A stretch of 64,000 nucleotides of DNA from Pseudomonadota bacterium (lineage in GTDB: Bacteria > Pseudomonadota > Alphaproteobacteria > GCA-2746255): contig JBFMHN010000002.1 of NCBI GenBank assembly GCA_040752895.1, positions 392,368 through 456,367 on the forward strand. The letters run 5' to 3'. The notes beneath the pieces are model-generated. The model ran no database searches. It saw nothing but the letters and a program-made list of their open reading frames with translations, and had not been told where the DNA came from. The position numbers were made by a program, and so were the translations under genes. Shown piece by piece: positions 1-64,000 of this stretch. Every line of letters begins with the position of its first letter. Within the stretch, counting starts at the first letter, position 1.

Positions 1-2
1 TG

Positions 3-491
3 AATCCGACGGGCCGTTTCGTTGTCGGCGGGCCGCACGGCGATGCCGGCGTAACCGGCCGCAAGATCATCGTGGACACCTATGGCGGTGCCGCTCCCCA
101 TGGCGGGGGCGCTTTTTCCGGCAAGGACCCGTCGAAGGTCGACCGCTCGGCGGCCTATGCGGCGCGCTACCTTGCGAAGAACGTCGTCGCGGCTGGGCTG
201 GCCGATCGCTGCACGATCCAGCTGGCCTATGCGATCGGCGTGTCGAAGCCGCTCGCGGTTTATATCGACACGCACGGCACCGGCCTTGCCGACGAAAGCA
301 TTCTTTCCGACGTGCTTTGCGATCTGGTTGACCTCTCCCCGCGCGGCATCCGCGAGCATCTGAAACTCAACCGCCCGATCTACGAGCGGACGGCGGCCTA
401 CGGCCATTTCGGCCGCGCGCCGGAAGCGGACGGCGGGTTTTCCTGGGAGCGGCTCGACCTCGTTGACGAACTCAGGGCCGCCTTTAAATAA
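3..491 (+). CDS. metK: S-adenosylmethionine synthetase, 3' part
   Basis: MetK makes S-adenosylmethionine from methionine and ATP in the cytoplasm. Only the last 162 codons are present; the 5' part lies outside the window, against about 385-390 residues for the full enzyme. The first visible residues carry the phosphate-binding stretch [13 protein letters not shown], followed by DTYGG and the family signature [16 protein letters not shown]. The reading frame is open from base 3 to the TAA at 489. The product would feed methyl groups to TrmB just downstream. The identity is clear from the signatures. Confidence 0.97.
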
Positions 492-507
492 ACAAAAAGG
501 GGTGGGA

Positions 508-1227
508 ATGGCCGACGGCCCGCCGCCACGGAAGCGCATTCTGTACGGCAGGCGGCACGGCCATCGCTTGCGCCAGGTCCAGAAGGCCAGGTTCGAACGT
601 CTGCTGCCGGGCCTTGCCGTGCATCTTCCCCGGGAAGGCGACTTGCTCGAACCCGAACGCCTGTTCCATGCCCGGCCGGCCGAGATATGGCTCGAGATCG
701 GCTTCGGCGCCGGCGAGCATCTGGCGTGGCAGGCGCGGGCGCACCCGGAGATAGGCTTTCTCGGCTGCGAGCCTTTCGTGAACGGCATTGCCGGGCTTTT
801 GAAGCAGATCGAGGAAGGCGCCTTGCAAAACGTCCGCATTTTTCCGGACGACGCCAGGCTTCTTCTCGCCGCCCTGCCGACCGGTTCCGTGGGCCGCGTT
901 TTCCTCTTATTTCCGGACCCGTGGCCGAAGAAGCGTCACCACAAGCGGCGTTTCGTCACGCCGGAGAACCTGGACGTCCTTGCGCGCGTCATGCGGGAAG
1001 GGGCCGAACTCCGGCTTGCCACCGACGACCCGGACTATGTCCGATGGATGCTGCGGCACGCCCTCGCCCATCCGGACTTTGCCTGGGAAGCGAAGGGCCC
1101 CGGGGCCTTCCGGCAGCGTCCCGCCGACTGGCCGGCGACCCGCTACGAGGCGAAAGCGGCACAAGCAGGGCGGCGGGCGGCCTATTTGCGCTTCCGCCGC
1201 CTGGCCGCCGCGCCGGCCAGGGCTTAG
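508..1227 (+). CDS. trmB: tRNA (guanine-N7-)-methyltransferase
   Basis: TrmB methylates G46 in the variable loop of tRNAs using SAM. The protein is 239 residues, normal for the family. The SAM-binding motif EIGFGAGEHL is near residue 65, the family core LLFPDPWPKKRHHKRR near 135, and the C-terminal P-x-TRYE-x-KA motif near 210. ATG 508 is chosen because an AAGGGG Shine-Dalgarno lies just upstream; an in-frame ATG at 463 would overlap metK and has no such site. The gene follows metK by 16 bases, as in many alphaproteobacteria, and is followed by a terminator-like hairpin. Confidence 0.95.
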   Translation: MADGPPPRKRILYGRRHGHRLRQVQKARFERLLPGLAVHLPREGDLLEPERLFHARPAEIWLEIGFGAGEHLAWQARAHPEIGFLGCEPFVNGIAGLLKQIEEGALQNVRIFPDDARLLLAALPTGSVGRVFLLFPDPWPKKRHHKRRFVTPENLDVLARVMREGAELRLATDDPDYVRWMLRHALAHPDFAWEAKGPGAFRQRPADWPATRYEAKAAQAGRRAAYLRFRRLAAAPARA

Positions 1228-1302
1228 AAAAAGGGTTGAAGAAACCGCGGAGTCTTTCTATTTTAAAGAAAAATTCCCTAAGCCTGAAAAGCTTCAGACG
1301 AT

Positions 1303-1333
1303 AAAAGGGGTGGGCCAACGGCCCGCCTTTTTT
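1303..1333 (+). terminator. Intrinsic terminator/attenuator before rimP
   Basis: An 8-bp stem (GGTGGGCC at 1309-1316 with GGCCCGCC at 1320-1327, one G-U pair) has an AAC loop, is preceded by AAAAGG and is followed at once by six T. It sits 38 bases before the rimP start. A second small stem (CTGAA/TTCAG, loop AAGC, 1284-1297) lies just upstream. The position suggests both termination after trmB and attenuation of the rimP-nusA-infB operon; the second role is inferred. Confidence 0.85.
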
Positions 1334-1371
1334 GTTACGGAATGCCGGAGTGGGCGAAAGGGGAGGGCCGG

Positions 1372-1869
1372 ATGCGAGAGCGCTCGCCAAAACTGGAAGA
1401 GCCGATCTTGAGGATGATCACACCGCCGTTGGAGGCAATGGGCTTTGAGATTGTCCGCGTGCTTCTTACCGGTGGCCGCGCGCCGACGTTGCAGGTGATG
1501 ACGGAGCGCGCCGACGGAACGGACGTCACGATCGAAGACTGCGCTGAAGTGAGCCGGACGATCTCGGCTCTTCTCGATGTCGAGGACCCAATCACGGGCG
1601 CCTACCATCTGGAGGTGAGCTCGCCAGGCATCGATCGGCCGCTCGTGCGGCGGAAGGACTTCTCCCGGTTCGCCGGTGAACTTGTGAAGCTGGAAGCTGC
1701 GCGGCCGGTCGGCGGGCGCAAGCGGTTCCAGGGGAAGCTCCTGGGCCTCGACGGCGACACCGTCCGCGTGGAACATGACGGGGAAGTCGTGGCGCTTGAT
1801 TTCGACGAGATCCGGCGCGCAAAACTTGTTCTGACCGATGAATTAATTGCAAGGAAGACAAAACCATGA
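1372..1869 (+). CDS. rimP: Ribosome maturation factor RimP
   Basis: RimP assists maturation of the 30S subunit. The 165-residue protein shows the family pattern: an N-terminal domain with GFEIVRVLL, the conserved stretch YHLEVSSPGIDRPLVRRKDF near 80-100, and a C-terminal SH3-like domain with FQGKLLGLDGDTVRV. ATG 1372 is preferred over ATG 1342 because a strong GGGGAGG Shine-Dalgarno lies about six bases upstream. The gene is first in the rimP-nusA-infB-rbfA-truB run and its stop is nine bases from nusA. Confidence 0.95.
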   Translation: MRERSPKLEEPILRMITPPLEAMGFEIVRVLLTGGRAPTLQVMTERADGTDVTIEDCAEVSRTISALLDVEDPITGAYHLEVSSPGIDRPLVRRKDFSRFAGELVKLEAARPVGGRKRFQGKLLGLDGDTVRVEHDGEVVALDFDEIRRAKLVLTDELIARKTKP

Positions 1870-1878
1870 GGCGTGGAC

Positions 1879-3486
1879 ATGGCCATAGCAGCTGAGACCG
1901 CAACGGAACCAAGACCGGAGCTTCTGCAGGTTGCGGAGAGCGTTGCTCGAGACAAAGGCATCCAGCCCGAAGAGGTCCTGGTGGCAATGGAGCAGGCTAT
2001 CCAGAAGGCCGGCCGTTCGAAGTATGGTCACGAGCACGACATCCGCGCGACGGTCAATCGCAAGAACGGCTCCATTCATCTCGCGCGCTACATCGAGGTC
2101 GTCGAGGGGGTGGAGAACGAAGTCACGCAGATGACGCTGGACACGGCGCGCAAACAAAAGCCCGACGCCGAAATCGGCGAGTTCCTGGTCGAGCCGTTGC
2201 CGCCGATCGACTTCGGCCGGATCGCCGCCCAGACCGCCAAGCAGGTCATCGTGCAGAGGGTGCGGGAAGCGGAGCGCGAACGCCAGTATGAGGAATACAA
2301 GGACCGCGTCGGTGAAATCGTCAACGGTATCGTCAAGCGCAGCGAGTTCGGCAACCACCTGATCGTGGATATGGGGCGGGCGGAAGCCCTGCTGCGCCGG
2401 GACGAAACGCTGCCGCGGGAAGTTTTTCACAACGGCAACCGCGTGCGGGCCTATATCTACGACGTGCGCAAGGAACTGCGTGGCCCGCAGATTTTTCTTT
2501 CGCGCACGCATCCCCAGTTCATGGCGAAACTCTTTACCCAGGAAGTGCCGGAAATCTATGACGGCATCATCGAGATCAAGGCGGTGGCGCGCGACCCCGG
2601 CAGCCGGGCGAAAATCGGCGTTCTTTCGAACGATTCATCGATCGATCCGGTCGGCGCCTGCGTCGGCATGCGCGGCAGCCGCGTTCAGGCGGTCGTGAGC
2701 GAGCTGCAGGGCGAAAAGATCGACATCATCCAATGGTCGCCGGACCCGGCGACGTTCATCGTGAATGCGATGGCGCCGGCGGAAGTGACGAAGGTGGTGC
2801 TGGACGAAGAACAGCACCGGATCGAAGTGGTTGTCCCGGACGATCAGTTGAGTCTCGCCATCGGGCGGCGCGGCCAAAACGTGCGTCTTGCCTCTCAACT
2901 CACCGGCTGGGACATTGACATCCTGACCGAGGCGGAGGAATCCGAGCGCCGGACCGAGGAATTCCGCAACCGCTCGCAAAAATTCACGGAAGCGCTCGAT
3001 GTAGACGAAGTCATCGCGCATCTTCTGGTGACGGAAGGCTTCTCCACCGTCGAAGAGGTTGCCTTCGTGCCGACCGAGGACCTCGCCGAGATCGAAGGCT
3101 TCGACGAGGGGGTTGCGACGGAACTGCGCGATCGCGCACGGGCTTACATCGAAGGCCAGAACGAACGCCTGACCGCCCGGCGGAAGGAACTTGGCGTGAC
3201 GGACGAAGTGGCGGTCGTTGAAGGCTTAAACCCCACCTTGCTCGTCAAGCTCGGCGAAAAAGGCATCCAGACCCTCGATAATCTGGCGGATCTTGCCAGC
3301 GATGAACTTCGCGACGTCGTGGGCCACGCCCAGCTTAGCGTCAGCGAAGCGGACGCCATCATCCTGGCGGCGCGCGCCCACTGGTTCCCGGAAGAAGTGA
3401 CAGAAGAGACAGCATCGGCTTCGCCTGCCGCGGGGGCGGACGCCGAGGAAGGGCAGGCGAGCAAAGCAAAAGAGGAAAACACTTAA
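1879..3486 (+). CDS. nusA: Transcription termination/antitermination factor NusA
   Basis: NusA binds RNA polymerase and nascent RNA and modulates pausing, termination and antitermination. The protein is 535 residues: N-terminal polymerase-binding domain (about 1-130), S1 domain (about 140-200, NGIVKRSEFGNHLIVDMG), KH1 (about 235-300, with ACVGMRGSRVQAV) and KH2 (about 305-375, LAIGRRGQNVRLAS). The C-terminal acidic helix-hairpin-helix repeats (about 370-505) are typical of proteobacteria. ATG 1879 follows a GAGG at 1868-1871; GTG 1873 is a weaker alternative. NusA is a plausible regulator of the hairpin upstream of rimP. Confidence 0.97.
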   Translation: MAIAAETATEPRPELLQVAESVARDKGIQPEEVLVAMEQAIQKAGRSKYGHEHDIRATVNRKNGSIHLARYIEVVEGVENEVTQMTLDTARKQKPDAEIGEFLVEPLPPIDFGRIAAQTAKQVIVQRVREAERERQYEEYKDRVGEIVNGIVKRSEFGNHLIVDMGRAEALLRRDETLPREVFHNGNRVRAYIYDVRKELRGPQIFLSRTHPQFMAKLFTQEVPEIYDGIIEIKAVARDPGSRAKIGVLSNDSSIDPVGACVGMRGSRVQAVVSELQGEKIDIIQWSPDPATFIVNAMAPAEVTKVVLDEEQHRIEVVVPDDQLSLAIGRRGQNVRLASQLTGWDIDILTEAEESERRTEEFRNRSQKFTEALDVDEVIAHLLVTEGFSTVEEVAFVPTEDLAEIEGFDEGVATELRDRARAYIEGQNERLTARRKELGVTDEVAVVEGLNPTLLVKLGEKGIQTLDNLADLASDELRDVVGHAQLSVSEADAIILAARAHWFPEEVTEETASASPAAGADAEEGQASKAKEENT

Positions 3487-3627
3487 CCCTTTCGGTTTTG
3501 CGGTAGATGCCTTGGGCGCGCGGTTTGTGGCTTCCGGTAGGGAAGGGTATGATTTCGGGCGCGCCCGCTTGGCAAGAGAAGAACGGCGTATAGAAAGAAT
3601 ATAGAAAGAAAAGAACGGCCGATTTTA

Positions 3628-6150
3628 ATGACGGAAATGAACGAAACGGAAGAGAAGGAAGGGAAGAAGCTCTCGCTTCGCCGCCCTGGACGGCTGGAAC
3701 TGAATAAAACCGTCAAGGTTGGCCAGGTAAGGCAGAGCTTCTCGCACGGCCGGACGAAGGCGGTGACCGTCGAGGTGCGCAAGAAGCGCACCTTCTCGAA
3801 AGACGCCCGCGGCGGCATGACGGAAGTCAAGCACGTGGCGGAGGCGCACCCTTCTTCCCCCCCGGTGGACGAAAGCGAGACGGCGGCCGCTGTACGGCTG
3901 ACGGAGGAGGAGCGCAAGGCCCGCGCCCGCGCCCTCGAAAGCGCCTCGGAAGGAGAGGTGGCCCCGCTCCCCGTTACGGAAGCGGAGGAAACGCCGCCGA
4001 GCGGCGAGATAAAAGCCCTTGTCCTGGAACCGGAGGGGACGCTTCCGCCCGCCGAGGCGCTTACCGCCAAGGCGCCGCCCGCCCCGCCGCGGGGCCGCGC
4101 CGCCGAGCGCCAGAAGGGCGGCCGGGCCAAACTCGAAAGCGAGGAGGAAAGCGATGCGCTTTCCGCCGCCGCCGCCCGCATCCGCGAGAAGGAAGGCCGG
4201 GTGGGAAAGAAGGCGGCGCCGAAACGCTTGCCGCCGGTAAGCCGCTTGGAGCCGCGCCGCCGCGCCGGCAAGATGCGGGTCGCGGAAGCGCTCAACGAAG
4301 AAGAGCGCATTCGCAGCCTTGCCTCGGTGCGCCGTGCGCGCGAGCGCGAAAAGCGAAAAAGCAGCGAGACCGAAGAAGACGGCAAGATCATCCGGGATGT
4401 TATCATCCCGGAAACAATCACGGTGCAGGAGCTTTCGAACCGGATGGCGGCGCGCGCCATCGACGTCATCAAGGCGCTGATGAAAATGGACGTGATGGCG
4501 ACCGTCAACCAGGCGATTGACGGCGACACGGCGGAACTCATCGTCACGGAATTCGGCCACCGGAGCAAGCGCGTCAGCGAAGCGGACGTGGAAGTCGGCT
4601 TAAAGACCGCGCCGGACGACGAGGAAACGCTCGTGCCACGGGCGCCAGTCGTGACCGTCATGGGCCATGTCGATCACGGGAAGACTTCGCTTTTGGACGC
4701 GCTTCGCAAGACGAACGTCGCCAGCCACGAAGCGGGCGGCATCACCCAGCATATCGGCGCCTATCAGGTGCAGCTTCAGTCCGGGAACCGAATCACCTTC
4801 CTCGACACGCCGGGCCACGAAGCCTTCTCGGCCATGCGCTCGCGCGGCGCCAGAGCCACCGACATCGTCGTCCTGGTGGTTGCCGCCGACGACGGGATCA
4901 TGCCGCAGACGATCGAAGCCATTCACCACGCCAAGGCGGCCCAGGTGCCGATCCTTGTCGCGATCAACAAGATCGACAAACCGGAAGCCAACCCGGAGCG
5001 GATTCGGACGGAGCTTCTCCAGCATGAAATCGTTGTCGAATCCATGAGCGGGGACGTGCTTGCCATCGAGGTTTCGGCGAAGACCGGCCAGAACCTGGAC
5101 AAACTGGAAGAAGCAATCCTTCTTCAGGCGGAGATTCTCGACCTTAAGGCAAACCCGAACCGCAAGGCGGAAGGCATCGTCGTCGAGGCAAAACTCGACC
5201 GCGGCCGCGGCGTGGTGACGACGCTGCTCGTCCAGCGCGGCACGCTCCGCGTCGGCGACATTTTCGTCGCCGGCAGCGAATGGGGGCGTGTCCGCGCGCT
5301 GATCGACGACAAGGGCCAGGCGATTGACGAGGTGAAGCCCTCGATGCCGGCCGAAGTTCTTGGCCTGAACGGCGTGCCGCTCGCCGGCGATGAATTCGTC
5401 GCCGTTGAAAACGAGGCGCGCGCACGTGAAATCGTCGCCTACCGCAAACGCCGGGAACGCTCGGTCGCCGCCGCGGCGAAGACCCGCGGCACCCTCGAAC
5501 AAATGCTTGCGAAGATCGCAAGCGGCGCCGCGAAGGAGCTTCCCATCATCGTCAAGGGCGACGTGCAGGGCTCGGTGGAGGCGATCGTCAGCAGCCTTGA
5601 AAAACTGTCCGGGGAAAGCGAAGAGGTTTCCGTCGTCGTGCTTCATTCGGGCGTGGGCGGCATCAATGAATCGGACGTGACGCTTGCGAGGGCGTCGAAC
5701 GCGCTCATCATCGGCTTTAACGTGCGCACAAATCCGCAGGCTCGCGAGCTTGCGCGGCGGGACGGGGTGGACATTCGCTATTACTCCATCATCTACGACG
5801 TCACACGCGACATGAAGGCGGGGCTTGAGGGGATGCTGTCGCCGATTCGCCGCGAGAGTTACCTCGGCAACGCCGAGATTCGCGAAGTCTTCGATATTTC
5901 GAAGGTCGGCAAGATCGCGGGGTGCATGGTGACGGATGGTCTCGTCCGCCGCGGTGCGGGCGTACGGCTTCTGCGCGACAGCGTCGTCGTTCATGAAGGC
6001 AAGCTGAGCAGCCTCAAGCGCTTCAAGGACGAAGTCAGGGAAGTCCGCGAAGGCAACGATTGCGGCATGGCCTTCGAGAATTACCAGGACCTCCGGGTTG
6101 GCGATACGGTTGAATGCTTCGATGTCGTGGAGACGGCGGCGAAGCTGTAG
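3628..6150 (+). CDS. infB: Translation initiation factor IF-2
   Basis: IF-2 is the GTPase that places initiator tRNA on the 30S subunit. The 840-residue protein begins with the IF2-associated segment [19 protein letters not shown] and [14 protein letters not shown], then a charged linker rich in Ala/Glu/Arg to about residue 270. The G domain shows G1 GHVDHGKTS (about 346), [10 protein letters not shown] (about 370), G3 DTPGHEAF (about 393), G4 NKID (about 447) and G5 SAKTGQN (about 483). The 141-base gap from nusA contains no YlxR gene. ATG 3637 is an alternative start; neither has a strong Shine-Dalgarno. Confidence 0.97.
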
Positions 6151-6191
6151 GCGGGTTTCTTCGCGTATTTCGACAGGACGGAAGAAACGTC

Positions 6192-6611
6192 ATGACGTCT
6201 TCCCGGGGCAAGGCCCCTTCCCAGCGGCAGCTTCGCGTCGGCGAGGAGCTCCGGCATGCGCTCGCCCAGATTCTCGAACGCGGCCACTTCCGCGACCCCG
6301 CGCTGGTTGCGACGTCGATCACGGTGACGGAGGTTCGCGTGACGCCGGATCTCCGCCAGGCGGTTGTTTTCGTGACCCCTTTGGGCGGCGCCGGCATGGA
6401 GCCTGTCATCGAGGCCCTGCGCCGGGCGGCGCCTTATCTGCGCGGCCAGTTATCCCACCATGTTCGGCTTCGCTACATGCCGACGCTCATTTTCGAGCCG
6501 GACCTCTCCTTTGCCGCCGTCGAACGGGTCGAGGGGCTGCTCAACCGGCCGGAGGTGGCGCGCGATCTTGCCCCCGCCGAGCCGGTCCGGAAACGGAAGG
6601 ATGGCGCGTAA
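6192..6611 (+). CDS. rbfA: 30S ribosome-binding factor RbfA
   Basis: RbfA is a cold-shock associated 30S maturation factor. The 139-residue product matches the family: SQRQLRVGEELRHALAQILE at the start, VTEVRVTPDLRQAVVFVTPL in the KH-like core and LRYMPTLIFEPDLSF toward the end. ATG 6192 gives the expected N-terminus; the open frame extends upstream to 6114 but that part overlaps the infB region without family similarity. The gene overlaps truB by 11 bases, implying translational coupling. Confidence 0.94.
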   Translation: MTSSRGKAPSQRQLRVGEELRHALAQILERGHFRDPALVATSITVTEVRVTPDLRQAVVFVTPLGGAGMEPVIEALRRAAPYLRGQLSHHVRLRYMPTLIFEPDLSFAAVERVEGLLNRPEVARDLAPAEPVRKRKDGA

Positions 6612-7545
6612 ACGCAAGGGAACGCCCATTCACGGCTGGCTGGTTCTCGACAAGCCGCCGGCCCTGACGTCGGCCAAGGTGGTCGCGATCGTGCGCCGGC
6701 ATCTCGACGCCGCGAAGGCCGGCCACGGCGGTACGCTCGACCCGCTGGCGACCGGCATCCTGCCCATTGCCTTCGGCGAGGCGACAAAGACGGTGGCCTA
6801 TGCGATGGAGCGTCGCAAGACCTACCGCTTCGTGGTGCGCTGGGGCGAGGCGCGGGCGACGGACGATGTCACGGGCGAGCTCTTGGGCGACAGCGCCGTC
6901 CGGCCGACAGCCGAGGCAATCCGCGCCGCTCTCGCCACCTTCACCGGCGCCATCGCGCAGGTGCCCCCCGCCTATTCGGCGATCCAGGTGGCGGGGAGAA
7001 GGGCCTATGCCCGGGCCCGGGCCGGCGAATCGCTCGAACTAGCCCCGCGGGGCGTCGTTGTCCATCGCTTGAGCCTTGAGGGCCTGCCGGACAGGGATCA
7101 TGCCCTTTTCGAGGTGGTGTGCGGCAAGGGAACCTATGTGCGGAGCCTGGCGCGCGACTTGGGCGTAACCCTTGGCACGCTTGGCTGTATCGCCGAATTG
7201 CGCCGCCTGGCGGTCGGTCCTTTCACCGAAAACCAAGCAATTTCGCTGGATTATCTGACTTCCCTCGGGCATGATGCCGTGCTTGCGAAGCATCTTCTGC
7301 CGGTTGAGACCGGGCTGGACGACATCCCGGCTCTGGCCTTGACGGAAGAAGAAGCTGCCCGGCTTCGGCATGGACAAATCATCCCGATGCTTGGCGACGA
7401 CCACCACCACCGGCAGGCGCATGTGCGGGCGGCGGGCTCCGAGCAGGAGGAGACGCTGGTTTGCGCTATGTCGGAAGGTCGACCGGTCGCGGTGGCGCGG
7501 CTGGCGGGCGGCAAGCTCCGCGCATTACGTGTGTTGAATTTGTAG
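6601..7545 (+). CDS. truB: tRNA pseudouridine(55) synthase TruB
   Basis: TruB converts U55 of tRNA to pseudouridine. The 314-residue protein has GWLVLDKPPALTS at the N-terminus and the catalytic motif GGTLDPLATGILPI with Asp47 as the expected catalytic residue. YRFVVRWGEARATDD and GTYVRSLARDLG match further conserved blocks. ATG 6601 lies inside the end of rbfA (11-base overlap), with GGAAGG directly before it. The usual RNA-modification and 30S-biogenesis neighbours are present. Confidence 0.96.
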   Translation: MARKRKGTPIHGWLVLDKPPALTSAKVVAIVRRHLDAAKAGHGGTLDPLATGILPIAFGEATKTVAYAMERRKTYRFVVRWGEARATDDVTGELLGDSAVRPTAEAIRAALATFTGAIAQVPPAYSAIQVAGRRAYARARAGESLELAPRGVVVHRLSLEGLPDRDHALFEVVCGKGTYVRSLARDLGVTLGTLGCIAELRRLAVGPFTENQAISLDYLTSLGHDAVLAKHLLPVETGLDDIPALALTEEEAARLRHGQIIPMLGDDHHHRQAHVRAAGSEQEETLVCAMSEGRPVAVARLAGGKLRALRVLNL

Positions 7546-7556
7546 GGTGAATTACG

Positions 7557-7826
7557 ATGTCGATTACGGCCGAGAAGAAGACAATCCTTATAAAAGAATA
7601 TGCCTTGAAAGAAGGCGACACCGGCTCGCCCGAGGTGCAGGTCGCGATTCTGAGCGAGCGAATCGGCAACCTGACCGAGCATCTCAAGGGCCATGGCAAA
7701 GACGTTCATTCCCGCCGCGGCCTGCTGAAGATGGTCAGCCAGAGGCGCCGGCTTCTTGACTATCTTCAGAAGACGGATGCGAGCAGGTACGAAAATATCC
7801 TTAAGCGGCTTGGTTTGAGGAAGTAA
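7557..7826 (+). CDS. rpsO: 30S ribosomal protein S15
   Basis: S15 binds 16S rRNA early in assembly of the small-subunit platform. The 89-residue length is exactly usual, with [17 protein letters not shown] and the [20 protein letters not shown] stretch that contacts RNA. It follows truB by 11 bases and precedes pnp, the classical rpsO-pnp pair. Confidence 0.98.
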
Positions 7827-7843
7827 CAAGACCGATGCGCCTT

Positions 7844-7909
7844 GGCGGGGATGGGCTCGCCTGGCGGAGGTGTGTGTCAACGCGGACGAGCCGCGGCGTA
7901 GGGCGCCGC
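7844..7909 (+). promoter_or_regulatory. Hairpins in the rpsO-pnp spacer
   Basis: Two stems are visible in the 112-base spacer: GGCGGG (7844-7849) with CTCGCC (7856-7861), one G-U pair, and GCGGCG (7893-7898) with CGCCGC (7904-7909), loop TAGGG. Neither has a T run. In enterobacteria the pnp leader forms an RNase III-cleaved structure through which PNPase autoregulates; a similar role here is inference from position. Confidence 0.4.
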
Positions 7910-7938
7910 AGGTTGTTGGATGGAAGGAAGAAAGAAGA

Positions 7939-10068
7939 ATGTTTGATATTACGCGTAAGGAAATTCTGTGGGGAAAGCGGAAGCTTGTTCTGGAATCGGG
8001 AAGAATGGCAAGGCAGGCGGACGGCGCGGTGCTCGCGAGTTACGGCGAGACGTCGGTCCTGTGCACCGTCGTCGGTCAGAAAACGGCGAAAGAAGGCATT
8101 GATTTTCTCCCCCTTACGGTAAACTATTTCGAAAGAACCTACGCCGCCGGAAAAATCCCTGGCGGCTTCTTCAAGCGGGAAGGCCGGCCCAGCGAGAAAG
8201 AAACCCTGGTCTCCCGTTTGATTGATCGGCCGATCCGGCCGCTTTTCCCGGACAATTTTCATAACGAAGTGCAAGTGATCTGCACGGTGTTGAGTCACGA
8301 CCTCGAGAACGATCCGGACATCGTGTCGATGGTTGGCGCCTCGGCCGCGCTTGCGATCTCCGGTCTGCCTTTCCGCGGGCCCATCGCGGGTGCCCGGGTT
8401 GGCTATATCGACGGGCGCCACGTCCTCAACCCCCAGCTCGACGAAATGGTGAACTCGACTTTGAACCTCGTCGTGGCCGGCACCAGGGACGGCGTGCTGA
8501 TGGTCGAATCGGAGGCCAGCGAGCTTTCCGAGGACGTCATGCTGGAGGCCGTCATGTTCGGCCATCGGGAATTCCAGGCGGTCATCGAGGCGATCTCGGA
8601 AATGGCGAAGGCCTGCGGCAAGAAGCCATGGGAGATAGCAAAGCCCGCCCAGTCGGTCGAAGCGGTGGCGAAGGCCGTGAGCGGGAAGGCGACGAAGGGC
8701 TTGCAGGAGGCCTACAAGATCACGGAGAAACAGGCCCGCGTCGAGCGCCTGGCCGATGTCCGCCGGGGCCTCGTTGAAACGCTTGCGACAGAGGAACTCG
8801 GCGAGACCGCGATCCTCAATGCGACGAAGAAAGTCGAAAAGGCCATCGTCCGCCACGCGATTCTCGAGACCGGGCGCCGGATAGACGGGCGGGATACTCG
8901 GACGATTCGTCCCATCTTCGGCGAAGTCGGCGTGCTGGCTCGCGCGCATGGCAGCGCCCTTTTCACCCGGGGCGAAACCCAGGCCCTGGTCGTCGCCACC
9001 CTTGGCACCGGCCAGGACGAGCAGTTCGTGGACGCCCTTGACGGCGAATACCACGAACATTTCATGCTGCATTACAATTTCCCTCCCTATTCCGTCGGCG
9101 AAGCCGGCCGCGTCGGCTTCACCGGCCGTCGCGAGATCGGCCACGGCAAGCTTGCCTGGCGGGCGCTGCGGGCGCTGCTGCCGAAAAAGGAGGATTTTCC
9201 CTACACGATGCGGGTCGTCTCCGAGATCACCGAATCGAACGGCTCTTCCTCGATGGCGACGGTTTGCGGAGCCTCGCTTGCGTTGATGGACGCCGGCGTT
9301 CCACTGACGCGGCCGATCGCCGGTATCGCCATGGGGCTTATCAAGGAAGACTCCGGCGTGGTTGTTCTCTCCGATATTCTCGGCGACGAGGACCATTTGG
9401 GCGATATGGATTTCAAGGTGGCCGGCACCGAGCAGGGCATTACGGCGCTGCAGATGGACATCAAGATCACCGGCATCACGGAAGAGATCATGCAGACGGC
9501 GCTCGCCCAAGCCCGCGAGGGGCGGCTGCATATCTTAAACGAGATGACGAAGGCCCTGTCCGGTTCGCGCGATGCCGTAAGCAGCCACGCGCCGCGCATC
9601 ACGGTGCTCACGATTCCGAAAGACAAAATTCGCGAAGTCATCGGCACGGGCGGCAAGGTCATTCGCGAGATCTGCGAAACGACGGGCGCCAAGATTGACA
9701 TTGAAGACGACGGCACCATCAAAGTCGCCGCGGTGAACAACGAATCGGCCACGGCGGCGATCGAATGGATCCGGGGCATCGTAGCCGAGCCGGAAATCGG
9801 CCACATCTACACCGGCAAGGTCGTAAAAACCGTCGACTTCGGCGCCTTCGTGAATTTCCTGGGCGCGCGCGACGGGCTTGTCCACATCAGCGAACTGGCA
9901 CCGCGTCGCGTCGGCAAGGTGACGGACGTCGTCAAGGAAGGCGACGCGGTGAAGGTGAAGGTGCTGGCGATCGATGACCGGGGCAAGGTGAAGCTCAGCA
10001 TGCGGGCGGTCGATCAGGAAACCGGCGAAGACATCCAGAAGGCGGAGGAAACGGCTTCCGCCGGCTAG
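7939..10068 (+). CDS. pnp: Polyribonucleotide nucleotidyltransferase (PNPase)
   Basis: PNPase degrades RNA 3' to 5' by phosphorolysis and is part of the degradosome. The 709-residue length is normal. Two RNase PH-like domains are separated by a helical linker (about 240-310); a KH domain lies near residues 555-600 ([17 protein letters not shown]) and an S1 domain near 620-690 ([17 protein letters not shown]). ATG 7939 follows a strong GGAAGGAAG site; the frame is open upstream to 7870 but that part falls in the leader. Last gene of the translation block. Confidence 0.97.
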
Positions 10069-10086
10069 GCCAGCCCCCCGCCAGCC

Positions 10087-10150
10087 CCCGAAAATCATGG
10101 AAAACCACTTGATTTTATTTGTGAATCTACAGCTGGTTTTCGGGTTTTCC
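10087..10150. repeat. Nested inverted repeats after pnp
   Basis: CCCGAAAA (10087-10094) is the exact complement of TTTTCGGG (10137-10144), and GGAAAACC (10099-10106) is the exact complement of GGTTTTCC (10143-10150). GGTTTTC also occurs at 10135-10141. The pairings compete with one another, and TTTT follows the first stem. The element may be the pnp terminator with a long loop or an RNA switch; the sequence alone does not decide. Confidence 0.4.
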
Positions 10151-10218
10151 TTGTCTATATGCAAGGGGTTGGGGAATCGGCGTGCCGATTGGCAACCGCA
10201 AGGCGGGGAGAGCGCTTC

Positions 10219-11616
10219 GTGAAAACCCTAAACCCCCTTTTCCTTTCCGGTAAAGAAGTGATCCCCCTCGTCGAGGGAGGGAAGGGCATTTCCATCTCGA
10301 ACGGCCGCAGCTCTGGTGCTTGGGCGGCGATGGGCGGCATCGGCACCTTCTCCGGCGTCAACGCGGATAGCTTTGCCGCCGACGGCAAGCCCATTCCTTA
10401 TATCTACAAGGGCCGCAACCGCCGCGAACGCCATCAGGAACTGATCGAGCAATCCATCCTGGGCGGTATCACCCAGGCGCGCATAGCCCATGAAATGTCG
10501 AACGGACAGGGCCGGCTCCACGTCAATGTCCTGTGGGAAATGGGGGCCGCGGAAACCGTTCTGCGCGGCATCCTCGAGGGCGCCATGGGCCTGGTGCACG
10601 GCGTGACGTGTGGGGCGGGCATGCCTTACCGCCTGGCGGAAGTCTGCGCGCGTTACCGAGTCTACTGTTACCCGATCGTTTCCTCGGCGCGCGCCTTTCG
10701 AGCGCTTTGGAAACGTGCCTATCACAAATTCGCGGATTTTCTCGGTGCCGTTGTCTACGAAGATCCGTGGCTGGCCGGCGGCCACAACGGCTTGAGCAAC
10801 AGCGAGGACCCGCAAAGGCCGGAAGACCCCTACCCGCGCGTACGCGCCATGCGCGAGATGATGCGCGAGTTCGGGCTCGGCGAAACCCCGATCGTCATGG
10901 CCGGCGGGGTCTGGTATTTGCGGGAATGGGAAAACTGGATCGACAACCCAGAGTTGGGACCGATCTGTTTCCAGTTAGGAACCCGGCCGCTGCTGACCCA
11001 GGAAAGCCCGATTCCGGAGCCATGGAAGCGCAAACTCATCGAATTGAACGAAGGCGATGTCCAGCTCAACCGTTTCAGCCCGACCGGCTTCTATTCGTCC
11101 TGCGTCAACAATGGCTTCCTGCAGGAGTTGAAGGAACGTTCCGCCCGCCAGATTGCCTACACGGTCGAGGCGGTCGGCGAACATCGGATTCCCTTCGGGG
11201 TCGGCGCCCGGAAACGGCAGGTTTTCCTTACGGCTTCCGACAAGACGCGGGCCGACGGCTGGGTTGCCGAAGGTTTCACGGAAGCCTTGCGCACCCCGGA
11301 TTCGACGCTCGTCTTCGTCACGCCGGAAAAGGCGAAGCAGATTCGCGCCGATCAGGTGAACTGCATGGGTTGCCTTTCGGCGTGCCTGTTCAGCAACTGG
11401 TCCCAGAGCGAAACCGGCACGACCGGCAAGAAACCGGATCCCCGCTCCTACTGTATCCAGAAGACGCTGCAAGAGATCGCCCATGGCGGCAATCTCCAAA
11501 ACGAGCTTATGTTTGCCGGCCACAACGCCTTCCGGTTCAAGACCGACCCTTTCTATGCGAACGGCTATATCCCGACGGTCCGCGAGTTGTTTGAGCGCCT
11601 GCTCACCGGAAATTGA
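10219..11616 (+). CDS. Nitronate monooxygenase-like flavin oxidoreductase
   Basis: A 465-residue member of the 2-nitropropane dioxygenase/NAD(P)H-dependent flavin oxidoreductase family. Recognisable features are the GKGISISNGRSSGAWAA start of the TIM barrel, an HVNVLWEMGA strand, VIMAGGVW in the FMN phosphate region and a C-terminal Cys group NCMGCLSACLFSNW near residue 381, which marks a long subgroup. The substrate cannot be stated. GTG 10219 is preferred over ATG 10159 because GGGGAG lies 10 bases upstream and the resulting N-terminus (KTLNPLFLSGKEVIPLVEGG) fits the barrel start. It stands alone between pnp and irr. Confidence 0.75.
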   Translation: MKTLNPLFLSGKEVIPLVEGGKGISISNGRSSGAWAAMGGIGTFSGVNADSFAADGKPIPYIYKGRNRRERHQELIEQSILGGITQARIAHEMSNGQGRLHVNVLWEMGAAETVLRGILEGAMGLVHGVTCGAGMPYRLAEVCARYRVYCYPIVSSARAFRALWKRAYHKFADFLGAVVYEDPWLAGGHNGLSNSEDPQRPEDPYPRVRAMREMMREFGLGETPIVMAGGVWYLREWENWIDNPELGPICFQLGTRPLLTQESPIPEPWKRKLIELNEGDVQLNRFSPTGFYSSCVNNGFLQELKERSARQIAYTVEAVGEHRIPFGVGARKRQVFLTASDKTRADGWVAEGFTEALRTPDSTLVFVTPEKAKQIRADQVNCMGCLSACLFSNWSQSETGTTGKKPDPRSYCIQKTLQEIAHGGNLQNELMFAGHNAFRFKTDPFYANGYIPTVRELFERLLTGN

Positions 11617-11668
11617 TTTAGGGAAGACCCCGGGAAGCCGTTGAAGACAATGTTTCTTCTTGATTTTA

Positions 11669-11699
11669 TTAGAAACATTCTTAAGTTCTATTCTAGAAC
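11669..11699. promoter_or_regulatory. Two tandem Irr/Fur-type operators before irr
   Basis: TTAGAA-ACA-TTCTTA (11669-11683) resembles the alphaproteobacterial iron control element with one imperfect pair, and GTTCTA-TTC-TAGAAC (11685-11699) is a perfect 6-bp inverted repeat with a 3-base spacer. Both lie within 50 bases of the irr start. Autoregulation of irr is inferred. Confidence 0.55.
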
Positions 11700-11714
11700 A
11701 ATCAGGGAAGTGAC

Positions 11715-12137
11715 ATGGCGCCCGTCCGCCCTTACGCGAACGCATACGATCTTCTGAAAGAATCGGCGCTGCGGCCGACGCGTCAGCGCTTGGCCCTGGC
11801 GAAGCTTCTGTTCGATGGAACGGATCGTCATGTGCACGCCGAGCAGCTGCACGGAGAAGCGCTCGCCGCCGGTGTCCAGGTTTCGCTGGCGACCATCTAT
11901 AACACGCTGCACCAATTTATGGAGGTCGGTCTCCTGCGCGAGGTCGTCGTCGAGGCCGGCCGCACCTACTTTGACACGAACATCAGCGACCACCATCACT
12001 TCTTCTGCGAGGAAGACGGCGAGCTTCGGGATATTTCTTCCGACCGGCTGGTTTTCGGCCGGTTGCCGGACCCGCCGGCTGGCAAGGTCGTGAAGCGGGT
12101 GGATGTCATCGTGCATCTGGGTAACCTGGACGACTGA
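11715..12137 (+). CDS. irr: Iron response regulator Irr (Fur family)
   Basis: Irr is the alphaproteobacterial Fur paralogue that senses haem status and controls iron storage, haem synthesis and peroxide defence. The 140-residue protein has the winged-helix segment LRPTRQRLALAKLLF and SLATIYNTLHQFMEVGLL, then the Irr hallmark FDTNISDHHHFFCEEDGE with His92-94, and LPDPPAGKVVKRVDVIVHL at the end. No N-terminal haem regulatory Cys-Pro motif is present, as in rhizobial rather than Bradyrhizobium Irr. AGGGAAG precedes ATG 11715. Operators flank the gene and a matching one precedes rubrerythrin. Confidence 0.88.
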   Translation: MAPVRPYANAYDLLKESALRPTRQRLALAKLLFDGTDRHVHAEQLHGEALAAGVQVSLATIYNTLHQFMEVGLLREVVVEAGRTYFDTNISDHHHFFCEEDGELRDISSDRLVFGRLPDPPAGKVVKRVDVIVHLGNLDD

Positions 12138-12139
12138 AA

Positions 12140-12165
12140 TTTCCGGGATTTTCCCGAAAGATTTT
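12140..12165 (+). terminator. Weak terminator after irr
   Basis: CGGGA (12144-12148) pairs with TCCCG (12152-12156) across a TTT loop, followed by AAAGATTTTC. The stem is short and the T tract is interrupted, so termination is only plausible. Confidence 0.35.
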
Positions 12166-12178
12166 CTGCAAAAAACGC

Positions 12179-12221
12179 TTTACGTCACGTCACCCAGTCT
12201 ATATATTAGAATAATTCTAAT
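12179..12221 (+). promoter_or_regulatory. Rubrerythrin promoter with overlapping iron control element
   Basis: A -35-like TTTACG (12179-12184) and a -10-like TATATT (12202-12207) are spaced 17 bases apart. A perfect 7-bp inverted repeat with 3-base spacer, ATTAGAA-TAA-TTCTAAT (12205-12221), overlaps the -10 and the likely start site. The repeat matches the TTTAGAA-N3-TTCTAAA iron control element bound by Irr. Overlap with the core promoter argues for repression. Confidence 0.7.
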
Positions 12222-12331
12222 CTATGGCCTGGATGGGGCTGGGCGGTAGCGCCCATCTCTCCGGCCTGGAACGTGGGGCTTTTCTTTTTAAGACATGCCC
12301 CGGAACGAAACTGCCCAGATGGAGGAACAAG

Positions 12332-12754
12332 ATGCCATCCCTTAAAGGAACCAAGACCGAAGAAAACCTGAAGGAAGCCTTTGCCGGCGAATCCCAGGCG
12401 AACCGTCGTTATCTCTACTTTGCCCAGAAGGCCGATGTCGAAGGCTACAACGACGTCGCCGCCGTCTTCCGCTCGACCGCCGAGGGTGAAACGGGCCACG
12501 CCCATGGCCACCTCGAATTTCTCGAGGAAGTGGGCGACCCGGCAACCGGTAAGCCGATCGGGGAGACCGACGATAATTTGAAGGCGGCGATCGCCGGCGA
12601 GACCTACGAGTACACGGACATGTACCCGGGAATGGCGAAGGCCGCCCGCAGAGAAGGCTTCGAGGAAATCGCCGACTGGTTCGAAACATTGGCGAAGGCT
12701 GAAAAGTCCCACGCCGGCCGTTTCCAGAAGGCCCTGGATAGCCTGGGCCAGTAA
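12332..12754 (+). CDS. Rubrerythrin-type diiron protein without rubredoxin domain
   Basis: A 140-residue ferritin-like four-helix protein expected to reduce hydrogen peroxide at a diiron site. Ligand motifs are visible: [23 protein letters not shown] (ExxH), [12 protein letters not shown] and [11 protein letters not shown] (ExxH). The C-terminal rubredoxin domain of classical rubrerythrin is absent, so electrons must come from another protein; the GlpC-like Fe-S protein downstream is a candidate. ATG 12332 follows a perfect GGAGGA. Control by Irr is suggested by the upstream operator. Confidence 0.88.
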
Positions 12755-12793
12755 CCGGCGCCCCGGATGTAGGATCGCTTAAAGGTAACGAAG

Positions 12794-12826
12794 GCCCTCC
12801 CACCCTTCTCCGAAGGGTGGGAGGGC
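12794..12826. repeat. Perfect 15-bp hairpin between rubrerythrin and the Fe-S gene
   Basis: GCCCTCCCACCCTTC (12794-12808) is followed by loop TCC and its exact 15-base complement (12812-12826). There is no T run, so it is not a standard terminator. It probably acts on the mRNA between the two genes, by stabilising the rubrerythrin end or limiting read-through. Confidence 0.75.
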
Positions 12827-12869
12827 GTTCCGGCCGACACCAACACCGGATAAGGTTGGAGGCAAAGCC

Positions 12870-14216
12870 ATGGCAGGCGAAGGATCCTTGGGCGCGCCGA
12901 TGCGCCACCCCATTCCCTGGCAGGACCCGGCTTTCACGGACCGCGCCAAGGTCGAGGCGGAATGCCGCCGCGTCTTCGATATCTGCCATGGCTGTCGGCG
13001 CTGTTTTAATCTCTGCGACAGCTTCCCCCGTCTCTTCGACCTGATCGATACCGGCCCCACCGGCGAACTCGATGGCGTCAAGGACGCGGACTTCAAGCGC
13101 GTTGCGGATGCCTGCACGCTTTGCGACATGTGCTTCATGACGAAGTGTCCCTACGTGCCACCGCATGAGTTCGACCTCGACTTTCCCCATCTCATGCTGC
13201 GCTACCGGGCGATGGAGCGGCAGGAGGGGAAGGTTGCCTTCGCCGCCCGCCAGCTGACGGAGACCGACCGCAACGGGCGGCTCGCCGCCCCGGTGGCGCC
13301 GCTTGCCAACTGGGCGACGGACACCAAGAACAAACCGGTCCGCGCCGCGATCGAGCTTCTGGCCGGCGTTGACCGCAAGGCGCACCTGCCGAAATTCCAC
13401 GGCAAGACCTTTGCCGCCGCCGCCCGGTCGGAACCTGCCGCGGTCAACCGCGAAGCGCCTGCTTTCGGCCGCAAGGCCGTCCTCTACGCAACGTGTTTCG
13501 CAAACTACAACCATCCGCGGATCGGCCTTGCGACGCGCGCCGTGCTGGCGCGGAACGGTGTCGAGACGGAAGTCGTCTACCCCACCTGCTGCGGCATGCC
13601 GAAGCTTGAGCACGGCGATCTCGAAGAGGTGGCGGCGCGCGCCGAGAAAGTCGCCACCGCCATGAAGCCCTGGATCGAGAAAGGCTACGCCGTCATCGCC
13701 CTCATTCCTTCTTGCGCCCTGATGTTGAAATTCGAATGGCCGCTCGTGCTTCCTGACAACGCGGACGTGAAACGCCTGGCGGAGGCGACCTTCGACGTTT
13801 CGGAATATGTCGTGGACCTTGCCGCGAAGGAAGGGCTTGCGGAAGGCCTAAAGCCCTTGCAAGGCGGAGTGGCGCTGCACATCGCCTGCCATGCCCGGGC
13901 CCAGAACATGGGCCAGAAGGCGGCCGAGATGCTGCGCCTTCTGCCGGAAGCGGACGTGCGCGTGATCGAGCGCTGCTCCGGCCATGGCGGTTCGTGGGGG
14001 GTGATGAAGGAAAATTTCGAAACGGCGATCAAGGTTGGCAAGCCCGTCGCCCGCCAGGCCGTGGAAGCGAAGAAGGCCTACCTTGCCTCGGAATGTCCGC
14101 TTGCCGGCGCCCATGTCGTGCAGGGGATGGAACGCTTGCCCGACAACGCAGCCCACGCCCAGGCGTTTCACCCGATCGAGCTTTTTGCCGAAGCCTACGG
14201 GATAGCGCCGCCATGA
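12870..14216 (+). CDS. GlpC/HdrD-like iron-sulfur protein
   Basis: A 448-residue Fe-S protein related to anaerobic glycerol-3-phosphate dehydrogenase subunit C and heterodisulfide reductase. Two [4Fe-4S] sites: C39-C42-C45-C49 ([11 protein letters not shown]) and C82-C85-C88-C93, the second with an x4 rather than x3 spacing before Pro. Two CCG-type domains follow: a first with [16 protein letters not shown] and a second with [11 protein letters not shown] and an altered [11 protein letters not shown]. It is soluble and has no NAD or flavin motif. It lies between rubrerythrin and a DUF3501 gene, overlapping the latter by 4 bases, so a redox partner role is likely but unproven. GGAGG precedes the ATG. 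Confidence 0.82.
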
Positions 14217-14812
14217 CGACGCCGCGCGAACTTCGCCGCGAGGACATCCTGCCGGTGGAAGCGTTCGAAAAAATTCGCAAGGAACGCCGCCGGGAAATTT
14301 CCGCCGTCAAGAAAGCGCGCCGGGTTTCGGTCGGGCCGTCGGCGACGTTCTACTTCGAAAACTACGACACGATGTGGTGGCAGATTCACGAGATGCTCTA
14401 CATCGAGAAGGGCGGCGAGGCCCAGATTGCGGACGAGCTTGCCGCCTATAATCCGTTGATCCCGAAGGGTAATGAGTTAGTCGCGACCTTGATGTTCGAA
14501 ATCGAAAACCCGGAACAGCGGCGGCAATTCCTGGCCACGCTCGGCGGCATAGAGCGCGCGGTTTTTCTGCGCGCCGGCGGAGAGGAAATCGCGGCCCGGC
14601 CGGAGGCGGACGTTGAACGTTCGACGGAAGGCGGCCGGGCGTCCTCCGTTCACTTTCTGCGTTTTCCGTTCACGCAGGCGGCGATTGCCGCTTTTCGGGA
14701 CCCGGCGGCGGAAGTCGTTCTCGGCATCGGGCACAAGGCATACGCGCACATGGCCATCGTGCCAGAGAACGTCCGGGCGGCCCTTTCGGAAGATTTCGAC
14801 GGCGCGGCCTAG
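14213..14812 (+). CDS. DUF3501 family protein
   Basis: A 199-residue conserved protein of unknown function, assigned to DUF3501 by RREDILPVEAFEKIRKERRR at the start, SATFYFENYDTMWWQIHEML and a C-terminal GHKAYAHMAIVPENVRAAL. No catalytic motif or membrane segment can be named. ATG 14213 overlaps the TGA of the Fe-S gene (ATGA), so the two are translationally coupled. Its stop overlaps the stop of the convergent SH3 gene within one CTAG. The company of rubrerythrin and Fe-S protein points to peroxide or iron handling. Confidence 0.82.
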   Translation: MTTPRELRREDILPVEAFEKIRKERRREISAVKKARRVSVGPSATFYFENYDTMWWQIHEMLYIEKGGEAQIADELAAYNPLIPKGNELVATLMFEIENPEQRRQFLATLGGIERAVFLRAGGEEIAARPEADVERSTEGGRASSVHFLRFPFTQAAIAAFRDPAAEVVLGIGHKAYAHMAIVPENVRAALSEDFDGAA

Positions 14813-15309
14813 CGGACTTCCTCGTCCGGGTAAGTGCCCCAGAAATCGCTTCTCTGCATCCACCCCTCGAAATCGCCGACGCCGATCCGGCACCATTGGG
14901 ATTTGGCCGGGCAGGAGAGAATTTCTCCCATCACGTTTGCTTCCACCATCGCCGTGACGGCGGCGGCCGTATCCGGCTTGCGGAAAAGCCTTCGCGTCTC
15001 GCCGGTTACGATCAGCGCGCGCTTGCCGGAAAGCAGGCTCTGGTGCACCCACCCCTCCGTTCCTTGCGAATCGCGGATTTTCCGCCAGGTGTCGAATTCG
15101 GCGACGATTTCGACCGGAAGCCCGTGGCGGTGGAAAATCCAATCGACGGGATAGCGAACCCCTGGCCCGGTGCGGACGTTCACTTCCGAGGCGCGCAGGC
15201 TAACGAAGCGCGGCAGGGGAAGCCCAGTTGCCGCGAAGGCCAACAAGGGGAGGATTTCCATCATCATAAGGGTCAGGGTGAAAACGAGAAGCCGGTGTAA
15301 GGGCGGCAT
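14809..15309 (-). CDS. Secreted bacterial SH3-domain protein
   Basis: A 166-residue protein with a hydrophobic signal segment (LLVFTLTLMMMEILPLLAFA) and two SH3-like modules: the first with SEVNVRTGPGVRYPVDWIF and WVHQSLLSGKRALIV, the second ending in WCRIGVGDFEGWMQRSDFWG. Such proteins are periplasmic and probably bind cell wall; the role is not known. ATG at 15309 is chosen because it starts directly before the signal segment; a TTG eight codons upstream is possible and neither has a clear Shine-Dalgarno. It is divergent from the dehydrogenase gene. Confidence 0.75.
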   Translation of the reverse strand: MPPLHRLLVFTLTLMMMEILPLLAFAATGLPLPRFVSLRASEVNVRTGPGVRYPVDWIFHRHGLPVEIVAEFDTWRKIRDSQGTEGWVHQSLLSGKRALIVTGETRRLFRKPDTAAAVTAMVEANVMGEILSCPAKSQWCRIGVGDFEGWMQRSDFWGTYPDEEVR

Positions 15310-15525
15310 GGGCAAGGGCGCTGAAGTTGTCAAACGGGGATCGATCTTCTCCCCATATAATAGAAAGGGCTAGGCGGCATCGGTCAAGCGGGGCCCATCG
15401 GAAAAGACCCGGGTTTTTTTAAAGGCCCGAATGACGGCGACGGGACGACGGCAGGGACAGGCGGTGGACAAGGTTGTAATATCCTTGCTATGGGAGGGCC
15501 GCAGTCGCGGAAGGAGGAAAGCGGG

Positions 15526-16512
15526 ATGACCCCGAAAAAACCCTTGGTCGTTGTTACCCGGAAACTTCCGGACGCTATCGAAACGCGGTTGATGGAACTC
15601 TTCCGAGCCGAGCTCAACCTCGACAACCATCCATTCAGCCAGGCCGAGTTGATCGCCGCGGTCAAGCGGGCGGACGTCCTCGTGCCTACCGTGACGGACC
15701 GCGTCGATTCGGGCATTTTGGCCCATGCCGGGCCGAATTTGCGCCTAATCGCCTCCTTCGGGGCCGGGGTGGACCATATCGACTTAGGCTCGGCGCGCCA
15801 GCGCGGGGTCACGGTCACCAACACGCCGGGCGTGCTGACCGAAGACACGGCCGACATGACGATGGCCCTCATTCTTGCCGTGCCGCGCCGCCTGGCCGAG
15901 GGAGAACGCCTGATCCGTTCCGGGCAGTGGCCTGGCTGGAGCCCGACCTGGATGCTGGGCCATCGGATCTGGGGCAAGCGCCTCGGCATCGTCGGCATGG
16001 GCCGGGTCGGCACCGCCGTCGCCCGCCGGGCCCGTGGGTTTGGGCTTTCCGTTCACTACCACAACCTGCGCCGCGCGCCCGAGACGCTGGAGCGCGAGCT
16101 GGATGCCACCTATTGGGAAAGCCTGGACCAGATGCTTGCCCATATGGACATTGTTTCCGTCACCTGCCCCCACACGCCGGCCACCTACCATCTGCTTTCG
16201 GCGCGCCGTCTCAGCCTGATGCAGCCTTCCGCCTATCTCGTGAACACCGCGCGCGGCGAAGTCGTGGACGAAAACGCGCTTACCCGCATGCTTGAACGCG
16301 GCGAACTGGCCGGCGCCGGCCTCGACGTCTTCGAACATGAGCCGGCCGTCAACCCGAAGCTGCTCAAGATGGATAACGTCGTCCTGCTGCCGCACATGGC
16401 GTCGGCGACGCTGGAAGGGCGGCTCGACATGGGCGAGAAGGTTCTCATCAATATCAAGACGTTCGTGGATGGTCATTCGCCCCCCGACCGGGTGATCGGG
16501 ACAGACTCCTAA
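15526..16512 (+). CDS. D-isomer 2-hydroxyacid dehydrogenase (glyoxylate/hydroxypyruvate reductase type)
   Basis: A 328-residue NAD(P)-dependent reductase. The Rossmann motif GIVGMGRVGTAVARRA is near residue 150, the substrate-binding Arg lies in NTARGEVVDE near 240, and the catalytic Glu/His pair is represented by HEPAVNP and LLPHMASAT. The N-terminal half has the usual catalytic-domain stretch IASFGAGVDHIDL. It most likely reduces glyoxylate or hydroxypyruvate; the exact substrate cannot be read from sequence. ATG 15526 has a perfect AAGGAGG. Confidence 0.88.
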   Translation: MTPKKPLVVVTRKLPDAIETRLMELFRAELNLDNHPFSQAELIAAVKRADVLVPTVTDRVDSGILAHAGPNLRLIASFGAGVDHIDLGSARQRGVTVTNTPGVLTEDTADMTMALILAVPRRLAEGERLIRSGQWPGWSPTWMLGHRIWGKRLGIVGMGRVGTAVARRARGFGLSVHYHNLRRAPETLERELDATYWESLDQMLAHMDIVSVTCPHTPATYHLLSARRLSLMQPSAYLVNTARGEVVDENALTRMLERGELAGAGLDVFEHEPAVNPKLLKMDNVVLLPHMASATLEGRLDMGEKVLINIKTFVDGHSPPDRVIGTDS

Positions 16513-16522
16513 ACCAAACGTC

Positions 16523-17329
16523 CTAGACGGTGCACATCGCCGCGGCCGCCTCGAGGGTGCGAAGGGTGGGGGCTTCCCCGCACAGCGGGCAGCCCTTGTC
16601 CCGCTTGACGGCGATCTTGCGGAAGGTGCTGCCAAGGCCGTCGTAAATCAGCATGAAGCCGTCCAGGCTTTGGCCGATCCCGAGAAGTTCTTTCACGACT
16701 TCCGTCGCCTGCAGGGTGCCCATGACGCCGGCGATGGCTCCGAACACGCCGCCTTCCGCGCAATTCGGCACCGTGCCGGCCGGCGGCGGCTCACGGAAGA
16801 TGCAGCGGTAGCAGGGGTGATTGCCGGCCGTGTAGGCGCGGAAGGTCGCGAGCTGCCCGTCGAATCGAAGGACCGCCGCCGTCACCAGGGGCTTTTTTGC
16901 AAAATAGCTGGCGTCGTTGACCAGGAAGCGGGTCGGAAAATTATCGCTGCCGTCCGCGATCAGGTCGTAGTCGGCGAAAAGCCCGAGCGCGTTCTCGACG
17001 TTAAGGCGCATCCGGTGGCGGACGACCCGGACCTCCGGGTTGATTTCCGCCAGCGTCTTCGCCGCGCTTTCGACCTTCGGTTCGCCGATCCGGCCGGTCG
17101 GGTGAACGATCTGCCGCTGGAGATTGCTGAGATCCACGTCGTCGTCGTCAATGACACCGATCGTCCCGACCCCGGCGGCGGCAAGGTAAAGCAGGTTTGG
17201 CGAGCCGAGACCGCCGGCGCCCACCACCAGGACCTTCGAGCGGAACAGCTTCTCCTGCCCCTTGGCGCCGACCTCCGGCAGGATGATGTGGCGGGCGTAA
17301 CGCTGAATCTGCTGTTCGGTGAAGGCCAT
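16523..17329 (-). CDS. moeB: Molybdopterin-synthase adenylyltransferase (MoeB/ThiF family)
   Basis: An E1-like enzyme that adenylates the C-terminal Gly of a sulfur-carrier protein (MoaD or ThiS). The 268-residue protein carries VLVVGAGGLGSPNLLYLAAAGVG, DDDDVDLSNLQRQIVH, the DGSDNFPTRFLVND segment, zinc ligands CYRC and CPLC, and a Cys in GTVPNCAEGGV. No rhodanese domain is attached, so it is the short MoeB form. It follows cysK by 23 bases, linking it with sulfur mobilisation. It could instead serve ThiS or a CysO-like carrier. Confidence 0.85.
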   Translation of the reverse strand: MAFTEQQIQRYARHIILPEVGAKGQEKLFRSKVLVVGAGGLGSPNLLYLAAAGVGTIGVIDDDDVDLSNLQRQIVHPTGRIGEPKVESAAKTLAEINPEVRVVRHRMRLNVENALGLFADYDLIADGSDNFPTRFLVNDASYFAKKPLVTAAVLRFDGQLATFRAYTAGNHPCYRCIFREPPPAGTVPNCAEGGVFGAIAGVMGTLQATEVVKELLGIGQSLDGFMLIYDGLGSTFRKIAVKRDKGCPLCGEAPTLRTLEAAAAMCTV

Positions 17330-17352
17330 GCTTTGCGTTCCGCCGTTCCGCC

Positions 17353-18333
17353 TCAGAGCCCCTCGAAAAGTGCTGTCGAAAGATAGCGTTCGGCGAAGGA
17401 AGGAATGACGATGACGATCACCTTGCCCTTCATCTCGGGACGCGACCCCACTTCGAGCCCGGCGGCGAGGGCGGCGCCGGAGGAAATCCCGACCGGGATA
17501 CCTTCGACCCGGGCGATCTCGCGGGCCATCGCGAAGGCGGTTTCGTTGCTGATCCGGACAACTTCATCGATCAGGGAACCGTCGAGGATTTCCGGCACGA
17601 AGCCGGCGCCGATTCCTTGAATTTTGTGCGGGCCCGGCGTGCCGCCGCTTAAGATGGGGCTATCCTCCGGCTCGACGGCGACCATCCGTAGGCTTGGTTT
17701 CCGCGCCTTCAGGACTTGGCCGACGCCGGTGAGCGTGCCGCCGGTGCCGACCCCGCTGATGACGACGTCCACCCGGCCCTCCGTGTCGCGCCAGATTTCC
17801 TCCGCCGTCGTCTGCCGGTGAATCTCGGGATTCGCCGTGTTCTTGAACTGCTGCAGCATGATCATGTCCGGCGTTTGTTCGAGCAGTTCTTCGGCGCGCG
17901 CGACGGCGCCCTTCATGCCTTTCGCCGCCGGCGTCAATTCCAGCTCGGCGCCGAGAAGCTGCAGCATCTTTCGCCGCTCGATCGACATGCTTTCCGGCAT
18001 CGTCAAGATGAGGCGATACCCTTTCGCCGCGCAGACGAAGGCCAGGGCGATTCCGGTGTTGCCGGAAGTGGGTTCGATGAAAACGGCGCCCGGCTTGACC
18101 CGACCGTCCCTTTCCGCCGCCTCGATCATGGCGAGCCCGATCCGGTCCTTGACCGAGGAAAGGGGGTTGAAGAATTCGAGCTTGCAGAGGAGGTCCGCCG
18201 CGCAGCCATGGGCCTTGGCGAATTTCGCAACGCGGACGAGCGGGGTGTTGCCGATCGTCTCCAGGAAGTTTTCGTAAATCCGTCCGCGGCCGGGCTGGCC
18301 GACATCGGAAGCTTTGCGTTTGGCCGGCTCCAT
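17353..18333 (-). CDS. cysK: Cysteine synthase A (O-acetylserine sulfhydrylase)
   Basis: CysK makes cysteine from O-acetylserine and sulfide with PLP. The 326-residue protein has the PLP lysine in [15 protein letters not shown], the substrate loop [19 protein letters not shown], the phosphate loop GVGTGGT and the C-terminal [10 protein letters not shown]. It starts with a short extra N-terminus before [17 protein letters not shown] 77-base AT-rich gap with an inverted repeat separates it from the rrf2 gene, suggesting direct control by that regulator. Confidence 0.94.
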
Positions 18334-18351
18334 CTATTCACCTTTTAAATC

Positions 18352-18374
18352 TTGTAAAAAAAATTTTATTACAA
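18352..18374. promoter_or_regulatory. Inverted repeat upstream of cysK, candidate Rrf2 operator
   Basis: TTGTAA (18352-18357) and TTACAA (18369-18374) form a perfect 6-bp inverted repeat with an 11-base AT-rich spacer, inside the 77-base gap between the rrf2 gene and cysK. Size and position suit a dimeric Rrf2 regulator site. No good -35/-10 pair was recognised. Confidence 0.5.
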
Positions 18375-18410
18375 CTTATAAATGTTATTTAGGCTTTCGT
18401 CCGCGAAAAA

Positions 18411-18863
18411 TCAAATGCTGAAATCGAGCTTCTCTTCCGCCTCGCTGGCGACGCCAAGGGCGGCGGCCTGGTTGCAAAGGTCCTCGATGGTGAGCGAGTC
18501 GAGACGGGCCATCGTCTCGTCGAAGATACGCATCCAGAGCGGGCGCAGAATGCGGCGGCCAAGTTCGGCGCCGGCCGGGTTCTCCAAGGGGTCCTTGGTC
18601 GTCTCCAGCTCGCGCACGGTGCGCGCCACCTCGCCCAGCGTGATGCGCCTTCTTTCGCGCGCCAGCCGGTAGCCGCCGCGCGGCCCGCGCACGCCGATCA
18701 GGACGCCGGCGCGGACCAGTTGTTGCAGAACCTGTTCGAGGTAACGCTTCGGAATTTTCTGGCGGCGGGTGATGGCGCTCGACTGCACCGGCTCGCCGCC
18801 GGAATGGTAAGCGATGTCGAGGACCGCCTCGAGAGCGAAAAGCAGTTTCTTCGAGATCCGCAT
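18411..18863 (-). CDS. Rrf2-family transcriptional regulator (CymR-like)
   Basis: A 150-residue winged-helix regulator: [39 protein letters not shown] and the wing GVRGPRGGYRLARERRRITLG are typical of Rrf2. The three clustered cysteines that bind an Fe-S cluster in IscR, RirA or NsrR are missing; the only Cys is in EDLCNQ near the end. This favours a cluster-free regulator of cysteine supply like CymR, in line with cysK directly downstream. Its ATG shares one base with the dut stop (TAATG). Confidence 0.85.
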   Translation of the reverse strand: MRISKKLLFALEAVLDIAYHSGGEPVQSSAITRRQKIPKRYLEQVLQQLVRAGVLIGVRGPRGGYRLARERRRITLGEVARTVRELETTKDPLENPAGAELGRRILRPLWMRIFDETMARLDSLTIEDLCNQAAALGVASEAEEKLDFSI

Positions 18864-19333
18864 TATTCGCCCGCAGGGTTGGCGTGAAGGCCCGTCGAAC
18901 CGAAGCCGCCCTCGCCGCGTTGGCTTAAGGGCAAGGCCTCGACCTCTTGCCAGGTGACGCGGCTCACCGGGGCCACGACCATCTGGGCGATCCGCATGCC
19001 GCGCTCGACCGTGAAGGGTGCGGCGCCGAGATTGACGAGAAGAACGGCGATCTCGCCGCGGTAGTCGGCGTCGATCGTGCCCGGCGCGTTGAGGACGGTC
19101 AGGCCAAAGCGAAGGGCGAGGCCCGAGCGCGGACGGATTTGCGCCTCGAAGCCTGGCGGTAGCGCGATCTGGATGCCGGTCGGGATCAGGGCGCGGCCGC
19201 CGGGTGCCAAGGTTTCGGGCAGAGAATTCGCTGCCAGCAGGTCGAGGCCGGCGCTGGCGGCTGTCGCGTAGGCCGGGAGATCAAGATCCCTGCCGTTGGG
19301 CAGGCGTTCGACGGTAACGGCAACGGGGGTCAT
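18863..19333 (-). CDS. dut: dUTP diphosphatase
   Basis: Dut hydrolyses dUTP to dUMP, keeping uracil out of DNA. The 156-residue trimer-type protein has [44 protein letters not shown] and the C-terminal [10 protein letters not shown] arm that closes the active site. ATG at 19333 overlaps the coaBC stop by 4 bases (ATGA). The upstream open frame is a shadow of coaBC. Confidence 0.97.
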
Positions 19334-20535
19334 GGCTGTCCCGCGAAATGGGCGACAATCCGTTCGGCGAGCAAGGCGGCGACGGCGTCCTTGCTTTGGG
19401 TCGGCCATGCCTCGATGCCTTCCGCCGTGAGGAAGCGTATGGTGTTGAGGTCGCCGCCGAACACGTTGCTTTCCGGCGACACGTCGTTCGCCAGGATCCA
19501 GTCGCACCCCTTGCGCTTGCGCTTGGCCGTGGCGTTCTCGATCAGGTTTTCGGTCTCGGCGGCGAACCCGATGACGAGCCTCGGGCGCTTAGGTCCCGTC
19601 GCGCTTAGACGGGCCAGCACGTCCGGCGTTTCCTGCAGTTCCAAGACCGGCGGCCGGCCTTCTTCCTTCTTGAGCTTGTGGTTCGGTTTCGCGACCGGCC
19701 GCCAATCCGCCACGGCGGCCGCGCAAACGGCCACCTCGACGGGCAGTTCTGCTTCGCAGGCGGCCAGCATCTCTTCCGCCGTGGTGACGTGGCGAACGCG
19801 GACGAGCGGGGGGGATTGAAGCGCGGTCGGCCCCGTCACCAGCACGGTGTCGGCGCCGAGCCGGGCCAGCGCCCGGGCAATCGCATAGCCCTGCTTGCCG
19901 GAAGAGGCGTTCGTTAAGTAGCGGACGGGATCGATCGCCTCGCGGGTGGGTCCGCTGGTGACCATTACCCGCCGCCCGCGAAGCGGCGTTGGGCGGGTCA
20001 GGAAATTCTCGATCGCGGCCAGAATGTCCGAAGGCTCCGCCATCCGGCCGGGACCGGTCTCGCCGCAGGCGAGATCCCCTTCCGCCGGGCCGATACGCAA
20101 CACCCCGCGACTTTCGAGCAAGGCCATGTTCGTTTGCGTGGCCGGATTCATCCACATCTCGACGTTCATGGCGGGCGCCACCAGCACCGGCTTGTCGGTG
20201 GCGAGCAGCGCGGTGGTCGCCAGATCGTCGGCCAGGCCGCCCGCCATCCGGGCAAGCAGATCGGCGCTCGCTGGGGCGACGACGAGAAGATCGGCCTCGC
20301 GGGAGAGGCGGATGTGCCCCATCTCGCTTTCGTCCGTCAGCGAGAAAAGGTCCTGATAAACTTTCTCGCCGGAAAGGGCTGCGACGGAAAGGGGAGTGAC
20401 GAACTCGGCGCCGCCCTTGGTCAGGATCGCGCGCACGCGCGCGCCCCGCTCCTTGAGCCTGCGGATGAGGTCGAGGGCCTTGTAAGCGGCGATGCCGCCG
20501 GAGACGATCAGCAAGATGCGCTTGTTTTCGAGCAC
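19330..20535 (-). CDS. coaBC: Bifunctional phosphopantothenoylcysteine decarboxylase/synthase
   Basis: CoaBC joins cysteine to 4'-phosphopantothenate and decarboxylates the product, a step in coenzyme A synthesis. The 401-residue protein has the N-terminal flavin domain ([28 protein letters not shown], decarboxylase Cys in [13 protein letters not shown]) and the C-terminal synthase domain ([35 protein letters not shown]). The start is GTG at 20535 without a clear Shine-Dalgarno. It heads the coaBC-dut-rrf2-cysK-moeB run. Confidence 0.96.
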
Positions 20536-20585
20536 GGGAGGATCACCATCGGGCGGCGGGAAAACTACGGAAGAAAACCGTAAAT

Positions 20586-20614
20586 AATGTAAGAGGCGGC
20601 GACTGGCGAGACAA
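20586..20614 (-). promoter_or_regulatory. Candidate promoter of the coaBC operon
   Basis: On the minus strand TTGTCT (20609-20614) and TACATT (20586-20591) are separated by 17 bases, about 50 bases upstream of the coaBC start. The match is moderate. Confidence 0.4.
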
Positions 20615-20662
20615 GGTTTCCGTACAACCTGCCCGATTGCGTGGGTTATCCGGGGCTTAGGC

Positions 20663-21469
20663 CTACACCCGCCAGGCGGAATGGATGGCGGCGATACCGC
20701 CGGAAAGGTTGCGCACCTTCACGCGGCCAAGCCCGGCGGCGCGGATTTTTTCGCAAAGCGTCTCTTGATCGGGAAAGCGGCGGATGCTTTCGACCAGGTA
20801 GCGGTAGGCTTCCCCGTCCTTGGCGACGATCTCGCCCAAGAGCGGGATGACGCGGAAGGAATAGGCATCGTAAAGTGCGGCCAGGCCAGGGAGGACCACC
20901 CGGCTGAATTCGAGGCAGAGGAAATGTCCGCCGGGCTTCAGCACGCGGGCCGCCTCGCCGAGCGCAGCCTCGATCCGGGTCACGTTGCGCAGCCCGAAGG
21001 AAATGACGTAGGCGTCAACGCTTTCCGAGGCGATGGGAAGCTTCTCCGCATCCCCCGCCACCCACGCGATGCCGCGCAGGCGGCCGCGATCAAGCGCGCG
21101 GTTCCGCCCGACACCAAGCATGGCCGGGTTGCGGTCACAGACGATGGCCTGGGTTTGGGCCTGGACGTGGCCGGTGTCGCGCCGGTCCGCCTCGGCGCTG
21201 ACGAGAAAACGCCGGGCGATGTCCCCGGTGCCGCCGGCGACATCGAGCAGGCGCATCCCCGGCCGGGGCGCCAGGTGGTCGATGAGGGCGCGCTTCCACA
21301 GACGATGCACGCCGCCGCTCATGAGGTCGTTCATGAGGTCATAGCGTTCGGCGACGCGGGCGAAGACGGCATCCACCAGAGTCGTCTTTTCCGCCGCCGG
21401 GACCCGGCGGAAACCGAAATCAACCGTCTCCGGCGCGGGCGTGGGCGGGTCCTGGTTTTTCAGTGTCAT
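20663..21469 (-). CDS. ubiE: Ubiquinone/menaquinone C-methyltransferase UbiE
   Basis: UbiE performs the C2 methylation in ubiquinone synthesis. The 268-residue protein has DFGFRRVPAAEKTTLVDAVF, YDLMNDLMSGGVHRLWK, the SAM motif LLDVAGGTGDIARRF, the ISFGLRNVTRIEAAL signature and a C-terminal VRNLSGGIAAIHSAWRV. It is divergent from mutM with 48 bases between start codons. In many alphaproteobacteria ubiB lies between ubiE and coaBC; here only a 127-base gap is present. Confidence 0.95.
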   Translation of the reverse strand: MTLKNQDPPTPAPETVDFGFRRVPAAEKTTLVDAVFARVAERYDLMNDLMSGGVHRLWKRALIDHLAPRPGMRLLDVAGGTGDIARRFLVSAEADRRDTGHVQAQTQAIVCDRNPAMLGVGRNRALDRGRLRGIAWVAGDAEKLPIASESVDAYVISFGLRNVTRIEAALGEAARVLKPGGHFLCLEFSRVVLPGLAALYDAYSFRVIPLLGEIVAKDGEAYRYLVESIRRFPDQETLCEKIRAAGLGRVKVRNLSGGIAAIHSAWRV

Positions 21470-21517
21470 GCTGGGCCCGAGGATAGCGGAGGCCTTGGGA
21501 AGGCGCTACCTTGGGTC

Positions 21518-22348
21518 ATGCCGGAACTGCCGGAAGTCGAGACCGTTCGCCTTGGCCTGCGGCCCCATCTCGAGGGGCGGCGGATCGCCCGCGTCGTCGT
21601 TCGCCGCGGGGATCTGCGCGTGCCCTTGCCGCCTTCCTTCGCGGCCCGTCTCGAGGGAAAGCGCGTCCACACACTTGGCCGGCGCGGCAAGTATCTGCTG
21701 TGGCACCTCGAGGACGGGACCGTTCTCATCCAGCATCTCGGCATGTCGGGCCGGCTTTCCATCCTCGAAGGCGAAGCGCCGCCGCCCGGACCCCACGACC
21801 ATCTCGATTTCGAGATCGCGGCGGGCCCGGTGATCCGCTTTCGCGACCCCCGGCGCTTCGGGCTTTGCGCCCTCGGCGTCGAGGCAGGCCTCGCCACCCA
21901 CCCGCTGTTCAAGGCGATGGGGCCGGACCCCCTGGAACCGGGCTTCGCGGGGGATGCCATCGCGGCGCGGCTTCACGGCCGGCAGGGGCCGATCAAGACG
22001 GTCCTCCTCGACCAGCACGTGGTGGCCGGTCTTGGCAACATCTATGTGTGCGAAAGCCTCTATTGGGCAGGGTTTTCGCCACGGCGCGGAGCCGCCTCCG
22101 TCCGCGGGCGCCGCGCCGAACGCCTGGCCGGGGCCATCCGCGAGGTGTTGACGCGGGCGATCGCCGCCGGCGGGTCCTCGCTCAAGGACCATGCGCGGCC
22201 TTCTGGCGAACTCGGCTATTTTCAGCACCACTTCGCGGTCTATGATCGGGAAGGCGCGCCCTGTCCGGCCTGCGATTGCGGGGCGGGCGTGCGGCGGATT
22301 CGCCAGGCGGGGCGTTCGACGTTCTATTGTTCGAAACGCCAGCGATAG
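21518..22348 (+). CDS. mutM: Formamidopyrimidine-DNA glycosylase with altered zinc finger
   Basis: MutM removes 8-oxoguanine and FaPy from DNA and cleaves the abasic site. The 276-residue protein starts PELPEVETVRLGL, with catalytic Pro2 and Glu3, has the Lys in LGRRGKYLLWHL and QHLGMSGRL, and the H2TH region DQHVVAGLGNIYVCESLY. The C-terminal zinc finger is unusual: Cys249 and Cys252 (CPAC), an extra Cys254, then Cys271, but Arg274 (codon CGC) replaces the expected last Cys in STFYCSKRQR. Either Cys254 serves as ligand or one base has changed (TGC to CGC). ATG 21518 gives the required N-terminal Pro. Confidence 0.94.
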   Translation: MPELPEVETVRLGLRPHLEGRRIARVVVRRGDLRVPLPPSFAARLEGKRVHTLGRRGKYLLWHLEDGTVLIQHLGMSGRLSILEGEAPPPGPHDHLDFEIAAGPVIRFRDPRRFGLCALGVEAGLATHPLFKAMGPDPLEPGFAGDAIAARLHGRQGPIKTVLLDQHVVAGLGNIYVCESLYWAGFSPRRGAASVRGRRAERLAGAIREVLTRAIAAGGSSLKDHARPSGELGYFQHHFAVYDREGAPCPACDCGAGVRRIRQAGRSTFYCSKRQR

Positions 22349-22360
22349 GAAAAGGGCCGG

Positions 22361-22759
22361 ATGGCGCAAAGACGGGCGACGGGGTGGAGGAAGCGGGGCG
22401 TGCGGCTTGCCGGGTGGCTGCTGCTCGGGTTCTTGTCGCTTGGGCCGGTGCGCGCGGCGGCCGACGAGGCCTCGCCCGCCTATCTGCGCGCCATCGACGA
22501 TCTTCCCCTGATGCCGAAGCTGGCCGAGGTGGAAGACGAAGGGGTCGTCTTCGACAAGCCGATGGGGCGCATCGTGATTTCCCTGGCGCAAGGCGAGGTG
22601 GGGGAAGCGGAGGTCGCGGCCTTCTATGCGGCGACCCTGCCCCAGCTCGGCTGGACGCCGGAAGGTAAGACCACCTTTCGCCGCGAGGGCGAGGTGCTGC
22701 GCATCACCTTCGAGGGCCGCGCCCCCTTGCTGGTTCGATTTTCGCTTTCCCCCGACTAA
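22361..22759 (+). CDS. Secreted protein of unknown function
   Basis: A 132-residue protein with a signal peptide (RRKR-like n-region, then LAGWLLLGFLSLGPVRAAA). The mature part, about 95 residues, holds DLPLMPKLAEVEDEGVVFDKP, MGRIVISLAQGEVGEAEVAAFYAATLPQLGW and ends in LLVRFSLSPD. No catalytic motif is recognised. It lies 12 bases after mutM and before the enoyl-CoA hydratase gene. It looks like a periplasmic protein; nothing more can be said. Confidence 0.7.
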   Translation: MAQRRATGWRKRGVRLAGWLLLGFLSLGPVRAAADEASPAYLRAIDDLPLMPKLAEVEDEGVVFDKPMGRIVISLAQGEVGEAEVAAFYAATLPQLGWTPEGKTTFRREGEVLRITFEGRAPLLVRFSLSPD

Positions 22760-22798
22760 ACAAGATCGTTCCCGGACAGAAACGAACAGGAGCAGCCT

Positions 22799-23572
22799 AT
22801 GGCATATGAGAACATTCTCGTGGAGACGCGCGGCCGCGTCGGCCTCATCACCCTGAACCGGCCGAAAGCCCTCAACGCGCTTTGCGACGCCTTGGTCGGC
22901 GAGGTGGGCGAGGCCCTGGAAACCTTCCGGGCGGACGACAACGTCGGCGCGGTCGTGTTCACGGGCAGCGAGAAGGCTTTCGCCGCCGGCGCCGACATCA
23001 AGGAAATTCGTCGGATGACCGCCATCGAGGCGCACGAACGCACCTTCACGTACAACTGGGAGTGCGTCGCCCGTTTCAACAAGCCGACGATCGCGGCGGT
23101 GGCTGGCTATGCCCTTGGCGGCGGGTTCGAGATCGCGCTCATGTGCGACATTCTGATCGTCGCCGATAACGCGAAACTGGGCTTGCCGGAAATCACGATC
23201 GGCACGATTCCGGGCGCCGGCGGCACCCAGCGGCTGACGCGCGCCATCGGCAAGTCGAAGGCGATGGAGATGTGCCTGACCGGGAGAATGATGGGGGCCG
23301 AGGAGGCCGAGCGGACCGGGCTCGCCTGCCGGGTCGTGCCGCTGGCCTCCCTGATCGAGGAGGCGGTGGCCCTGGGCGGGAAGATCGCCGCGCTTTCGCT
23401 GCCGGTGACGCGGATCGCGAAGGAGGCGGTGAACGCGGCCTTCGAAACCACCCTGAAAACCGGCCTTCAAGTCGAACATCGCCTCTTCAACCTGACCTTC
23501 GCGACGGAGGATCGCGAGGAAGGAATGGCCGCCTTCGTTGACAAGCGAAGCCCGGCCTGGAAGCACCGCTAG
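22799..23572 (+). CDS. Enoyl-CoA hydratase (crotonase type)
   Basis: A 257-residue crotonase that hydrates 2-enoyl-CoA in beta-oxidation. The oxyanion-hole segment AFAAGADIKEI and both catalytic glutamates are visible, in GYALGGGFEIALMCDI and GLPEITIGTIPGAGGTQRL, so it is a true hydratase rather than a divergent crotonase-fold protein. The C-terminal FATEDREEGMAAFVDKRSPAWKHR is typical of mitochondrial-type short-chain enoyl-CoA hydratase. AGGAGC lies just before the ATG. Confidence 0.92.
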   Translation: MAYENILVETRGRVGLITLNRPKALNALCDALVGEVGEALETFRADDNVGAVVFTGSEKAFAAGADIKEIRRMTAIEAHERTFTYNWECVARFNKPTIAAVAGYALGGGFEIALMCDILIVADNAKLGLPEITIGTIPGAGGTQRLTRAIGKSKAMEMCLTGRMMGAEEAERTGLACRVVPLASLIEEAVALGGKIAALSLPVTRIAKEAVNAAFETTLKTGLQVEHRLFNLTFATEDREEGMAAFVDKRSPAWKHR

Positions 23573-23584
23573 ATCTGGTCGGCC

Positions 23585-23614
23585 TTGACGTTTGGCCCAG
23601 CTTGACGCTATAAA
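23585..23614 (+). promoter_or_regulatory. rpsT promoter
   Basis: TTGACG (23585-23590) and TATAAA (23609-23614) are spaced 18 bases apart, ending 33 bases before the rpsT start. Both hexamers are close to consensus, as expected for a ribosomal protein gene. Confidence 0.7.
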
Positions 23615-23647
23615 CCCGACCCCACCGAGAGGAATCGGATTTTTCCC

Positions 23648-23908
23648 ATGGCGACGACGAAATCGGCAAAAAAGAGCACGCGCCAGATGGCGAAGCGCAC
23701 GGAAGTGAACCGCGCGCGGCGGACGCGTATCCGCACCTTCCTGAAGAAGGTCGAAACGGCTACGGCAAGCGGCGACAAGGAAGCGGCGGCGGCGGCCCTG
23801 CGTGCGGCGCAGCCGGAAATCATGCGCGGCGTCACGAAGGGCGTGCTGAAGAAGAATACCGCGGCGCGCAAGCTCTCGCGTCTCAGCGCAAGAATCAAAG
23901 CGCTTTAA
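23648..23908 (+). CDS. rpsT: 30S ribosomal protein S20
   Basis: S20 is an 86-residue primary 16S rRNA-binding protein. It has the lysine-rich start [34 protein letters not shown] and the C-terminal [15 protein letters not shown]. Its place before dnaA is the common alphaproteobacterial arrangement. A near-consensus promoter precedes it. Confidence 0.97.
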
Positions 23909-24256
23909 CTTAAAATTTTATCGTTTGGTTTGTGTGGGCGCCTGATTTTTTGCGATCGGGCGGCACAGTTTACCGCCTGTCGCGCGCGAAAATTTTTCTC
24001 CGAGTTCCCCTTTCGGTCGGCTTGCCAAGACGGGCAAGTGTGGCTAGTCTTGTTTCTTCTTCGCGGGGGTGTTGCGGCTGCGGATTAAGCGAACGCACCG
24101 CCTTCGCGTCGAAGTTTTCGGAGAGAAATTTAAACAGCGCATTCGGGAAAACTTTTTCAGTCGTTTTGAAGTTTTCCGCGAACAAAATTTTACGTTCGGG
24201 CATCAAGGCAAACGCAATTGCCTGATGAACCGGGGGGTCGTTTTCAGGGAGAGGGC
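23909..24256. other. Non-coding leader region between rpsT and dnaA
   Basis: A 348-base region without a recognisable gene. It holds AT-rich blocks, two mutually exclusive stems (CTTGCC 24021-24026 with GGCAAG 24033-24038; CAAGAC 24026-24031 with GTCTTG 24047-24052) and a perfect 9-bp inverted repeat (GGAAAACTT 24146-24154 with AAGTTTTCC 24169-24177). A further GAAGTTTTC lies at 24111-24119. No exact DnaA box (TTATNCACA) was found on either strand, so there is no support for an origin here. Confidence 0.5.
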
Positions 24257-24424
24257 ATGTCGCTTAGGGCGAAGCAGAAGGCATGGCTCGCACGCGCCGC
24301 GCGGCGGCAGAAAACGCCGGCGGGCATCGCGGCCTTACCGCCCCGGCGCACCTTCCTAGAAGCAGCGCTTAACAGCCTGGGATTTCATACATTTCTGTCT
24401 TTTCCGGCGGGGGATGGTCGATGA
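24257..24424 (+). CDS. Possible 55-codon upstream ORF coupled to dnaA
   Basis: ATG 24257 is preceded by GGGAGAGGGC, a better Shine-Dalgarno than that of dnaA, and the frame ends with a TGA that overlaps the dnaA ATG (ATGA at 24421). The peptide is basic at the start (SLRAKQKAWLARAARRQK) and resembles no family I recognise. It may be a leader peptide setting dnaA translation. Chance cannot be excluded in a sequence this short. Confidence 0.35.
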   Translation: MSLRAKQKAWLARAARRQKTPAGIAALPPRRTFLEAALNSLGFHTFLSFPAGDGR

Positions 24425-25824
24425 ACCAGAGTCCCCTTTCCCTGACGCTCGCCACGGAATGGGGCGGCGTTCGCAAGCGGCTTGAAACGGAGTTTGGCGA
24501 GGCAATCTTCAAGAGCTGGCTCGGCCCGCTCGAAGTGGAATCCATCGAGAACGGGACGGTGACGTTTTCCGTGCCGACCCGTTTTATGCGCGACTGGATT
24601 CAATCGAAATACGCCGAGCGCATCCGCGAGCTTTGGCAGACCGAAAACCATGACCTGCGCAAGATTGATTTCATCGTTCGGGGCTTGCGCGGGAAACCGG
24701 CAGAAAAGGAAGTGGACGCCGAGCGGGTGGCGGCCGAAGCCGGAATCGCCGTCGAAAGCGTGAACCTGCCGTCCGCCGGCCGGGCATGGACGCTTGAGGA
24801 AGTGGCCGCCCCCCTGGACCCACGCTTCACCTTCGACAACTTCGTCGTCGGCAAGCCGAATGAGCTTGCCCATGCCGCTGCCCGCCGCGTCGTCGAGGCG
24901 ACGGCGGTGCCCTTCAATCCCCTCTTCCTCTATGGCGGGGTCGGGCTCGGCAAGACCCACCTCATGCACGCCATCGCCTGGTACATCCGCGAGCGCGACC
25001 CCTCGCGCAAGGTTGTTTACCTTTCGGCCGAGAAGTTCATGTACCTGTTCATCCGGGCGCTCCGCTTCAAGAATACGATGGCGTTCAAGGATTTGTTCCG
25101 TTCCGTCGACGTTCTCATGATCGACGACGTTCAATTCATGGCGGACAAAGAGGCGACACAAGAGGAATTTTTCCATACTTTCAACGCCTTGGTGGACCAG
25201 AAGCGCCAGATCATCATTTCCGCCGACAAATCCCCCTCCGATCTCGACCGGCTGGAAGAACGGCTGCGCTCCCGCCTGGGCTGGGGGCTAGTCGCCGACA
25301 TCCACGCGACGAGCTATGAGCTCCGCCTCGGCATCCTCCATTCGAAGGCGGAGCAGATGGGGTTCGCCGTGCCGACAAAGGTGATGGAATTCCTCGCCAA
25401 CCGCATCACGTCGAATATCCGCGAACTGGAAGGCGCGCTCACCCGCGTCGTCGCCCATGCGACGCTCGTCGGTCAGGCCATCACCCTTCAAGGCACCCAG
25501 GAGGTGCTGCGCGACCTGCTGCGGGCGAATGAGCGCCGGGTCACGATCGAGGAGATCCAGAAACGGGTCGCCGAGCATTTCAATGTCCGGGTTTCGGACA
25601 TGCATTCGGATCGCCGCGCGCGCGCCGTCGCCAGGCCCAGGCAGGTGGCGATGTATCTGGCCAAGCAGCTGACCCAGCGCTCGCTGCCGGAAATCGGCCG
25701 CAAATTCGGCGGCCGGGATCACACAACCGTCATGCATGCTGTCCGCAAGGTGGAGGAATTGCGCCTTTCGGACCCGAGTTTTTCGGAAGACATCGAGCTA
25801 CTTCGCCGTCTTCTGGAAGGCTGA
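24421..25824 (+). CDS. dnaA: Chromosomal replication initiator DnaA
   Basis: DnaA binds origin boxes and opens DNA in its ATP form. The 467-residue protein has an N-terminal interaction domain (about 1-90), a linker, the AAA+ domain from TFDNFVVGKPNELAHAAA (about 137) with Walker A GGVGLGKTHL and Walker B LMIDDVQFM, and the C-terminal DNA-binding domain with SDRRARAVARPRQVAMYL and the signature GRDHTTVMHAVRKVEEL. It begins the canonical dnaA-dnaN-recF-gyrB order, which many other alphaproteobacteria have broken up. Confidence 0.97.
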   Translation: MNQSPLSLTLATEWGGVRKRLETEFGEAIFKSWLGPLEVESIENGTVTFSVPTRFMRDWIQSKYAERIRELWQTENHDLRKIDFIVRGLRGKPAEKEVDAERVAAEAGIAVESVNLPSAGRAWTLEEVAAPLDPRFTFDNFVVGKPNELAHAAARRVVEATAVPFNPLFLYGGVGLGKTHLMHAIAWYIRERDPSRKVVYLSAEKFMYLFIRALRFKNTMAFKDLFRSVDVLMIDDVQFMADKEATQEEFFHTFNALVDQKRQIIISADKSPSDLDRLEERLRSRLGWGLVADIHATSYELRLGILHSKAEQMGFAVPTKVMEFLANRITSNIRELEGALTRVVAHATLVGQAITLQGTQEVLRDLLRANERRVTIEEIQKRVAEHFNVRVSDMHSDRRARAVARPRQVAMYLAKQLTQRSLPEIGRKFGGRDHTTVMHAVRKVEELRLSDPSFSEDIELLRRLLEG

Positions 25825-25848
25825 CGGCACTGGCTTGCCGCCGGGCCG

Positions 25849-25877
25849 AAAAGCGGGCGGTTTTTCGCCCTTTTTTT
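25849..25877 (+). terminator. Intrinsic terminator after dnaA
   Basis: GGGCG (25855-25859) pairs with CGCCC (25866-25870) across a GTTTTT loop, preceded by AAAAGC and followed by seven T. It separates dnaA from dnaN. Confidence 0.75.
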
Positions 25878-25920
25878 ATCCCCGAAAAGCCGCAAGAAAG
25901 CTTCGAAAACCAACGGCTTG

Positions 25921-25960
25921 TGCTATACTGCGTTGCCGCTTCGGGGTTCCCTCGCGAAGC
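25921..25960 (+). promoter_or_regulatory. Candidate dnaN promoter and leader hairpin
   Basis: TGCTATACT (25921-25929) is an extended -10 element; the -35 region is poor. A stem GCTTCG (25938-25943) with CGAAGC (25955-25960) follows in the transcript. About 110 bases separate it from the dnaN start, which has no clear Shine-Dalgarno. Confidence 0.45.
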
Positions 25961-26038
25961 CGTCCCACCGGGCCGGCGAAAAGCGGGGGGCGCCCCGGCC
26001 GGTGCCCGGACAACCGGTTTAAAACGTTCTTGTCGGAC

Positions 26039-27157
26039 ATGAAATTTACCATCGAACGCGCGGCGCTTCTCAAGTCCCTGGGGCATATTCAACGCGTCGT
26101 CGAACGCCGGACGACGATCCCCATTCTTTCCAACGTTCTCTTCTCCGCCGAAAAGGGGCGCCTGCATTTGACGGCGACGGACATGGATTTGGCGGTGATC
26201 GAAACGCTGGCGGCGGAGGTCACGGACAAGGGCCAGGCGACAGCACCTGCGCACACGCTTTACGACATCGTGCGCAAATTGCCAGAGGGCGCCCAGGTCG
26301 CCTTCGATTACGAGACGAAGACGGCGCGCTTGAATCTCGCCGCCGGACGGTCGCGTTTCGCGCTGAGCACGCTGCCGGTTGAGGAATTTCCCGCCATCGC
26401 CGGGGACAAGTTTTCCCACCGCTTCGGGCTGCCGGCGGCGGACCTTCGCAACCTCCTGGACCACACGAGCTTCGCCATTTCAACGGAGGAGACGCGCTAT
26501 TACCTGAACGGCATCTTCCTGCATACGGCCAAGCGCGGAAACGTCGAGATGCTGCGGGCGGTGGCGACGGACGGCCACCGGCTGGCCCAGGTCGAGATGC
26601 CGATCCCGGAAGGGGCGGCCGGCATGCCCGGCGTCATCCTGCCGAGAAAGGCGGTGCTTGAGCTCGGCAAGCTGATGGAAGAGGCAACGGCAGCGGTCGA
26701 AGTCGAGCTTTCGGATACCCGCGTACGCTTCACCGTAGGGTCGGCGGTGCTCACCTCGAAGCTCATCGACGGCACCTTTCCGGACTACGAGCGCGTCATC
26801 CCGACCAAGAACGATAAGGCGATGGTTGTAAACCGCCAGGAATTTGCGGCGGCCGTCGACCGGGTCTCGACCATCTCGATCGAAAAATCGCGGGCTGTGA
26901 AGCTGGCCTTGGCGCCGGGCAAGCTGATGCTTTCGGCAAGCTCGGAGGAAAGCGGCACGTCCTCCGAGGAACTGGCGGTGAAATACGACGCCGACCCGGT
27001 CGAGATCGGCTTCAACGCCCGCTATCTTCTCGACATCACCCAGCAGATCGAAGGCGAAGGCATCGAATTGAAGTTCGCCGACGCCAGCTCGCCGACTCTC
27101 GTGCGGGATCTGGCCGACGGCAACGCGCTCTACGTTCTGATGCCGATGCGCGTATGA
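26039..27157 (+). CDS. dnaN: DNA polymerase III beta clamp
   Basis: DnaN forms the sliding clamp that holds replicative polymerase on DNA. The 372-residue protein has the family start MKFTIERAALLKSLGHIQRV, ATDMDLAVIETL, FAISTEETRYYLNGIFL, ATDGHRLA and the C-terminal LVRDLADGNALYVLMPMRV. ATG 26039 is fixed by this N-terminus; the frame is open upstream to 25736 but that part is not clamp sequence. Its stop overlaps the recF start by 4 bases (ATGA). Confidence 0.97.
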   Translation: MKFTIERAALLKSLGHIQRVVERRTTIPILSNVLFSAEKGRLHLTATDMDLAVIETLAAEVTDKGQATAPAHTLYDIVRKLPEGAQVAFDYETKTARLNLAAGRSRFALSTLPVEEFPAIAGDKFSHRFGLPAADLRNLLDHTSFAISTEETRYYLNGIFLHTAKRGNVEMLRAVATDGHRLAQVEMPIPEGAAGMPGVILPRKAVLELGKLMEEATAAVEVELSDTRVRFTVGSAVLTSKLIDGTFPDYERVIPTKNDKAMVVNRQEFAAAVDRVSTISIEKSRAVKLALAPGKLMLSASSEESGTSSEELAVKYDADPVEIGFNARYLLDITQQIEGEGIELKFADASSPTLVRDLADGNALYVLMPMRV

Positions 27158-28344
27158 GGGCGGGCGCGCTCATGACCCCGGACATGCTCGCCTCGGCGCG
27201 AAGCACCGGGGTGTCGGCGGTGCTTCGCCTCGTTCTCACGGAATTCCGGAACTACGCCTCGCTCCGGCTTTCCTTGAACGCCTCGCCCGTCGTGCTGACC
27301 GGGCCGAACGGGTCGGGCAAGACCAACCTTTTGGAAGCGCTGTCCCTGCTCGTGCCGGGCCGCGGCCTGCGCCGGGCCAGGATCGCCGAGCTTGGCCGCC
27401 ACCTTTCGCCGGCGTTCGCCGCCTGGGCGGTCGCCATCGGCGTCCAGACCCCGGAAGGACCCGCGGAAATCGGTATCGGCCGCGACCCGCAGGCGGCGGA
27501 AAAGGGACGCGAACGCCGCCTGCTTCGGATCAATGGGCGCGATCCGCGAAGCCAGGCGGCGCTGGGCGGGGTGTTGCGGGCAAGCTGGCTTACGCCGGAA
27601 ATGGACCGGATTTTTCTGGAAGGCCCCGGCGGGCGCCGGCGCTTCCTGGATCGGCTGGCCTATGGTTTCGATGCCGCCCATGCCACGCGCCTGGCCGACT
27701 ATACGCGCGCGATGCGCGAGCGCACCCGCCTGCTTGAAGAAGAAACGGCCGATACCGGCTGGCTGGTGGCGCTTGAGGAAACGATGGCGGAAAACGGTGC
27801 CGCGATCGCCGCTACGCGACGTGACTATCTGCACCAGGTCAGCGCTGCCGTGGCCGAGGCGACGGGGCCCTTCCCGGGCGCCGCCTTAAGCCTTCGCGGG
27901 ACGCTGGAGGCGTGGCTTGAAGAGGCCGATGCCGCCGCCGTCGCCTTGCGCTTTCGAGCCCGACTCCAGGCGCTGAGGGCCCGCGACCGGGCGGCCGGCC
28001 TGGCGACCGAGGGGCCGCATCGGAGCGACCTTCGCGTCCATCACCTGGTCAAGGGGATGCCGGCTGCAACCTGTTCGACGGGCGAGCAGAAGGCGCTCCT
28101 GATCGCGATCTTGCTGGCCGACGCCCGGCTGCAAACGGCTCGCCGCGGTTCGCCGCCGCTTCTTCTTCTGGACGAGGTGGCGGCGCATCTGGACGCCATC
28201 CGGGTGAAGGCGCTTTTCGAGGCGATCGCGGGCTTGGGTGCCCAGGCTTGGGTAACGGGAACCGACGCCGCCCTTTTTTGGCCGCTGCAGGGGCGCGCCC
28301 AGTTCTTCCGCGTCCTCGAAGGCGCGGTCATCGCTGAGGGGTAA
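27154..28344 (+). CDS. recF: DNA replication/repair protein RecF
   Basis: RecF is an SMC-like ATPase that loads RecA at single-strand gaps. The 396-residue protein has LTEFRNYASLRLSLN, Walker A GPNGSGKTNLLEALS, the FLEGPGGRRRFLDRLAYGFD block, a GPHRSDL motif, the signature CSTGEQKALLIAILLA and Walker B PPLLLLDEVAAHLD. The start is taken at 27154, overlapping dnaN; an in-frame ATG at 27172 is possible. The N-terminal extension before VLRLVLTEF is longer than usual. Confidence 0.94.
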   Translation: MRAGALMTPDMLASARSTGVSAVLRLVLTEFRNYASLRLSLNASPVVLTGPNGSGKTNLLEALSLLVPGRGLRRARIAELGRHLSPAFAAWAVAIGVQTPEGPAEIGIGRDPQAAEKGRERRLLRINGRDPRSQAALGGVLRASWLTPEMDRIFLEGPGGRRRFLDRLAYGFDAAHATRLADYTRAMRERTRLLEEETADTGWLVALEETMAENGAAIAATRRDYLHQVSAAVAEATGPFPGAALSLRGTLEAWLEEADAAAVALRFRARLQALRARDRAAGLATEGPHRSDLRVHHLVKGMPAATCSTGEQKALLIAILLADARLQTARRGSPPLLLLDEVAAHLDAIRVKALFEAIAGLGAQAWVTGTDAALFWPLQGRAQFFRVLEGAVIAEG

Positions 28345-30827
<2,483 letters not shown>

Positions 30828-31418
30828 CTATTCGAGAAAGCCGCTCATGCCGGCGGCCATCTTCTCGGCGGAATCATCGCTCCGGAAATGGGCAAGGTAA
30901 CGCCCGTCCGGACTCATGAAGAACAGGATGGCGCTGTGATCGAGGAGGTAGTCCTCGTCCTCGCCCGACTTCGCGTAGTAGACGCGGTAGGCCTTTGCGA
31001 CGGCGGCGATTTGCTCGTTTGAACCGCTCAGACCGACAAGACGCGGGTGGAAGCTTGAGACGTACTTCCCCATTCTTTCGGGCGTGTCCCGTTCCGGGTC
31101 GACCGTGATGAAGATGGGCGTAACTTTTTCTGCCTGCTTGCCCAGCCGGTCGAGCGCGCTGCCCACTGTTTGCAAGGTGATCGGGCAGACGTCCGGGCAA
31201 AAAGTGTAGCCGAAGAAGACAAGCAGGTACTGGCCCGGGAAGTCGGCGTTCGTGCGCGTCACCCCTGCCGAATCGAGGAGCGTGAAGGGCCCGCCGATCG
31301 GAACGTCCTCTTCTTTTTCTTTTTTCGTTTCCGGCAGGGTCATGAGCAGGAAAAAGCCGAGCGCCAGCACGGCCAGAAAGACGAGCGGCACTTGGGTATG
31401 GGGCGGAATCTTCTTCAC
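30828..31418 (-). CDS. SCO1/SenC family copper chaperone
   Basis: A 196-residue membrane-anchored thioredoxin-fold protein that delivers copper to the CuA site of cytochrome oxidase or keeps its cysteines reduced. It has one N-terminal membrane helix (VPLVFLAVLALGFFLLMTL), the copper-binding CPDVC in FGYTFCPDVCP and the later His in LLDHSAILFF. The start is GTG 31418 with GGAAAG upstream, overlapping the cobA stop by 4 bases. No oxidase genes are nearby. Confidence 0.9.
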   Translation of the reverse strand: MKKIPPHTQVPLVFLAVLALGFFLLMTLPETKKEKEEDVPIGGPFTLLDSAGVTRTNADFPGQYLLVFFGYTFCPDVCPITLQTVGSALDRLGKQAEKVTPIFITVDPERDTPERMGKYVSSFHPRLVGLSGSNEQIAAVAKAYRVYYAKSGEDEDYLLDHSAILFFMSPDGRYLAHFRSDDSAEKMAAGMSGFLE

Positions 31419-32245
31419 GGGGTCTTTCCTTTCTCGGCGCGCTTCAGGATAGCATCGTACCAGTTCAGGCGCCGCCGCAAGGTAACGGATTCCCCCACCA
31501 CGAAAAGAGCGGGCGGTTCGATGCCCCCTTTTGCCGCGTCCGCGGCGGCGTCTCCCAACGTCGTCTCGACGGCGGTTTGTTCCGGTGTTGTCGCCTTGCT
31601 CAGGAGAAGTGCCGGCTCCTTCGCCTGCCGCCCGGCCGTGATCAGGCGGCGGGCAAGGGCTTCGAGATTGCCCATCGGCATATAAAAGACAAGCAACGGC
31701 GAGCCCTTTACCAAACCTTCCCAGTCCACGTTCTTCGGTAGATCTCCGTCGTCGGCGTGGCCCGTCACGAAGGTGACGGCGGAGTTCATTCCGCGATGGG
31801 TGGCCGGCACGCCGGCGTAAGCCATGCCGCCGATCGCCGCCGTGATGCCGGGGACCAGGCGGAAGGGGATGCCGGTTTCGGCCAGGGCCAGCGCCTCCTC
31901 GCCGCCGCGGCCGAAGACGAAGGGATCGCCCCCTTTAAGCCGCAGCACGCGCTTGCCTTCTTGCGCATGGCGGATTAGGCGTTTCGAGATGTCGGGTTGC
32001 TTCGGACCGGGCCGGCCGCCGCGCTTGCCGGCGTATTCGCGCGAAGCTTTCGGGTTGGCGAGCGTCAGGATCTGCGGGTCCACGAGGGCGTCGTAGACGA
32101 CGACATCGGCGGTGCGTAGCGCATGCAGCGCAAGCAAGGTGAGCAAGCCAGGGTCTCCAGGGCCGGCGCCGACCAGCCAAACGGACCCGGCCTCGAACTC
32201 GGGCAGCGGCAAGGGCCCGGGTGGCGGCAAGGAGGAGTCGTTCAT
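31415..32245 (-). CDS. cobA: Uroporphyrinogen-III C-methyltransferase (SUMT)
   Basis: CobA methylates uroporphyrinogen III at C2 and C7 with SAM, giving precorrin-2 for cobalamin and siroheme. The 276-residue protein has VWLVGAGPGDPGLLTLLAL, VVYDALVDPQIL, LRLKGGDPFVFGRGGEEA, VPGITAAIGGMAYAGVPATHR and the C-terminal PALFVVGESV. It is the single-function SUMT, without the CysG oxidase/chelatase part. ATG 32245 gives a normal N-terminus; the frame extends upstream to 32320. Confidence 0.93.
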   Translation of the reverse strand: MNDSSLPPPGPLPLPEFEAGSVWLVGAGPGDPGLLTLLALHALRTADVVVYDALVDPQILTLANPKASREYAGKRGGRPGPKQPDISKRLIRHAQEGKRVLRLKGGDPFVFGRGGEEALALAETGIPFRLVPGITAAIGGMAYAGVPATHRGMNSAVTFVTGHADDGDLPKNVDWEGLVKGSPLLVFYMPMGNLEALARRLITAGRQAKEPALLLSKATTPEQTAVETTLGDAAADAAKGGIEPPALFVVGESVTLRRRLNWYDAILKRAEKGKTP

Positions 32246-32370
32246 GGGCGCGAGATTACCCCGCCGCCTACGGCGCGAGAAGCCCCTGTGCGGTGCAAGT
32301 TCCTTGATGGACCGTTGCATTCCCGGCGGCAGCGGAGGATAAGCGCCGGAACGAAGGGGGAAAGAACCCG

Positions 32371-33468
32371 ATGCCGAAACGCCCGCCCGCTTGCCTGACG
32401 CTTCTTTTTCTTGCCGTCTTTTTCGCCACGCCGGCCTCGGTCGGCGCGGTGTCGTGCGGACCGGCCGGCGAAGGTCTCGCCGAGAAGGAAGCCGCCCTCA
32501 TCTTGGCGGCATGGGCGGGCAAGCTTGACAAGGTGCGCGAGCTGCTCGGCCGCGGTGTTTCTCCAAACGTCACGGACGCGAGCGGGTTCACGCCCCTTGC
32601 CCGGGCGGCGGCGGCCGGCCGTCGCGCCACCGTCGAAGCCCTTCTTGCGGCGGGGGCTGACCCGGAACTTTCCTGCCGGCTTGGCGTCACGCCCCTCATG
32701 TGGGCGGCGATGCGAAACGAAACCGGCGTCCTTTCGGCGCTGATCGCAGGTGCTGCCGACATCGAGGCGCGCAACTTCGCGGGCTTCAGCGCCTTGATGC
32801 TGGCGGCAAGGGCCGGGCATGAGCAAGCCGTCCGGTTTTTGATCGGCAAAGGCGCCAGGCTTGAACACGCGACATGGGAGGGGGAGACCGCCCTTCTCGC
32901 CGCCGCCGCCGAGGGCCATCGCGCGGTGGTGGAAGCACTGGTCGAAGCCGGCGCCGACGTCAACCGGCAAAACGTCGAGGGCGAAAGCGTGCTCGCCATG
33001 GTCGTGCTGTATGCGGACAGCGCTCTTGTTAAACGCATGCTGGCAAAGGGCGCCGACCCGAACGTCGTCGACGCCGACGGCCGCCCGGTCCTGATTTGGG
33101 CGGTGCTGCGCGGCGATTCGGATGTCATCGAAGCGATGCTGGCCAAAGGCGCCGACCCCGGCGTGCACGCCAGCCGGTACGACGACCGCGTCACGCCCCT
33201 CATCCTGGCCGCCTGGATGGGAAGGGAGGTCGTCGTTTGCCTCTTGCTCGACCGGGGAGCGCCGGTTGACGCCGAGGATGCAAACGGCGAGACGGCCCTT
33301 TTCTGGGCGGCGGCGGTCGGCCATGCGGACATCCTGCGCGCTTTGATCAAAGCCGGAGCTTCCGTCAACCACCGGAACCGTAAGGGCGATACGGCGCTCG
33401 CCATCGCCAGGCGGGAAGGCAAGGCGGACGGCGCGCGCGTTCTCAAGGCGGCGGGCGGCAAACCCTAG
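32371..33468 (+). CDS. Secreted ankyrin-repeat protein
   Basis: A 365-residue protein with a signal peptide (ACLTLLFLAVFFATPASVGA) followed by about nine ankyrin repeats covering almost all of the mature chain, for example GFTPLARAAAAGRRATVEALLAAGAD and GETALFWAAAVGHADILRALIKAGA (given in part). Ankyrin repeats bind other proteins. The signal peptide points to the periplasm or outside. Target and purpose are unknown; it sits between two cobalamin genes. GGGGGAAAG precedes the ATG, and its stop overlaps the next convergent stop in CTAG. Confidence 0.85.
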   Translation: MPKRPPACLTLLFLAVFFATPASVGAVSCGPAGEGLAEKEAALILAAWAGKLDKVRELLGRGVSPNVTDASGFTPLARAAAAGRRATVEALLAAGADPELSCRLGVTPLMWAAMRNETGVLSALIAGAADIEARNFAGFSALMLAARAGHEQAVRFLIGKGARLEHATWEGETALLAAAAEGHRAVVEALVEAGADVNRQNVEGESVLAMVVLYADSALVKRMLAKGADPNVVDADGRPVLIWAVLRGDSDVIEAMLAKGADPGVHASRYDDRVTPLILAAWMGREVVVCLLLDRGAPVDAEDANGETALFWAAAVGHADILRALIKAGASVNHRNRKGDTALAIARREGKADGARVLKAAGGKP

Positions 33469-34232
33469 GCGTTCGCGATCTCGGCGATCCGGTCGCAGGC
33501 CGCTTCTTCGAGAAGCGGGTGACCGAAAAGATGCGAAGCGAGAAGCCATTCGACATCGCCATTGGCGGCGGCCACGGCTTCCACTTCCGCGCGGAGCTGC
33601 TTCACGAGTTTGCCGGTGAAAAGAAAATAGGGAACGACCACCACGCGCGGCGCACCCGACCGGCGGGCGCGTTCAAGCCCTTCCTTCAAGGTGGGCCGGG
33701 CAAGGCCGCTGAAGGCGGCCAGGGTCTCGCCAAAACCGAGTTCGGCCTTGAGCCGGCCGGCGATGGTCGCGGCATCCCTTGCCGCGCCTTCCTCGCGCGC
33801 GCCGCGCGCGACGACCAGCAGAAAAGCGTTTTCACGCTCGCCGGCTTTGGTCTTTGCCTCCGCCTCCGCTGCGCGAACGCGATCGGCAAGAAGGCGAAGG
33901 AGTTTCTCCTCGACCCCGAAGGCCCGGCCGTAGCGTAGGCGAAGCGCGGGGTGAGCTTGGCCGAAGGCGCGCAGGGCGTTCGGGATGTCGGCTAGGCTGT
34001 GGCCGCCTTCGAAAAGGGTGACCGGCAGGGCGAGGATTTCCTGCGCGCCTTCCGCGTGCAGCCGAAAGAGGCCTGCGGCGAGGGTGGGCTCGGCGAATTC
34101 GAGGAATCCGTACCCGACCGCTGCGGCGGGGTTGCGGGCGCGCAAGCGGTCCACGAAAGCGATGAACTCCGCAAGCGTTTCCGGGTCCCGGCCGCCATGG
34201 CCGCAGAGGAAAATGGCGGGTTGTTTTTTCAT
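33465..34232 (-). CDS. CbiX-like chelatase family protein
   Basis: A 255-residue, two-domain protein of the CbiX/SirB class II chelatase family. The N-terminal half has His12 (IFLCGHGGRDPE) and His78 (LPVTLFEGGHSLADIP), the metal-binding pair. The C-terminal half has the same fold pattern (LLVVARGAREEGA and VVVPYFLFTGKLVKQL) but lacks both histidines. It probably inserts Co2+ or Fe2+ into a corrinoid/sirohydrochlorin ring made from CobA product; CobE/CbiX naming is not certain. GGAGG lies just before the start at 34232. Confidence 0.82.
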   Translation of the reverse strand: MKKQPAIFLCGHGGRDPETLAEFIAFVDRLRARNPAAAVGYGFLEFAEPTLAAGLFRLHAEGAQEILALPVTLFEGGHSLADIPNALRAFGQAHPALRLRYGRAFGVEEKLLRLLADRVRAAEAEAKTKAGERENAFLLVVARGAREEGAARDAATIAGRLKAELGFGETLAAFSGLARPTLKEGLERARRSGAPRVVVVPYFLFTGKLVKQLRAEVEAVAAANGDVEWLLASHLFGHPLLEEAACDRIAEIANA

Positions 34233-34301
34233 GCCTCCGGTCCTGGCGGGGCGCTTACGGCATTGACGGTGCTGGGCTTTTCGCCCCATCTTTGAGACCG
34301 C

Positions 34302-35282
34302 ATGCCGATCCCCCTTCCCGGCGGGAGCCCCGACTCCCTGTTTTTCCTGCTGATTGCGCTCGTCGTCAACGCGCTTCTCGGTGGCTTTTCGCTTTCCTTT
34401 CTGCGGCCCGTCCACCCGGAGGCGCTGCTTGCGCGCTTGGCCGACGGGTTCGACCGCCGCCTGAATCGGGAGAAGCGCAGCGAACGGAACCGGATTATTC
34501 GCGGCGCGCTTGTCGTTCTTCTGCTGACCGGTCTTTCCGTGGCTGCGGGCTTCGTGCTGCTTCGCTACGCGGCGACGATGCCGTTCGGAAGGTATTTCGA
34601 AATAGCGCTGCTGGCCGTGCTGATCCCGCAGCGCCAAATCTTCGACGAAGGAAAGAAGCTTGCCAAGGTGCTGAAGGCCGAGCCCTTCGACCCCGCCCAG
34701 GCGTCCCTTTCCATGCGTGGTTTCTCGGGCGAGGTTCCGCGAGATGCCCACGCCACAGCGCGTATCGCGATCGAGCGGCTGGCCGGCCGTTTCGGGCAGG
34801 ACGTCGTGGCGCCCGTTTTCTGGTTCATGCTGCTTGGGCTGCCGGGCGTTTTCTTGAGCCGCGCCGCCCGCCTGCTCGGCGCACGCATCGGCCGGTCGGA
34901 CGCCCGGCACGAAGCCTTCGGCTTCGCCGCCCGCCGGTTCGACGCCGCCCTTGGCTTTCTGCCGGCGCGGCTGGCGGGGCTTCTTCTGACACTTGCCGCC
35001 CTTTTCACGCCGACGGCGAACCCTCTCGCGGCCGGCCGCGCCTTCGCCAGGGAAGGCAAGAAGCATCCGGATTGGAGCGCAGGCCCTGCGGTCGCGGCGG
35101 CGGCCGGCGCCCTCGATCTCGCCCTGCTTGGCCCAAAGCCCGGCCGGCCGGCGGGGCAGCCCTGGATCGGCGGCGGCCGGGCGCGGGCGACCTTCCAGGA
35201 CGCGCGCCGTGCGCTCTATCTTTTCACGGCGGCCGCCCTTCTTCATTTCGGGCTGGTGGCGGGGCTCGCCTACCTCGCCTGA
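34302..35282 (+). CDS. cobD: Adenosylcobinamide-phosphate synthase CobD/CbiB
   Basis: An inner-membrane enzyme that attaches aminopropanol (phosphate) to adenosylcobyric acid. The 326-residue protein has several hydrophobic helices and family blocks [59 protein letters not shown] and [17 protein letters not shown]. It differs from most CbiB in lacking the early DP(x)LGG motif. It overlaps the convergent cobQ by 13 bases. The name cobD follows Pseudomonas usage; in Salmonella it is cbiB. Confidence 0.88.
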
Positions 35283-36742
35283 ACTTCTTTTGTCTTGGCG
35301 CGCGTTCTCGCAAGCTTCAGCAGGCGCTCGATCGCAAGCGTCGCCTCCAGATGATCGGCAAGACGATCGAGCGTTGCCTCGACCTGACGTTCGTAATGCA
35401 CGCCGCTTGGGGCGCGCGGACGAAGGCGGTGAAGAAAGGCATGGCGAAAGTCATCGCTTGTAAAAAGACCGTGCAGATAAGTGCCGAAAATTTTTCCGTC
35501 GGCAGACACCGCCCCTTCCGCCTCGCCCGCCAGTTCGAACCATGGGCGTTGCAGCGCTTCGCCTCTTGAGACGCCGACATGGATTTCGTAGCCGGTGACG
35601 GCGTCGCCGCTTGCAACGGCTTTGCCTTCCGTCAGGCGGAGCCGTTTTTCCGGGCCAAGCACTGTCTCGAAGTCGAGGAACCCGAGGCCGGCCTCACGGC
35701 CGGCTTTGCCCTCGACGCCGGCCGGGTCGCACACCAGCTTTCCCAGCATCTGGAAGCCGCCGCAGATGCCCAAGATGACACCGCCGCGCGCGCGGTGGGC
35801 GCGCAAATCCTCCTCCCACCCTTGCGCCCGCAAGAAACGCAAATCCGCAAGGGTTGCCTTCGTGCCGGGGAGAATGACGAGGTCGGCCTTGCCCATCCGT
35901 TCGCCGGGCGGGACGATTTCGATACTCACGTCCGGCTCCGCCAGCAACGGGTCTAGATCGTCGAAATTGGCAAGCCGGGAAAAGGCGGGCACCAGCACCC
36001 GGATCTCCCTTCCCGCGCTTTCGCGATAGGCGGCAAGGGGCAGCGAATCCTCGGCCGGCAGACGCTTCGCCTCCGAAAGAAAAGGCACGGTGCCGAAGCA
36101 GGGCCAGGCCGTGCGTTTCTCGATGAAACGCACGCCGTCTTCGAAAAGGCTTACGTCGCCGCGGAATTTGTTGATGAGAAAACCCCCGATGCGTCGTCGC
36201 TCGCGCGGGGGCAGCACCTCGAACGTGCCGACCAGGGCGGCGATGACGCCGCCGCGCTCAATGTCGCCCGCCAGCACGACCGGCACGTCGGCGGCTTCGG
36301 CGAAGCCCATGTTCGCGATGTCGCCTTCGCGCAAATTCACCTCGGCCGGGCTGCCAGCGCCTTCGACAAGGACAAGGTCGGCCGTCGCGGCGAGGTGCGC
36401 GAAACTTGCCAGGACGTAGGGCAGAAGGTCCGGTTTTCTACCCTGATAGGCGCGGGCTTCCAGACGGCCCACGGCCTTGCCCTGGACGACGACCTGGGCG
36501 GCGGTATCCGTCTCCGGCTTCAAAAGCACCGGGTTCATGTGGAAGCTGGGCTTGATGCCGGCGGCGCGCGCCTGCAGGGCCTGGGCGCGGCCGATCTCGC
36601 CGCCCTCGACCGTCACGGCGGCGTTGTTCGACATGTTCTGGGGCTTGAAGGGGCATACGCGAAACCCGCGCCGCGCGAACACGCGGCAAAGCCCCGCCAC
36701 CAGCAGCGACTTGCCGACGTCCGAGCCGGTCCCCTGGATCAT
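35270..36742 (-). CDS. cobQ: Cobyric acid synthase
   Basis: CobQ amidates adenosylcobyrinate a,c-diamide at four side chains using glutamine. The 490-residue protein has the P-loop [68 protein letters not shown] and a C-terminal glutamine amidotransferase domain with nucleophile Cys in [11 protein letters not shown] and His in [12 protein letters not shown] 36742 is used because the protein proper starts there; upstream in-frame codons overlap the SYLF gene. Acts just before CobD. Confidence 0.95.
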
Positions 36743-36764
36743 CAGGGCCGGCGCGCGGGCCGCC

Positions 36765-37448
36765 TTATTTGCCGGCGACGGCTTGGCGGAGCGCATCGGC
36801 GCCGGCGTTGTGCACGCTTCTTTCGATGAGGATTTTCCGCGCCGTGGTGCCTTCGCCATAGTAGAGCTGATTCCAGGAATCGCGGCCGTAGATGACGGTG
36901 CCTTCGCCCGAGACGCCGCCGAACAACCCGGTCGCCCGCGAGAACGAGACGATGTCGGCGCCGAAACTGGTCGTCGTCGCCCCCTCGATGCCGGCGCCGA
37001 CCGGGCCCACCGCAAGGCTGGCGTCCGCCCCCAGCTTCATTTCCGTGCGGAGCGTGGAATCCAGCCCCTTGTCGGTCAAGATGACAAGCAGCACCTCCGC
37101 GTCCTGGGCGCCGAACTGCAGGCCGAAACTGGCGCCGCCGAGCGTGTAGAAGGCGGGGTAGCTCCACGTGCCGTCGGTGTTCTTGGTGAGAAGGACGCCG
37201 TTGCCGCCCTCGCCGCCGAAGAAGAAACCCGCCTTGAAAAGGCTTGGGACGATCAGGATGGCTTTGGCGCGGGCCATGTATTCCGGCACTTTCGAAAAGA
37301 GCTCGTCCTTCAGCATCCGCTCGATCGTGTATTTGGACTTGTCGACGAGTTCCTGCTGGTCGGACGCCGCTTGGGCTGGAGCGAGACCCGTCATGAGGAA
37401 CGCGCATACGAAAAGAAAGACGAAAGACGTTCGGATTCGCTTTGGCAT
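36765..37448 (-). CDS. Secreted SYLF-domain (Ysc84) protein
   Basis: A 227-residue protein with a signal peptide ([22 protein letters not shown]) and a SYLF lipid-binding domain: [49 protein letters not shown] and [17 protein letters not shown] domains bind phosphoinositides in eukaryotes; the bacterial secreted versions have no settled role. ATG 37448 has GGAGA upstream and sits directly before the signal peptide. It is 22 bases upstream of cobQ on the same strand. Confidence 0.85.
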
Positions 37449-37497
37449 GGGCGTGTTCTCCGCAAGGGTAAAAAGGGGTTGCATGGACCGCCTGCTT

Positions 37498-38139
37498 TCA
37501 GACGGGCTTCAATTGGTTCGGCCGCAGATTGATGCAGCGCACGCGCCATTTTCCACCTTCCGCGCCCGGCTGGGAAGGGTGGGCGTATTCCAGTCGCGTC
37601 AGGGAAAGATTGTTGATGTGGAAATAAACGGCCTGCGCCATCTCGCAGCCAAGCGCCAAGCCGATCGCCGCCCGGATCGGCCCCCCGTGTGAGACGGAGA
37701 CGATATCCCGCCCGGCGAATGCTTCGGTCAGCCGCTCGACGGTGGGAACGACACGTTCGCACATCTGAAGAAAACTTTCGCCGTTCGGCGGGACGACGGC
37801 GGGCGGGGTGAACCAGACCGGATGGCCGCCGCTCACTTTCCGAAGCTCGGCGTAGGTCATGCCCTGCCAGTCGCCAAAACTGAGCTCCTGAAGCGATTCC
37901 TCGACCTGCCGCGCCACCGGCGCGAAGCCTTGGGCGGATATGGCGTCCGCCGTCTGCATTGTACGGTGCAAGGGGCTCGTGAGGAGAACCGCGTTCGACG
38001 GCAAGGCTGCGGCCAGCGCGCGATAGGGCGTGGGATCGCTGGTATCGACGGGAACGTCGATCGTGCTGCCATAGACGCGGCCGTCATGGCCGACCGCGGG
38101 CGCGTGCCGCACCCACCACCAGCGCGTCGTTTGCGTCAT
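37498..38139 (-). CDS. Histidine phosphatase, CobC-like
   Basis: A 213-residue phosphoglycerate-mutase fold phosphatase. Catalytic Arg11-His12 are in VRHAPAVG, a second Arg in TSPLHRTMQTADAI, Glu in LQELSFGDWQGMTY and His in SVSHGGPIRAAIG. The family includes alpha-ribazole phosphatase CobC, and the neighbouring cobQ and cobD support that role. A general phosphatase is the alternative. Start at 38139 has AAGGA upstream. Confidence 0.75.
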   Translation of the reverse strand: MTQTTRWWWVRHAPAVGHDGRVYGSTIDVPVDTSDPTPYRALAAALPSNAVLLTSPLHRTMQTADAISAQGFAPVARQVEESLQELSFGDWQGMTYAELRKVSGGHPVWFTPPAVVPPNGESFLQMCERVVPTVERLTEAFAGRDIVSVSHGGPIRAAIGLALGCEMAQAVYFHINNLSLTRLEYAHPSQPGAEGGKWRVRCINLRPNQLKPV

Positions 38140-38257
38140 CCCGCGCGTTCCTTCGGAAAATTCGCCAAGACCGCCCGCCGAAATGCCAAGGGCAACCCCT
38201 TTCGTTTCCTTTATAGGGCGGTTCGCCGGCTCCTGCCAATGCCGCCGCGCCGATCGT

Positions 38258-39073
38258 TCATTCACCGATCTGCAAAAGCAGGCCGCGCACGCGCGCGGCG
38301 CGAAAGGCGGCCAGCAGAATGACCCAGCCGGCGCCAAGGTAGAGAAGGTTGAGGCCGACCGCCCAGCCGAAGCTGTCCCAGCGGAAGACGCCTTCGAACA
38401 TGACGGCCCGCATCCCTTCGAACACGTGGGCGGCGGGCAGCGCATAGGCCGCCGGCTGGAGCCAATCGGGCAGTGCGGCGATCGGGTAGTAGATGCCGCT
38501 CAAGGGCGCGATCGCGAAGACGACGAGCCAGGCGAGGCTTTCCGCGCCCAGGCCATACCGCAAGATGGCGGCGGCGACCATGAGGCCGATCGCCCAGCCC
38601 AGGACGAGCAGATTGACAAAGAACGCCAGCAGCGGCAACCCCAGCTCGAAGATCGAATAGTGGTAGAGAAGGATCGCGAGAAGGGCGGCAGGGACGACGC
38701 CGATCAGCGTGCGCAGAAGGCTGATGCCCAGAAGCGCGGCGATGAACTCCCAAGGCCGCAAGGGGCTCACGAAAAGCTGGCCCAGATTCCGCAACCACAT
38801 TTCCTCGAGGAAGGAAAGCGAAACGCCGAGCTGGCTTCGGAACAGCACGTCCCACAAAAGTACGGCGGCGATCAGGACGCCGCTTGCCTCGAGCAGCCAG
38901 GAACTGTTCGTGAGAAGGAATCGGGTGATCAATCCCCATAGGACCATCTGGACGGTCGGCCAATAGGCAAGTTCGAGGATGCGCGGCCAGGAACCGCGCA
39001 GGAGGTATAGGTAGCGAAAGAAAAGCGCCATCGTGCGCCGCCAGGAAAAGGCTGGGTTCGGAAGTTCCATCAT
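38258..39073 (-). CDS. ABC-2 type transporter permease
   Basis: A 271-residue inner-membrane protein with about six hydrophobic helices (TVQMVLWGLITRFLL, VLIAAVLLWDVLF, ALLGISLLRTLIGVVPAALL, LAFFVNLLVLGWAIGLMVAA, LAWLVVFAIAPLSGIYYPI, LNLLYLGAGWVILLAAF). The PLSGIYYPIAALPDWLQ block is typical of ABC-2 exporters such as NodJ-like or drug/polysaccharide permeases. Its start overlaps the ATPase stop by 4 bases. The substrate is unknown. Confidence 0.85.
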   Translation of the reverse strand: MMELPNPAFSWRRTMALFFRYLYLLRGSWPRILELAYWPTVQMVLWGLITRFLLTNSSWLLEASGVLIAAVLLWDVLFRSQLGVSLSFLEEMWLRNLGQLFVSPLRPWEFIAALLGISLLRTLIGVVPAALLAILLYHYSIFELGLPLLAFFVNLLVLGWAIGLMVAAAILRYGLGAESLAWLVVFAIAPLSGIYYPIAALPDWLQPAAYALPAAHVFEGMRAVMFEGVFRWDSFGWAVGLNLLYLGAGWVILLAAFRAARVRGLLLQIGE

Positions 39074-39822
39074 GGCGCCTCCGGCCTTTCCCGCGGCGTC
39101 CGCTCGCGGGCGATGGCGAGGAAAACCTCTTCCAGCGTTTGCCGGCCATGGCGTTCGATCAGGCCTTGCGGGCTTCCCCGATCGACGATCCGGCCCCGCT
39201 GCAGCACAATGACGTCGTCGCAGAGCCGTTCGACCTCCGCCATGTTGTGGGAGGCAAGCAGGAGCGTGGCGCCCGTCTCGCGCCGCGTGCGTTCGAGGTA
39301 ACCGCGCACCCAGTCCGCCGTCTCGGGGTCGAGGGAGGCGGTCGGTTCGTCGAGCAGCAGCAGCGCAGGCCGGTTGAGGAGCGCCTTCGCCAGCGCCACC
39401 CGGGTGCGCTGGCCGGAAGAAAGGCTGCCCATCGGGCGATGGAAGAAGTCCTTGAGGTCGAGGTCGCGGGCGAGCTCCTCAAGGCGCTCGGACGCCTTGG
39501 GGATGCCATAGAGGCGGGCATAGACGAGCAGGTTCTCGCAAGCCGTCAGGCGCCGCGGTAATTCCACGTAAGGGGAGGAGAAATTCATCTTCGGCAGGAC
39601 GCGGTAGCGGTGGTTGCGCATGTCGCAACCCAAAACGACCGCCCGCCCGCCGGTGGGCAGCAGAAGGCCCAGCAGGATCGCGAGCGTGGTCGTCTTGCCG
39701 GCGCCGTTGCCGCCCAGAAGCGCCGTCGTGGTGCCGGTTTTCACGGCAAAACTGATACCGTCCACGGCGGGGATCGCGCCAAAACGCTTGGTGAGGTTTT
39801 CAACCAGGATCGCCGTTTCCAT
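39070..39822 (-). CDS. ABC transporter ATP-binding protein
   Basis: A 250-residue ATPase partner of the downstream permease: Walker A LGGNGAGKTTTLAI, Q-loop region around KMNFSSPYVELP, signature LSSGQRTRVALAKALL, Walker B LLLLDEPTASLDPE and switch His in LLASHNMAEVERL. All catalytic residues are present. ATG 39822 starts right at the nucleotide-binding domain (METAILVENLTKRFG). Together the pair forms a two-gene exporter. Confidence 0.9.
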   Translation of the reverse strand: METAILVENLTKRFGAIPAVDGISFAVKTGTTTALLGGNGAGKTTTLAILLGLLLPTGGRAVVLGCDMRNHRYRVLPKMNFSSPYVELPRRLTACENLLVYARLYGIPKASERLEELARDLDLKDFFHRPMGSLSSGQRTRVALAKALLNRPALLLLDEPTASLDPETADWVRGYLERTRRETGATLLLASHNMAEVERLCDDVIVLQRGRIVDRGSPQGLIERHGRQTLEEVFLAIARERTPRERPEAP

Positions 39823-39975
39823 GCCGGCCCATAAAAGGGCGCGCCCCGTGTTCTGGCAAGGGATAACCCGCGCGCGGTCCGGCGCGGGCAGTTTTGTCTT
39901 GCCTTGGCCGGCCGCCCTCAAGCCTTGTTTCCGGTCGGGCAAGACCGCATAGTTTCGGCCGAAGGGTGGCGCGGC

Positions 39976-40302
39976 ATGGGCGAAGAAGGCATGGGCGAAG
40001 AACGGTTTTGCCGAAACCCGGCGGTCAGCGTGACGGCGGTCGAGGCCGACCTTTTCCTCGTCGAGCCCATAGGCCAGGACGTTTACTATTTGAACGCCAT
40101 CGCCGGCGGCATCTGGCAGGTCCTGGAAGCGCCGGCCATGCGGGAAGAGGTCCTCCGGCTTTATGCGGCGGCCTTTCCCGATGAGGACCCGACCCTTCTG
40201 GCGCGCGAAGTGGGTGCCACCTTCGACGACATGGCCCGGCTCGGGCTTGTGATCAGCGCTCCTGAAACGCTTGAGCGGAAGTCCGAAACATCCGATCCGT
40301 AA
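39976..40302 (+). CDS. PqqD-like protein (RiPP recognition element fold)
   Basis: A 108-residue protein with the PqqD pattern: RNPAVSVTAVEADLFLVEP, YYLNAIAGGIWQVLEAP and EEVLRLYAAAFP, then DDMARLGLVI. PqqD-type domains bind leader peptides of modified peptides, and stand-alone copies also occur in polysaccharide/exosortase loci. No PqqA or radical-SAM gene is nearby. ATG 39976 has GAAGGG upstream; ATG 39991 begins a 15-base tandem repeat of the first codons. The 3' end overlaps the convergent hlyD-like gene by 50 bases. Confidence 0.72.
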   Translation: MGEEGMGEERFCRNPAVSVTAVEADLFLVEPIGQDVYYLNAIAGGIWQVLEAPAMREEVLRLYAAAFPDEDPTLLAREVGATFDDMARLGLVISAPETLERKSETSDP

Positions 40303-41596
40303 GGTAGGAAAGAATGGACTTCTCGCCGATCCGCAGATCGACGTCCACTTCCATGCCCGGCTGCACCGGCTGTTCGTCGGGCCGTTTGCCGAGATGGGCC
40401 CTCTCCGTGCGGATGACGACGGTAAAGTAGGACTCGCCGCCCGCGGCCGGCGTCACGGCGTTCGCCGCGACCTGCTCGACCCGGCCGTCGAGGCTTCCGA
40501 AGCGAAGGAAGTCGTATGTGCGGAACTTGACCCGCGCCGCCTGCCCAAGGGCGACATAACCTATGTCGCGATTCTGGACGCGCGCCTCGACGATAAGGCT
40601 GTCCGTCGTCGGCACGATGTTCATCAGGGGATCGTTCCCGCCGATTGTCTGACCGACGCTCGTGACCCGCAGGTTCTGGACGATGCCGGCGGCCGGCGCC
40701 CGGATCACGAGCGCCTCGCGCTGACTCTTTCGCTGGGCCAGCGCGCCTTCGGTCGCGTCACGCTCTTTCTGGGCGGCGGCCAGGTGGTCGAGAGCCTCGG
40801 CGTGGAATTTCTGTCCAACCGCTTTTTGGCGTTCCTTCGCCTCGGCGAAGGCGGCGATCAATCTTTCCCGGGCTTCGGCCAGCGTGCCTTCGGATTCGGA
40901 AAGCTGGCGCTGGATCGAAAGGTGGCGAAGTTCCGGGAAATAGCCTTTTTCCACCAATAGGTTGACGGAACGTTCCTGCTTTTTCAGGAGGGCGAGGCTG
41001 TTTTGCAGTTCCTCGATCCTGAGGGTCAACGCCTCGACGTCGCTGGCGCGCTGCTCGACCACGCTCGCCGCGATTTTTTCATCGCTGGCGAGCGTGGTCG
41101 AGCGGGATTCGAAGAGCCGGGTCTGCAATTGTTCGAGATCGGGCCGCGCCGCGTGCAGCGCGGCCGGAAACTCGGGCCGCGATCGGGTCGCTTCCGCCTC
41201 GAGGCGGGCGCTCCTGGCCGCCAGGCCGTACCACGCGTCCTGCAGGCGGGTGATTTCCTCCTCCAAAAGGCTGGCGTCGAGTTCGACCAGCGCCTGCCCG
41301 GCGTCCACCCTGTCGCCCTCTTGCACGTGAACGGCGACGACCCTTCCCCCTTCCGGATGGTTGATGATCTTCACGCGGCCGAAGGGGCGCACGACGCCTT
41401 GGGCGGTGGCGACCTGTTCGACCGTGCCAAGACCCGCCCAGATAAGGACGGCGGCCAGGAAAAGCGCGATGGTGAAGATAAGGAGGCCGGCCAGAGGTGC
41501 CGGTTCCGCGTCCAGGCCGACCGCCTTGGGATGAAAGTCGGCATCGGTCTGCGTTACCTTCCGGAACAGCGAGAGAATTTGGCGCGCCCGCGTCAT
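40253..41596 (-). CDS. HlyD-type membrane fusion protein of type I secretion
   Basis: A 447-residue periplasmic adaptor with one N-terminal membrane helix (LLIFTIALFLAAVLIWAGL), a lipoyl half-motif (IINHPEGGRVVAVHVQEGD), a long alpha-helical coiled coil (about 115-300) and a returning lipoyl/beta-barrel part (IRAPAAGIVQNL, VQPGMEVDVDLRIGEKSIL). It bridges the ABC exporter to a TolC-type channel, which is not in the window. Start overlaps the ABC gene stop by 4 bases. Confidence 0.9.
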   Translation of the reverse strand: MTRARQILSLFRKVTQTDADFHPKAVGLDAEPAPLAGLLIFTIALFLAAVLIWAGLGTVEQVATAQGVVRPFGRVKIINHPEGGRVVAVHVQEGDRVDAGQALVELDASLLEEEITRLQDAWYGLAARSARLEAEATRSRPEFPAALHAARPDLEQLQTRLFESRSTTLASDEKIAASVVEQRASDVEALTLRIEELQNSLALLKKQERSVNLLVEKGYFPELRHLSIQRQLSESEGTLAEARERLIAAFAEAKERQKAVGQKFHAEALDHLAAAQKERDATEGALAQRKSQREALVIRAPAAGIVQNLRVTSVGQTIGGNDPLMNIVPTTDSLIVEARVQNRDIGYVALGQAARVKFRTYDFLRFGSLDGRVEQVAANAVTPAAGGESYFTVVIRTERAHLGKRPDEQPVQPGMEVDVDLRIGEKSILSYLTDRMFRTSAQAFQER

Positions 41597-43764
41597 GTGC
41601 CTTCTCCTCCCACAAGGTCGGCCAAGCGCTCGCGCACCACGTCCAGCATTTCCGACGCCGGCCCCTCGCGTTCGATCCGTCCGTCCACCAGGAGGACGAC
41701 GCGGTCCGCGATGGCAGCCGGCGTCAGCCGGTTCGTGAGCAGAAGGATGGTATGCCCCTTCGCCTTCCGGCGCAGCTTGTGAAGCAGCGCCGCCTCGGCC
41801 GCCGGGTCGATGGCGTTCGTCGTCTCGTCCAGGATCAGCACCTTCGGGTTGCGGGCCAGCGCCCTAGCGAGGCAGAGCAACTGCCGCTGGCCGGCGGAAA
41901 GCCCGCGCCCGCCTTCGCCGAGAAGCGTGTCGTAACCTTTCGGCAGGCGCTGGATGAAGGCGTGGGCGCCGACGAATTTCGCAGCCTCCACGGCACGCGC
42001 CGCCGGCATGCCGTGAAGGCCGAAGAGAAGGTTCTCGCGCACGGTGCCGGAAAAAATCTGGCTTTCCTGCGGCCCGGCGATCACCTGCCGGCGCAGGGCG
42101 GGGGCGGAGAAATGGGCGGCGTCCGCCGCGTCCAGAAGAATCCGTCCCGCGGTCGGCGCGTAAAGGCCTTGCACCAGCTTCGCCAGCGTGCTTTTCCCCG
42201 AACCGGCCGGGCCGACGATCGCAACGACCGTCTCCTTTGGGATTTCGAGAGTAACGCCGCGCAACACCTCCGGCAGTTCCGGCGCGTAGCGAAAGGAGAC
42301 GTTCTCGAAACGAAGGGCACCGGTAATGGGCGGCAAGACCGTCGCCATGCCCGGCGCGCCTTCGGCGGGGGCGGCGAAGAGGGCGTTAAGTTCGTGAAAG
42401 GCGGTCCGCGTCTCCTGCAGTTGATTCCAGGCGGAAACGGCTTGGCGGACGGGTGCGATCGCGCGGCCGGCCAGAAGGTTCGCGGCGACCAGCGCGCCGA
42501 TGCTGAGTTCGCCGGCGATGACCAAACGGGCGCCGACGAAGATGATCGCAAGCGCGGTCAGTTGCTGTAACAGAGCGGCGAGGGCATTTACGAGCGCGGC
42601 CAGATGGTCGGCGCGGAAGCCGGCGCCGGCGGCTTCCGCTACCCGTTCCTCCCACCGGCGTTCGACCTCGGGCTCCAGGCTCAAGGCCTTCACGGTCAAC
42701 GCGTTCCGAAGCGTCTCGAGATAGGCCGACGACCGCGCGGCGAGCGCCCGGAAGCGTTCCTCGAAGAGTCCTTTCTGCGCTCGGTAGAGCGCTAGGGAAA
42801 CGAGCGCGAAGAGAAAAAGCGCGGCAAGCGCGATGACACCGAGCAGCGGGCTGAGGAAGAAAAGGACGATCAGGAAAAGAAGAACGAAAAACTGATCGAT
42901 CAGGAGGACCGGCACGGACCCGGTAAAGAATTCACGGACCGTGTCGAGCCGGCGAAGGCGCTCGTTCATCAGGCCGGCGGGGGCCGCCTCCAGGTCCCGG
43001 TAAGGGAGGTGGAGCACGCGGTGCATCGTTTCGCCGCCGAGGGTTGCGTCAATCCGCGCGCCGGTATGGCTCACGACGTAGCCCCGGATGCCGCGTAGCA
43101 CGGCGTCGAAGGCATAAAGGCTCAGCATGCCGAGGGCGAGCACGTTGAGGGTGTCGAGGGCGGCCTGGGCGATCACCTTGTTGTAGACCGTCATGACGAA
43201 AAGGGGCGTCGCCAGCGCGAAGAGGTTGATAACGAGAGAGGCGATCAGAATCTTGACAAGGACGCGCTGGAAACGCCCCGCGAAAAGGCCGCGCAGGCCT
43301 TCCCCGGCGGTGACGGCCGGCCGCCGGCGGAAAAGCAGGACGTCCTGTTCGGCGCCAAGCCGGCCCGCCTTCTCCTCCCGGCTTTTTCCGCTTGCCGGAT
43401 CGAACAGGCGGAGATGCTCGCCCTTGCGTTCAAGCGCGAGCAGGGTTGGCTTGCCGTCGCCGTCGAGGAGCAGGAAGGGCGGACGGACGTTCCCCGGCTT
43501 CGCGCGCCGCCGCTTTGCCCGGAAGCCGAGCCGTCTTAAGGCGCGGACGAAATCCTTCGCCGCCGCCCCTTCTTTCGCAGGCGGCAGCAGGGCATAAAGG
43601 TCAGCGGCATCCAGCGGCCTTCCGGCCTCCGCCATCAGCACGGAGAGGATGGCGCGAAAAGGGTCTCCCGATGGGGATGGCGACGGCGCCGCCGGGGATG
43701 GGGGAACTGCCTTTTTTTCAGCGTCGCCGTTTTTCGGCAGGTGTGCTCCGGTAACCTGCAGCAC
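41593..43764 (-). CDS. Type I secretion ABC transporter with C39-like domain
   Basis: A 723-residue fused permease-ATPase. Residues about 35-150 form a C39-peptidase-like domain without the catalytic Cys, a substrate-docking type as in HlyB. The membrane domain starts near 165. The ATPase has Walker A GPAGSGKST, an LSAGQ signature, Walker B LILDETTNAIDP, and Asn678 in LLTNRLTPAAI where the switch His is normally found. Hydrolysis may therefore be slow or rely on the Walker B Glu. GTG 43764 is the first codon of the open frame; no Shine-Dalgarno is evident. The secreted substrate is not identified here. Confidence 0.86.
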   Translation of the reverse strand: MLQVTGAHLPKNGDAEKKAVPPSPAAPSPSPSGDPFRAILSVLMAEAGRPLDAADLYALLPPAKEGAAAKDFVRALRRLGFRAKRRRAKPGNVRPPFLLLDGDGKPTLLALERKGEHLRLFDPASGKSREEKAGRLGAEQDVLLFRRRPAVTAGEGLRGLFAGRFQRVLVKILIASLVINLFALATPLFVMTVYNKVIAQAALDTLNVLALGMLSLYAFDAVLRGIRGYVVSHTGARIDATLGGETMHRVLHLPYRDLEAAPAGLMNERLRRLDTVREFFTGSVPVLLIDQFFVLLFLIVLFFLSPLLGVIALAALFLFALVSLALYRAQKGLFEERFRALAARSSAYLETLRNALTVKALSLEPEVERRWEERVAEAAGAGFRADHLAALVNALAALLQQLTALAIIFVGARLVIAGELSIGALVAANLLAGRAIAPVRQAVSAWNQLQETRTAFHELNALFAAPAEGAPGMATVLPPITGALRFENVSFRYAPELPEVLRGVTLEIPKETVVAIVGPAGSGKSTLAKLVQGLYAPTAGRILLDAADAAHFSAPALRRQVIAGPQESQIFSGTVRENLLFGLHGMPAARAVEAAKFVGAHAFIQRLPKGYDTLLGEGGRGLSAGQRQLLCLARALARNPKVLILDETTNAIDPAAEAALLHKLRRKAKGHTILLLTNRLTPAAIADRVVLLVDGRIEREGPASEMLDVVRERLADLVGGEGT

Positions 43765-43840
43765 GGTTAAGACACCTTTCTAGCCGACTCTTCGGGCCGG
43801 TCTCTCGGGTTGCGGCTTTCGGTCCGGCATTCTTGCGAAC

Positions 43841-43872
43841 AATAAAACTCCGCGGTATTAAAATCCGCGGAG
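43841..43872 (-). terminator. Terminator-like hairpin in the leader of the type I secretion genes
   Basis: CTCCGCGG (43848-43855) and CCGCGGAG (43865-43872) form a perfect 8-bp stem with a 9-base AT loop. Read on the minus strand the stem is followed by TTTTATT. No minus-strand gene lies upstream, so a transcript reaching it would be the leader of the ABC/HlyD pair; attenuation is inferred. Confidence 0.5.
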
Positions 43873-44048
43873 CCAGAAGGAAAACGGTAAAGAAATCGTA
43901 GGCGAAAATCCATCGGCCCGGCGGCGGATCGCGGCCCGCGCCAGCGCTTATGATGCAACTTGTTGGAAACACAGGTTTTTTTTAAACGCCCCCGATCGCC
44001 TAAGCTTTTTTGATTTCCCGGGATGAGCGGTTTCTGTTAGATTTTCGT

Positions 44049-45194
44049 ATGACTTACGGTAAGCGCTTCGCAGACGTTAGGGTGTGGCGGGCGAACCTTC
44101 GGCGGCTCGTATGCGCCGCCTTTACCGGTGCTTTTTTCGCAAGCTTTCCTGCCACCGGGCCTTCGGGTGCGGCCGATGCCACGCAGCCGGAACTATCGCC
44201 GGCCGAGCGGAAGGCGCTTCTCGGCGCGCTCTCCGGCACGGAGGAAGGCCTCGCCGATCTCGACCGGCTTCTCACCCAAGGCAAGGCCGGCTCCAAGGAA
44301 GTGGAGGCGCGCGCCGAGAACCTTCTTCAGCAATTGAAAGCGGGCGGCTTCATCCAGGACGCCACGGCGGCGCTTACGGTCGCCGATCGGATCATCCAGG
44401 CTTCCATTTCCCATTCGGGGGGTGGCGCGAAGATCATCCAATTCGATCCTTCCAGCAATTTCCTTCCGTCGAAAGACGTCATCGCGCTCGATTTTGGGCC
44501 GTCCGATAAGAAGGTCAGCCCCGGCTTCGAGCGCATCACCACCCTCGACAAGCGCATCGAGCCGGCCGAAAAGGACGGCCTTCAGGCGATTCGCCGCCCC
44601 GGCCAGGACACCCTCCAGTCGGGTGGCATGATCGGCATCGGCAATTTGAAGGTCGAACTCACGAAAAGCGGCCGCTGGCGGATCATCCTGATGACGGAAG
44701 CCTTGGGCGAAGGCGGTGCCGCGGCACCCTTCGGGGAGTTCATCATGGTGAACGGGGTCAATATCCCGATCGCCCAGGCCCTGCCGGAGGATTGGGTTCG
44801 GGTTGCGCGGCTTAAGACCGGGGGTGAGTCGGCGGCCGAAATCTTCAATCCATCACAGGCCGGCCCCACTGCCCGGTTTGCCGGCGGCATCATTGTTCTT
44901 GAGGTGGACGTGCCGGGCAGCGAATTGAAAATCGGATTTTCTTCCGGAAAAACATACCTGACCGGGGCGATTTTCGAGCCGACGGACAAGCCTAGCGTTC
45001 TCAACCTGCCACCGGAGGCCAAGGACGCCGTTTTTTCAGACAAGCGGCGCCTGCAAGTGGAAGCGAATGTCAGCTCGAAAGTTGCCGAATTGGTCGCCGA
45101 ACTTGTGACCAAGGCCAAGGACAGCGAAAAAAAGAAATCGCTCGATCTGCCGGAGCCTGTCCTCAAGAATGAGCGGATCGCAAGCCCCAGCTAA
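44049..45194 (+). CDS. Secreted protein of unknown function in the polysaccharide locus
   Basis: A 381-residue protein with a signal-like segment (LRRLVCAAFTGAFFASFPATG). The mature N-terminal part is helical (LSPAERKALLGALSGTEEGL, DLDRLLTQGKAG, EVEARAENLLQQLK); the middle has a beta-rich region (GNLKVELTKSGRWRIILMT, GEFIMVNGVNIPIAQALP, GGIIVLEVDVPGSELKIGF); the end is charged and helical. I do not recognise the family. ATG 44049 is used since it precedes the signal segment closely; the frame opens earlier at 44010. The last 26 bases overlap the possible start of the barrel gene. Confidence 0.7.
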   Translation: MTYGKRFADVRVWRANLRRLVCAAFTGAFFASFPATGPSGAADATQPELSPAERKALLGALSGTEEGLADLDRLLTQGKAGSKEVEARAENLLQQLKAGGFIQDATAALTVADRIIQASISHSGGGAKIIQFDPSSNFLPSKDVIALDFGPSDKKVSPGFERITTLDKRIEPAEKDGLQAIRRPGQDTLQSGGMIGIGNLKVELTKSGRWRIILMTEALGEGGAAAPFGEFIMVNGVNIPIAQALPEDWVRVARLKTGGESAAEIFNPSQAGPTARFAGGIIVLEVDVPGSELKIGFSSGKTYLTGAIFEPTDKPSVLNLPPEAKDAVFSDKRRLQVEANVSSKVAELVAELVTKAKDSEKKKSLDLPEPVLKNERIASPS

Positions 45195-46542
45195 GCCGAA
45201 AGTCCATCCTTTTCGTTCTTCCCCATGCGGCGTGGCGGGCCATACCGGAGAGAGCAAGCCTTTGTGGACCTGCCGACTGCGGCGTTTTGGTCTTTTGGCC
45301 CTGTTTGGTGTGGCGGGGACCGGGGCCGCCCTTGCCCAGACGGCGAAGGAGGATTCGGTCACCACCCGCGTCCGTCCGGACTACGACGCCTTAGGGATCG
45401 AGTCGCGGGATTTCTTTCCCGCCACCGGGACGGCGGCTGACCCGGCGGTGAGCAGTTTTATCCTCTTCCCGAAAATAGATATCGAGACGGAGTACGATGA
45501 CAACACCTTCCGCACCGAAACGGACAAACGTGCCGACACGGTCTTTCGCGTGAAGCCGGGTATTCGCGCCGAATCGGACTGGGATAACCACTTGCTTGCC
45601 TTTCGCGCGAACGGCGAGCTCGGCCGCTTCGCCGAGAACGGAAGCGAGGATTACAACGACTATAATTTCGGCGTGAACGGCCAGCTGGATTTGACGGAGG
45701 AAATGTCGGTGGGCCTGGGGAGCGGTTTCGCGCGGGCGCACCAGGACCGCGGCTCGCCGGACGACACCGGCCTCGGCATTCCGCTGACGAAATTTTTCCA
45801 GACGTCTTACGACGCCAACGTCGTTTTCACGGGCGAGCCTCTTTCCTTTCGCCTGGACGGGGTGGCGGACGTCTTCAATTTCCAGGACGCCGGCCCCATC
45901 AACAACGACGACCAGGACCGCAACAAATACAAGACGACCTTCCGCGTCGGCTATGAAATCCTCGAAGGCACGACGCTCTTCGTGCAGCCAGGCTACAACG
46001 TCGTTCGCTATGACGCGGCGGTGGACGACGAGGGCCTTCGCCGGGATTCACAGGGCTATGAAGTCCTCGCCGGGTTCACCTGGGATCTCTCCGGCGTCAC
46101 CTTCCTCGAACTCGGCGCGGGCTATCTCCGTCAGAGCTTCGACGACCCGCTGCTGGGCACGGTGAGAGGCCCCTCCTTCAGTGGCGATCTGGTCTGGAAC
46201 GCGACGGATCTCATGACGCTGACCGGCAGACTGTCACGGACGGTCAAGGAAACGACGCTCCGCAACGCCTCCGGCATCCTGGAAACCAATCTCGAATTCG
46301 TGGTGGATTACGACCCGCTGGAAAACCTGATCTTCACTCTGAGCGGGGCGTTCCGCAACCAGGACTTCAAGGGGATAGACCGCAGCGAGGATGGGGTTCG
46401 CTTCCGGCTCGGCATGAAATATCTTATGAATCCTAACGTGGTGTGGGAATTGCGCTACGAGAACGAGGATTTGGATTCAAACCTGGCTGGCGAAAGCTAT
46501 AAGAACAACCAGTGGCTTGGGCGGCTGACCTTCCGTCTGTAA
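45169..46542 (+). CDS. Outer-membrane beta-barrel protein
   Basis: A protein of up to 457 residues with a signal peptide (LRRFGLLALFGVAGTGAALAQ) and alternating-pattern strands such as HLLAFRANGELGRFAENG, FGVNGQLDLTEEMSVGLG, VDYDPLENLIFTLSGAF, ending in LGRLTFRL with the C-terminal aromatic/hydrophobic pattern of barrels. The SSFILFPKIDIETEYDDNTFR start of the barrel is typical of VpsM-like exopolysaccharide barrels. TTG 45262, with GGAGAG upstream, would give a shorter and more normal signal peptide than ATG 45169. Likely the outer-membrane channel of the locus. Confidence 0.85.
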   Translation: MSGSQAPAKPKVHPFRSSPCGVAGHTGESKPLWTCRLRRFGLLALFGVAGTGAALAQTAKEDSVTTRVRPDYDALGIESRDFFPATGTAADPAVSSFILFPKIDIETEYDDNTFRTETDKRADTVFRVKPGIRAESDWDNHLLAFRANGELGRFAENGSEDYNDYNFGVNGQLDLTEEMSVGLGSGFARAHQDRGSPDDTGLGIPLTKFFQTSYDANVVFTGEPLSFRLDGVADVFNFQDAGPINNDDQDRNKYKTTFRVGYEILEGTTLFVQPGYNVVRYDAAVDDEGLRRDSQGYEVLAGFTWDLSGVTFLELGAGYLRQSFDDPLLGTVRGPSFSGDLVWNATDLMTLTGRLSRTVKETTLRNASGILETNLEFVVDYDPLENLIFTLSGAFRNQDFKGIDRSEDGVRFRLGMKYLMNPNVVWELRYENEDLDSNLAGESYKNNQWLGRLTFRL

Positions 46543-46559
46543 GGGGCGGGGAGCGCGGG

Positions 46560-47204
46560 ATGACGAAGCGGGAAAAAGAAAAAAGCGCGTATTTTCGCCG
46601 CCGCCGCGGCGCGGAGCGTTGCCCGCGTCGAAGGATTTTCCCGGCGGCGGGCGTCGCCCTTGCGGGTATCTTCTTCTTTCTTTTGTTCGCGGCCGGGTCC
46701 TTGGCCCAGAACCCGGGAGAGACCAAAGCTTCGGATTCGGTCGGGGTGGAGTACTACCTTGGGGCGGGGGACAAGCTGAAGGTCACGGTCTTCGGGCAGC
46801 CCGACATTTCTGGCGAGTTCGACATCGACGGCGCGGGCTATATCTCCCTGCCGCTTCTGGGGCAGGTCAAGGCGGCCGATCACACCGCCCGCGACCTGCA
46901 AACGCAGATCGAGCGCGAGCTCGACGCCAAGTTCATCATCGACCCCAAGGTCAGCATCGAGGTCCGCAATTTCCGGCCCTTCTTCATCCTGGGCCAGGTC
47001 ACCAAGCCGGGAAGCTACCCTTACCAGAGCGGCATCGATATTCGCCAGGCGATCGCCATCGGCGGCGGCTTCACCCGGCGGGCGCAAACGGACGTCGTGA
47101 CGCTGATCCGGCGGACGGGGGCAGGGAAAACCCGCTACGATGCGACCCTCGACGTACCGGTCCTGCCGGGAGATACGATCGAGGTCGAGCGCCGCCTCTT
47201 CTAG
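46560..47204 (+). CDS. Short polysaccharide export protein (Wza/OPX family)
   Basis: A 214-residue periplasmic polysaccharide export protein. After a hydrophobic signal segment (AGVALAGIFFFLLFAAGSLA) come the export domain (YYLGAGDKLKVTVFGQPDIS, ISLPLLGQVKAADHTARDL) and one SLBB domain (FFILGQVTKPGSYPYQSGID, AIAIGGGFTRRAQTD). It lacks a lipobox Cys and the C-terminal outer-membrane helix of Escherichia coli Wza (379 residues), so it belongs to the short class that needs a separate barrel. GGGGAG precedes ATG 46560. Confidence 0.9.
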   Translation: MTKREKEKSAYFRRRRGAERCPRRRIFPAAGVALAGIFFFLLFAAGSLAQNPGETKASDSVGVEYYLGAGDKLKVTVFGQPDISGEFDIDGAGYISLPLLGQVKAADHTARDLQTQIERELDAKFIIDPKVSIEVRNFRPFFILGQVTKPGSYPYQSGIDIRQAIAIGGGFTRRAQTDVVTLIRRTGAGKTRYDATLDVPVLPGDTIEVERRLF

Positions 47205-47239
47205 CCAGGCCCTACTTTAACGTCGGCGCCGACCATACC

Positions 47240-47259
47240 CTCTCACGTGAATGTGAGAG
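47240..47259. repeat. Hairpin after the Wza-like gene
   Basis: CTCTCAC (47240-47246) and GTGAGAG (47253-47259) form a perfect 7-bp stem with loop GTGAAT. No T tract follows. It lies 36 bases after the Wza-like stop, at the start of the AT-rich gap before the kinase gene. Confidence 0.5.
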
Positions 47260-47398
47260 CCGAGGGCATTTCATTAAAAACATAACAAATCTAACAAGTT
47301 AGCGCCAATTATCCGACCGTTTATGATAGATGTTTGCCGGAAGTGAATGGAAAAATAGCAAAAAGGGTTTACGGAAAATCCTAAAATATGCGGTAAGC

Positions 47399-47430
47399 TT
47401 ACGTCAATTCCTAACGGCGCCTATATAGGC
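47399..47430 (+). promoter_or_regulatory. Candidate promoter and palindrome before the BY-kinase gene
   Basis: TTACGT (47399-47404) and TATATA (47422-47427) are spaced 17 bases apart. The -10 is embedded in a 12-bp perfect palindrome GCCTATATAGGC (47419-47430), a possible operator. The surrounding 285-base gap is AT-rich compared with the genes on either side. Confidence 0.5.
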
Positions 47431-47489
47431 TACGGCGTTCGGGCAATGGCCGACGCCTTGAGATCTTAAGGGGGATCTGGGGAGAAGCG

Positions 47490-49742
47490 TTGAATCGTAT
47501 GGCCGACATTCGTCAATTGCGGGGCACGCCGCCGGCTTCGCCCTCCGCGCCGACGTTCGGCGAAGCCGAGGGGGACGAGCTCGACCTCGTCTACCTCTTG
47601 GGCGTGCTGCGCCGGCGCAAATACCTAATCGCCGGCATCGTGTTCCTGATCACCAGCTTCACGGCACTTTTCGTCAGCCAGATCACGCCGCTTTACCGGG
47701 CGGAGGCGTTGCTGGTTCTCGAAGAGAACCAAAGCAACGTCTTGAACATTGACGCCGTCACCAGGGGAATGCGCACGGACTATTACACGAACGAGACGGA
47801 GGCCGCCGTCATCGGCTCGCGCGCCCTTGCCGTCAAGGCGGTGAAGCGGCTCAACCTTGTCGAAGATCCGATGTTCAACCCTTTCCTGGTGCCGCCGCAA
47901 CCAAGCCTTTGGGCCGCGATCGGGGTCTGGCTGTTCGGCAAGGCCGAGGAAAAGGACTGGACAAGCGGCATGACACCCGAAGCGGTCGAGAACTACACGC
48001 TTGAGCTTGTGACGGATTACTACCTTGCCGACCTTTACGTCCAGCCCTCGCTCACCTCGCGGATCATGTCGGTCGGCTATTCGTCCACGGATCCTGCCAC
48101 CGCGGCCAGGCTCGCGAACGCCGCGGCTGAAATCTACATCCTGGACCAGCTCGAGACGCGCGGCGCCGCCACCGTCCGGGCGACGGACTGGCTGAACGAG
48201 CGCGTGGAGCAACTGCGCCTTCGCGTCATCGAATCGGAGCGTCGCTTCGATGTGTTTCGCCGCGAGTCCGGCATCGTCGAGGTCGGCAGCACGAACGTCT
48301 ACCAGCAGCAACTTGCCGAACTCAGCACACAATTGATCGCATCGCGCGGGCAGCGGGCCGAGGCCGAGGCGCGCGAGCAGCAAATCCGGCAATTAATGGC
48401 TTCTTCCGGCAACATCGAATCCGCCGCTGCCGTTATCGATTCGCCGCTCATCCAGAAATTGCGCGAGCAGGAAGCGGAACTTCTCCGCAAGGTTTCCGAG
48501 CTTAAGACCCAGTTCCGGGAAGGGCATCCAAAGCTTCTGTTGGCCCAGAACGAGATCGGCGACCTTCGCGAGAAAATCGCGAACGAGGTGAACAAGATCG
48601 CCCGCAACATCGGGTATGAACTTGAAATCGCCCGCGTGCGCGAGGCGAATTTGCAGACGGAAGTCAGGAATCTGCAACACCGCATCGAGGAGCAGGCCGA
48701 GGCGGAAGCGAACCTGAATTCGCTGGAGAGCGAAATCAAGGCGAACAAACAGCTCTATGAGACGGTTCTTGCCCGCTTCAAGGAAACGAAGGTGCAGGAC
48801 GAGGATCTGATTCAGGCGAACGCGCGGGTGATTTCGCCCGCCGTCGAACCCAGCCGGCCTTACTACCCGAAGAAACGGCTGATGGTGATGGCCGCCCTTT
48901 TTGCCTCCCTTGTCGCCGGCATCGCGCTTGCCTTCATGCTGGAATATCTCGACTCCGGCTTCCGCACGGCCGAGCAACTGGAAAACGTGACGGGTCAACC
49001 GGTGTTGGGGATTTTCCCCTATCTTCGGGACGGCAAGGTGCCGTATCTCGAGGCGGTCGACCGTCCGAACAGCATCTTCGGCGAGGCGGTCCGCCGCCTC
49101 CGCACCTCGCTTGCGCTTTCCGACGTTCACGGGAGGCCGAAAACGCTGATGGTCACCTCTTCCGTGCCGGGCGAAGGGAAGACATCGCTTGCCGTCGCCC
49201 TCGCCGCGTCGGCGGCGAAGTCGGGGCAGAAATGCGTTCTTGTCGATTGCGACCTTCGGCACCCGAGCGTCCATCGCGTCATGGAACTTGCGAACGATCG
49301 GGGCTTGAGTACCCATCTCACCGGCCAAGCCAGCCTCGGCGACGTGCTGGAGGTCGACTTGCGTTCCGGCTTGCGCGTGATTCCGGCGGGGCCCATCGTG
49401 CCGCACCCGGCCGATCTTCTGGGCTTGCAGGAGATGCGCGGCCTGATCCACCGGCTGGAGGAACTTTTTGATTTTGTGGTGCTGGATGCGCCGCCGCTGC
49501 TTGCCGTGTCTGACGCGCTGGTGCTGACGCGCGGCGTGAACAAGGTTATTTTCGTAGTGCGTTGGGCGAAGACGGACCGCAACACGGTCAAGGCGGCTTT
49601 AAGGCAATTGCTTGAAGCCGGCGGCGAGGTGGCCGGCTTGGTCTTGAGCCTCGTCGATATCCGCAAGGGCGCCCCTTACGGATTAGGCTCTTCCGGCCGC
49701 GCCTATTACGAGGGCTACGACCGGTATTACAAGGAAATTTGA
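47490..49742 (+). CDS. Wzc-type polysaccharide co-polymerase/BY-kinase
   Basis: A 750-residue inner-membrane protein controlling chain length and export. It has two membrane helices (about 50 and 470) flanking a Wzz domain and long coiled coils (about 230-440), the YYPKKRLMVMAALFASLVAG segment, then the bacterial tyrosine kinase: Walker A SSVPGEGKTSLA (about 557-568), Walker A' VLVDCDLRHP and Walker B FVVLDAPP. The Tyr-rich tail RAYYEGYDRYYKEI is the autophosphorylation cluster. TTG 47490 is spaced well from GGGGAG; ATG 47499 is an alternative. The opposing Ser/Thr-type phosphatase gene downstream may act on the locus. Confidence 0.93.
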   Translation: MNRMADIRQLRGTPPASPSAPTFGEAEGDELDLVYLLGVLRRRKYLIAGIVFLITSFTALFVSQITPLYRAEALLVLEENQSNVLNIDAVTRGMRTDYYTNETEAAVIGSRALAVKAVKRLNLVEDPMFNPFLVPPQPSLWAAIGVWLFGKAEEKDWTSGMTPEAVENYTLELVTDYYLADLYVQPSLTSRIMSVGYSSTDPATAARLANAAAEIYILDQLETRGAATVRATDWLNERVEQLRLRVIESERRFDVFRRESGIVEVGSTNVYQQQLAELSTQLIASRGQRAEAEAREQQIRQLMASSGNIESAAAVIDSPLIQKLREQEAELLRKVSELKTQFREGHPKLLLAQNEIGDLREKIANEVNKIARNIGYELEIARVREANLQTEVRNLQHRIEEQAEAEANLNSLESEIKANKQLYETVLARFKETKVQDEDLIQANARVISPAVEPSRPYYPKKRLMVMAALFASLVAGIALAFMLEYLDSGFRTAEQLENVTGQPVLGIFPYLRDGKVPYLEAVDRPNSIFGEAVRRLRTSLALSDVHGRPKTLMVTSSVPGEGKTSLAVALAASAAKSGQKCVLVDCDLRHPSVHRVMELANDRGLSTHLTGQASLGDVLEVDLRSGLRVIPAGPIVPHPADLLGLQEMRGLIHRLEELFDFVVLDAPPLLAVSDALVLTRGVNKVIFVVRWAKTDRNTVKAALRQLLEAGGEVAGLVLSLVDIRKGAPYGLGSSGRAYYEGYDRYYKEI

Positions 49743-49760
49743 GGAAACGGCTCAATCCCC

Positions 49761-50447
49761 GTGCGGCGAACCCCCGGAAGCCTTGCCCTGTTTGTCCTGC
49801 CGCTTCTGCTTGCCTTGCTTGCGGTTGGCCTCGCCGTTCCCCGGCTCGCCGCCGCCTTCCTTCTGCTTCCCGCCCACGGCATCGTCGAGGCGGCGGGAAA
49901 GGGCGAGCCGGTTTCCGACGCCGCCCTTTCGCGGGCACTCACTGCGAAGACGGCCGCCTTTCGGTGGGTGAGCGACCCCAAGACGCAATCGGACATCGGC
50001 ACCCTTCATCTGCTCGCTGCGCACAGGGCCGGCACCGGAAGCCCGGAGGGGATCCGTTTGCTTGAGGAAAGCGTGACCGCGATTCGCGCAAGCCTCGGTC
50101 TTTCGCCGGCCCAGCCCTATGCCTGGCTCCAGCTCTTTCAGGCCCGCCTCGCGCTTGAGGGGCCCACCGCCGCGGCCAGCCCGCTTTTCGTTCAGGCCAT
50201 CCGCACGGCGCCTACCGAATCCCACATCGTTCTTCCCCGCCTCGAGGTTGGCCTCGCCGTCTGGACGTTTCTGGACGCCGAGGCCGTGCGCCACCTCAAA
50301 GGGCAGGTGGCCCTGGCGGCGCGTTACCATCTGTGGCCGCTCACCGAGATGACGAAGAAGCGGCATGCGCTAAAGCTGGTCCGCGAGGCGCTGGAGGAAG
50401 ATCCCGAATTGCTCAACCAATTCGATGTCATCTATCGCCGGCTTTAG
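49761..50447 (+). CDS. Membrane-anchored protein of unknown function
   Basis: A 228-residue protein with one N-terminal helix (LALFVLPLLLALLAVGLAVP) and an alpha-helical, TPR-like remainder: ALSRALTAKTAAFRWVSDP, LLEESVTAIRASLGLSPAQP, YAWLQLFQARLALEGP, HALKLVREALEEDPELLNQ. The last part reads like a repeat-protein end. GTG 49761 is the start; it follows the kinase gene by 18 bases. It may help assembly of the synthase complex; that is guesswork from context. Its stop overlaps the convergent ligase gene stop. Confidence 0.65.
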   Translation: MRRTPGSLALFVLPLLLALLAVGLAVPRLAAAFLLLPAHGIVEAAGKGEPVSDAALSRALTAKTAAFRWVSDPKTQSDIGTLHLLAAHRAGTGSPEGIRLLEESVTAIRASLGLSPAQPYAWLQLFQARLALEGPTAAASPLFVQAIRTAPTESHIVLPRLEVGLAVWTFLDAEAVRHLKGQVALAARYHLWPLTEMTKKRHALKLVREALEEDPELLNQFDVIYRRL

Positions 50448-51841
50448 GAAGGCGAAACCGCTTCCTCGCGCGCCGACCAGGACTGGGCCGAGGCAACGCC
50501 CAGCAACCCGAGATAGGTGATGGCGACAGCCGGAATCTGGAGGCTGAAATCCGCCAAGGCGTGCACACCAACCAACGCCGTGACGGCAACGCCCGCGGCC
50601 GGGAAAATCGCGTTCCGTCGGCGGCGCAAGGCGCCCAGGAAACAGAGAAGCGTTACGTAGCCGGCCAGAAAGAGGAGAAGCGCGAAGGCCGGCAGGCCGC
50701 CCCCCATTGCGAGTTCCAAGTAGGTGTTGTGGGCATGGTCGATTGTATCGACGTAAAACCGAAAGCCCTCGTCCCGGTAAAGACGGAAACTTTCCTTGAA
50801 GGTGTCGAGGCCAAAGCCGAGGAAGGGTCGGTCCCCGATGCCCTCCAGCGTGCGTTCGTAAATCGCCAGCCGATCGGTCTTCGCGGCGTCGCCCAGCCGG
50901 TTGAAGACTTCCTTTCCGCTGACGGCAAGGATGGCGGCGAGGAGGCTTAAGGCCAACATGCCCCCCACCGCCATGGGCAGGACTTCAATCGAGCGCCGCT
51001 GCTCGCGCAGCCGCATGCCGGCGACGACGGCGAAGGTGCCGATCCCGACCGCGGCGCTCAGGAATCCGCCGCGGGAATGGCTGAGCAGGAGGGCGGTAAA
51101 AAGAATTCCGCAGGCAACGATCAGGAAATAGAAGCGGAAGCCGCACGCGTCGAAAAATCCCAAAGTGTCCTCGGCCGCGATCGGGCTGTGACGCCGGATG
51201 CGCCGGATTTCAGCGAGCAGAAGGGCGAGACAGGCGAGCAAGGTAACGCCGGCGTAGGTCGCGTAGTGGTTACGATTGACGAAGGTGCTGGTTAGCGAAT
51301 CCTGATACGCCCATTTCGGGTACCAGAGAATTTTCTGGCTGCCGCCGAGATGTGCGACGAGGCCATAGATCGCATAGGCAAGCCCGGCCATTGCGACGAT
51401 CCAGAAGATGTTCCTGGCGCGCTTCTCGTTGCGGCCGAGCTGGAAGGCAAGCCAGAAAACGCCGCCATAGGTGAGCAGCCGCAGCACGGCTTGCCTGCTC
51501 GCCTCCGGGTTCAGGCTGATGGCGCCGGCAAGCGGCGCATTCAGCGCCCCCGAAGCCTCCCGCCAAAGCGGGTGGTGCCAGGCTTCCGGCATCCCCCCGC
51601 TTGCCTGCGCCAGGAACCAGAAAACCAGGACGGCGAAGGGAACGACGATCAGGCGGGAACGCCGCCATTCGATCGGGGCGAGCGCAGCGTTCCGGAAGGC
51701 CGCTACTGCCCAAAGCACGACGAGAAACCCGACGCCAAGGCCAAGCAGCGCCCATGCCCACGGCCGGTTGCCGCCGAGCGGCAACGGCGAAAGCGCAATC
51801 AGTGTGCCGAGCGACCAGAAAAGGAAGGTGCCCGCGTTCAA
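50444..51841 (-). CDS. O-antigen ligase/polymerase family protein
   Basis: A 465-residue membrane protein with about eleven hydrophobic helices and a large periplasmic loop. The Wzy_C/WaaL hallmark is present: STFVNRNHYATYAGVTLLAC, ALLLSHSRGGFLSAAVGIG, RLAIYERTLEGIGDRPFLGFG and DHAHNTYLELAMGGGLPAF. It either polymerises repeat units or ligates the glycan; a second polymerase-like gene lies at 56.5 kb. The start is TTG within TTGA, overlapping the upstream gene stop by 4 bases. Confidence 0.87.
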   Translation of the reverse strand: MNAGTFLFWSLGTLIALSPLPLGGNRPWAWALLGLGVGFLVVLWAVAAFRNAALAPIEWRRSRLIVVPFAVLVFWFLAQASGGMPEAWHHPLWREASGALNAPLAGAISLNPEASRQAVLRLLTYGGVFWLAFQLGRNEKRARNIFWIVAMAGLAYAIYGLVAHLGGSQKILWYPKWAYQDSLTSTFVNRNHYATYAGVTLLACLALLLAEIRRIRRHSPIAAEDTLGFFDACGFRFYFLIVACGILFTALLLSHSRGGFLSAAVGIGTFAVVAGMRLREQRRSIEVLPMAVGGMLALSLLAAILAVSGKEVFNRLGDAAKTDRLAIYERTLEGIGDRPFLGFGLDTFKESFRLYRDEGFRFYVDTIDHAHNTYLELAMGGGLPAFALLLFLAGYVTLLCFLGALRRRRNAIFPAAGVAVTALVGVHALADFSLQIPAVAITYLGLLGVASAQSWSAREEAVSPS

Positions 51842-53283
51842 TAGGCGTTTTCCTGCATGAAGGGTACGAGAAAGGTCAGAAAAAGAATCTTGATGTCGAA
51901 AAAAAGCGACCAGTTGTCCACGTAGTAAAGGTCGTACTGCACCCGGCGCCGCATTTTTTCGAAGGTGTCCGTCTCTCCGCGCAAGCCGTTTACTTGCGCC
52001 CAGCCCGTGATGCCCGGTTTCATGCGGTGCCTGCCGAGATAATCGTCGATGATGGCGGCGTATTGCTGGTTATGGACGACGGCGTGCGGCCGCGGGCCGA
52101 CCAGCGACATGCGGCGCTGCAACACGTTGATCAGCTGCGGCAGTTCGTCGAGACTGGTGCGACGCAGGAAGGCGCCGACCCGCGTTATCCGGGGGTCCCC
52201 CCGCCGCGCCTGGGCAACGTCGCCTTCGGCCTTCGCCGCCGACGCGCTTTCCTTCGTGTGGCACATCGTCCGGAATTTGTAGACGTGGATCGGGTTGTTG
52301 TAGAAGCCGTACCGCCGCTGGCTGAAGATGACAGGGCCGGGGCTGTCCAGCTTGATGACGGCTGCGATCAGGAGCATGGCCGGCGAAAGCAGGAGCAGGA
52401 GCAAGCTTCCGAGAACCAGGTCCTCGACGGTTTTGGTGACGAGGTCCCAGCCGCTCAAGGGCCGTTCCTGAACCGTCAGCATTGGCCACCCGGCCACCCG
52501 GTCGATCTTGTGAATGGGGATGGGGGCGTTCACGATTTCCGGGCAGAGGTAGATACTCAAGGGAAGCGTGCGCAGCTTCTTCAGGACGCCCAGCAAATTT
52601 TCACCCTCCGACCAGGGAATGGCGACGATGACTTCGTCCACCTTGTGCGTCTGGCTATAGGCCGGCAAATCCGCGACCGTGCCGAGCACCGGAAATTCGC
52701 CCACCTTCTCGGGCAAGGACGCCCTCGCGTCGTCGAAGAAGCCGACCAGCCGTATGCCCGACGCCGCGCCCTGCATCAAGTGTCTGGCCAGCGCTTCGCC
52801 AAGCGGCCCGGCGCCGACGACGGCGGCGTTCAGGGTCAAATCGCCCGTTCTTCGCCAGCGGCGGGTTTGCAGAAGGGCGAGAAAACGTAAAAAAAGAAAA
52901 CCGACGAAGCTGAAGGAAAACCAAAGCGCCGCCCAGATGCGCGAATAGTCCTCCGACGACTTCGTGAAGTAGGCGATAAAAACCAGCGTCGCGAGAACGA
53001 CGATCCAGGTAAACGCCAGGCGGCCGAATTGAGGAATCGGCACGGTAATATCGGAGAAGTTATAAAGCCGCGCGAAATGAAAGTAGTTGATCGTCAGCAG
53101 AACGCCGGCGGCAAGGGCGGCCTGATAGTTTGTCGGCAAGTCGAAATCCGCTTCGCGGAGCCAGTAGGCGAGAATGCCGGTCGCGGCGACGACGCAGGCA
53201 TCTCCCACCCGCAGCGCGCCCATCAGGAACGTCTGCAGGTCGGTCGAAATCGTCCTCGAACGCAATGGCGGGTTCGCGTGCAC
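51838..53283 (-). CDS. Undecaprenyl-phosphate sugar phosphotransferase (WcaJ type)
   Basis: The initiating transferase that places the first sugar-1-phosphate on undecaprenyl phosphate. About 481 residues: N-terminal membrane helices, a CoA-binding-like domain (AAVVGAGPLGEALARHLM, VDEVIVAIPW), a membrane helix at SLLLLLLSPAMLLIAAVI and the C-terminal catalytic domain with DSPGPVIFSQRRYGFYNNP, KFRTM, RRTSLDELPQLINVL, MSLVGPRPHAV and PGITGWAQVNGLRGET. The open frame begins at 53574; GTG 53283 is a reasonable start, ATG 53223 a shorter one. No good Shine-Dalgarno is seen for either. Confidence 0.9.
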   Translation of the reverse strand: MHANPPLRSRTISTDLQTFLMGALRVGDACVVAATGILAYWLREADFDLPTNYQAALAAGVLLTINYFHFARLYNFSDITVPIPQFGRLAFTWIVVLATLVFIAYFTKSSEDYSRIWAALWFSFSFVGFLFLRFLALLQTRRWRRTGDLTLNAAVVGAGPLGEALARHLMQGAASGIRLVGFFDDARASLPEKVGEFPVLGTVADLPAYSQTHKVDEVIVAIPWSEGENLLGVLKKLRTLPLSIYLCPEIVNAPIPIHKIDRVAGWPMLTVQERPLSGWDLVTKTVEDLVLGSLLLLLLSPAMLLIAAVIKLDSPGPVIFSQRRYGFYNNPIHVYKFRTMCHTKESASAAKAEGDVAQARRGDPRITRVGAFLRRTSLDELPQLINVLQRRMSLVGPRPHAVVHNQQYAAIIDDYLGRHRMKPGITGWAQVNGLRGETDTFEKMRRRVQYDLYYVDNWSLFFDIKILFLTFLVPFMQENAY

Positions 53284-53438
53284 AAAGATAAGGATACGTA
53301 AGGTATCGCCGCAATCAAGCGAAAGGCGCCGCCGCGCTGGCGGCGAGAACGGGCTTGCAGGAACCCCGTGCTTGCCGATCCCCGTCCGGAAGCGCCTTTT
53401 CCCTGGCGATTTCGTCGCGGAAGGGACATATCTTTGGC

Positions 53439-54209
53439 ATGCGCCAGGATTTTCCCAGCCTTGCCCGCCGGGCGGCCGCGTCGGAGAAAGAAACCCGTCC
53501 GCCCGAGGGGACCGTCGTTTACGCCATCGGCGACATCCACGGCCGGGCGGATTTGCTTGGGGAATTGCAGGCAAAAATCCGGACGGATGCCGGCGCGCGC
53601 GAGGGGCCGCGCAAGGTCATCGTCTATCTCGGCGACTATGTGGATCGCGGCCTGCAATCGCGCGAGGTGCTCGACCGTCTGCTTGATGAGACGCTTCCCG
53701 GCTTTCTCTCCGTTCCCCTCAAGGGCAACCACGAAGAGGCGCTGCTGAAATTTCTCGACGACATCGACATCGCTCCCGGCTGGTTCTCGTACGGCGGGGA
53801 TACGACCCTTTACAGCTATGGCGTAGAGGTGCCGCGTCCGCCGCTCACGGCGGAGAAACTATTGGGCACCCAGGCCGAATTCCTGCGCAAGCTGCCGAAC
53901 CGCCATCTCGCCTTCCTGCGCGGCCTTCGCCTTTACCACGAGGAAGGGGACTATTATTTCGCCCACGCCGGCGCCCGGCCGGGGCGCGCGCTGGGCGACC
54001 AGGCGGAAGAGGACCTGCTCTGGATCCGGGACGAATTCCTGTTCTCGGCCTATGACTTCGGGAAAATCATCGTGCACGGCCATACGATCGCGCCGGACCC
54101 GGAGTTCCAGCCAAACCGGATCGGCATCGACACCGGCGCCTTCGCCAGCGGACGGCTCACCTGCCTCGTCCTCGATGGCGCCGAACGGCAGATCTTGCAA
54201 ACCGGGTAG
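53439..54209 (+). CDS. PPP-family metallophosphoesterase
   Basis: A 256-residue phosphatase with the calcineurin-like signature set: AIGDIHGRADLLGEL, VYLGDYVDRGLQSREVLD, LKGNHEEALLKFL and the late VHGHTIAPDPE. These supply the two-metal ligands. The family contains Ser/Thr protein phosphatases; similar genes recur in alphaproteobacterial exopolysaccharide loci. It could reverse a phosphorylation in the assembly machine. ATG 53439 is taken; GGAAGGG lies 13 bases upstream. Confidence 0.85.
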   Translation: MRQDFPSLARRAAASEKETRPPEGTVVYAIGDIHGRADLLGELQAKIRTDAGAREGPRKVIVYLGDYVDRGLQSREVLDRLLDETLPGFLSVPLKGNHEEALLKFLDDIDIAPGWFSYGGDTTLYSYGVEVPRPPLTAEKLLGTQAEFLRKLPNRHLAFLRGLRLYHEEGDYYFAHAGARPGRALGDQAEEDLLWIRDEFLFSAYDFGKIIVHGHTIAPDPEFQPNRIGIDTGAFASGRLTCLVLDGAERQILQTG

Positions 54210-54216
54210 TCATTTC

Positions 54217-55299
54217 GTGCCGGACCGCGCCGCGACCGAACGCAACGGAGAGACCGGCTTCTGGCGGCTCGTCACGCGCCCGGAGACGGCTTCCCTCGCC
54301 GTCGCCACGCCCGAGCTTTTGCGCCGTTTCGGCGATCTCCTTTCCCCGGCCTTCGCGCGCGAGGCGCTCTGTGTCGCCGAAGCGCGGGCGGGCAGACCGC
54401 TCCTTGCCCCGGAAGCGGCGGAGAAGAGCCTGCTCTACAACCGCTTTCTCCGGCACAACCAGTTGCGCTGGGTGCGCGAGATCGGGCAGGCCGGCTTCGA
54501 TGTCGTTTATCTCAAAGGCTTCGCCGCGGCGCACACGCTTTACGAGAACCCGGACGCGCGCACGGTCGGCGATCTCGACCTCCTTATCCGGGAGGCGGAC
54601 CTCGACCGGCTCATCCGGTTTCTGGCCGGTCGCGGCTTCCGGTTCGGAGGCGGCGCGCGTTCGCCCTGGGGCTTCATCTCGAAGACCAGCTTCCTTCCCT
54701 TCGTTTCCGCGGACGGTTCCGCCAACCTCGACCTCCATATCGCCCCCGACGCCTACCCGGCGACGCTTGCGCTTTCAACCGAAGCGCTGTTCGCCGAATC
54801 GCAAAAGATCGAGGCGGCCGGCCTGGTGTTGCGCGTTCCCTCCGCCGAGCATGGCTTCTTTCTGCTGCTGACGAACGCCGCGAAGGTGGCCTTCGGGCCG
54901 CTCAGCGTGCGCAAGACCGTGGACGCGATTTGCCTGCTTCGGCGCGTGAAAACCCTCGATTGGGATCGGCTGGGGCGGCTGGCGGCAAAGGGCCGCCTGG
55001 CCAAGCCGTTGCGCGCCTACTTAGCCCTTCTGCGCCACCTCGGGGCCGAAACCGCGGGCGTGCCGGACGCCCTTATGGCGCCCTTCCGTGGGCTTGCCGC
55101 GGCCGAGCTTGGCCGCCTCCTGCACCGCTACGACACGCTCTTTGCGAAAGCGCCCGGCCGGTTCGAAACCTTGCGAACCGAGCTTCTTCTGGGGGGCGAG
55201 CTTCGCGTCGGGCTTTACCGGAACTGGCTTCGCCTGCGAGGTCTCGTCCGGCCTTATGGCGGGCGGCCACCCGAAAAGGGAATCGGTTTCTGGCGTTGA
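54217..55299 (+). CDS. Nucleotidyltransferase-fold protein
   Basis: A 360-residue protein of the uncharacterised nucleotidyltransferase group found in polysaccharide loci. The segment VVYLKGFAAAHTLYENPDAR is followed by TVGDLDLLIREADLDRLIRF, the D-x-D metal motif, and ANLDLHIAP. The C-terminal part is helical. Substrate unknown. GTG 54217 starts seven bases after the phosphatase stop; the longer open frame from 54052 is a shadow of the phosphatase gene. Confidence 0.75.
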   Translation: MPDRAATERNGETGFWRLVTRPETASLAVATPELLRRFGDLLSPAFAREALCVAEARAGRPLLAPEAAEKSLLYNRFLRHNQLRWVREIGQAGFDVVYLKGFAAAHTLYENPDARTVGDLDLLIREADLDRLIRFLAGRGFRFGGGARSPWGFISKTSFLPFVSADGSANLDLHIAPDAYPATLALSTEALFAESQKIEAAGLVLRVPSAEHGFFLLLTNAAKVAFGPLSVRKTVDAICLLRRVKTLDWDRLGRLAAKGRLAKPLRAYLALLRHLGAETAGVPDALMAPFRGLAAAELGRLLHRYDTLFAKAPGRFETLRTELLLGGELRVGLYRNWLRLRGLVRPYGGRPPEKGIGFWR

Positions 55300-55367
55300 G
55301 CGAAGGGTTCGGGTTTATGACGCGCCTTCCAAAAGAAAAATGCGGCCCAAGGTCCCGTTCGTCTTAA

Positions 55368-55661
55368 CCGGCCGAATGTGTTAACGTTTCCTTTGTTAAA
55401 GGCGACCCCCTAGAGACATTGGGAAATATGGCTCCGTTGCTTGGGAAAATCTCCATATTACGCCTGGACGCCGATCGGTATGAATCTGCAAAAACCGAAC
55501 TGGAGATCTTATGCCCCCGGTCAAGCGCGGGGGGTGTTCCGGCCCCGGATGATGACGGATTGTTGGTTGGCGGCGAAAAGTCGGCCGATAAGTGTTTTCA
55601 AGAAAACGGCAAGCGGCCATTGTTTCTAAATATGATTAAACCGACCCCACCGCAGCTCTAA
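55368..55661 (+). pseudogene. Remnant of a TylF-type O-methyltransferase gene
   Basis: After a TAA at 55365 one frame reads through about 97 codons that resemble the C-terminal half of TylF/MycF methyltransferases: VSFVKGDPLETL, then ISILRLDADRYESAKTELEI, CPRSSAGG and DDDGLLVGGEKSADKCFQ. These correspond to the VKGD, LRLDxDxYES, SPGG and DDYG...A motifs of the family. The N-terminal half is gone, the start codon is missing and the last 20 residues do not fit. It marks a decayed gene at the left edge of the AT-richer block. Confidence 0.6.
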
Positions 55662-55677
55662 TCATTCATCGCGTGCC

Positions 55678-56400
55678 ATGCGGGTGCTAAATATAGGGTG
55701 TGGCACGAAGACTTCCGATCGGTGCGTTAACATCGACTGGTCTCCCTATCTTCGGATAAAGAAAAATAAGTTTTTTCGTGCGCTCGTTGTGCCGTTCCTT
55801 AATGAGAAACGGCGGCAGCGCCTGAGCCTGCTATCGGACAACGTGATGGCCCATGATTTAAGAAAGGGCATCCCGTTTCCAGATGCAAGCGTAGACGCCG
55901 TTTATCATTCTCATATCCTTGAACATATTGATCGCGAGGATGTCCTTTCCTTTCAAAAAGAAATTTATCGCGCGTTGAAGCCGCGCGGCATTCAACGAAT
56001 CTGTGTGCCGGATCTGGAAACCCTTGCGCGAAACTATTTAACCAGCCTGGAGCGTTGCAGGGCAGATGAAGCCATGCTCGGCAAGCACGACGGTCATATC
56101 GCAGATATGTTTGAGCAGTGCGTTCGAAGGGAATCCTTTGGCACGAAGCATCAACCGCCCATGCAGAGGTATTTGGAAAATCTAATCTTGGGAGATGCGC
56201 GCAAGCGTGGAGAGACGCATCAATGGATGTACGACGCGTGCAATTTACGATTTATTCTAGGGCAAGCCGGATTTCAGGACATCGCCACCCGTGGTTTTAA
56301 CGAAAGCGATATTCCAGACTGGCAATCTTTCGGCCTTGAGGTGGATGAAGAGGGAAACGAATATAAGCCGGGGTCCTTGTACGTTGAATGCACAAGATAG
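55678..56400 (+). CDS. SAM-dependent methyltransferase (class I)
   Basis: A 240-residue protein with the SAM motif RVLNIGCGTKTSDRCVNIDW, AHDLRKGIPFPDASVDAVYHS and HILEHIDREDVLSFQKEIYR, typical of Methyltransf_11. It probably methylates a sugar or glycan end. Codon use is visibly more AT-rich than in the genes before 55.3 kb, which suggests transfer. No strong Shine-Dalgarno precedes the ATG. Confidence 0.8.
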   Translation: MRVLNIGCGTKTSDRCVNIDWSPYLRIKKNKFFRALVVPFLNEKRRQRLSLLSDNVMAHDLRKGIPFPDASVDAVYHSHILEHIDREDVLSFQKEIYRALKPRGIQRICVPDLETLARNYLTSLERCRADEAMLGKHDGHIADMFEQCVRRESFGTKHQPPMQRYLENLILGDARKRGETHQWMYDACNLRFILGQAGFQDIATRGFNESDIPDWQSFGLEVDEEGNEYKPGSLYVECTR

Positions 56401-56514
56401 AATCGCGAGGGTCTTTCGATGTGTCCGATGCAATTTGCCTTTGGCGCGCCAGAAGAAAGCCGGGCCCTTCGCTTTCATGAAAATATTTCAGGCGTCATTT
56501 AAAAAGAGGCAGTC

Positions 56515-57879
56515 TTGACTCTCGCAAACGTTCGAGACCGGTTGGCTCTTTTCATTCTCTCTTGTTACCTGATTCTCAACTATGGCTTCATGATTCTGCG
56601 CGTGCCGCCAAGCGTTGGCGCGCCGTTCGGCGAGCTGTTGTTGCTGTGCTATCTTCTGTGGCTTACCGATGTGCGGTTTTTACCGCGCTTTTCACACGCG
56701 CTAGTCCTGCCGCCTTTTCTCCTTTGGTGGAGCCTTGGGTTCGGGCAGCTTTTAGTCAATACGCCAGCGCATGGAATGTGGGCGTTTCGCGACGCCACGC
56801 ATGTCATCGAATCTCTTTTTCTTTGGGTTGGTTTTGTTTTTGCGACCAAGGAAGCAAATATCGAGCGTTTCTTCCGGTGGCTTCCCCGGCTGCTTGTGAT
56901 TGGTGTTGTGTACGGCTTGACTTTTCCCTTCAGCGACTTTTTTCAGAACCTTTCGCCCGCGATAATCTCGCCCGCCGGAAATAATGTCACGATCCTCTTC
57001 CAGTACGTAAACTCGTCAGTCATGCTGTTGATGGCGGCAGCGTATCTCATGATTATCCGGCCGAAAACGATCGCTATCGGGCCTATGCTGCTGGCGTCGC
57101 TGCTGCTTGCCTTTGTCGTCGCCTTCTTCCAGGCGCGGACGGTTTACCTTCAGGTGCTCGCAATGCTGCTGCTGTTTGCCTGGCAGTACCGCAGCTCCTT
57201 CGCAAAAATGTCTTCTTCTCTGGCCGTGGGCATGGTTGCTTTTCTCGTCGTTTCCGCGTTGGGCATTCAGTTTACCGGCCGTATCGGAGGCCCCATATCC
57301 TTCGAATTCATGATCGCGCATTTTGCGACGATCATGGGCAAAGGCAGCGGCGAATTGGCGGGGGCGGCTGGGGGCGTGGACCTTCGTATCGGATGGTGGG
57401 TCGATATCTGGGAACGGGTCACGTCCAGTTTTGGAAACCTGTTTTTTGGCTTGGGCTACGGCGAGCCGCTGGTCAAATTCGTCAACCTGGAAGGTTCGAT
57501 CGTTCGCGAACCGCACAATTCCTACATCTCGGTTTTTGCCCGCATCGGCGCGGTCGGTCTCTTCGCCTTTGTTTGGATGCATATAGTGCTTGTGCTGTTG
57601 TGGTCGCGCGCCTTTCGACTGTGCCGTCGGGCGAAATATCGTGTTGGGCAAGAGCGGCTGCTGACCCTTTTCGTCTTTTTCCTTCTAATCTGGATTTTTG
57701 CGATCGGCGAGGATGCCTTAGAGAAGCCCTTTAACACGATTCCCTATTATTTCTTTTGGGGGGTCATCGTTCATTATTCTCTTAACCTTCGGGCAAAACT
57801 AAAGGCGCCGCTTCGTCACCGGCGGCCACTGCGTACGCTTCTTCAAGGCCAAATCCAGGGGCATCCTTCTCGTCCGTAA
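56515..57879 (+). CDS. O-antigen polymerase (Wzy-like)
   Basis: A 454-residue membrane protein with about eleven helices and a WzyC-type core: VVAFFQARTVYLQVLAML, FFGLGYGEPLVKFVNLEG, REPHNSYISVFARIGAVGLF. It likely polymerises flipped repeat units in the periplasm. TTG 56515 follows AAGAGGC. The gene is AT-richer than its flanks. Its last 100 codons have a second, decayed copy at 60872-61178, and its stop lies at the same offset (20 bases) within the glycosyltransferase-like sequence as in that copy. Confidence 0.85.
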   Translation: MTLANVRDRLALFILSCYLILNYGFMILRVPPSVGAPFGELLLLCYLLWLTDVRFLPRFSHALVLPPFLLWWSLGFGQLLVNTPAHGMWAFRDATHVIESLFLWVGFVFATKEANIERFFRWLPRLLVIGVVYGLTFPFSDFFQNLSPAIISPAGNNVTILFQYVNSSVMLLMAAAYLMIIRPKTIAIGPMLLASLLLAFVVAFFQARTVYLQVLAMLLLFAWQYRSSFAKMSSSLAVGMVAFLVVSALGIQFTGRIGGPISFEFMIAHFATIMGKGSGELAGAAGGVDLRIGWWVDIWERVTSSFGNLFFGLGYGEPLVKFVNLEGSIVREPHNSYISVFARIGAVGLFAFVWMHIVLVLLWSRAFRLCRRAKYRVGQERLLTLFVFFLLIWIFAIGEDALEKPFNTIPYYFFWGVIVHYSLNLRAKLKAPLRHRRPLRTLLQGQIQGHPSRP

Positions 57880-57931
57880 CTTCTACGGGCAGGCCGGCGA
57901 TGAAGACGCCGTGTTTGCGAACGGGCGCGCG
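57857..57931 (+). pseudogene. Stub of a glycosyltransferase start
   Basis: These 75 bases match the first 25 codons of the intact glycosyltransferase at 61156-61230 at 64 positions by hand count, reading ILLVRNFYGQAGDEDAVFAN against VLLVHNFYRQPGGEDAVFAN. The start codon is changed to AGG. Downstream the similarity stops and the minus-strand glycosyltransferase gene ends at 57943. Confidence 0.75.
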
Positions 57932-57942
57932 TCGCCGGGCGG

Positions 57943-59097
57943 TCACTCTCTCTTCGTGAGGCGCTTTTTGAGGGATAGATAATTTATATACGCCGTGCCG
58001 TAAGCTTCAACCATCTTGTCCACCGTGAAATTCTCGCCCCAGCGCGCCGCTATCTCGCGAAGTTGCCCCTTATCGAAAGCACCATTCACGAAATCCGCGA
58101 TCAGATTTCCAAGTGCCGTGGCGTTCTCAACCGGCACTTTAAGCGGCCACTCCGGCGGGAGGGTGTCTTTCAAGCCAGGAGCGGATGTGCCGATTACGGG
58201 GACGCCGGCGGCCAGACTCTCGAGGGCAACAAGACTATGCCCTTCAAAACGCGACGGCATAATGACGGCATCGAAGGCGGGAAAAAGGCGGCCGATTCCA
58301 GGTACCGGCGGGTGGAAAAAGACGGGCAACCGTCGTTCGGCCGCTCGATCGGCGCAGGCGCTCTTTTCTTCGCCGTCGCCAAAAGCATGCAGCTCGAACT
58401 TTTCCAACATTTCTTCCGGCAAGCGTTCAAATGCGTCAAGAAGGATGTCGAAACCCTTTTGAGGCATGAACCGTCCGGCAAAACAAAACAGGATCTTTTC
58501 GGCGTCTGCGCCAAATTCGCCAACCAGCGCAGGGCGGTCAAAACATTCTTTCTCGGATATTTTGCGAATACCATTGGGAATTTTCACTTGTATCCGGGAT
58601 TCCGGAAGCCCATATCCTTGTCGGAGCTTTTTGTAAGCATCCCTTGCGCCATCGGAGATATGGACAATTAAGTCATCGCGAAAATTCGATTCAGAGACCC
58701 ACCCCATTAGACGGTGCGTCGGCCACAGCGTGGTGTTGTGAATGGTCCTCGCAGGCGTGATATCCGTCACGCGCCCCGCCAGAGAGAGGATGAAATCCGG
58801 TATATCCGTGTGGGAGTGCACGATGTCCGGATTCCACGCGCGACAGAAAGACGCTAGTCGGAAGGGGGCGGTTAGACTGTTCAGGCGGACATGAGACCCG
58901 CCAATTTCCAAGAATTCCACGCTTGCCCCGGAAAGGCGTTTCTTCTGATCGTCACCCACCCTATTGGCGATCTTGGGCGTCTTCACCGCCACCACGCAAG
59001 AGTCGTGCCCCCGCTGTCTTAAGCCAACCGCCAGGCTGACGGCCACTTCCTCGGCGCCGCCCACCCAAAACGCCGTTATGACCTGCATTATTCTCAT
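57943..59097 (-). CDS. Glycosyltransferase family 4 protein
   Basis: A 384-residue GT-B transferase: MRIMQVITAFWVGGAEEVAV at the start, IVHSHTDIPDF, the donor-site block ILFCFAGRFMPQKGFDILLDA, and the E-x7-E motif in PSRFEGHSLVALESLAAGVP. It adds one sugar to the repeat unit; donor and linkage unknown. It lies opposite to most of the locus, together with the flippase gene upstream of it, and is AT-richer than the surroundings. Confidence 0.87.
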   Translation of the reverse strand: MRIMQVITAFWVGGAEEVAVSLAVGLRQRGHDSCVVAVKTPKIANRVGDDQKKRLSGASVEFLEIGGSHVRLNSLTAPFRLASFCRAWNPDIVHSHTDIPDFILSLAGRVTDITPARTIHNTTLWPTHRLMGWVSESNFRDDLIVHISDGARDAYKKLRQGYGLPESRIQVKIPNGIRKISEKECFDRPALVGEFGADAEKILFCFAGRFMPQKGFDILLDAFERLPEEMLEKFELHAFGDGEEKSACADRAAERRLPVFFHPPVPGIGRLFPAFDAVIMPSRFEGHSLVALESLAAGVPVIGTSAPGLKDTLPPEWPLKVPVENATALGNLIADFVNGAFDKGQLREIAARWGENFTVDKMVEAYGTAYINYLSLKKRLTKRE

Positions 59098-59158
59098 AAA
59101 CGAAAATCCATGATTTCAAAGTGTGGCGCAAAACGATCCGCACAAATAACGCGATGGG

Positions 59159-60442
59159 TTAACGTTTGGCGGGGGCTGATTTAAGGGAGGAAGCCGTCGT
59201 TAAGCCAAACAACAGTTTGCCAATAAGTATTACGTTGGTGATGAATATACCGGCTACCACGCCGGAGGGCCCCATTAGCTGGATCAACGGATACGCGGCC
59301 AGAATGCTGAACAGGGTCATCCAGCAGTAGGCCGCAAAAACGACTTGGGTGCGTTCGATTGCCTGCAGGCCGGATCGCAAAGGCAATGTGAGAAAGATCA
59401 GAGGATAGATCGCGGCCCACCATTGCAAAAGGTATCCATAGCCAACGTAGTCGTCGCCATAAACAAGGGCGAGCCAGTAGTCGGGAGCAATGGCCGCGAT
59501 GACGGCGACGATGGCCATGGCGCCACTGCCGAGCAGCGTTACCCGCCTCAGGTAATCGAATAAAGCTTTCTTGCCGCCGACATGGAAATGCCGCGCCGCC
59601 CGGGTCGGAACGATGTTCTCAAGCCCTTGGAACAGAATGTGGGTGATGCCCATCAAATTCTGCGCCGCCCTTATGGCGCCCACCGCGGTGGTGCCGAGCA
59701 GCGCGCCGGCGGCGATGATGAAAAGATTCCCCGTCGTCCACAGCATCAAGGCCGAAGGCGTCAGCCACTTGGAAAAATGCCAGTGGCGGGAAGCGATCGT
59801 GCGTAGGCTCGCTGCGTTCACCTCGATGCGCCCGACGGTGAATGCCCCATAGGCGGCGGCGGCGGCGGCTATTATCGCAATGACCCATAGCACCCTGGCG
59901 CTGTCCATCGTCTCGCGGAACGAAAGGAACAGCCATATCAGAACGGCGATCTGCCCCAAATAACGGACCGCGTCGTTAGCGAACGCCGCGGCGGCGCGCC
60001 CTCGGGTAAAGAAGTAGCGGCGCAGGAAATCCTGGAACTGGAAGGCAAGCGCGGCGGCGGCCAGGGGAAAGGCCAGGCCTTCCACCCGCCACTCAGGGAA
60101 AACCGTGCCGCTGAGGCGGACGCCGGCGAAAAGCAGGAAGAAGACCGCGCATGAAAAAACGATCTGCTGAACCACGACCGCACCGTAATAGGCCGGGGCT
60201 TCGGCCTCGGCCTGCTTGGGGCCGATGCTCATCATCGGGGAATTGATCGCGGCGTGCTGGATGCTGTTGACGAACAATACCGCCATCCAGGCCAGGGTGA
60301 ACCGCCCAAACTCCTCCAGCCCCAGATAGCGAGCCACTAGGATGCCGGTGAGGAAATTGACGCTGCTGACCATCGTCTGGTCGGCCAGCGCCCAGTTGAC
60401 GTGACTGTAGCGGGTCCACAATCGTACGATCGGCTGAATCAT
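59159..60442 (-). CDS. Oligosaccharide flippase (Wzx-like)
   Basis: A 427-residue membrane protein with about 12 helices, consistent with the MATE/MVF-type polysaccharide flippases: FLTGILVARYLGLEEFGRFT at the start, ANDAVRYLGQIAVLIWLFL in the middle, SGLQAIERTQVVFAAYCWM and GVVAGIFITNVILIGKLLFG near the end. It would move the lipid-linked unit to the periplasmic side for Wzy. It precedes the minus-strand glycosyltransferase by 61 bases. Confidence 0.85.
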   Translation of the reverse strand: MIQPIVRLWTRYSHVNWALADQTMVSSVNFLTGILVARYLGLEEFGRFTLAWMAVLFVNSIQHAAINSPMMSIGPKQAEAEAPAYYGAVVVQQIVFSCAVFFLLFAGVRLSGTVFPEWRVEGLAFPLAAAALAFQFQDFLRRYFFTRGRAAAAFANDAVRYLGQIAVLIWLFLSFRETMDSARVLWVIAIIAAAAAAYGAFTVGRIEVNAASLRTIASRHWHFSKWLTPSALMLWTTGNLFIIAAGALLGTTAVGAIRAAQNLMGITHILFQGLENIVPTRAARHFHVGGKKALFDYLRRVTLLGSGAMAIVAVIAAIAPDYWLALVYGDDYVGYGYLLQWWAAIYPLIFLTLPLRSGLQAIERTQVVFAAYCWMTLFSILAAYPLIQLMGPSGVVAGIFITNVILIGKLLFGLTTASSLKSAPAKR

Positions 60443-60871
60443 GGGGTGCCATCCGCTCCGGCGTTAAGCGCTCTCGTCGCGCGCGGGCGCATCCGCGTCC
60501 AAGGATTAGCTCCGCAGACCCAGAACTTGCAGAAGCGCTAACAGGGTGAACCGGGGCGTCACTACGGGGTAACGCCGCCACGGACAAGGCTCGGTTGCCA
60601 GGCGGTGGGGCCATTCAAGCTCGCTTCGCTGCATCCGAGCCGATTTCTGACTGGCCATAATGCCATGTATGCCCCGAATATAAACGGTGTCGGGCTAATG
60701 GCCTTCGATTCACCCGTCGATGATGTCGGGAGCCGAAAGCATGGCGGTGGCGCTCGCCGATGGAACTACGCTGGCATGAATAAGGAGTTTCCGTCAAGAG
60801 TGGTGCGGATGAACTTGGAGGTCGGAGGCGTTGTTGGTGCAGGGGATCTTGCGGTTGGTGGTGCCGCCGTG
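60443..60871. other. Region without recognisable gene
   Basis: About 430 bases between the flippase start and the wzy remnant. Short open frames exist on both strands but none shows family motifs or a good ribosome binding site. No terminal inverted repeats or transposase fragments were recognised. The last 60 bases may be very decayed wzy sequence. Confidence 0.4.
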
Positions 60872-61178
60872 GCGGTCGGTCTTGCGGCCTTTATTTGGAT
60901 GCATATGATGCACGTTGCTGTGATTCCGCGCCTTTCGGCCGGGCCAGGAACGGTTCCTCGTCCTCCGCGTCTTTTTTCTGCGGATCTGGGTTTTCGCGAT
61001 CGGCGAGGACGCCTTCGAGGAACCGCTCAACGCGACTCCCTATTATTTCCTGTGGGGGATTATTCTCCACTATTCGTTATTCTTGCGGGCGAAGCTCAAA
61101 GCGCCGCCGGCGCCGGCCCGGCGGCCGCTTCGCAGCCTCCTGCGGGGTGAGGCCCATGCGCGTCCTTCTCGTCCATAA
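60872..61178 (+). pseudogene. Decayed wzy 3' end
   Basis: Frame 2 reads AVGLAAFIWMH (60872-60904), then the frame shifts and RAFRPGQERFLVLRVFFL, IWVFAIGEDAFEEPLNATPYY, FLWGIILHYSLFLRAKLKAP and PLRSLLRG continue in another frame to TAA 61178. This matches the C-terminus of the intact Wzy at 57550-57879 segment by segment. Against that copy it is 23 bases shorter, explaining the shift. No start is present. Confidence 0.8.
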
Positions 61179-62340
61179 CTTCTACCGGCAGCCGGGCGGC
61201 GAAGACGCCGTGTTCGCGAACGAGCGCGCGTTGCTGGAATCCCACGGCCATGACGTACGCCCGCTTACCCTCTCGAACGACGACCTCGGCGGCGCCCTCG
61301 CCATGCTGCGGACGGCATGGGAGACGCCCTATTCGGAGCCTTCCCGCCGCCGCATGGCGAAAGCTTTAGCCGAACACGCGCCCGATCTCGTCCACGTCCA
61401 CAACTTTTTTCCCCGGTGGACGCCTTCCATTTTCGACGCCACGCGCGAGGCCGGCGTGCCGTCCGTGATGACGCTTCACAACTACCGGCTGATCTGCCCG
61501 GCGGCGACGCTTTACCGTTCGGGCCGTATTTGCGAGGAATGCGTGACGGGCTCGCCCTACCGGGCCGTGCTGCACGGCTGCTACCGCGATAGCCAGCCGG
61601 GGTCCCTGGCCGTCGCCCGCCTGGTCGCCCGCCACCACCACCGCCGCACTTGGCACGACAAAGTGGACCGCTTCATCGTGCTTACGGAATTCGCCGGGCG
61701 GAAATTCGTCGAAGGCGGCCTGCCGGCCGACCGGCTGCGTGTGAAGCCGAACTTCCTGCCGGCCGTCGGGGCGGATGCCGCGGACGGGCGGGGTCGCGGC
61801 CCCCACGCCCTCTTCGTCGGGCGCTTGAGCGCGGAGAAGGGAATCCAAACGCTGCTGCGCGCTTGGGCGGGGCTTGCGGTGCCGCTCCGCCTGGTGGGAG
61901 ACGGCCCGCTTCTCGATGCGGCGCGCGGTGCCGCGCCGCCTGCGGTTGCCGTGCTGGGCGCGTTGGCCAGGGAAAGGGTGGCCGAGGAGATGCGGCGCGC
62001 CGCCTTTCTCGTGCTGCCTTCGGAATGGTATGAGGGCTTTCCGATGGTGCTGGTCGAGGCCTTCCGGGCCGGCCTTCCCGTCGTCGCCGCGCGGCTTGGC
62101 GCAATGGCGGAAATCGTGGAAGACGGCTTGACCGGGCTGCACTTCGCGGCCGGCCGGGCGGCCGATCTTGCCGAGAAGGTTCGCTTCGCGGCGGCCAACC
62201 CGGAGACGATGCGCGCCATGGGGGAAAACGCCCGCAGAGTCTATGAACGGCGCTACACTGGCGAAGCGAACTACGCACGGCTCATGGAAATCTACGGCGA
62301 GGCGCTGCGGGCCGGGACCGGCGAAGGGGGAAATGGCTGA
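61156..62340 (+). CDS. Glycosyltransferase family 4 protein
   Basis: A 394-residue GT-B transferase: MRVLLVHNFYRQPGGEDAVF, LVHVHNFFPRWTPSIFDA, a Cys-containing block LICPAATLYRSGRICEECVTG, the donor-site stretch FVGRLSAEKGIQTLLRAW and E-x7-E in PSEWYEGFPMVLVEAFRAG. The sequence is GC-rich like the genome backbone. ATG 61156 overlaps the wzy remnant; the frame is open upstream to 60895 but that part is wzy-derived. It ends in TGATG with galE. Confidence 0.9.
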   Translation: MRVLLVHNFYRQPGGEDAVFANERALLESHGHDVRPLTLSNDDLGGALAMLRTAWETPYSEPSRRRMAKALAEHAPDLVHVHNFFPRWTPSIFDATREAGVPSVMTLHNYRLICPAATLYRSGRICEECVTGSPYRAVLHGCYRDSQPGSLAVARLVARHHHRRTWHDKVDRFIVLTEFAGRKFVEGGLPADRLRVKPNFLPAVGADAADGRGRGPHALFVGRLSAEKGIQTLLRAWAGLAVPLRLVGDGPLLDAARGAAPPAVAVLGALARERVAEEMRRAAFLVLPSEWYEGFPMVLVEAFRAGLPVVAARLGAMAEIVEDGLTGLHFAAGRAADLAEKVRFAAANPETMRAMGENARRVYERRYTGEANYARLMEIYGEALRAGTGEGGNG

Positions 62341-63332
62341 TGCGCGTGTTGGTCACGGGGGGTGCCGGCTACATCGGAAGCCAGACGGCCTTGCGGCTTG
62401 CCGAGGCGGGCCACGATATCGTCGTCCTCGACAACCTGTCGGCCGGCCACCGCTGGGCGGCGCCTGGGCATGCGCTGGTCGTTGCCGATCTCGCCGATGC
62501 GGATGTCCTGGAAAGGCTTTTCGAGGCCCGCGCCTTCGAGGCGGTCGTCCATTTCGCGGCCCATATCGAGGTCGCCGAATCGGTCGCCAACCCGCTCAAA
62601 TACTACCGGAACAATACCCAGAACACGCTGGCCCTTATCGATCGCTGCCACCGTTTCGGCGTCCGGCACTTCGTCTTTTCCTCGACGGCGGCCGTCTACG
62701 GTATGCCAGAGGACGGCCGCGTCGCCGAAAACGCGCCCCTTCTTCCCATCACCCCTTACGGCGCCTCGAAAAGGATGAGCGAGCGCATTCTCGAAGACGT
62801 GGCGAAGATTTCTTCCCTTCGCTACGTCGTCCTGCGGTATTTCAACGCCGCCGGCGCCGACCCCGAGCTTAGGCTCGGCGAAGCCCACGACCCCGAAACC
62901 CACCTCATTCCGATCGCCGTGCAGACGGCCTTGGGGTTCCGCCGCCGGCTTCAGGTCTTCGGCACCGACTACCCGACGCCGGACGGCACCTGTGTCCGCG
63001 ATTACATTCACGTCGACGATCTGGCGATGGCGCACATCGCCGCCCTCGACCACCTGGCTAGGGGAGGCGGATCGCTTACCCTCAACTGCGGCTACGGCCA
63101 CGGGGCAAGCGTGCGCGAGGTCATCGCGATGGTGAAGGAGGTCAGCGGCTTCGATTTTGCGGTCGAGGAAGGGCCAAGGCGTCCGGGCGATCCGCCGGCG
63201 CTGGTGGCGGACACGCGGCGCATCGGCGAGGCGTTGCGCTGGAAGCCCGCCCACGACAATCTGCGGTTTATCGTCGAGACGGCGTTCAACTGGGAACGGA
63301 AATACCGGGATGACTTTGCCCGGAAAAAGTAA
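62340..63332 (+). CDS. galE: UDP-glucose 4-epimerase
   Basis: GalE interconverts UDP-glucose and UDP-galactose, supplying the glycan precursor. The 330-residue protein has the NAD motif VTGGAGYIGSQTALRL, DNLSAGHRWA, HFAAHIEVAESV, FSSTAAVYGMPE, catalytic YGASK, LRYFNAAGAD and DYIHVDDLA. Start ATG shares one base with the preceding stop. Epimerisation of N-acetylated substrates is possible. Confidence 0.93.
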   Translation: MRVLVTGGAGYIGSQTALRLAEAGHDIVVLDNLSAGHRWAAPGHALVVADLADADVLERLFEARAFEAVVHFAAHIEVAESVANPLKYYRNNTQNTLALIDRCHRFGVRHFVFSSTAAVYGMPEDGRVAENAPLLPITPYGASKRMSERILEDVAKISSLRYVVLRYFNAAGADPELRLGEAHDPETHLIPIAVQTALGFRRRLQVFGTDYPTPDGTCVRDYIHVDDLAMAHIAALDHLARGGGSLTLNCGYGHGASVREVIAMVKEVSGFDFAVEEGPRRPGDPPALVADTRRIGEALRWKPAHDNLRFIVETAFNWERKYRDDFARKK

Positions 63333-64000
63333 GCAAACGAAAACCGGCCTGGTCATCGGCGCGCCGGTGACGGTGGGGGATCGGGCCTTGGCCAGGGCGG
63401 CGATCCTTGCGGCAGCACGCCAGGGCCAGGGCGGCTATGTTTGTGTCGCGAACGTCCACATGGTGACGACGGCAAGGCGCGACCCCCGCCTTCTGGAAGC
63501 CATGCGTCGCGCGCTCTGGGTCACGAGCGACGGCATGCCACTGGTCTGGGCGCTCCGGCGCGGGGGGCATAAGGAAGCCTGCCGGGTGGCGGGGCCGGAT
63601 CTCCTGTGCGACCTTCTGGCGGCGGCGGAGAAAGAAAGCCTGCCGGTCTATTTCTACGGCGGCGACGGCGAGACGGCGGTGCGCCTCAAAGACGTGCTGG
63701 CTGAACGCTATCCCCGGCTAATCGTGGCGGGGATCGACGCTCCGCCCGCCCTCGCCCTCGAACCCGTCGTCGAGCCGGTTTTCGTCGAGCGGCTGAACGC
63801 CTCGGGCGCGGCCCTTCTCTTCGTGGGCCTCGGCTGCCCGAAACAGGAATACTGGATGGCGGCCCACGCCCCCCATCTCAAGGCCGTCTCGCTTGGCGTG
63901 GGGGCCGCCTTCAACTTTCTTGCCGGGACGGTTCGCCGCGCGCCGGGCTGGATGCAGAATCTGGGGCTGGAGTGGCTGTTCCGCCTGCTGGCCGAACCGC
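63310..64000 (+). CDS. WecG/TagA/CpsF family glycosyltransferase, 5' part
   Basis: The frame is open from ATG 63310 to the window end (230 codons). It shows the family blocks CVANVHMVTTARRDPRLLEA, SDGMPLVWALRRGG, VAGPDLLCDLLAA, YFYGGDGETA, FVGLGCPKQEYWMAAH and GVGAAFNFLAGTVRRAPGWM. Members transfer N-acetylmannosamine(uronate)-type sugars or glucose to lipid-linked intermediates. It overlaps galE by 23 bases; the last residues, about 20 of the usual 250, are cut off. Confidence 0.9.
   Translation, partial: MTLPGKSKQTKTGLVIGAPVTVGDRALARAAILAAARQGQGGYVCVANVHMVTTARRDPRLLEAMRRALWVTSDGMPLVWALRRGGHKEACRVAGPDLLCDLLAAAEKESLPVYFYGGDGETAVRLKDVLAERYPRLIVAGIDAPPALALEPVVEPVFVERLNASGAALLFVGLGCPKQEYWMAAHAPHLKAVSLGVGAAFNFLAGTVRRAPGWMQNLGLEWLFRLLAEP

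Follow-up and report, generated by a model that had tools for sequence, protein, structure and literature searches.

How does an exopolysaccharide cross the outer membrane when the OPX protein of its locus is unusually short, and does a secreted protein encoded just upstream take part? A locus on contig JBFMHN010000002.1 (assembly GCA_040752895.1) from a Pseudomonadota bacterium of the class Alphaproteobacteria raises both questions. We analysed a stretch of 64,000 nucleotides of this contig ("the window"), and coordinates are positions in it. The initial annotation had proposed that the short OPX protein and a neighboring barrel form a split export channel, and that the secreted protein, which we call X44, may be a third part of the same machine. 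The relevant features are:

40253 to 41596, minus strand: HlyD-type adaptor that goes with the ABC transporter of the next gene (named by reading the sequence)
41593 to 43764, minus strand: type I secretion ABC transporter, LssB-like and divergent (TIGR03375, E = 2.4e-155, below the cut-off)
44049 to 45194, plus strand: X44, secreted, family unassigned, proposed glycan-handling accessory (from gene linkage and predicted fold)
44199 to 44417, plus strand: N-terminal helical region of X44, protein residues 51-123 (predicted model)
44466 to 44987, plus strand: core of X44, a malectin/CBM-like beta-sandwich, protein residues 140-313 (predicted model and fold comparison)
45012 to 45191, plus strand: C-terminal helix and polar tail of X44, ending in ...ASPS (alignment and tail counts)
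45169 to 46542, plus strand: outer-membrane beta-barrel, PF10082 (BBP2_2; Pfam E = 1.8e-83)
46560 to 47204, plus strand: short OPX protein of the D1+D2 type, with Poly_export and one SLBB domain (Pfam)
47490 to 49742, plus strand: Wzc-like co-polymerase with a BY-kinase domain (Pfam/NCBIfam)
49761 to 50447, plus strand: weakly VpsP-like protein (NF038257, E = 1.2e-4, below the cut-off)
50444 to 51841, minus strand: membrane protein of the Wzy_C polymerase/ligase family (PF04932, E = 2.9e-20)
51838 to 53574, minus strand: WcaJ-type undecaprenyl-phosphate glucose phosphotransferase (TIGR03023, 492 bits, cut-off 410.75)

As judged from its genes, this is a vps-like Wzx/Wzy exopolysaccharide (EPS) locus. 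Like vps loci, it has a VpsP-like gene. Our overall reading, to which we give a probability of about 0.7, is that the polymer of a Wzx/Wzy pathway would leave the cell through a composite translocon and that X44 acts there. The support for this reading consists of domain content, gene order, the lack of any Wza_C match over the cut-off, the linkage of three genes, and clustering in the barrel tree.

A short OPX protein and a separate barrel

The open reading frame at 46560-47204 (plus strand) translates to an OPX protein of 214 residues. Pfam places Poly_export (PF02563, E = 2.8e-21) at residues 63-135 and a single SLBB domain (PF10531, E = 1.4e-10) at residues 141-189. The protein stops 25 residues past the SLBB match, which leaves no space for a Wza_C helix. 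Its sole cysteine, residue 21, precedes the hydrophobic segment, which rules out a lipobox; by eye, the Sec-type signal finishes near ...AAGSLAQ. Translation, Pfam and the position of the cysteine thus confirm the original description of a 214-residue protein with one SLBB domain and neither a C-terminal helix nor a lipobox. The nearest solved structure by sequence is 9n9a, a polysaccharide export protein of 186 residues (E = 7.6e-18). An alignment of the OPX proteins that are linked to X44 shows a conserved C-terminus (...PGD......RR.F).

The gene directly 5' of the OPX gene had been described as encoding an outer-membrane beta-barrel. Indeed, it matches PF10082 with E = 1.8e-83 over residues 95-450, and it also resembles an EpsL-like family in NCBIfam (E = 3e-12, below the cut-off). 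The stop of X44 overlaps the first ATG of the barrel gene by 26 bases; an alternative start for the barrel is possible at a downstream TTG, just 5' of the signal peptide.

Pairs of this kind are known. Schwabe et al. (2022; PMC9601211) defined D1D2 OPX proteins that are coupled to a barrel; they report such a barrel for 453 of 1,230 OPX proteins of at most 280 residues, name VpsN/VpsM among the couples, and show interaction or mutual stabilisation of OPX and barrel for EpsX/EpsY. Saidi et al. (2022) use the names class 3 OPX proteins and Wzp porins, and report truncated OPX proteins as the commonest OPX class (PMC9603273). The Myxococcus precedent that the initial annotation invoked, a short OPX protein with a separate barrel, is correct according to both papers. 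EpsY/EpsX (Myxococcus xanthus), VpsN/VpsM (Vibrio cholerae) and WzaX/WzpX share with the present locus an OPX protein of D1+D2 only, a neighboring gene for an outer-membrane barrel, and a Wzx/Wzy-type setting with PCP and PGT. Unlike the myxobacterial OPX proteins, nearly all of which are predicted lipoproteins (PMC9601211), the present OPX protein is not predicted to be one.

A composite translocon is recognised by an OPX protein of at most 280 amino acids that has the PES motif PF02563 and lacks a C-terminal outer-membrane alpha-helix, a barrel gene within five genes, polysaccharide biosynthesis genes nearby, and a wide barrel of about 18 strands. Here, a 214-residue protein carries PF02563 and has no such helix, the barrel gene is adjacent, and genes for a PCP, a WcaJ-type PGT and a Wzy_C protein are close by (Pfam/NCBIfam). 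As to the strands, a count of alternating hydrophobicity across 28 aligned barrels gave 27 peaks, which is not usable as a strand number because the signal and periplasmic parts are counted in. A structure model of the barrel, built from a 2-row alignment, had a mean pLDDT of 29 and was discarded.

The amphipathic Wza_C helix that marks class 1 Wza proteins is absent from this OPX protein, and no Wza_C match in the genome is over the cut-off (best 12.2 bits vs. a cut-off of 25.8). Exactly two proteins of the genome match PF02563; their open frames span 233 and 240 amino acids. Both are short OPX proteins, so the full-length Wza that would have spoken against a split channel was not found anywhere in the genome. 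The other OPX protein also lies beside its own barrel, in a second, paralogous locus (L009; G000:C2:236000-252000; L numbers are our handles for loci) with genes for barrel, OPX, PCP, VpsP-like protein, Wzy and PGT. In L009, a secreted protein of 170 amino acids, helical by eye, takes the place of X44 before the barrel.

The split-channel proposal stands up well: the pair has the sequence features and the gene order of a composite OPX/beta-barrel translocon, and it very probably is one. This part of the locus is a further member of the type published in 2022 (PMC9601211, PMC9603273), and because of those publications it is not new in kind.

X44 and one lineage of barrels

In contrast to EpsY/EpsX-type loci, the present locus has an additional conserved gene, X44, before the barrel. 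X44 has no match up to E = 0.1 in Pfam or NCBIfam. The open reading frame is real, since two congeneric genomes have relatives at 56-60% identity and further families have more distant ones. Named relatives put the group in Alphaproteobacteria, and the closest named record is the metagenome-assembled Alphaproteobacteria bacterium 277c_12. A search with the single sequence found X44 in 6 of 59 genomes, including its own; with a six-row profile, 34 of 386 alphaproteobacterial genomes had a match. In a phylum-wide sample, 7 of 397 genomes had X44, and all seven were labelled "same class."

We fetched the surroundings of X44 in the 33 genomes besides its own. The linkage of X44, barrel and OPX genes, which the initial annotation had proposed to look for in other genomes, was present in half of the X44-bearing genomes: in 17 of 34 (own included), X44 is on the same strand as a barrel gene and directly upstream of it, and in all 17 an OPX gene follows the barrel. 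From the end of the X44 match to the start of the barrel match there are 245-574 bases in 14 of these loci and 902 in one; in the two loci where X44 was matched in two pieces, the second piece lies 332 and 339 bases from the barrel match. In the remaining 17 genomes, X44 is not seen beside a barrel. These are mixed: some matches are on short contigs, some proteins have PEP-CTERM-like ends, some are fusions of about 800 amino acids in EPS clusters, and a few are elsewhere. The profile match at L073 (genome G156) is weak, as tblastn for X44 finds nothing there.

To see the linkage from the side of the pore, we used 40 barrel loci without X44; 28 of these have an OPX match inside the fetched stretch. 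These barrels were hand-picked for diversity from the PF10082 matches listed (in at least 117 of 386 genomes). Together with the 17 X44-linked barrels and the second barrel of the genome itself (L009), they make up a tree of 58 barrels, which is not a random sample. The X44 label changes 3 times on this tree vs. a mean of 14.9 for shuffled labels, and none of 500 shuffles was as low; the shuffles measure clustering only, and kinship of the genomes adds to it. All 17 X44-linked barrels fall inside one set of 20 (SH-aLRT 98). The other three members (L102, L113 and L118) have no adjacent X44, and two of the three are long branches. At the third, L102, a gene further upstream encodes a secreted protein whose C-terminal end is like that of X44. 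A tree of OPX proteins, confined to the 45 loci with an OPX match at E = 1e-8, gave 4 label changes vs. 13.9 for shuffled labels (0 of 500 as low). These sequence comparisons support a tie between X44 and one barrel lineage.

We consider X44 an accessory and not a core part: it is missing from most barrel/OPX loci, the second locus of this genome among them. The idea that X44 is a third part of the export machine is supported, for an accessory, by the linkage in 17 of 34 genomes and by the clustering in the barrel tree. That X44 is a glycan-handling accessory of the same machine has, in our judgement, even odds. A gene for X44 that travels with this pore lineage is previously undescribed. Among the openly licensed titles and abstracts listed on malectin with polysaccharide export and on OPX proteins with carbohydrate-binding modules, none describes such a third component; nor is one described in the texts of PMC9601211 and PMC9603273, so far as these were looked up for it.

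Two published systems resemble the arrangement in part. In Sphingomonas LM7, the promonan locus (prmA-Q) has the same order of PGT, small gene, barrel, OPX, PCP and kinase, and deletion of the barrel gene prmC or of the SLBB/OPX gene prmD abolishes EPS (PMC11340318). The small gene just before that barrel, prmB, encodes 64 amino acids and is dispensable (PMC11340318), a point against our reading of X44. X44 has 381 amino acids; we liken the two by position. PelB/PelC of Pseudomonas likewise place a periplasmic accessory protein beneath an outer-membrane barrel, and the likeness is one of arrangement alone: they belong to another pathway, and PelC is reported to be a lipoprotein ring.

Predicted fold and relatives of X44

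We modelled mature X44 from a 5-row alignment; the mean pLDDT was 58.7, with core strands at about 80. With this model, Foldseek gave a single match below E = 1e-3, to FERONIA, which has malectin-like domains. We also ran VIA-align over residues 96-270. According to the tool, models that match nothing clearly reach a typical best Z of 7-8; the best scores of X44 were higher. The top match (Z = 12.7) was a late accessory domain of beta-glucuronidase 2 from Bacteroides uniformis (chain residues 716-886). Next came the N-terminal part of YXIM (Z = 11.6), FERONIA/ANXUR (10-10.8), human malectin (CBM57; 10.0) and CBM35 (about 8.8); this ranking is among the families in the structure list that was compared. 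By sequence, the X44 profile reached just four PDB chains, with E = 0.14 or worse and on helical stretches.

Compared with malectin and CBM35-type domains, the predicted core of X44 is a like beta-sandwich (Z about 8-12), with about 7-15% identity and with extra helical N- and C-terminal parts. With moderate confidence, we place the modelled core among the malectin/CBM35-like sugar-binding folds. Since Pfam yields nothing for it even at E = 0.1, we do not file it as a member of the malectin family. A sugar-binding role can reasonably be inferred from the model, with the proviso that a like fold alone is no demonstration of function.

The relatives of X44 bring in two other explanations. First, the X44 domain forms the N-terminal part of the EPS-cluster proteins of about 800 amino acids (profile-profile comparison, 99.7%, E = 2.6e-27), whose C-terminal part is GH123-like below threshold (Pfam E = 0.066; PDB E = 0.12). 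Such proteins occur at L065, L067, L068, L070 and L071, and two of this group, when run against Pfam, gave nothing over the cut-off. X44 could accordingly be what is left of an enzyme that modifies the polymer, or the partner of such an enzyme, with the CBM-like domain positioning an EPS hydrolase. The shared domain speaks for this, whereas the GH123 similarity is below the cut-off and no hydrolase appeared among the proteins of the window that were run against Pfam, so we consider it quite improbable.

Second, a FecR domain (PF04773) is joined to the X44-type domain in four loci: it is N-terminal in L012 and L053 and inside the protein in L059 and L063. X44 might then be a periplasmic glycan sensor that informs envelope regulators, with the fused FecR as the signalling part. 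Proteins at L072 and L102, which lack the malectin-like core but end at the C-terminus in the manner of X44, would fit with this as well. Pfam finds no FecR match in X44 at 44049-45194, however, and FecR domains occur in surface proteins too. We rate a sensor as improbable, on a par with the enzyme partner.

Type I secretion genes near the pore

The strongest competitor to a role in export comes from the neighboring genes. A divergent pair of type I ABC transporter and HlyD genes is found no more than 4 kb from the barrel in 11 of the 17 X44-barrel loci, including the present one; of the 40 barrel loci that lack X44, 0 had it in the upstream stretch examined (up to 4 kb). Also, one subfamily of X44-domain proteins (L057) has a PEP-CTERM sorting end (PF07589, at the cut-off). 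In Vibrio vulnificus, cabABC adjoins the brp EPS operon (PMC4584020). By analogy with CabA, X44 might be a lectin of the matrix or surface that leaves the cell via the barrel or by another route; it would be outside the export machine and, together with a matrix protein secreted by the type I system, would keep the completed polymer at the cell surface. The predicted sugar-binding type of fold would also suit a lectin. Against this, X44 has a Sec signal and not the layout of a type I substrate, 6 of the 17 X44-barrel loci have no type I genes in the fetched stretch, and the association with a barrel clade points to the exit pore. We regard a lectin as unlikely, although it is the best of the rivals.

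We also considered X44 as a substrate of the type I system itself and rejected this since X44 carries a Sec signal. Two short frames with RTX repeats on other contigs (G000:C6:90756-91370 and G000:C7:20066-20452) are candidate type I substrates.

A proposed route for the polymer

In the reading that we prefer, with X44 at the composite translocon, the short OPX proteins would assemble into a two-tier periplasmic ring (D1+D2). The ring would dock below on the Wzc-like co-polymerase and above on the PF10082 barrel, and the outer membrane would be crossed by the barrel and not by an OPX helix. X44, exported by Sec, would act in the periplasm at the mouth of the conduit, where its malectin/CBM-like core may touch the emerging polymer. 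Its C-terminal helix and tail may tie it to the translocon, and X44 would assist in guiding, retaining or gating the chain. The hand-over of polymer at the outer membrane, from OPX ring to barrel, is still described mostly by models. X44 is conserved, is inherited together with the pore, and has a fold of a sugar-binding type in its predicted structure, which makes it a concrete candidate for a part that touches the polymer.

Polar tails and plasmid relatives

Upstream of PF10082 barrels, the encoded secreted proteins frequently carry a polar SP(N/S/T/A) tail (X44 and proteins at L081, L086, L094 and L102). Many X44 proteins of barrel loci finish in SP(N/S/A), and a few of the tail-bearing proteins are unrelated to X44. 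Counting all open reading frames, the tail is found in 19 of 386 upstream of barrels vs. 15 of 2087 elsewhere, with a motif that was picked after viewing the sequences and with crude gene calling. Most of the 19 are X44 relatives, and at least 2 look like chance frames. With a home-made heuristic for secretion, the counts are 15 of 43 upstream vs. 2 of 234 elsewhere, and 3 of 27 upstream once X44 relatives are removed. A docking function for the tail is a lead only. The more specific idea, that X44 is a glycan-binding third subunit that docks on the pore by its Ser-Pro-(Asn/Ser) tail, and that the tail is a tag for exchangeable accessories of the translocon, seems doubtful to us.

Finally, X44 itself (P0002) had no match when compared with plasmids, and the X44 protein from L051 had weak matches in two Plesiomonas plasmids. 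One of these relatives (L135) is a "hypothetical" protein of about 780 amino acids with weak similarity to the X44 domain (Plesiomonas shigelloides plasmid NZ_CP062197.1, CDS 7761-10100), and its gene sits in a plasmid-borne EPS cluster of a gammaproteobacterium.

Follow-up and report, generated by a model that had tools for sequence, protein, structure and literature searches.

A Duplicated wzy–Glycosyltransferase Junction as a Probable Scar of Piecewise Replacement in a Wzx/Wzy Exopolysaccharide Cluster

The 64-kb window analyzed here (the whole stretch of DNA under study, from genome G000) contains a Wzx/Wzy exopolysaccharide cluster whose repeat-unit part was, in our judgment, likely replaced piecewise by at least two imports, in the steps detailed below. 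What we see is not a new kind of system but a known process, in which Wzx/Wzy loci exchange modules and keep remnants as scars. The case is unusually readable, with modules stacked on one another and a glycosyltransferase stub present in two species.

A Wzx/Wzy-Dependent Locus

By its predicted parts, the cluster is a Wzx/Wzy-dependent exopolysaccharide locus. The polyprenyl-phosphate hexose-1-phosphate transferase encoded at 51838–53574 scores 492 bits against the WcaJ model TIGR03023 (cut-off 410.75), and the Wzx and Wzy proteins score modestly above their Pfam cut-offs, with 30.7 bits for MatE (cut-off 24.9) and 32.8 bits for Wzy_C (cut-off 31.7). A Wza-type export protein (46512–47204) matches export models and a Wzc-type chain-length/tyrosine kinase (47490–49742) matches eps_transp_fam/autokinase models; for these two genes most equivalog cut-offs are not reached, and the eps_fam kinase cut-off is reached. 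A second Wzy_C/O-antigen-ligase gene lies on the minus strand (50444–51841), opposing the direction of the remaining genes. The WcaJ-type initiating transferase is also encoded on the minus strand, and both genes keep their positions in the congeners. A promoter and terminator scan returned nothing above chance level.

Two Copies of the wzy–Glycosyltransferase Junction

The segment at 57550–57939 (copy A, on the left) pairs with 60872–61238 (copy B, on the right), with 280 of 361 aligned bases identical and 33 gap bases in a local alignment that scores 221, where 200 shuffles reach 34 at most. This confirms the original prediction, made from the letters of this DNA, of a duplicated junction between wzy and a glycosyltransferase gene (GT) with reciprocal decay. 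Copies A and B form the sole direct repeat within the 64-kb window (BLASTN, E ≤ 1e-3). On the left, an intact plus-strand wzy (56515–57879; Wzy_C/O-antigen ligase family, Pfam PF04932), which we assign below to an imported type, is followed by a plus-strand 5' stub of GT (57857–57939) that has lost its start codon, AGG replacing ATG. On the right, a frameshifted 3' remnant of wzy (60872–61178, plus strand) precedes an intact GT4-type GT (61156–62340, plus strand). The agreement of 64 of 75 bases over the GT start and the position of the wzy stop codon, a TAA 20 bases inside the GT sequence in both copies, had been noted in the same prediction and are reproduced from the sequence, as are the two minus-strand genes between the copies, which encode a GT4 family protein (hereafter GTm; 57943–59097) and a MatE/Wzx protein (59159–60442). 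To these we add a decayed wecG-type gene in the spacer between wzx and copy B (60443–60871).

The wzy sequence of copy B contains a 24-base gap as well as upstream indels and stop codons, and its final 80 codons are in frame to a stop that matches that of copy A. Identity between the copies at codon positions 1, 2, and 3 is 78, 81, and 48%; the last 80 codons of copy B are thus still patterned by codon position as coding sequence is, which indicates that this wzy ceased to function late, measured against the age of the genus. Both native wzy remnants, the one at 60933–61178 and the one in the congener G002, remain in frame as far as the stop within the GT start, which may serve coupled translation of GT or simply reflect recent decay.

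Arrangement in the Congeners

Four genomes of the genus were compared, namely G000 (2.29 Mb in 28 contigs, 99.87% complete with 0 contamination, the locus lying on a 517-kb contig) and its three congeners in the set of genomes searched, G001, G002, and G003, whose regions were set against that of G000 gene by gene. GT lies directly behind wzy in G001 and G003, with a single junction and no insert, an arrangement that the original prediction had named as support for its reading. In G002 the order is wzy, GT stub, minus-strand GTm, a minus-strand methyltransferase gene, a wzy remnant of ~40 codons, and intact GT. The stub is joined to the 3' end of the minus-strand GTm at an identical position in G000 and G002, with a GT part of ~80–95 bases; the start of copy B differs, at wzy nucleotide ~1036 in G000 and ~1240 in G002. 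A relative that carries both copies nominally speaks against the original prediction; the A copies cluster, with the B copies apart, so the proposed history is revised rather than overturned.

The left conserved flank is formed by NTP5, a PF14907 nucleotidyltransferase gene (54052–55299, plus strand). In G001, G002, and G003 it is followed directly by a plus-strand wzx, which is absent from this position in G000. On the right, copy B can be aligned contiguously between G000 and G001 from 60942 into the flank, which holds a native galE-like epimerase gene (62340–63332, plus strand), followed by an intact, native wecG/wagA-type glycosyltransferase gene (63310–64000, plus strand) that continues past the window end.

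A Congeneric Block with a Younger History than Its Flanks

The region 55678–59121 of G000 is colinear with G002, without a break, at 79.4% nucleotide identity over 3.4 kb, taking in a SAM methyltransferase gene (MT; 55678–56400, plus strand), wzy, the stub/GTm junction, and GTm; outside this block, identity between G000 and G002 is ~68–74%. The block shared with G002 and G003 opens with MT; homology to G002 runs from the MT start codon to ~25 bases upstream of the GTm start. The protein encoded by the intact wzy is 81% identical in amino acid sequence to its homolog in G002, 79% to that in G003, and 66% to that in G001. Among the sampled genomes GTm was found only in G000 and G002, and a search for its source returned no further match at E ≤ 1e-40 in 385 genomes of the class and 398 of the phylum. 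An 80-codon frame (55419–55661, plus strand) bordering the block on its left is the remnant of a TylF-type O-methyltransferase C-terminus (PF05711 positions 192–239 of 264, E 1.1e-4) that is unmatched in the congeners' loci.

To separate time from selection, we compared the fourfold degenerate sites of shared codons. Identity at these sites between G000 and G002 is 66.0% in the block versus 50.2% in the flanks (z 5.1), and between G000 and G003 it is 63.3% versus 48.8% (z 3.9). Between G002 and G003 there is no excess (56.2% in the block versus 58.5% in the flanks), which indicates that these two genomes inherited the block vertically; no excess was found in any pair that includes G001. The relationship of the block to G002 and G003 is more recent than that of the flanks, and the simplest reading is that G000 was the recipient and that the donor belonged in or near the G002 lineage. 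Measurement of GC across the locus, which had been suggested as a check, gave 0.50–0.56 in the block, 0.61–0.69 in the flanks, and 0.60 in wzx. The block is indeed lower than its flanks, but the blocks of G002 and G003 are equally low (0.50–0.56), so this is no mark of foreign origin, and we dropped GC as proof.

In G003, wzy is block-like (~80%) to nucleotide ~975 and native-like (~70%) thereafter, a pattern that likely reflects a scarless crossover in the same part of wzy as in G000 and G002. The G003 gene also ends early, at a stop about twelve codons ahead of the usual one (L076, ~11590–11629), so that the overlap of wzy with GT has probably been lost in this genome. Elsewhere in these loci, a pair of genes for a CDP-glycerol phosphotransferase and a cytidylyltransferase (L075 reverse complement, 4878–6624, in G002; L076, 7394–9138, in G003) is 82% identical between G002 and G003 versus 75% in the flanks, which suggests that the pair may be another exchanged module in the locus.

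The Native Junction and the Age of the Stub

A tree of the wzy tails groups copy A of G000 with copy A of G002 (98/97) and copy B of G002 with the tail of G003 (92/92), and rejects a pairing of the two G000 copies (AU p 0.016). The GT tree agrees with the rpoB tree for the four genomes, (G000,(G001,(G002,G003))). From the tail tree and this agreement it follows that the wzy tail and GT at 60872–62340 belong to the native locus, which agrees with the predicted loss of the 5' part of the native wzy.

The stubs of G000 and G002 share 46 of 79 bases (58%), which fits neutral decay of both from the time of the block's common ancestor, the block having a fourfold-site identity of 66%. Since G002 has the identical stub/GTm junction, the stub was not formed on entry into G000, and we infer that it was already dead in the donor and is older than the transfer. 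Stub A is nearest to the GT of its own genome (67/80). Gene conversion between stub A and GT of copy B was considered, the stub favoring the latter 13:1 over G003 and 10:3 over G001; the copy B GT is the least changed of all copies, with a branch of 0.04, and hence we make no claim of conversion.

A wzx Module of Probable Distant Origin

The wzx gene is the sole member of its family in the G000 genome. Its product is 61% identical in amino acid sequence to that of G010, a genome from a different family of the class, versus 51% (range 49–52%) to those of the congeners; GT shows the reverse, with 60% to G010 versus 67–72% to the congeners. The neighboring WecG/TagA/CpsF glycosyltransferase pseudogene (60506–60742, minus strand) consists of ~31 N-terminal and 43 C-terminal codons, the middle having been deleted. 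Its N-terminal part scores 68 against one G010 gene (G010b) and 19 against the native gene, and its C-terminal part reaches 108 with each of the two G010 genes, compared with 60 for the native gene (shuffle maxima 31–53). In both G010 and G000, wzx is directly preceded, on its own strand, by a gene of the WecG/TagA/CpsF type. The pseudogene beside wzx is therefore unlike the wecG of the genus itself and stands in the G010-type order. Identity, synteny, and the neighboring pseudogene together argue that wzx is probably a separate module of distant origin; in the wzx tree a single clade of the wzx genes of the four congeners is not rejected (AU p 0.16). The G010 genome, which is fragmented and has 7% contamination, carries three GT and three wzx homologs on short contigs (C644, C360, C747, and C580; L087–L090). 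These copies of a related polysaccharide locus probably come from several strains or from a mixed bin, and the owner of the G010 locus type is uncertain.

The original prediction of a foreign wzy–GT–wzx cassette that entered at the junction is thus modified. The import of wzy agrees with the fourfold sites and the tail tree, but the block begins with MT at 55678 and not at the wzy–GT junction. Nor was there a single cassette; the insert is composite, with MT, wzy, the stub, and GTm of congeneric type, and with wzx and the wecG remnant resembling a more distant lineage. As for wzx, the plus-strand gene that follows NTP5 in the congeners is gone in G000, and the minus-strand wzx belongs to a separate module outside the congeneric block. 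Given that rpoB places G000 outside the other three genomes, to speak of a lost native wzx assumes that the arrangement shared by the congeners is ancestral.

Proposed History and Alternatives

We propose that the donor belonged to the G002 lineage or one near it and that its wzy–GT junction had already been interrupted; its MT-to-GTm segment would have passed to the G000 lineage, together with or before a wecG–wzx module of more distant origin. Between NTP5 and the wzy tail, these imports would have taken the place of the native wzx, of the variable genes, and of the first kilobase of wzy. Recombination, either illegitimate or over very short homology, would have placed their right end within the resident wzy tail, so producing the duplicated junction. 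The redundant copies, namely the 5' part of the native wzy and the imported wecG, would then have decayed, and the genes kept would be the imported wzy and wzx together with the native GT, galE, and wecG. On the evidence of four genomes, the first interruption in the donor lineage could have been either a single-crossover insertion or a linear import with an illegitimate end.

The first of these two routes can be made more specific as a Campbell-type insertion, in which a circular or tandem donor carrying the wzy tail, the GT start, GTm, and cargo recombined by one crossover in the wzy tail. Such an event is compatible with the history proposed above, and would supply an origin for the first scar preceding the transfer into G000. 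When an internal fragment enters by a single crossover, the left junction has wzy whole and GT cut short, and the right junction the converse, and the switch in the G003 wzy at nucleotide ~975 is close to the start of copy B at ~1036. We nevertheless regard this version as rather unlikely, given that the differing starts of copy B (~1036 in G000, ~1240 in G002) require later deletions, that we saw no remnant of a mobile element or circle, and that the identical anatomy would follow from linear import if the right end were illegitimate. Also unlikely, though slightly less so, is the notion that cassettes in the genus enter repeatedly at the wzy 3' end and the GT start overlapping it, an import restoring the C-terminus of the polymerase, which would serve as landing site; the crossovers of this reading would lie inside the last 400 bases of wzy, clean in G003 and scarred in G000 and G002.

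Explanations that dispense with import fare much worse. A local tandem duplication of wzy–GT, with GTm and wzx then inserted and reciprocal decay setting in, would leave just the anatomy of intact–truncated and truncated–intact pairs that we observe, and the closeness of stub A to the GT of its own genome fits it; however, copies A and B of G000 are not sisters, copy A grouping with its counterpart in G002 and the pairing being rejected in the tail tree, the block has its excess of fourfold-site identity with G002 and G003, and the short branch of the copy B GT accounts for the likeness of the stub, so that we consider a local duplication without import of wzy very improbable. Placing the duplication in the ancestor of the genus, with vertical inheritance and secondary loss in G001 and G003, would accommodate both the presence of both junctions in G000 and G002 and the position of G000 outside the other three in the rpoB tree. 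It requires two independent clean losses, makes the stub/GTm junction as old as the genus, leaves the greater fourfold-site similarity of block than flanks unexplained, and conflicts with the codon-position bias of copy B, which is that of a recently working gene; we give it slightly less credence still. Finally, a metagenome assembly might have joined the locus versions of two strains, as polysaccharide loci differ between strains, the congeners include MAGs, and G000 is itself a 28-contig assembly. The independent G002 assembly has the identical stub/GTm junction, the G000 genome is nearly complete and free of contamination with the locus inside a large contig, and decayed pseudogenes arise by evolution and not by assembly, which makes a chimera the least credible of these accounts.

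Under the proposed history of piecewise import, the locus shows stepwise cassette exchange in one uncultured lineage, from an interrupted donor segment through a distant flippase module to the decay of redundant copies. The set that was retained, imported wzy and wzx with native GT, galE, and wecG, hints at the genes that have to match a new repeat unit and at those that are interchangeable.

Comparison with Known Systems

The variable repeat-unit genes of G000 sit between conserved flanking genes, in agreement with the general model, invoked in the original prediction, in which Wzy-dependent loci are exchanged by homologous recombination in conserved flanks around such genes (PMC6249986). In contrast to that model, the right end in G000 lies inside a gene and left a scar, and two modules from different sources are stacked, one of them inverted. 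Modular in-place replacement of wzx, wzy, and GT genes, together with wzy remnants, is also seen in the galactose-initiated O-antigen clusters of Salmonella, where the remnants decayed by serial deletions along differing paths and group D3 has a partial wzy duplication (PMC3715488). Several of the Salmonella junctions carry insertion sequences or H-repeat remnants, whereas we noticed none in G000, and the lineages compared here are far more diverged than those of Salmonella. The closest published parallel is the cps island of Neisseria meningitidis, with an intact galE1 and a truncated galE2, where the resident galE2, truncated by illegitimate recombination into galE, still lies next to the imported region (PMC5349592). 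In both cases, an import leaves an intact and a 5'-truncated copy, of which the truncated one is phylogenetically the resident. The meningococcal copies, which involve galE, are entire regions repeated in inverse orientation, so that the island can invert, whereas the G000 copies are direct, 0.4 kb long, 70% identical, and situated at the wzy–GT junction.
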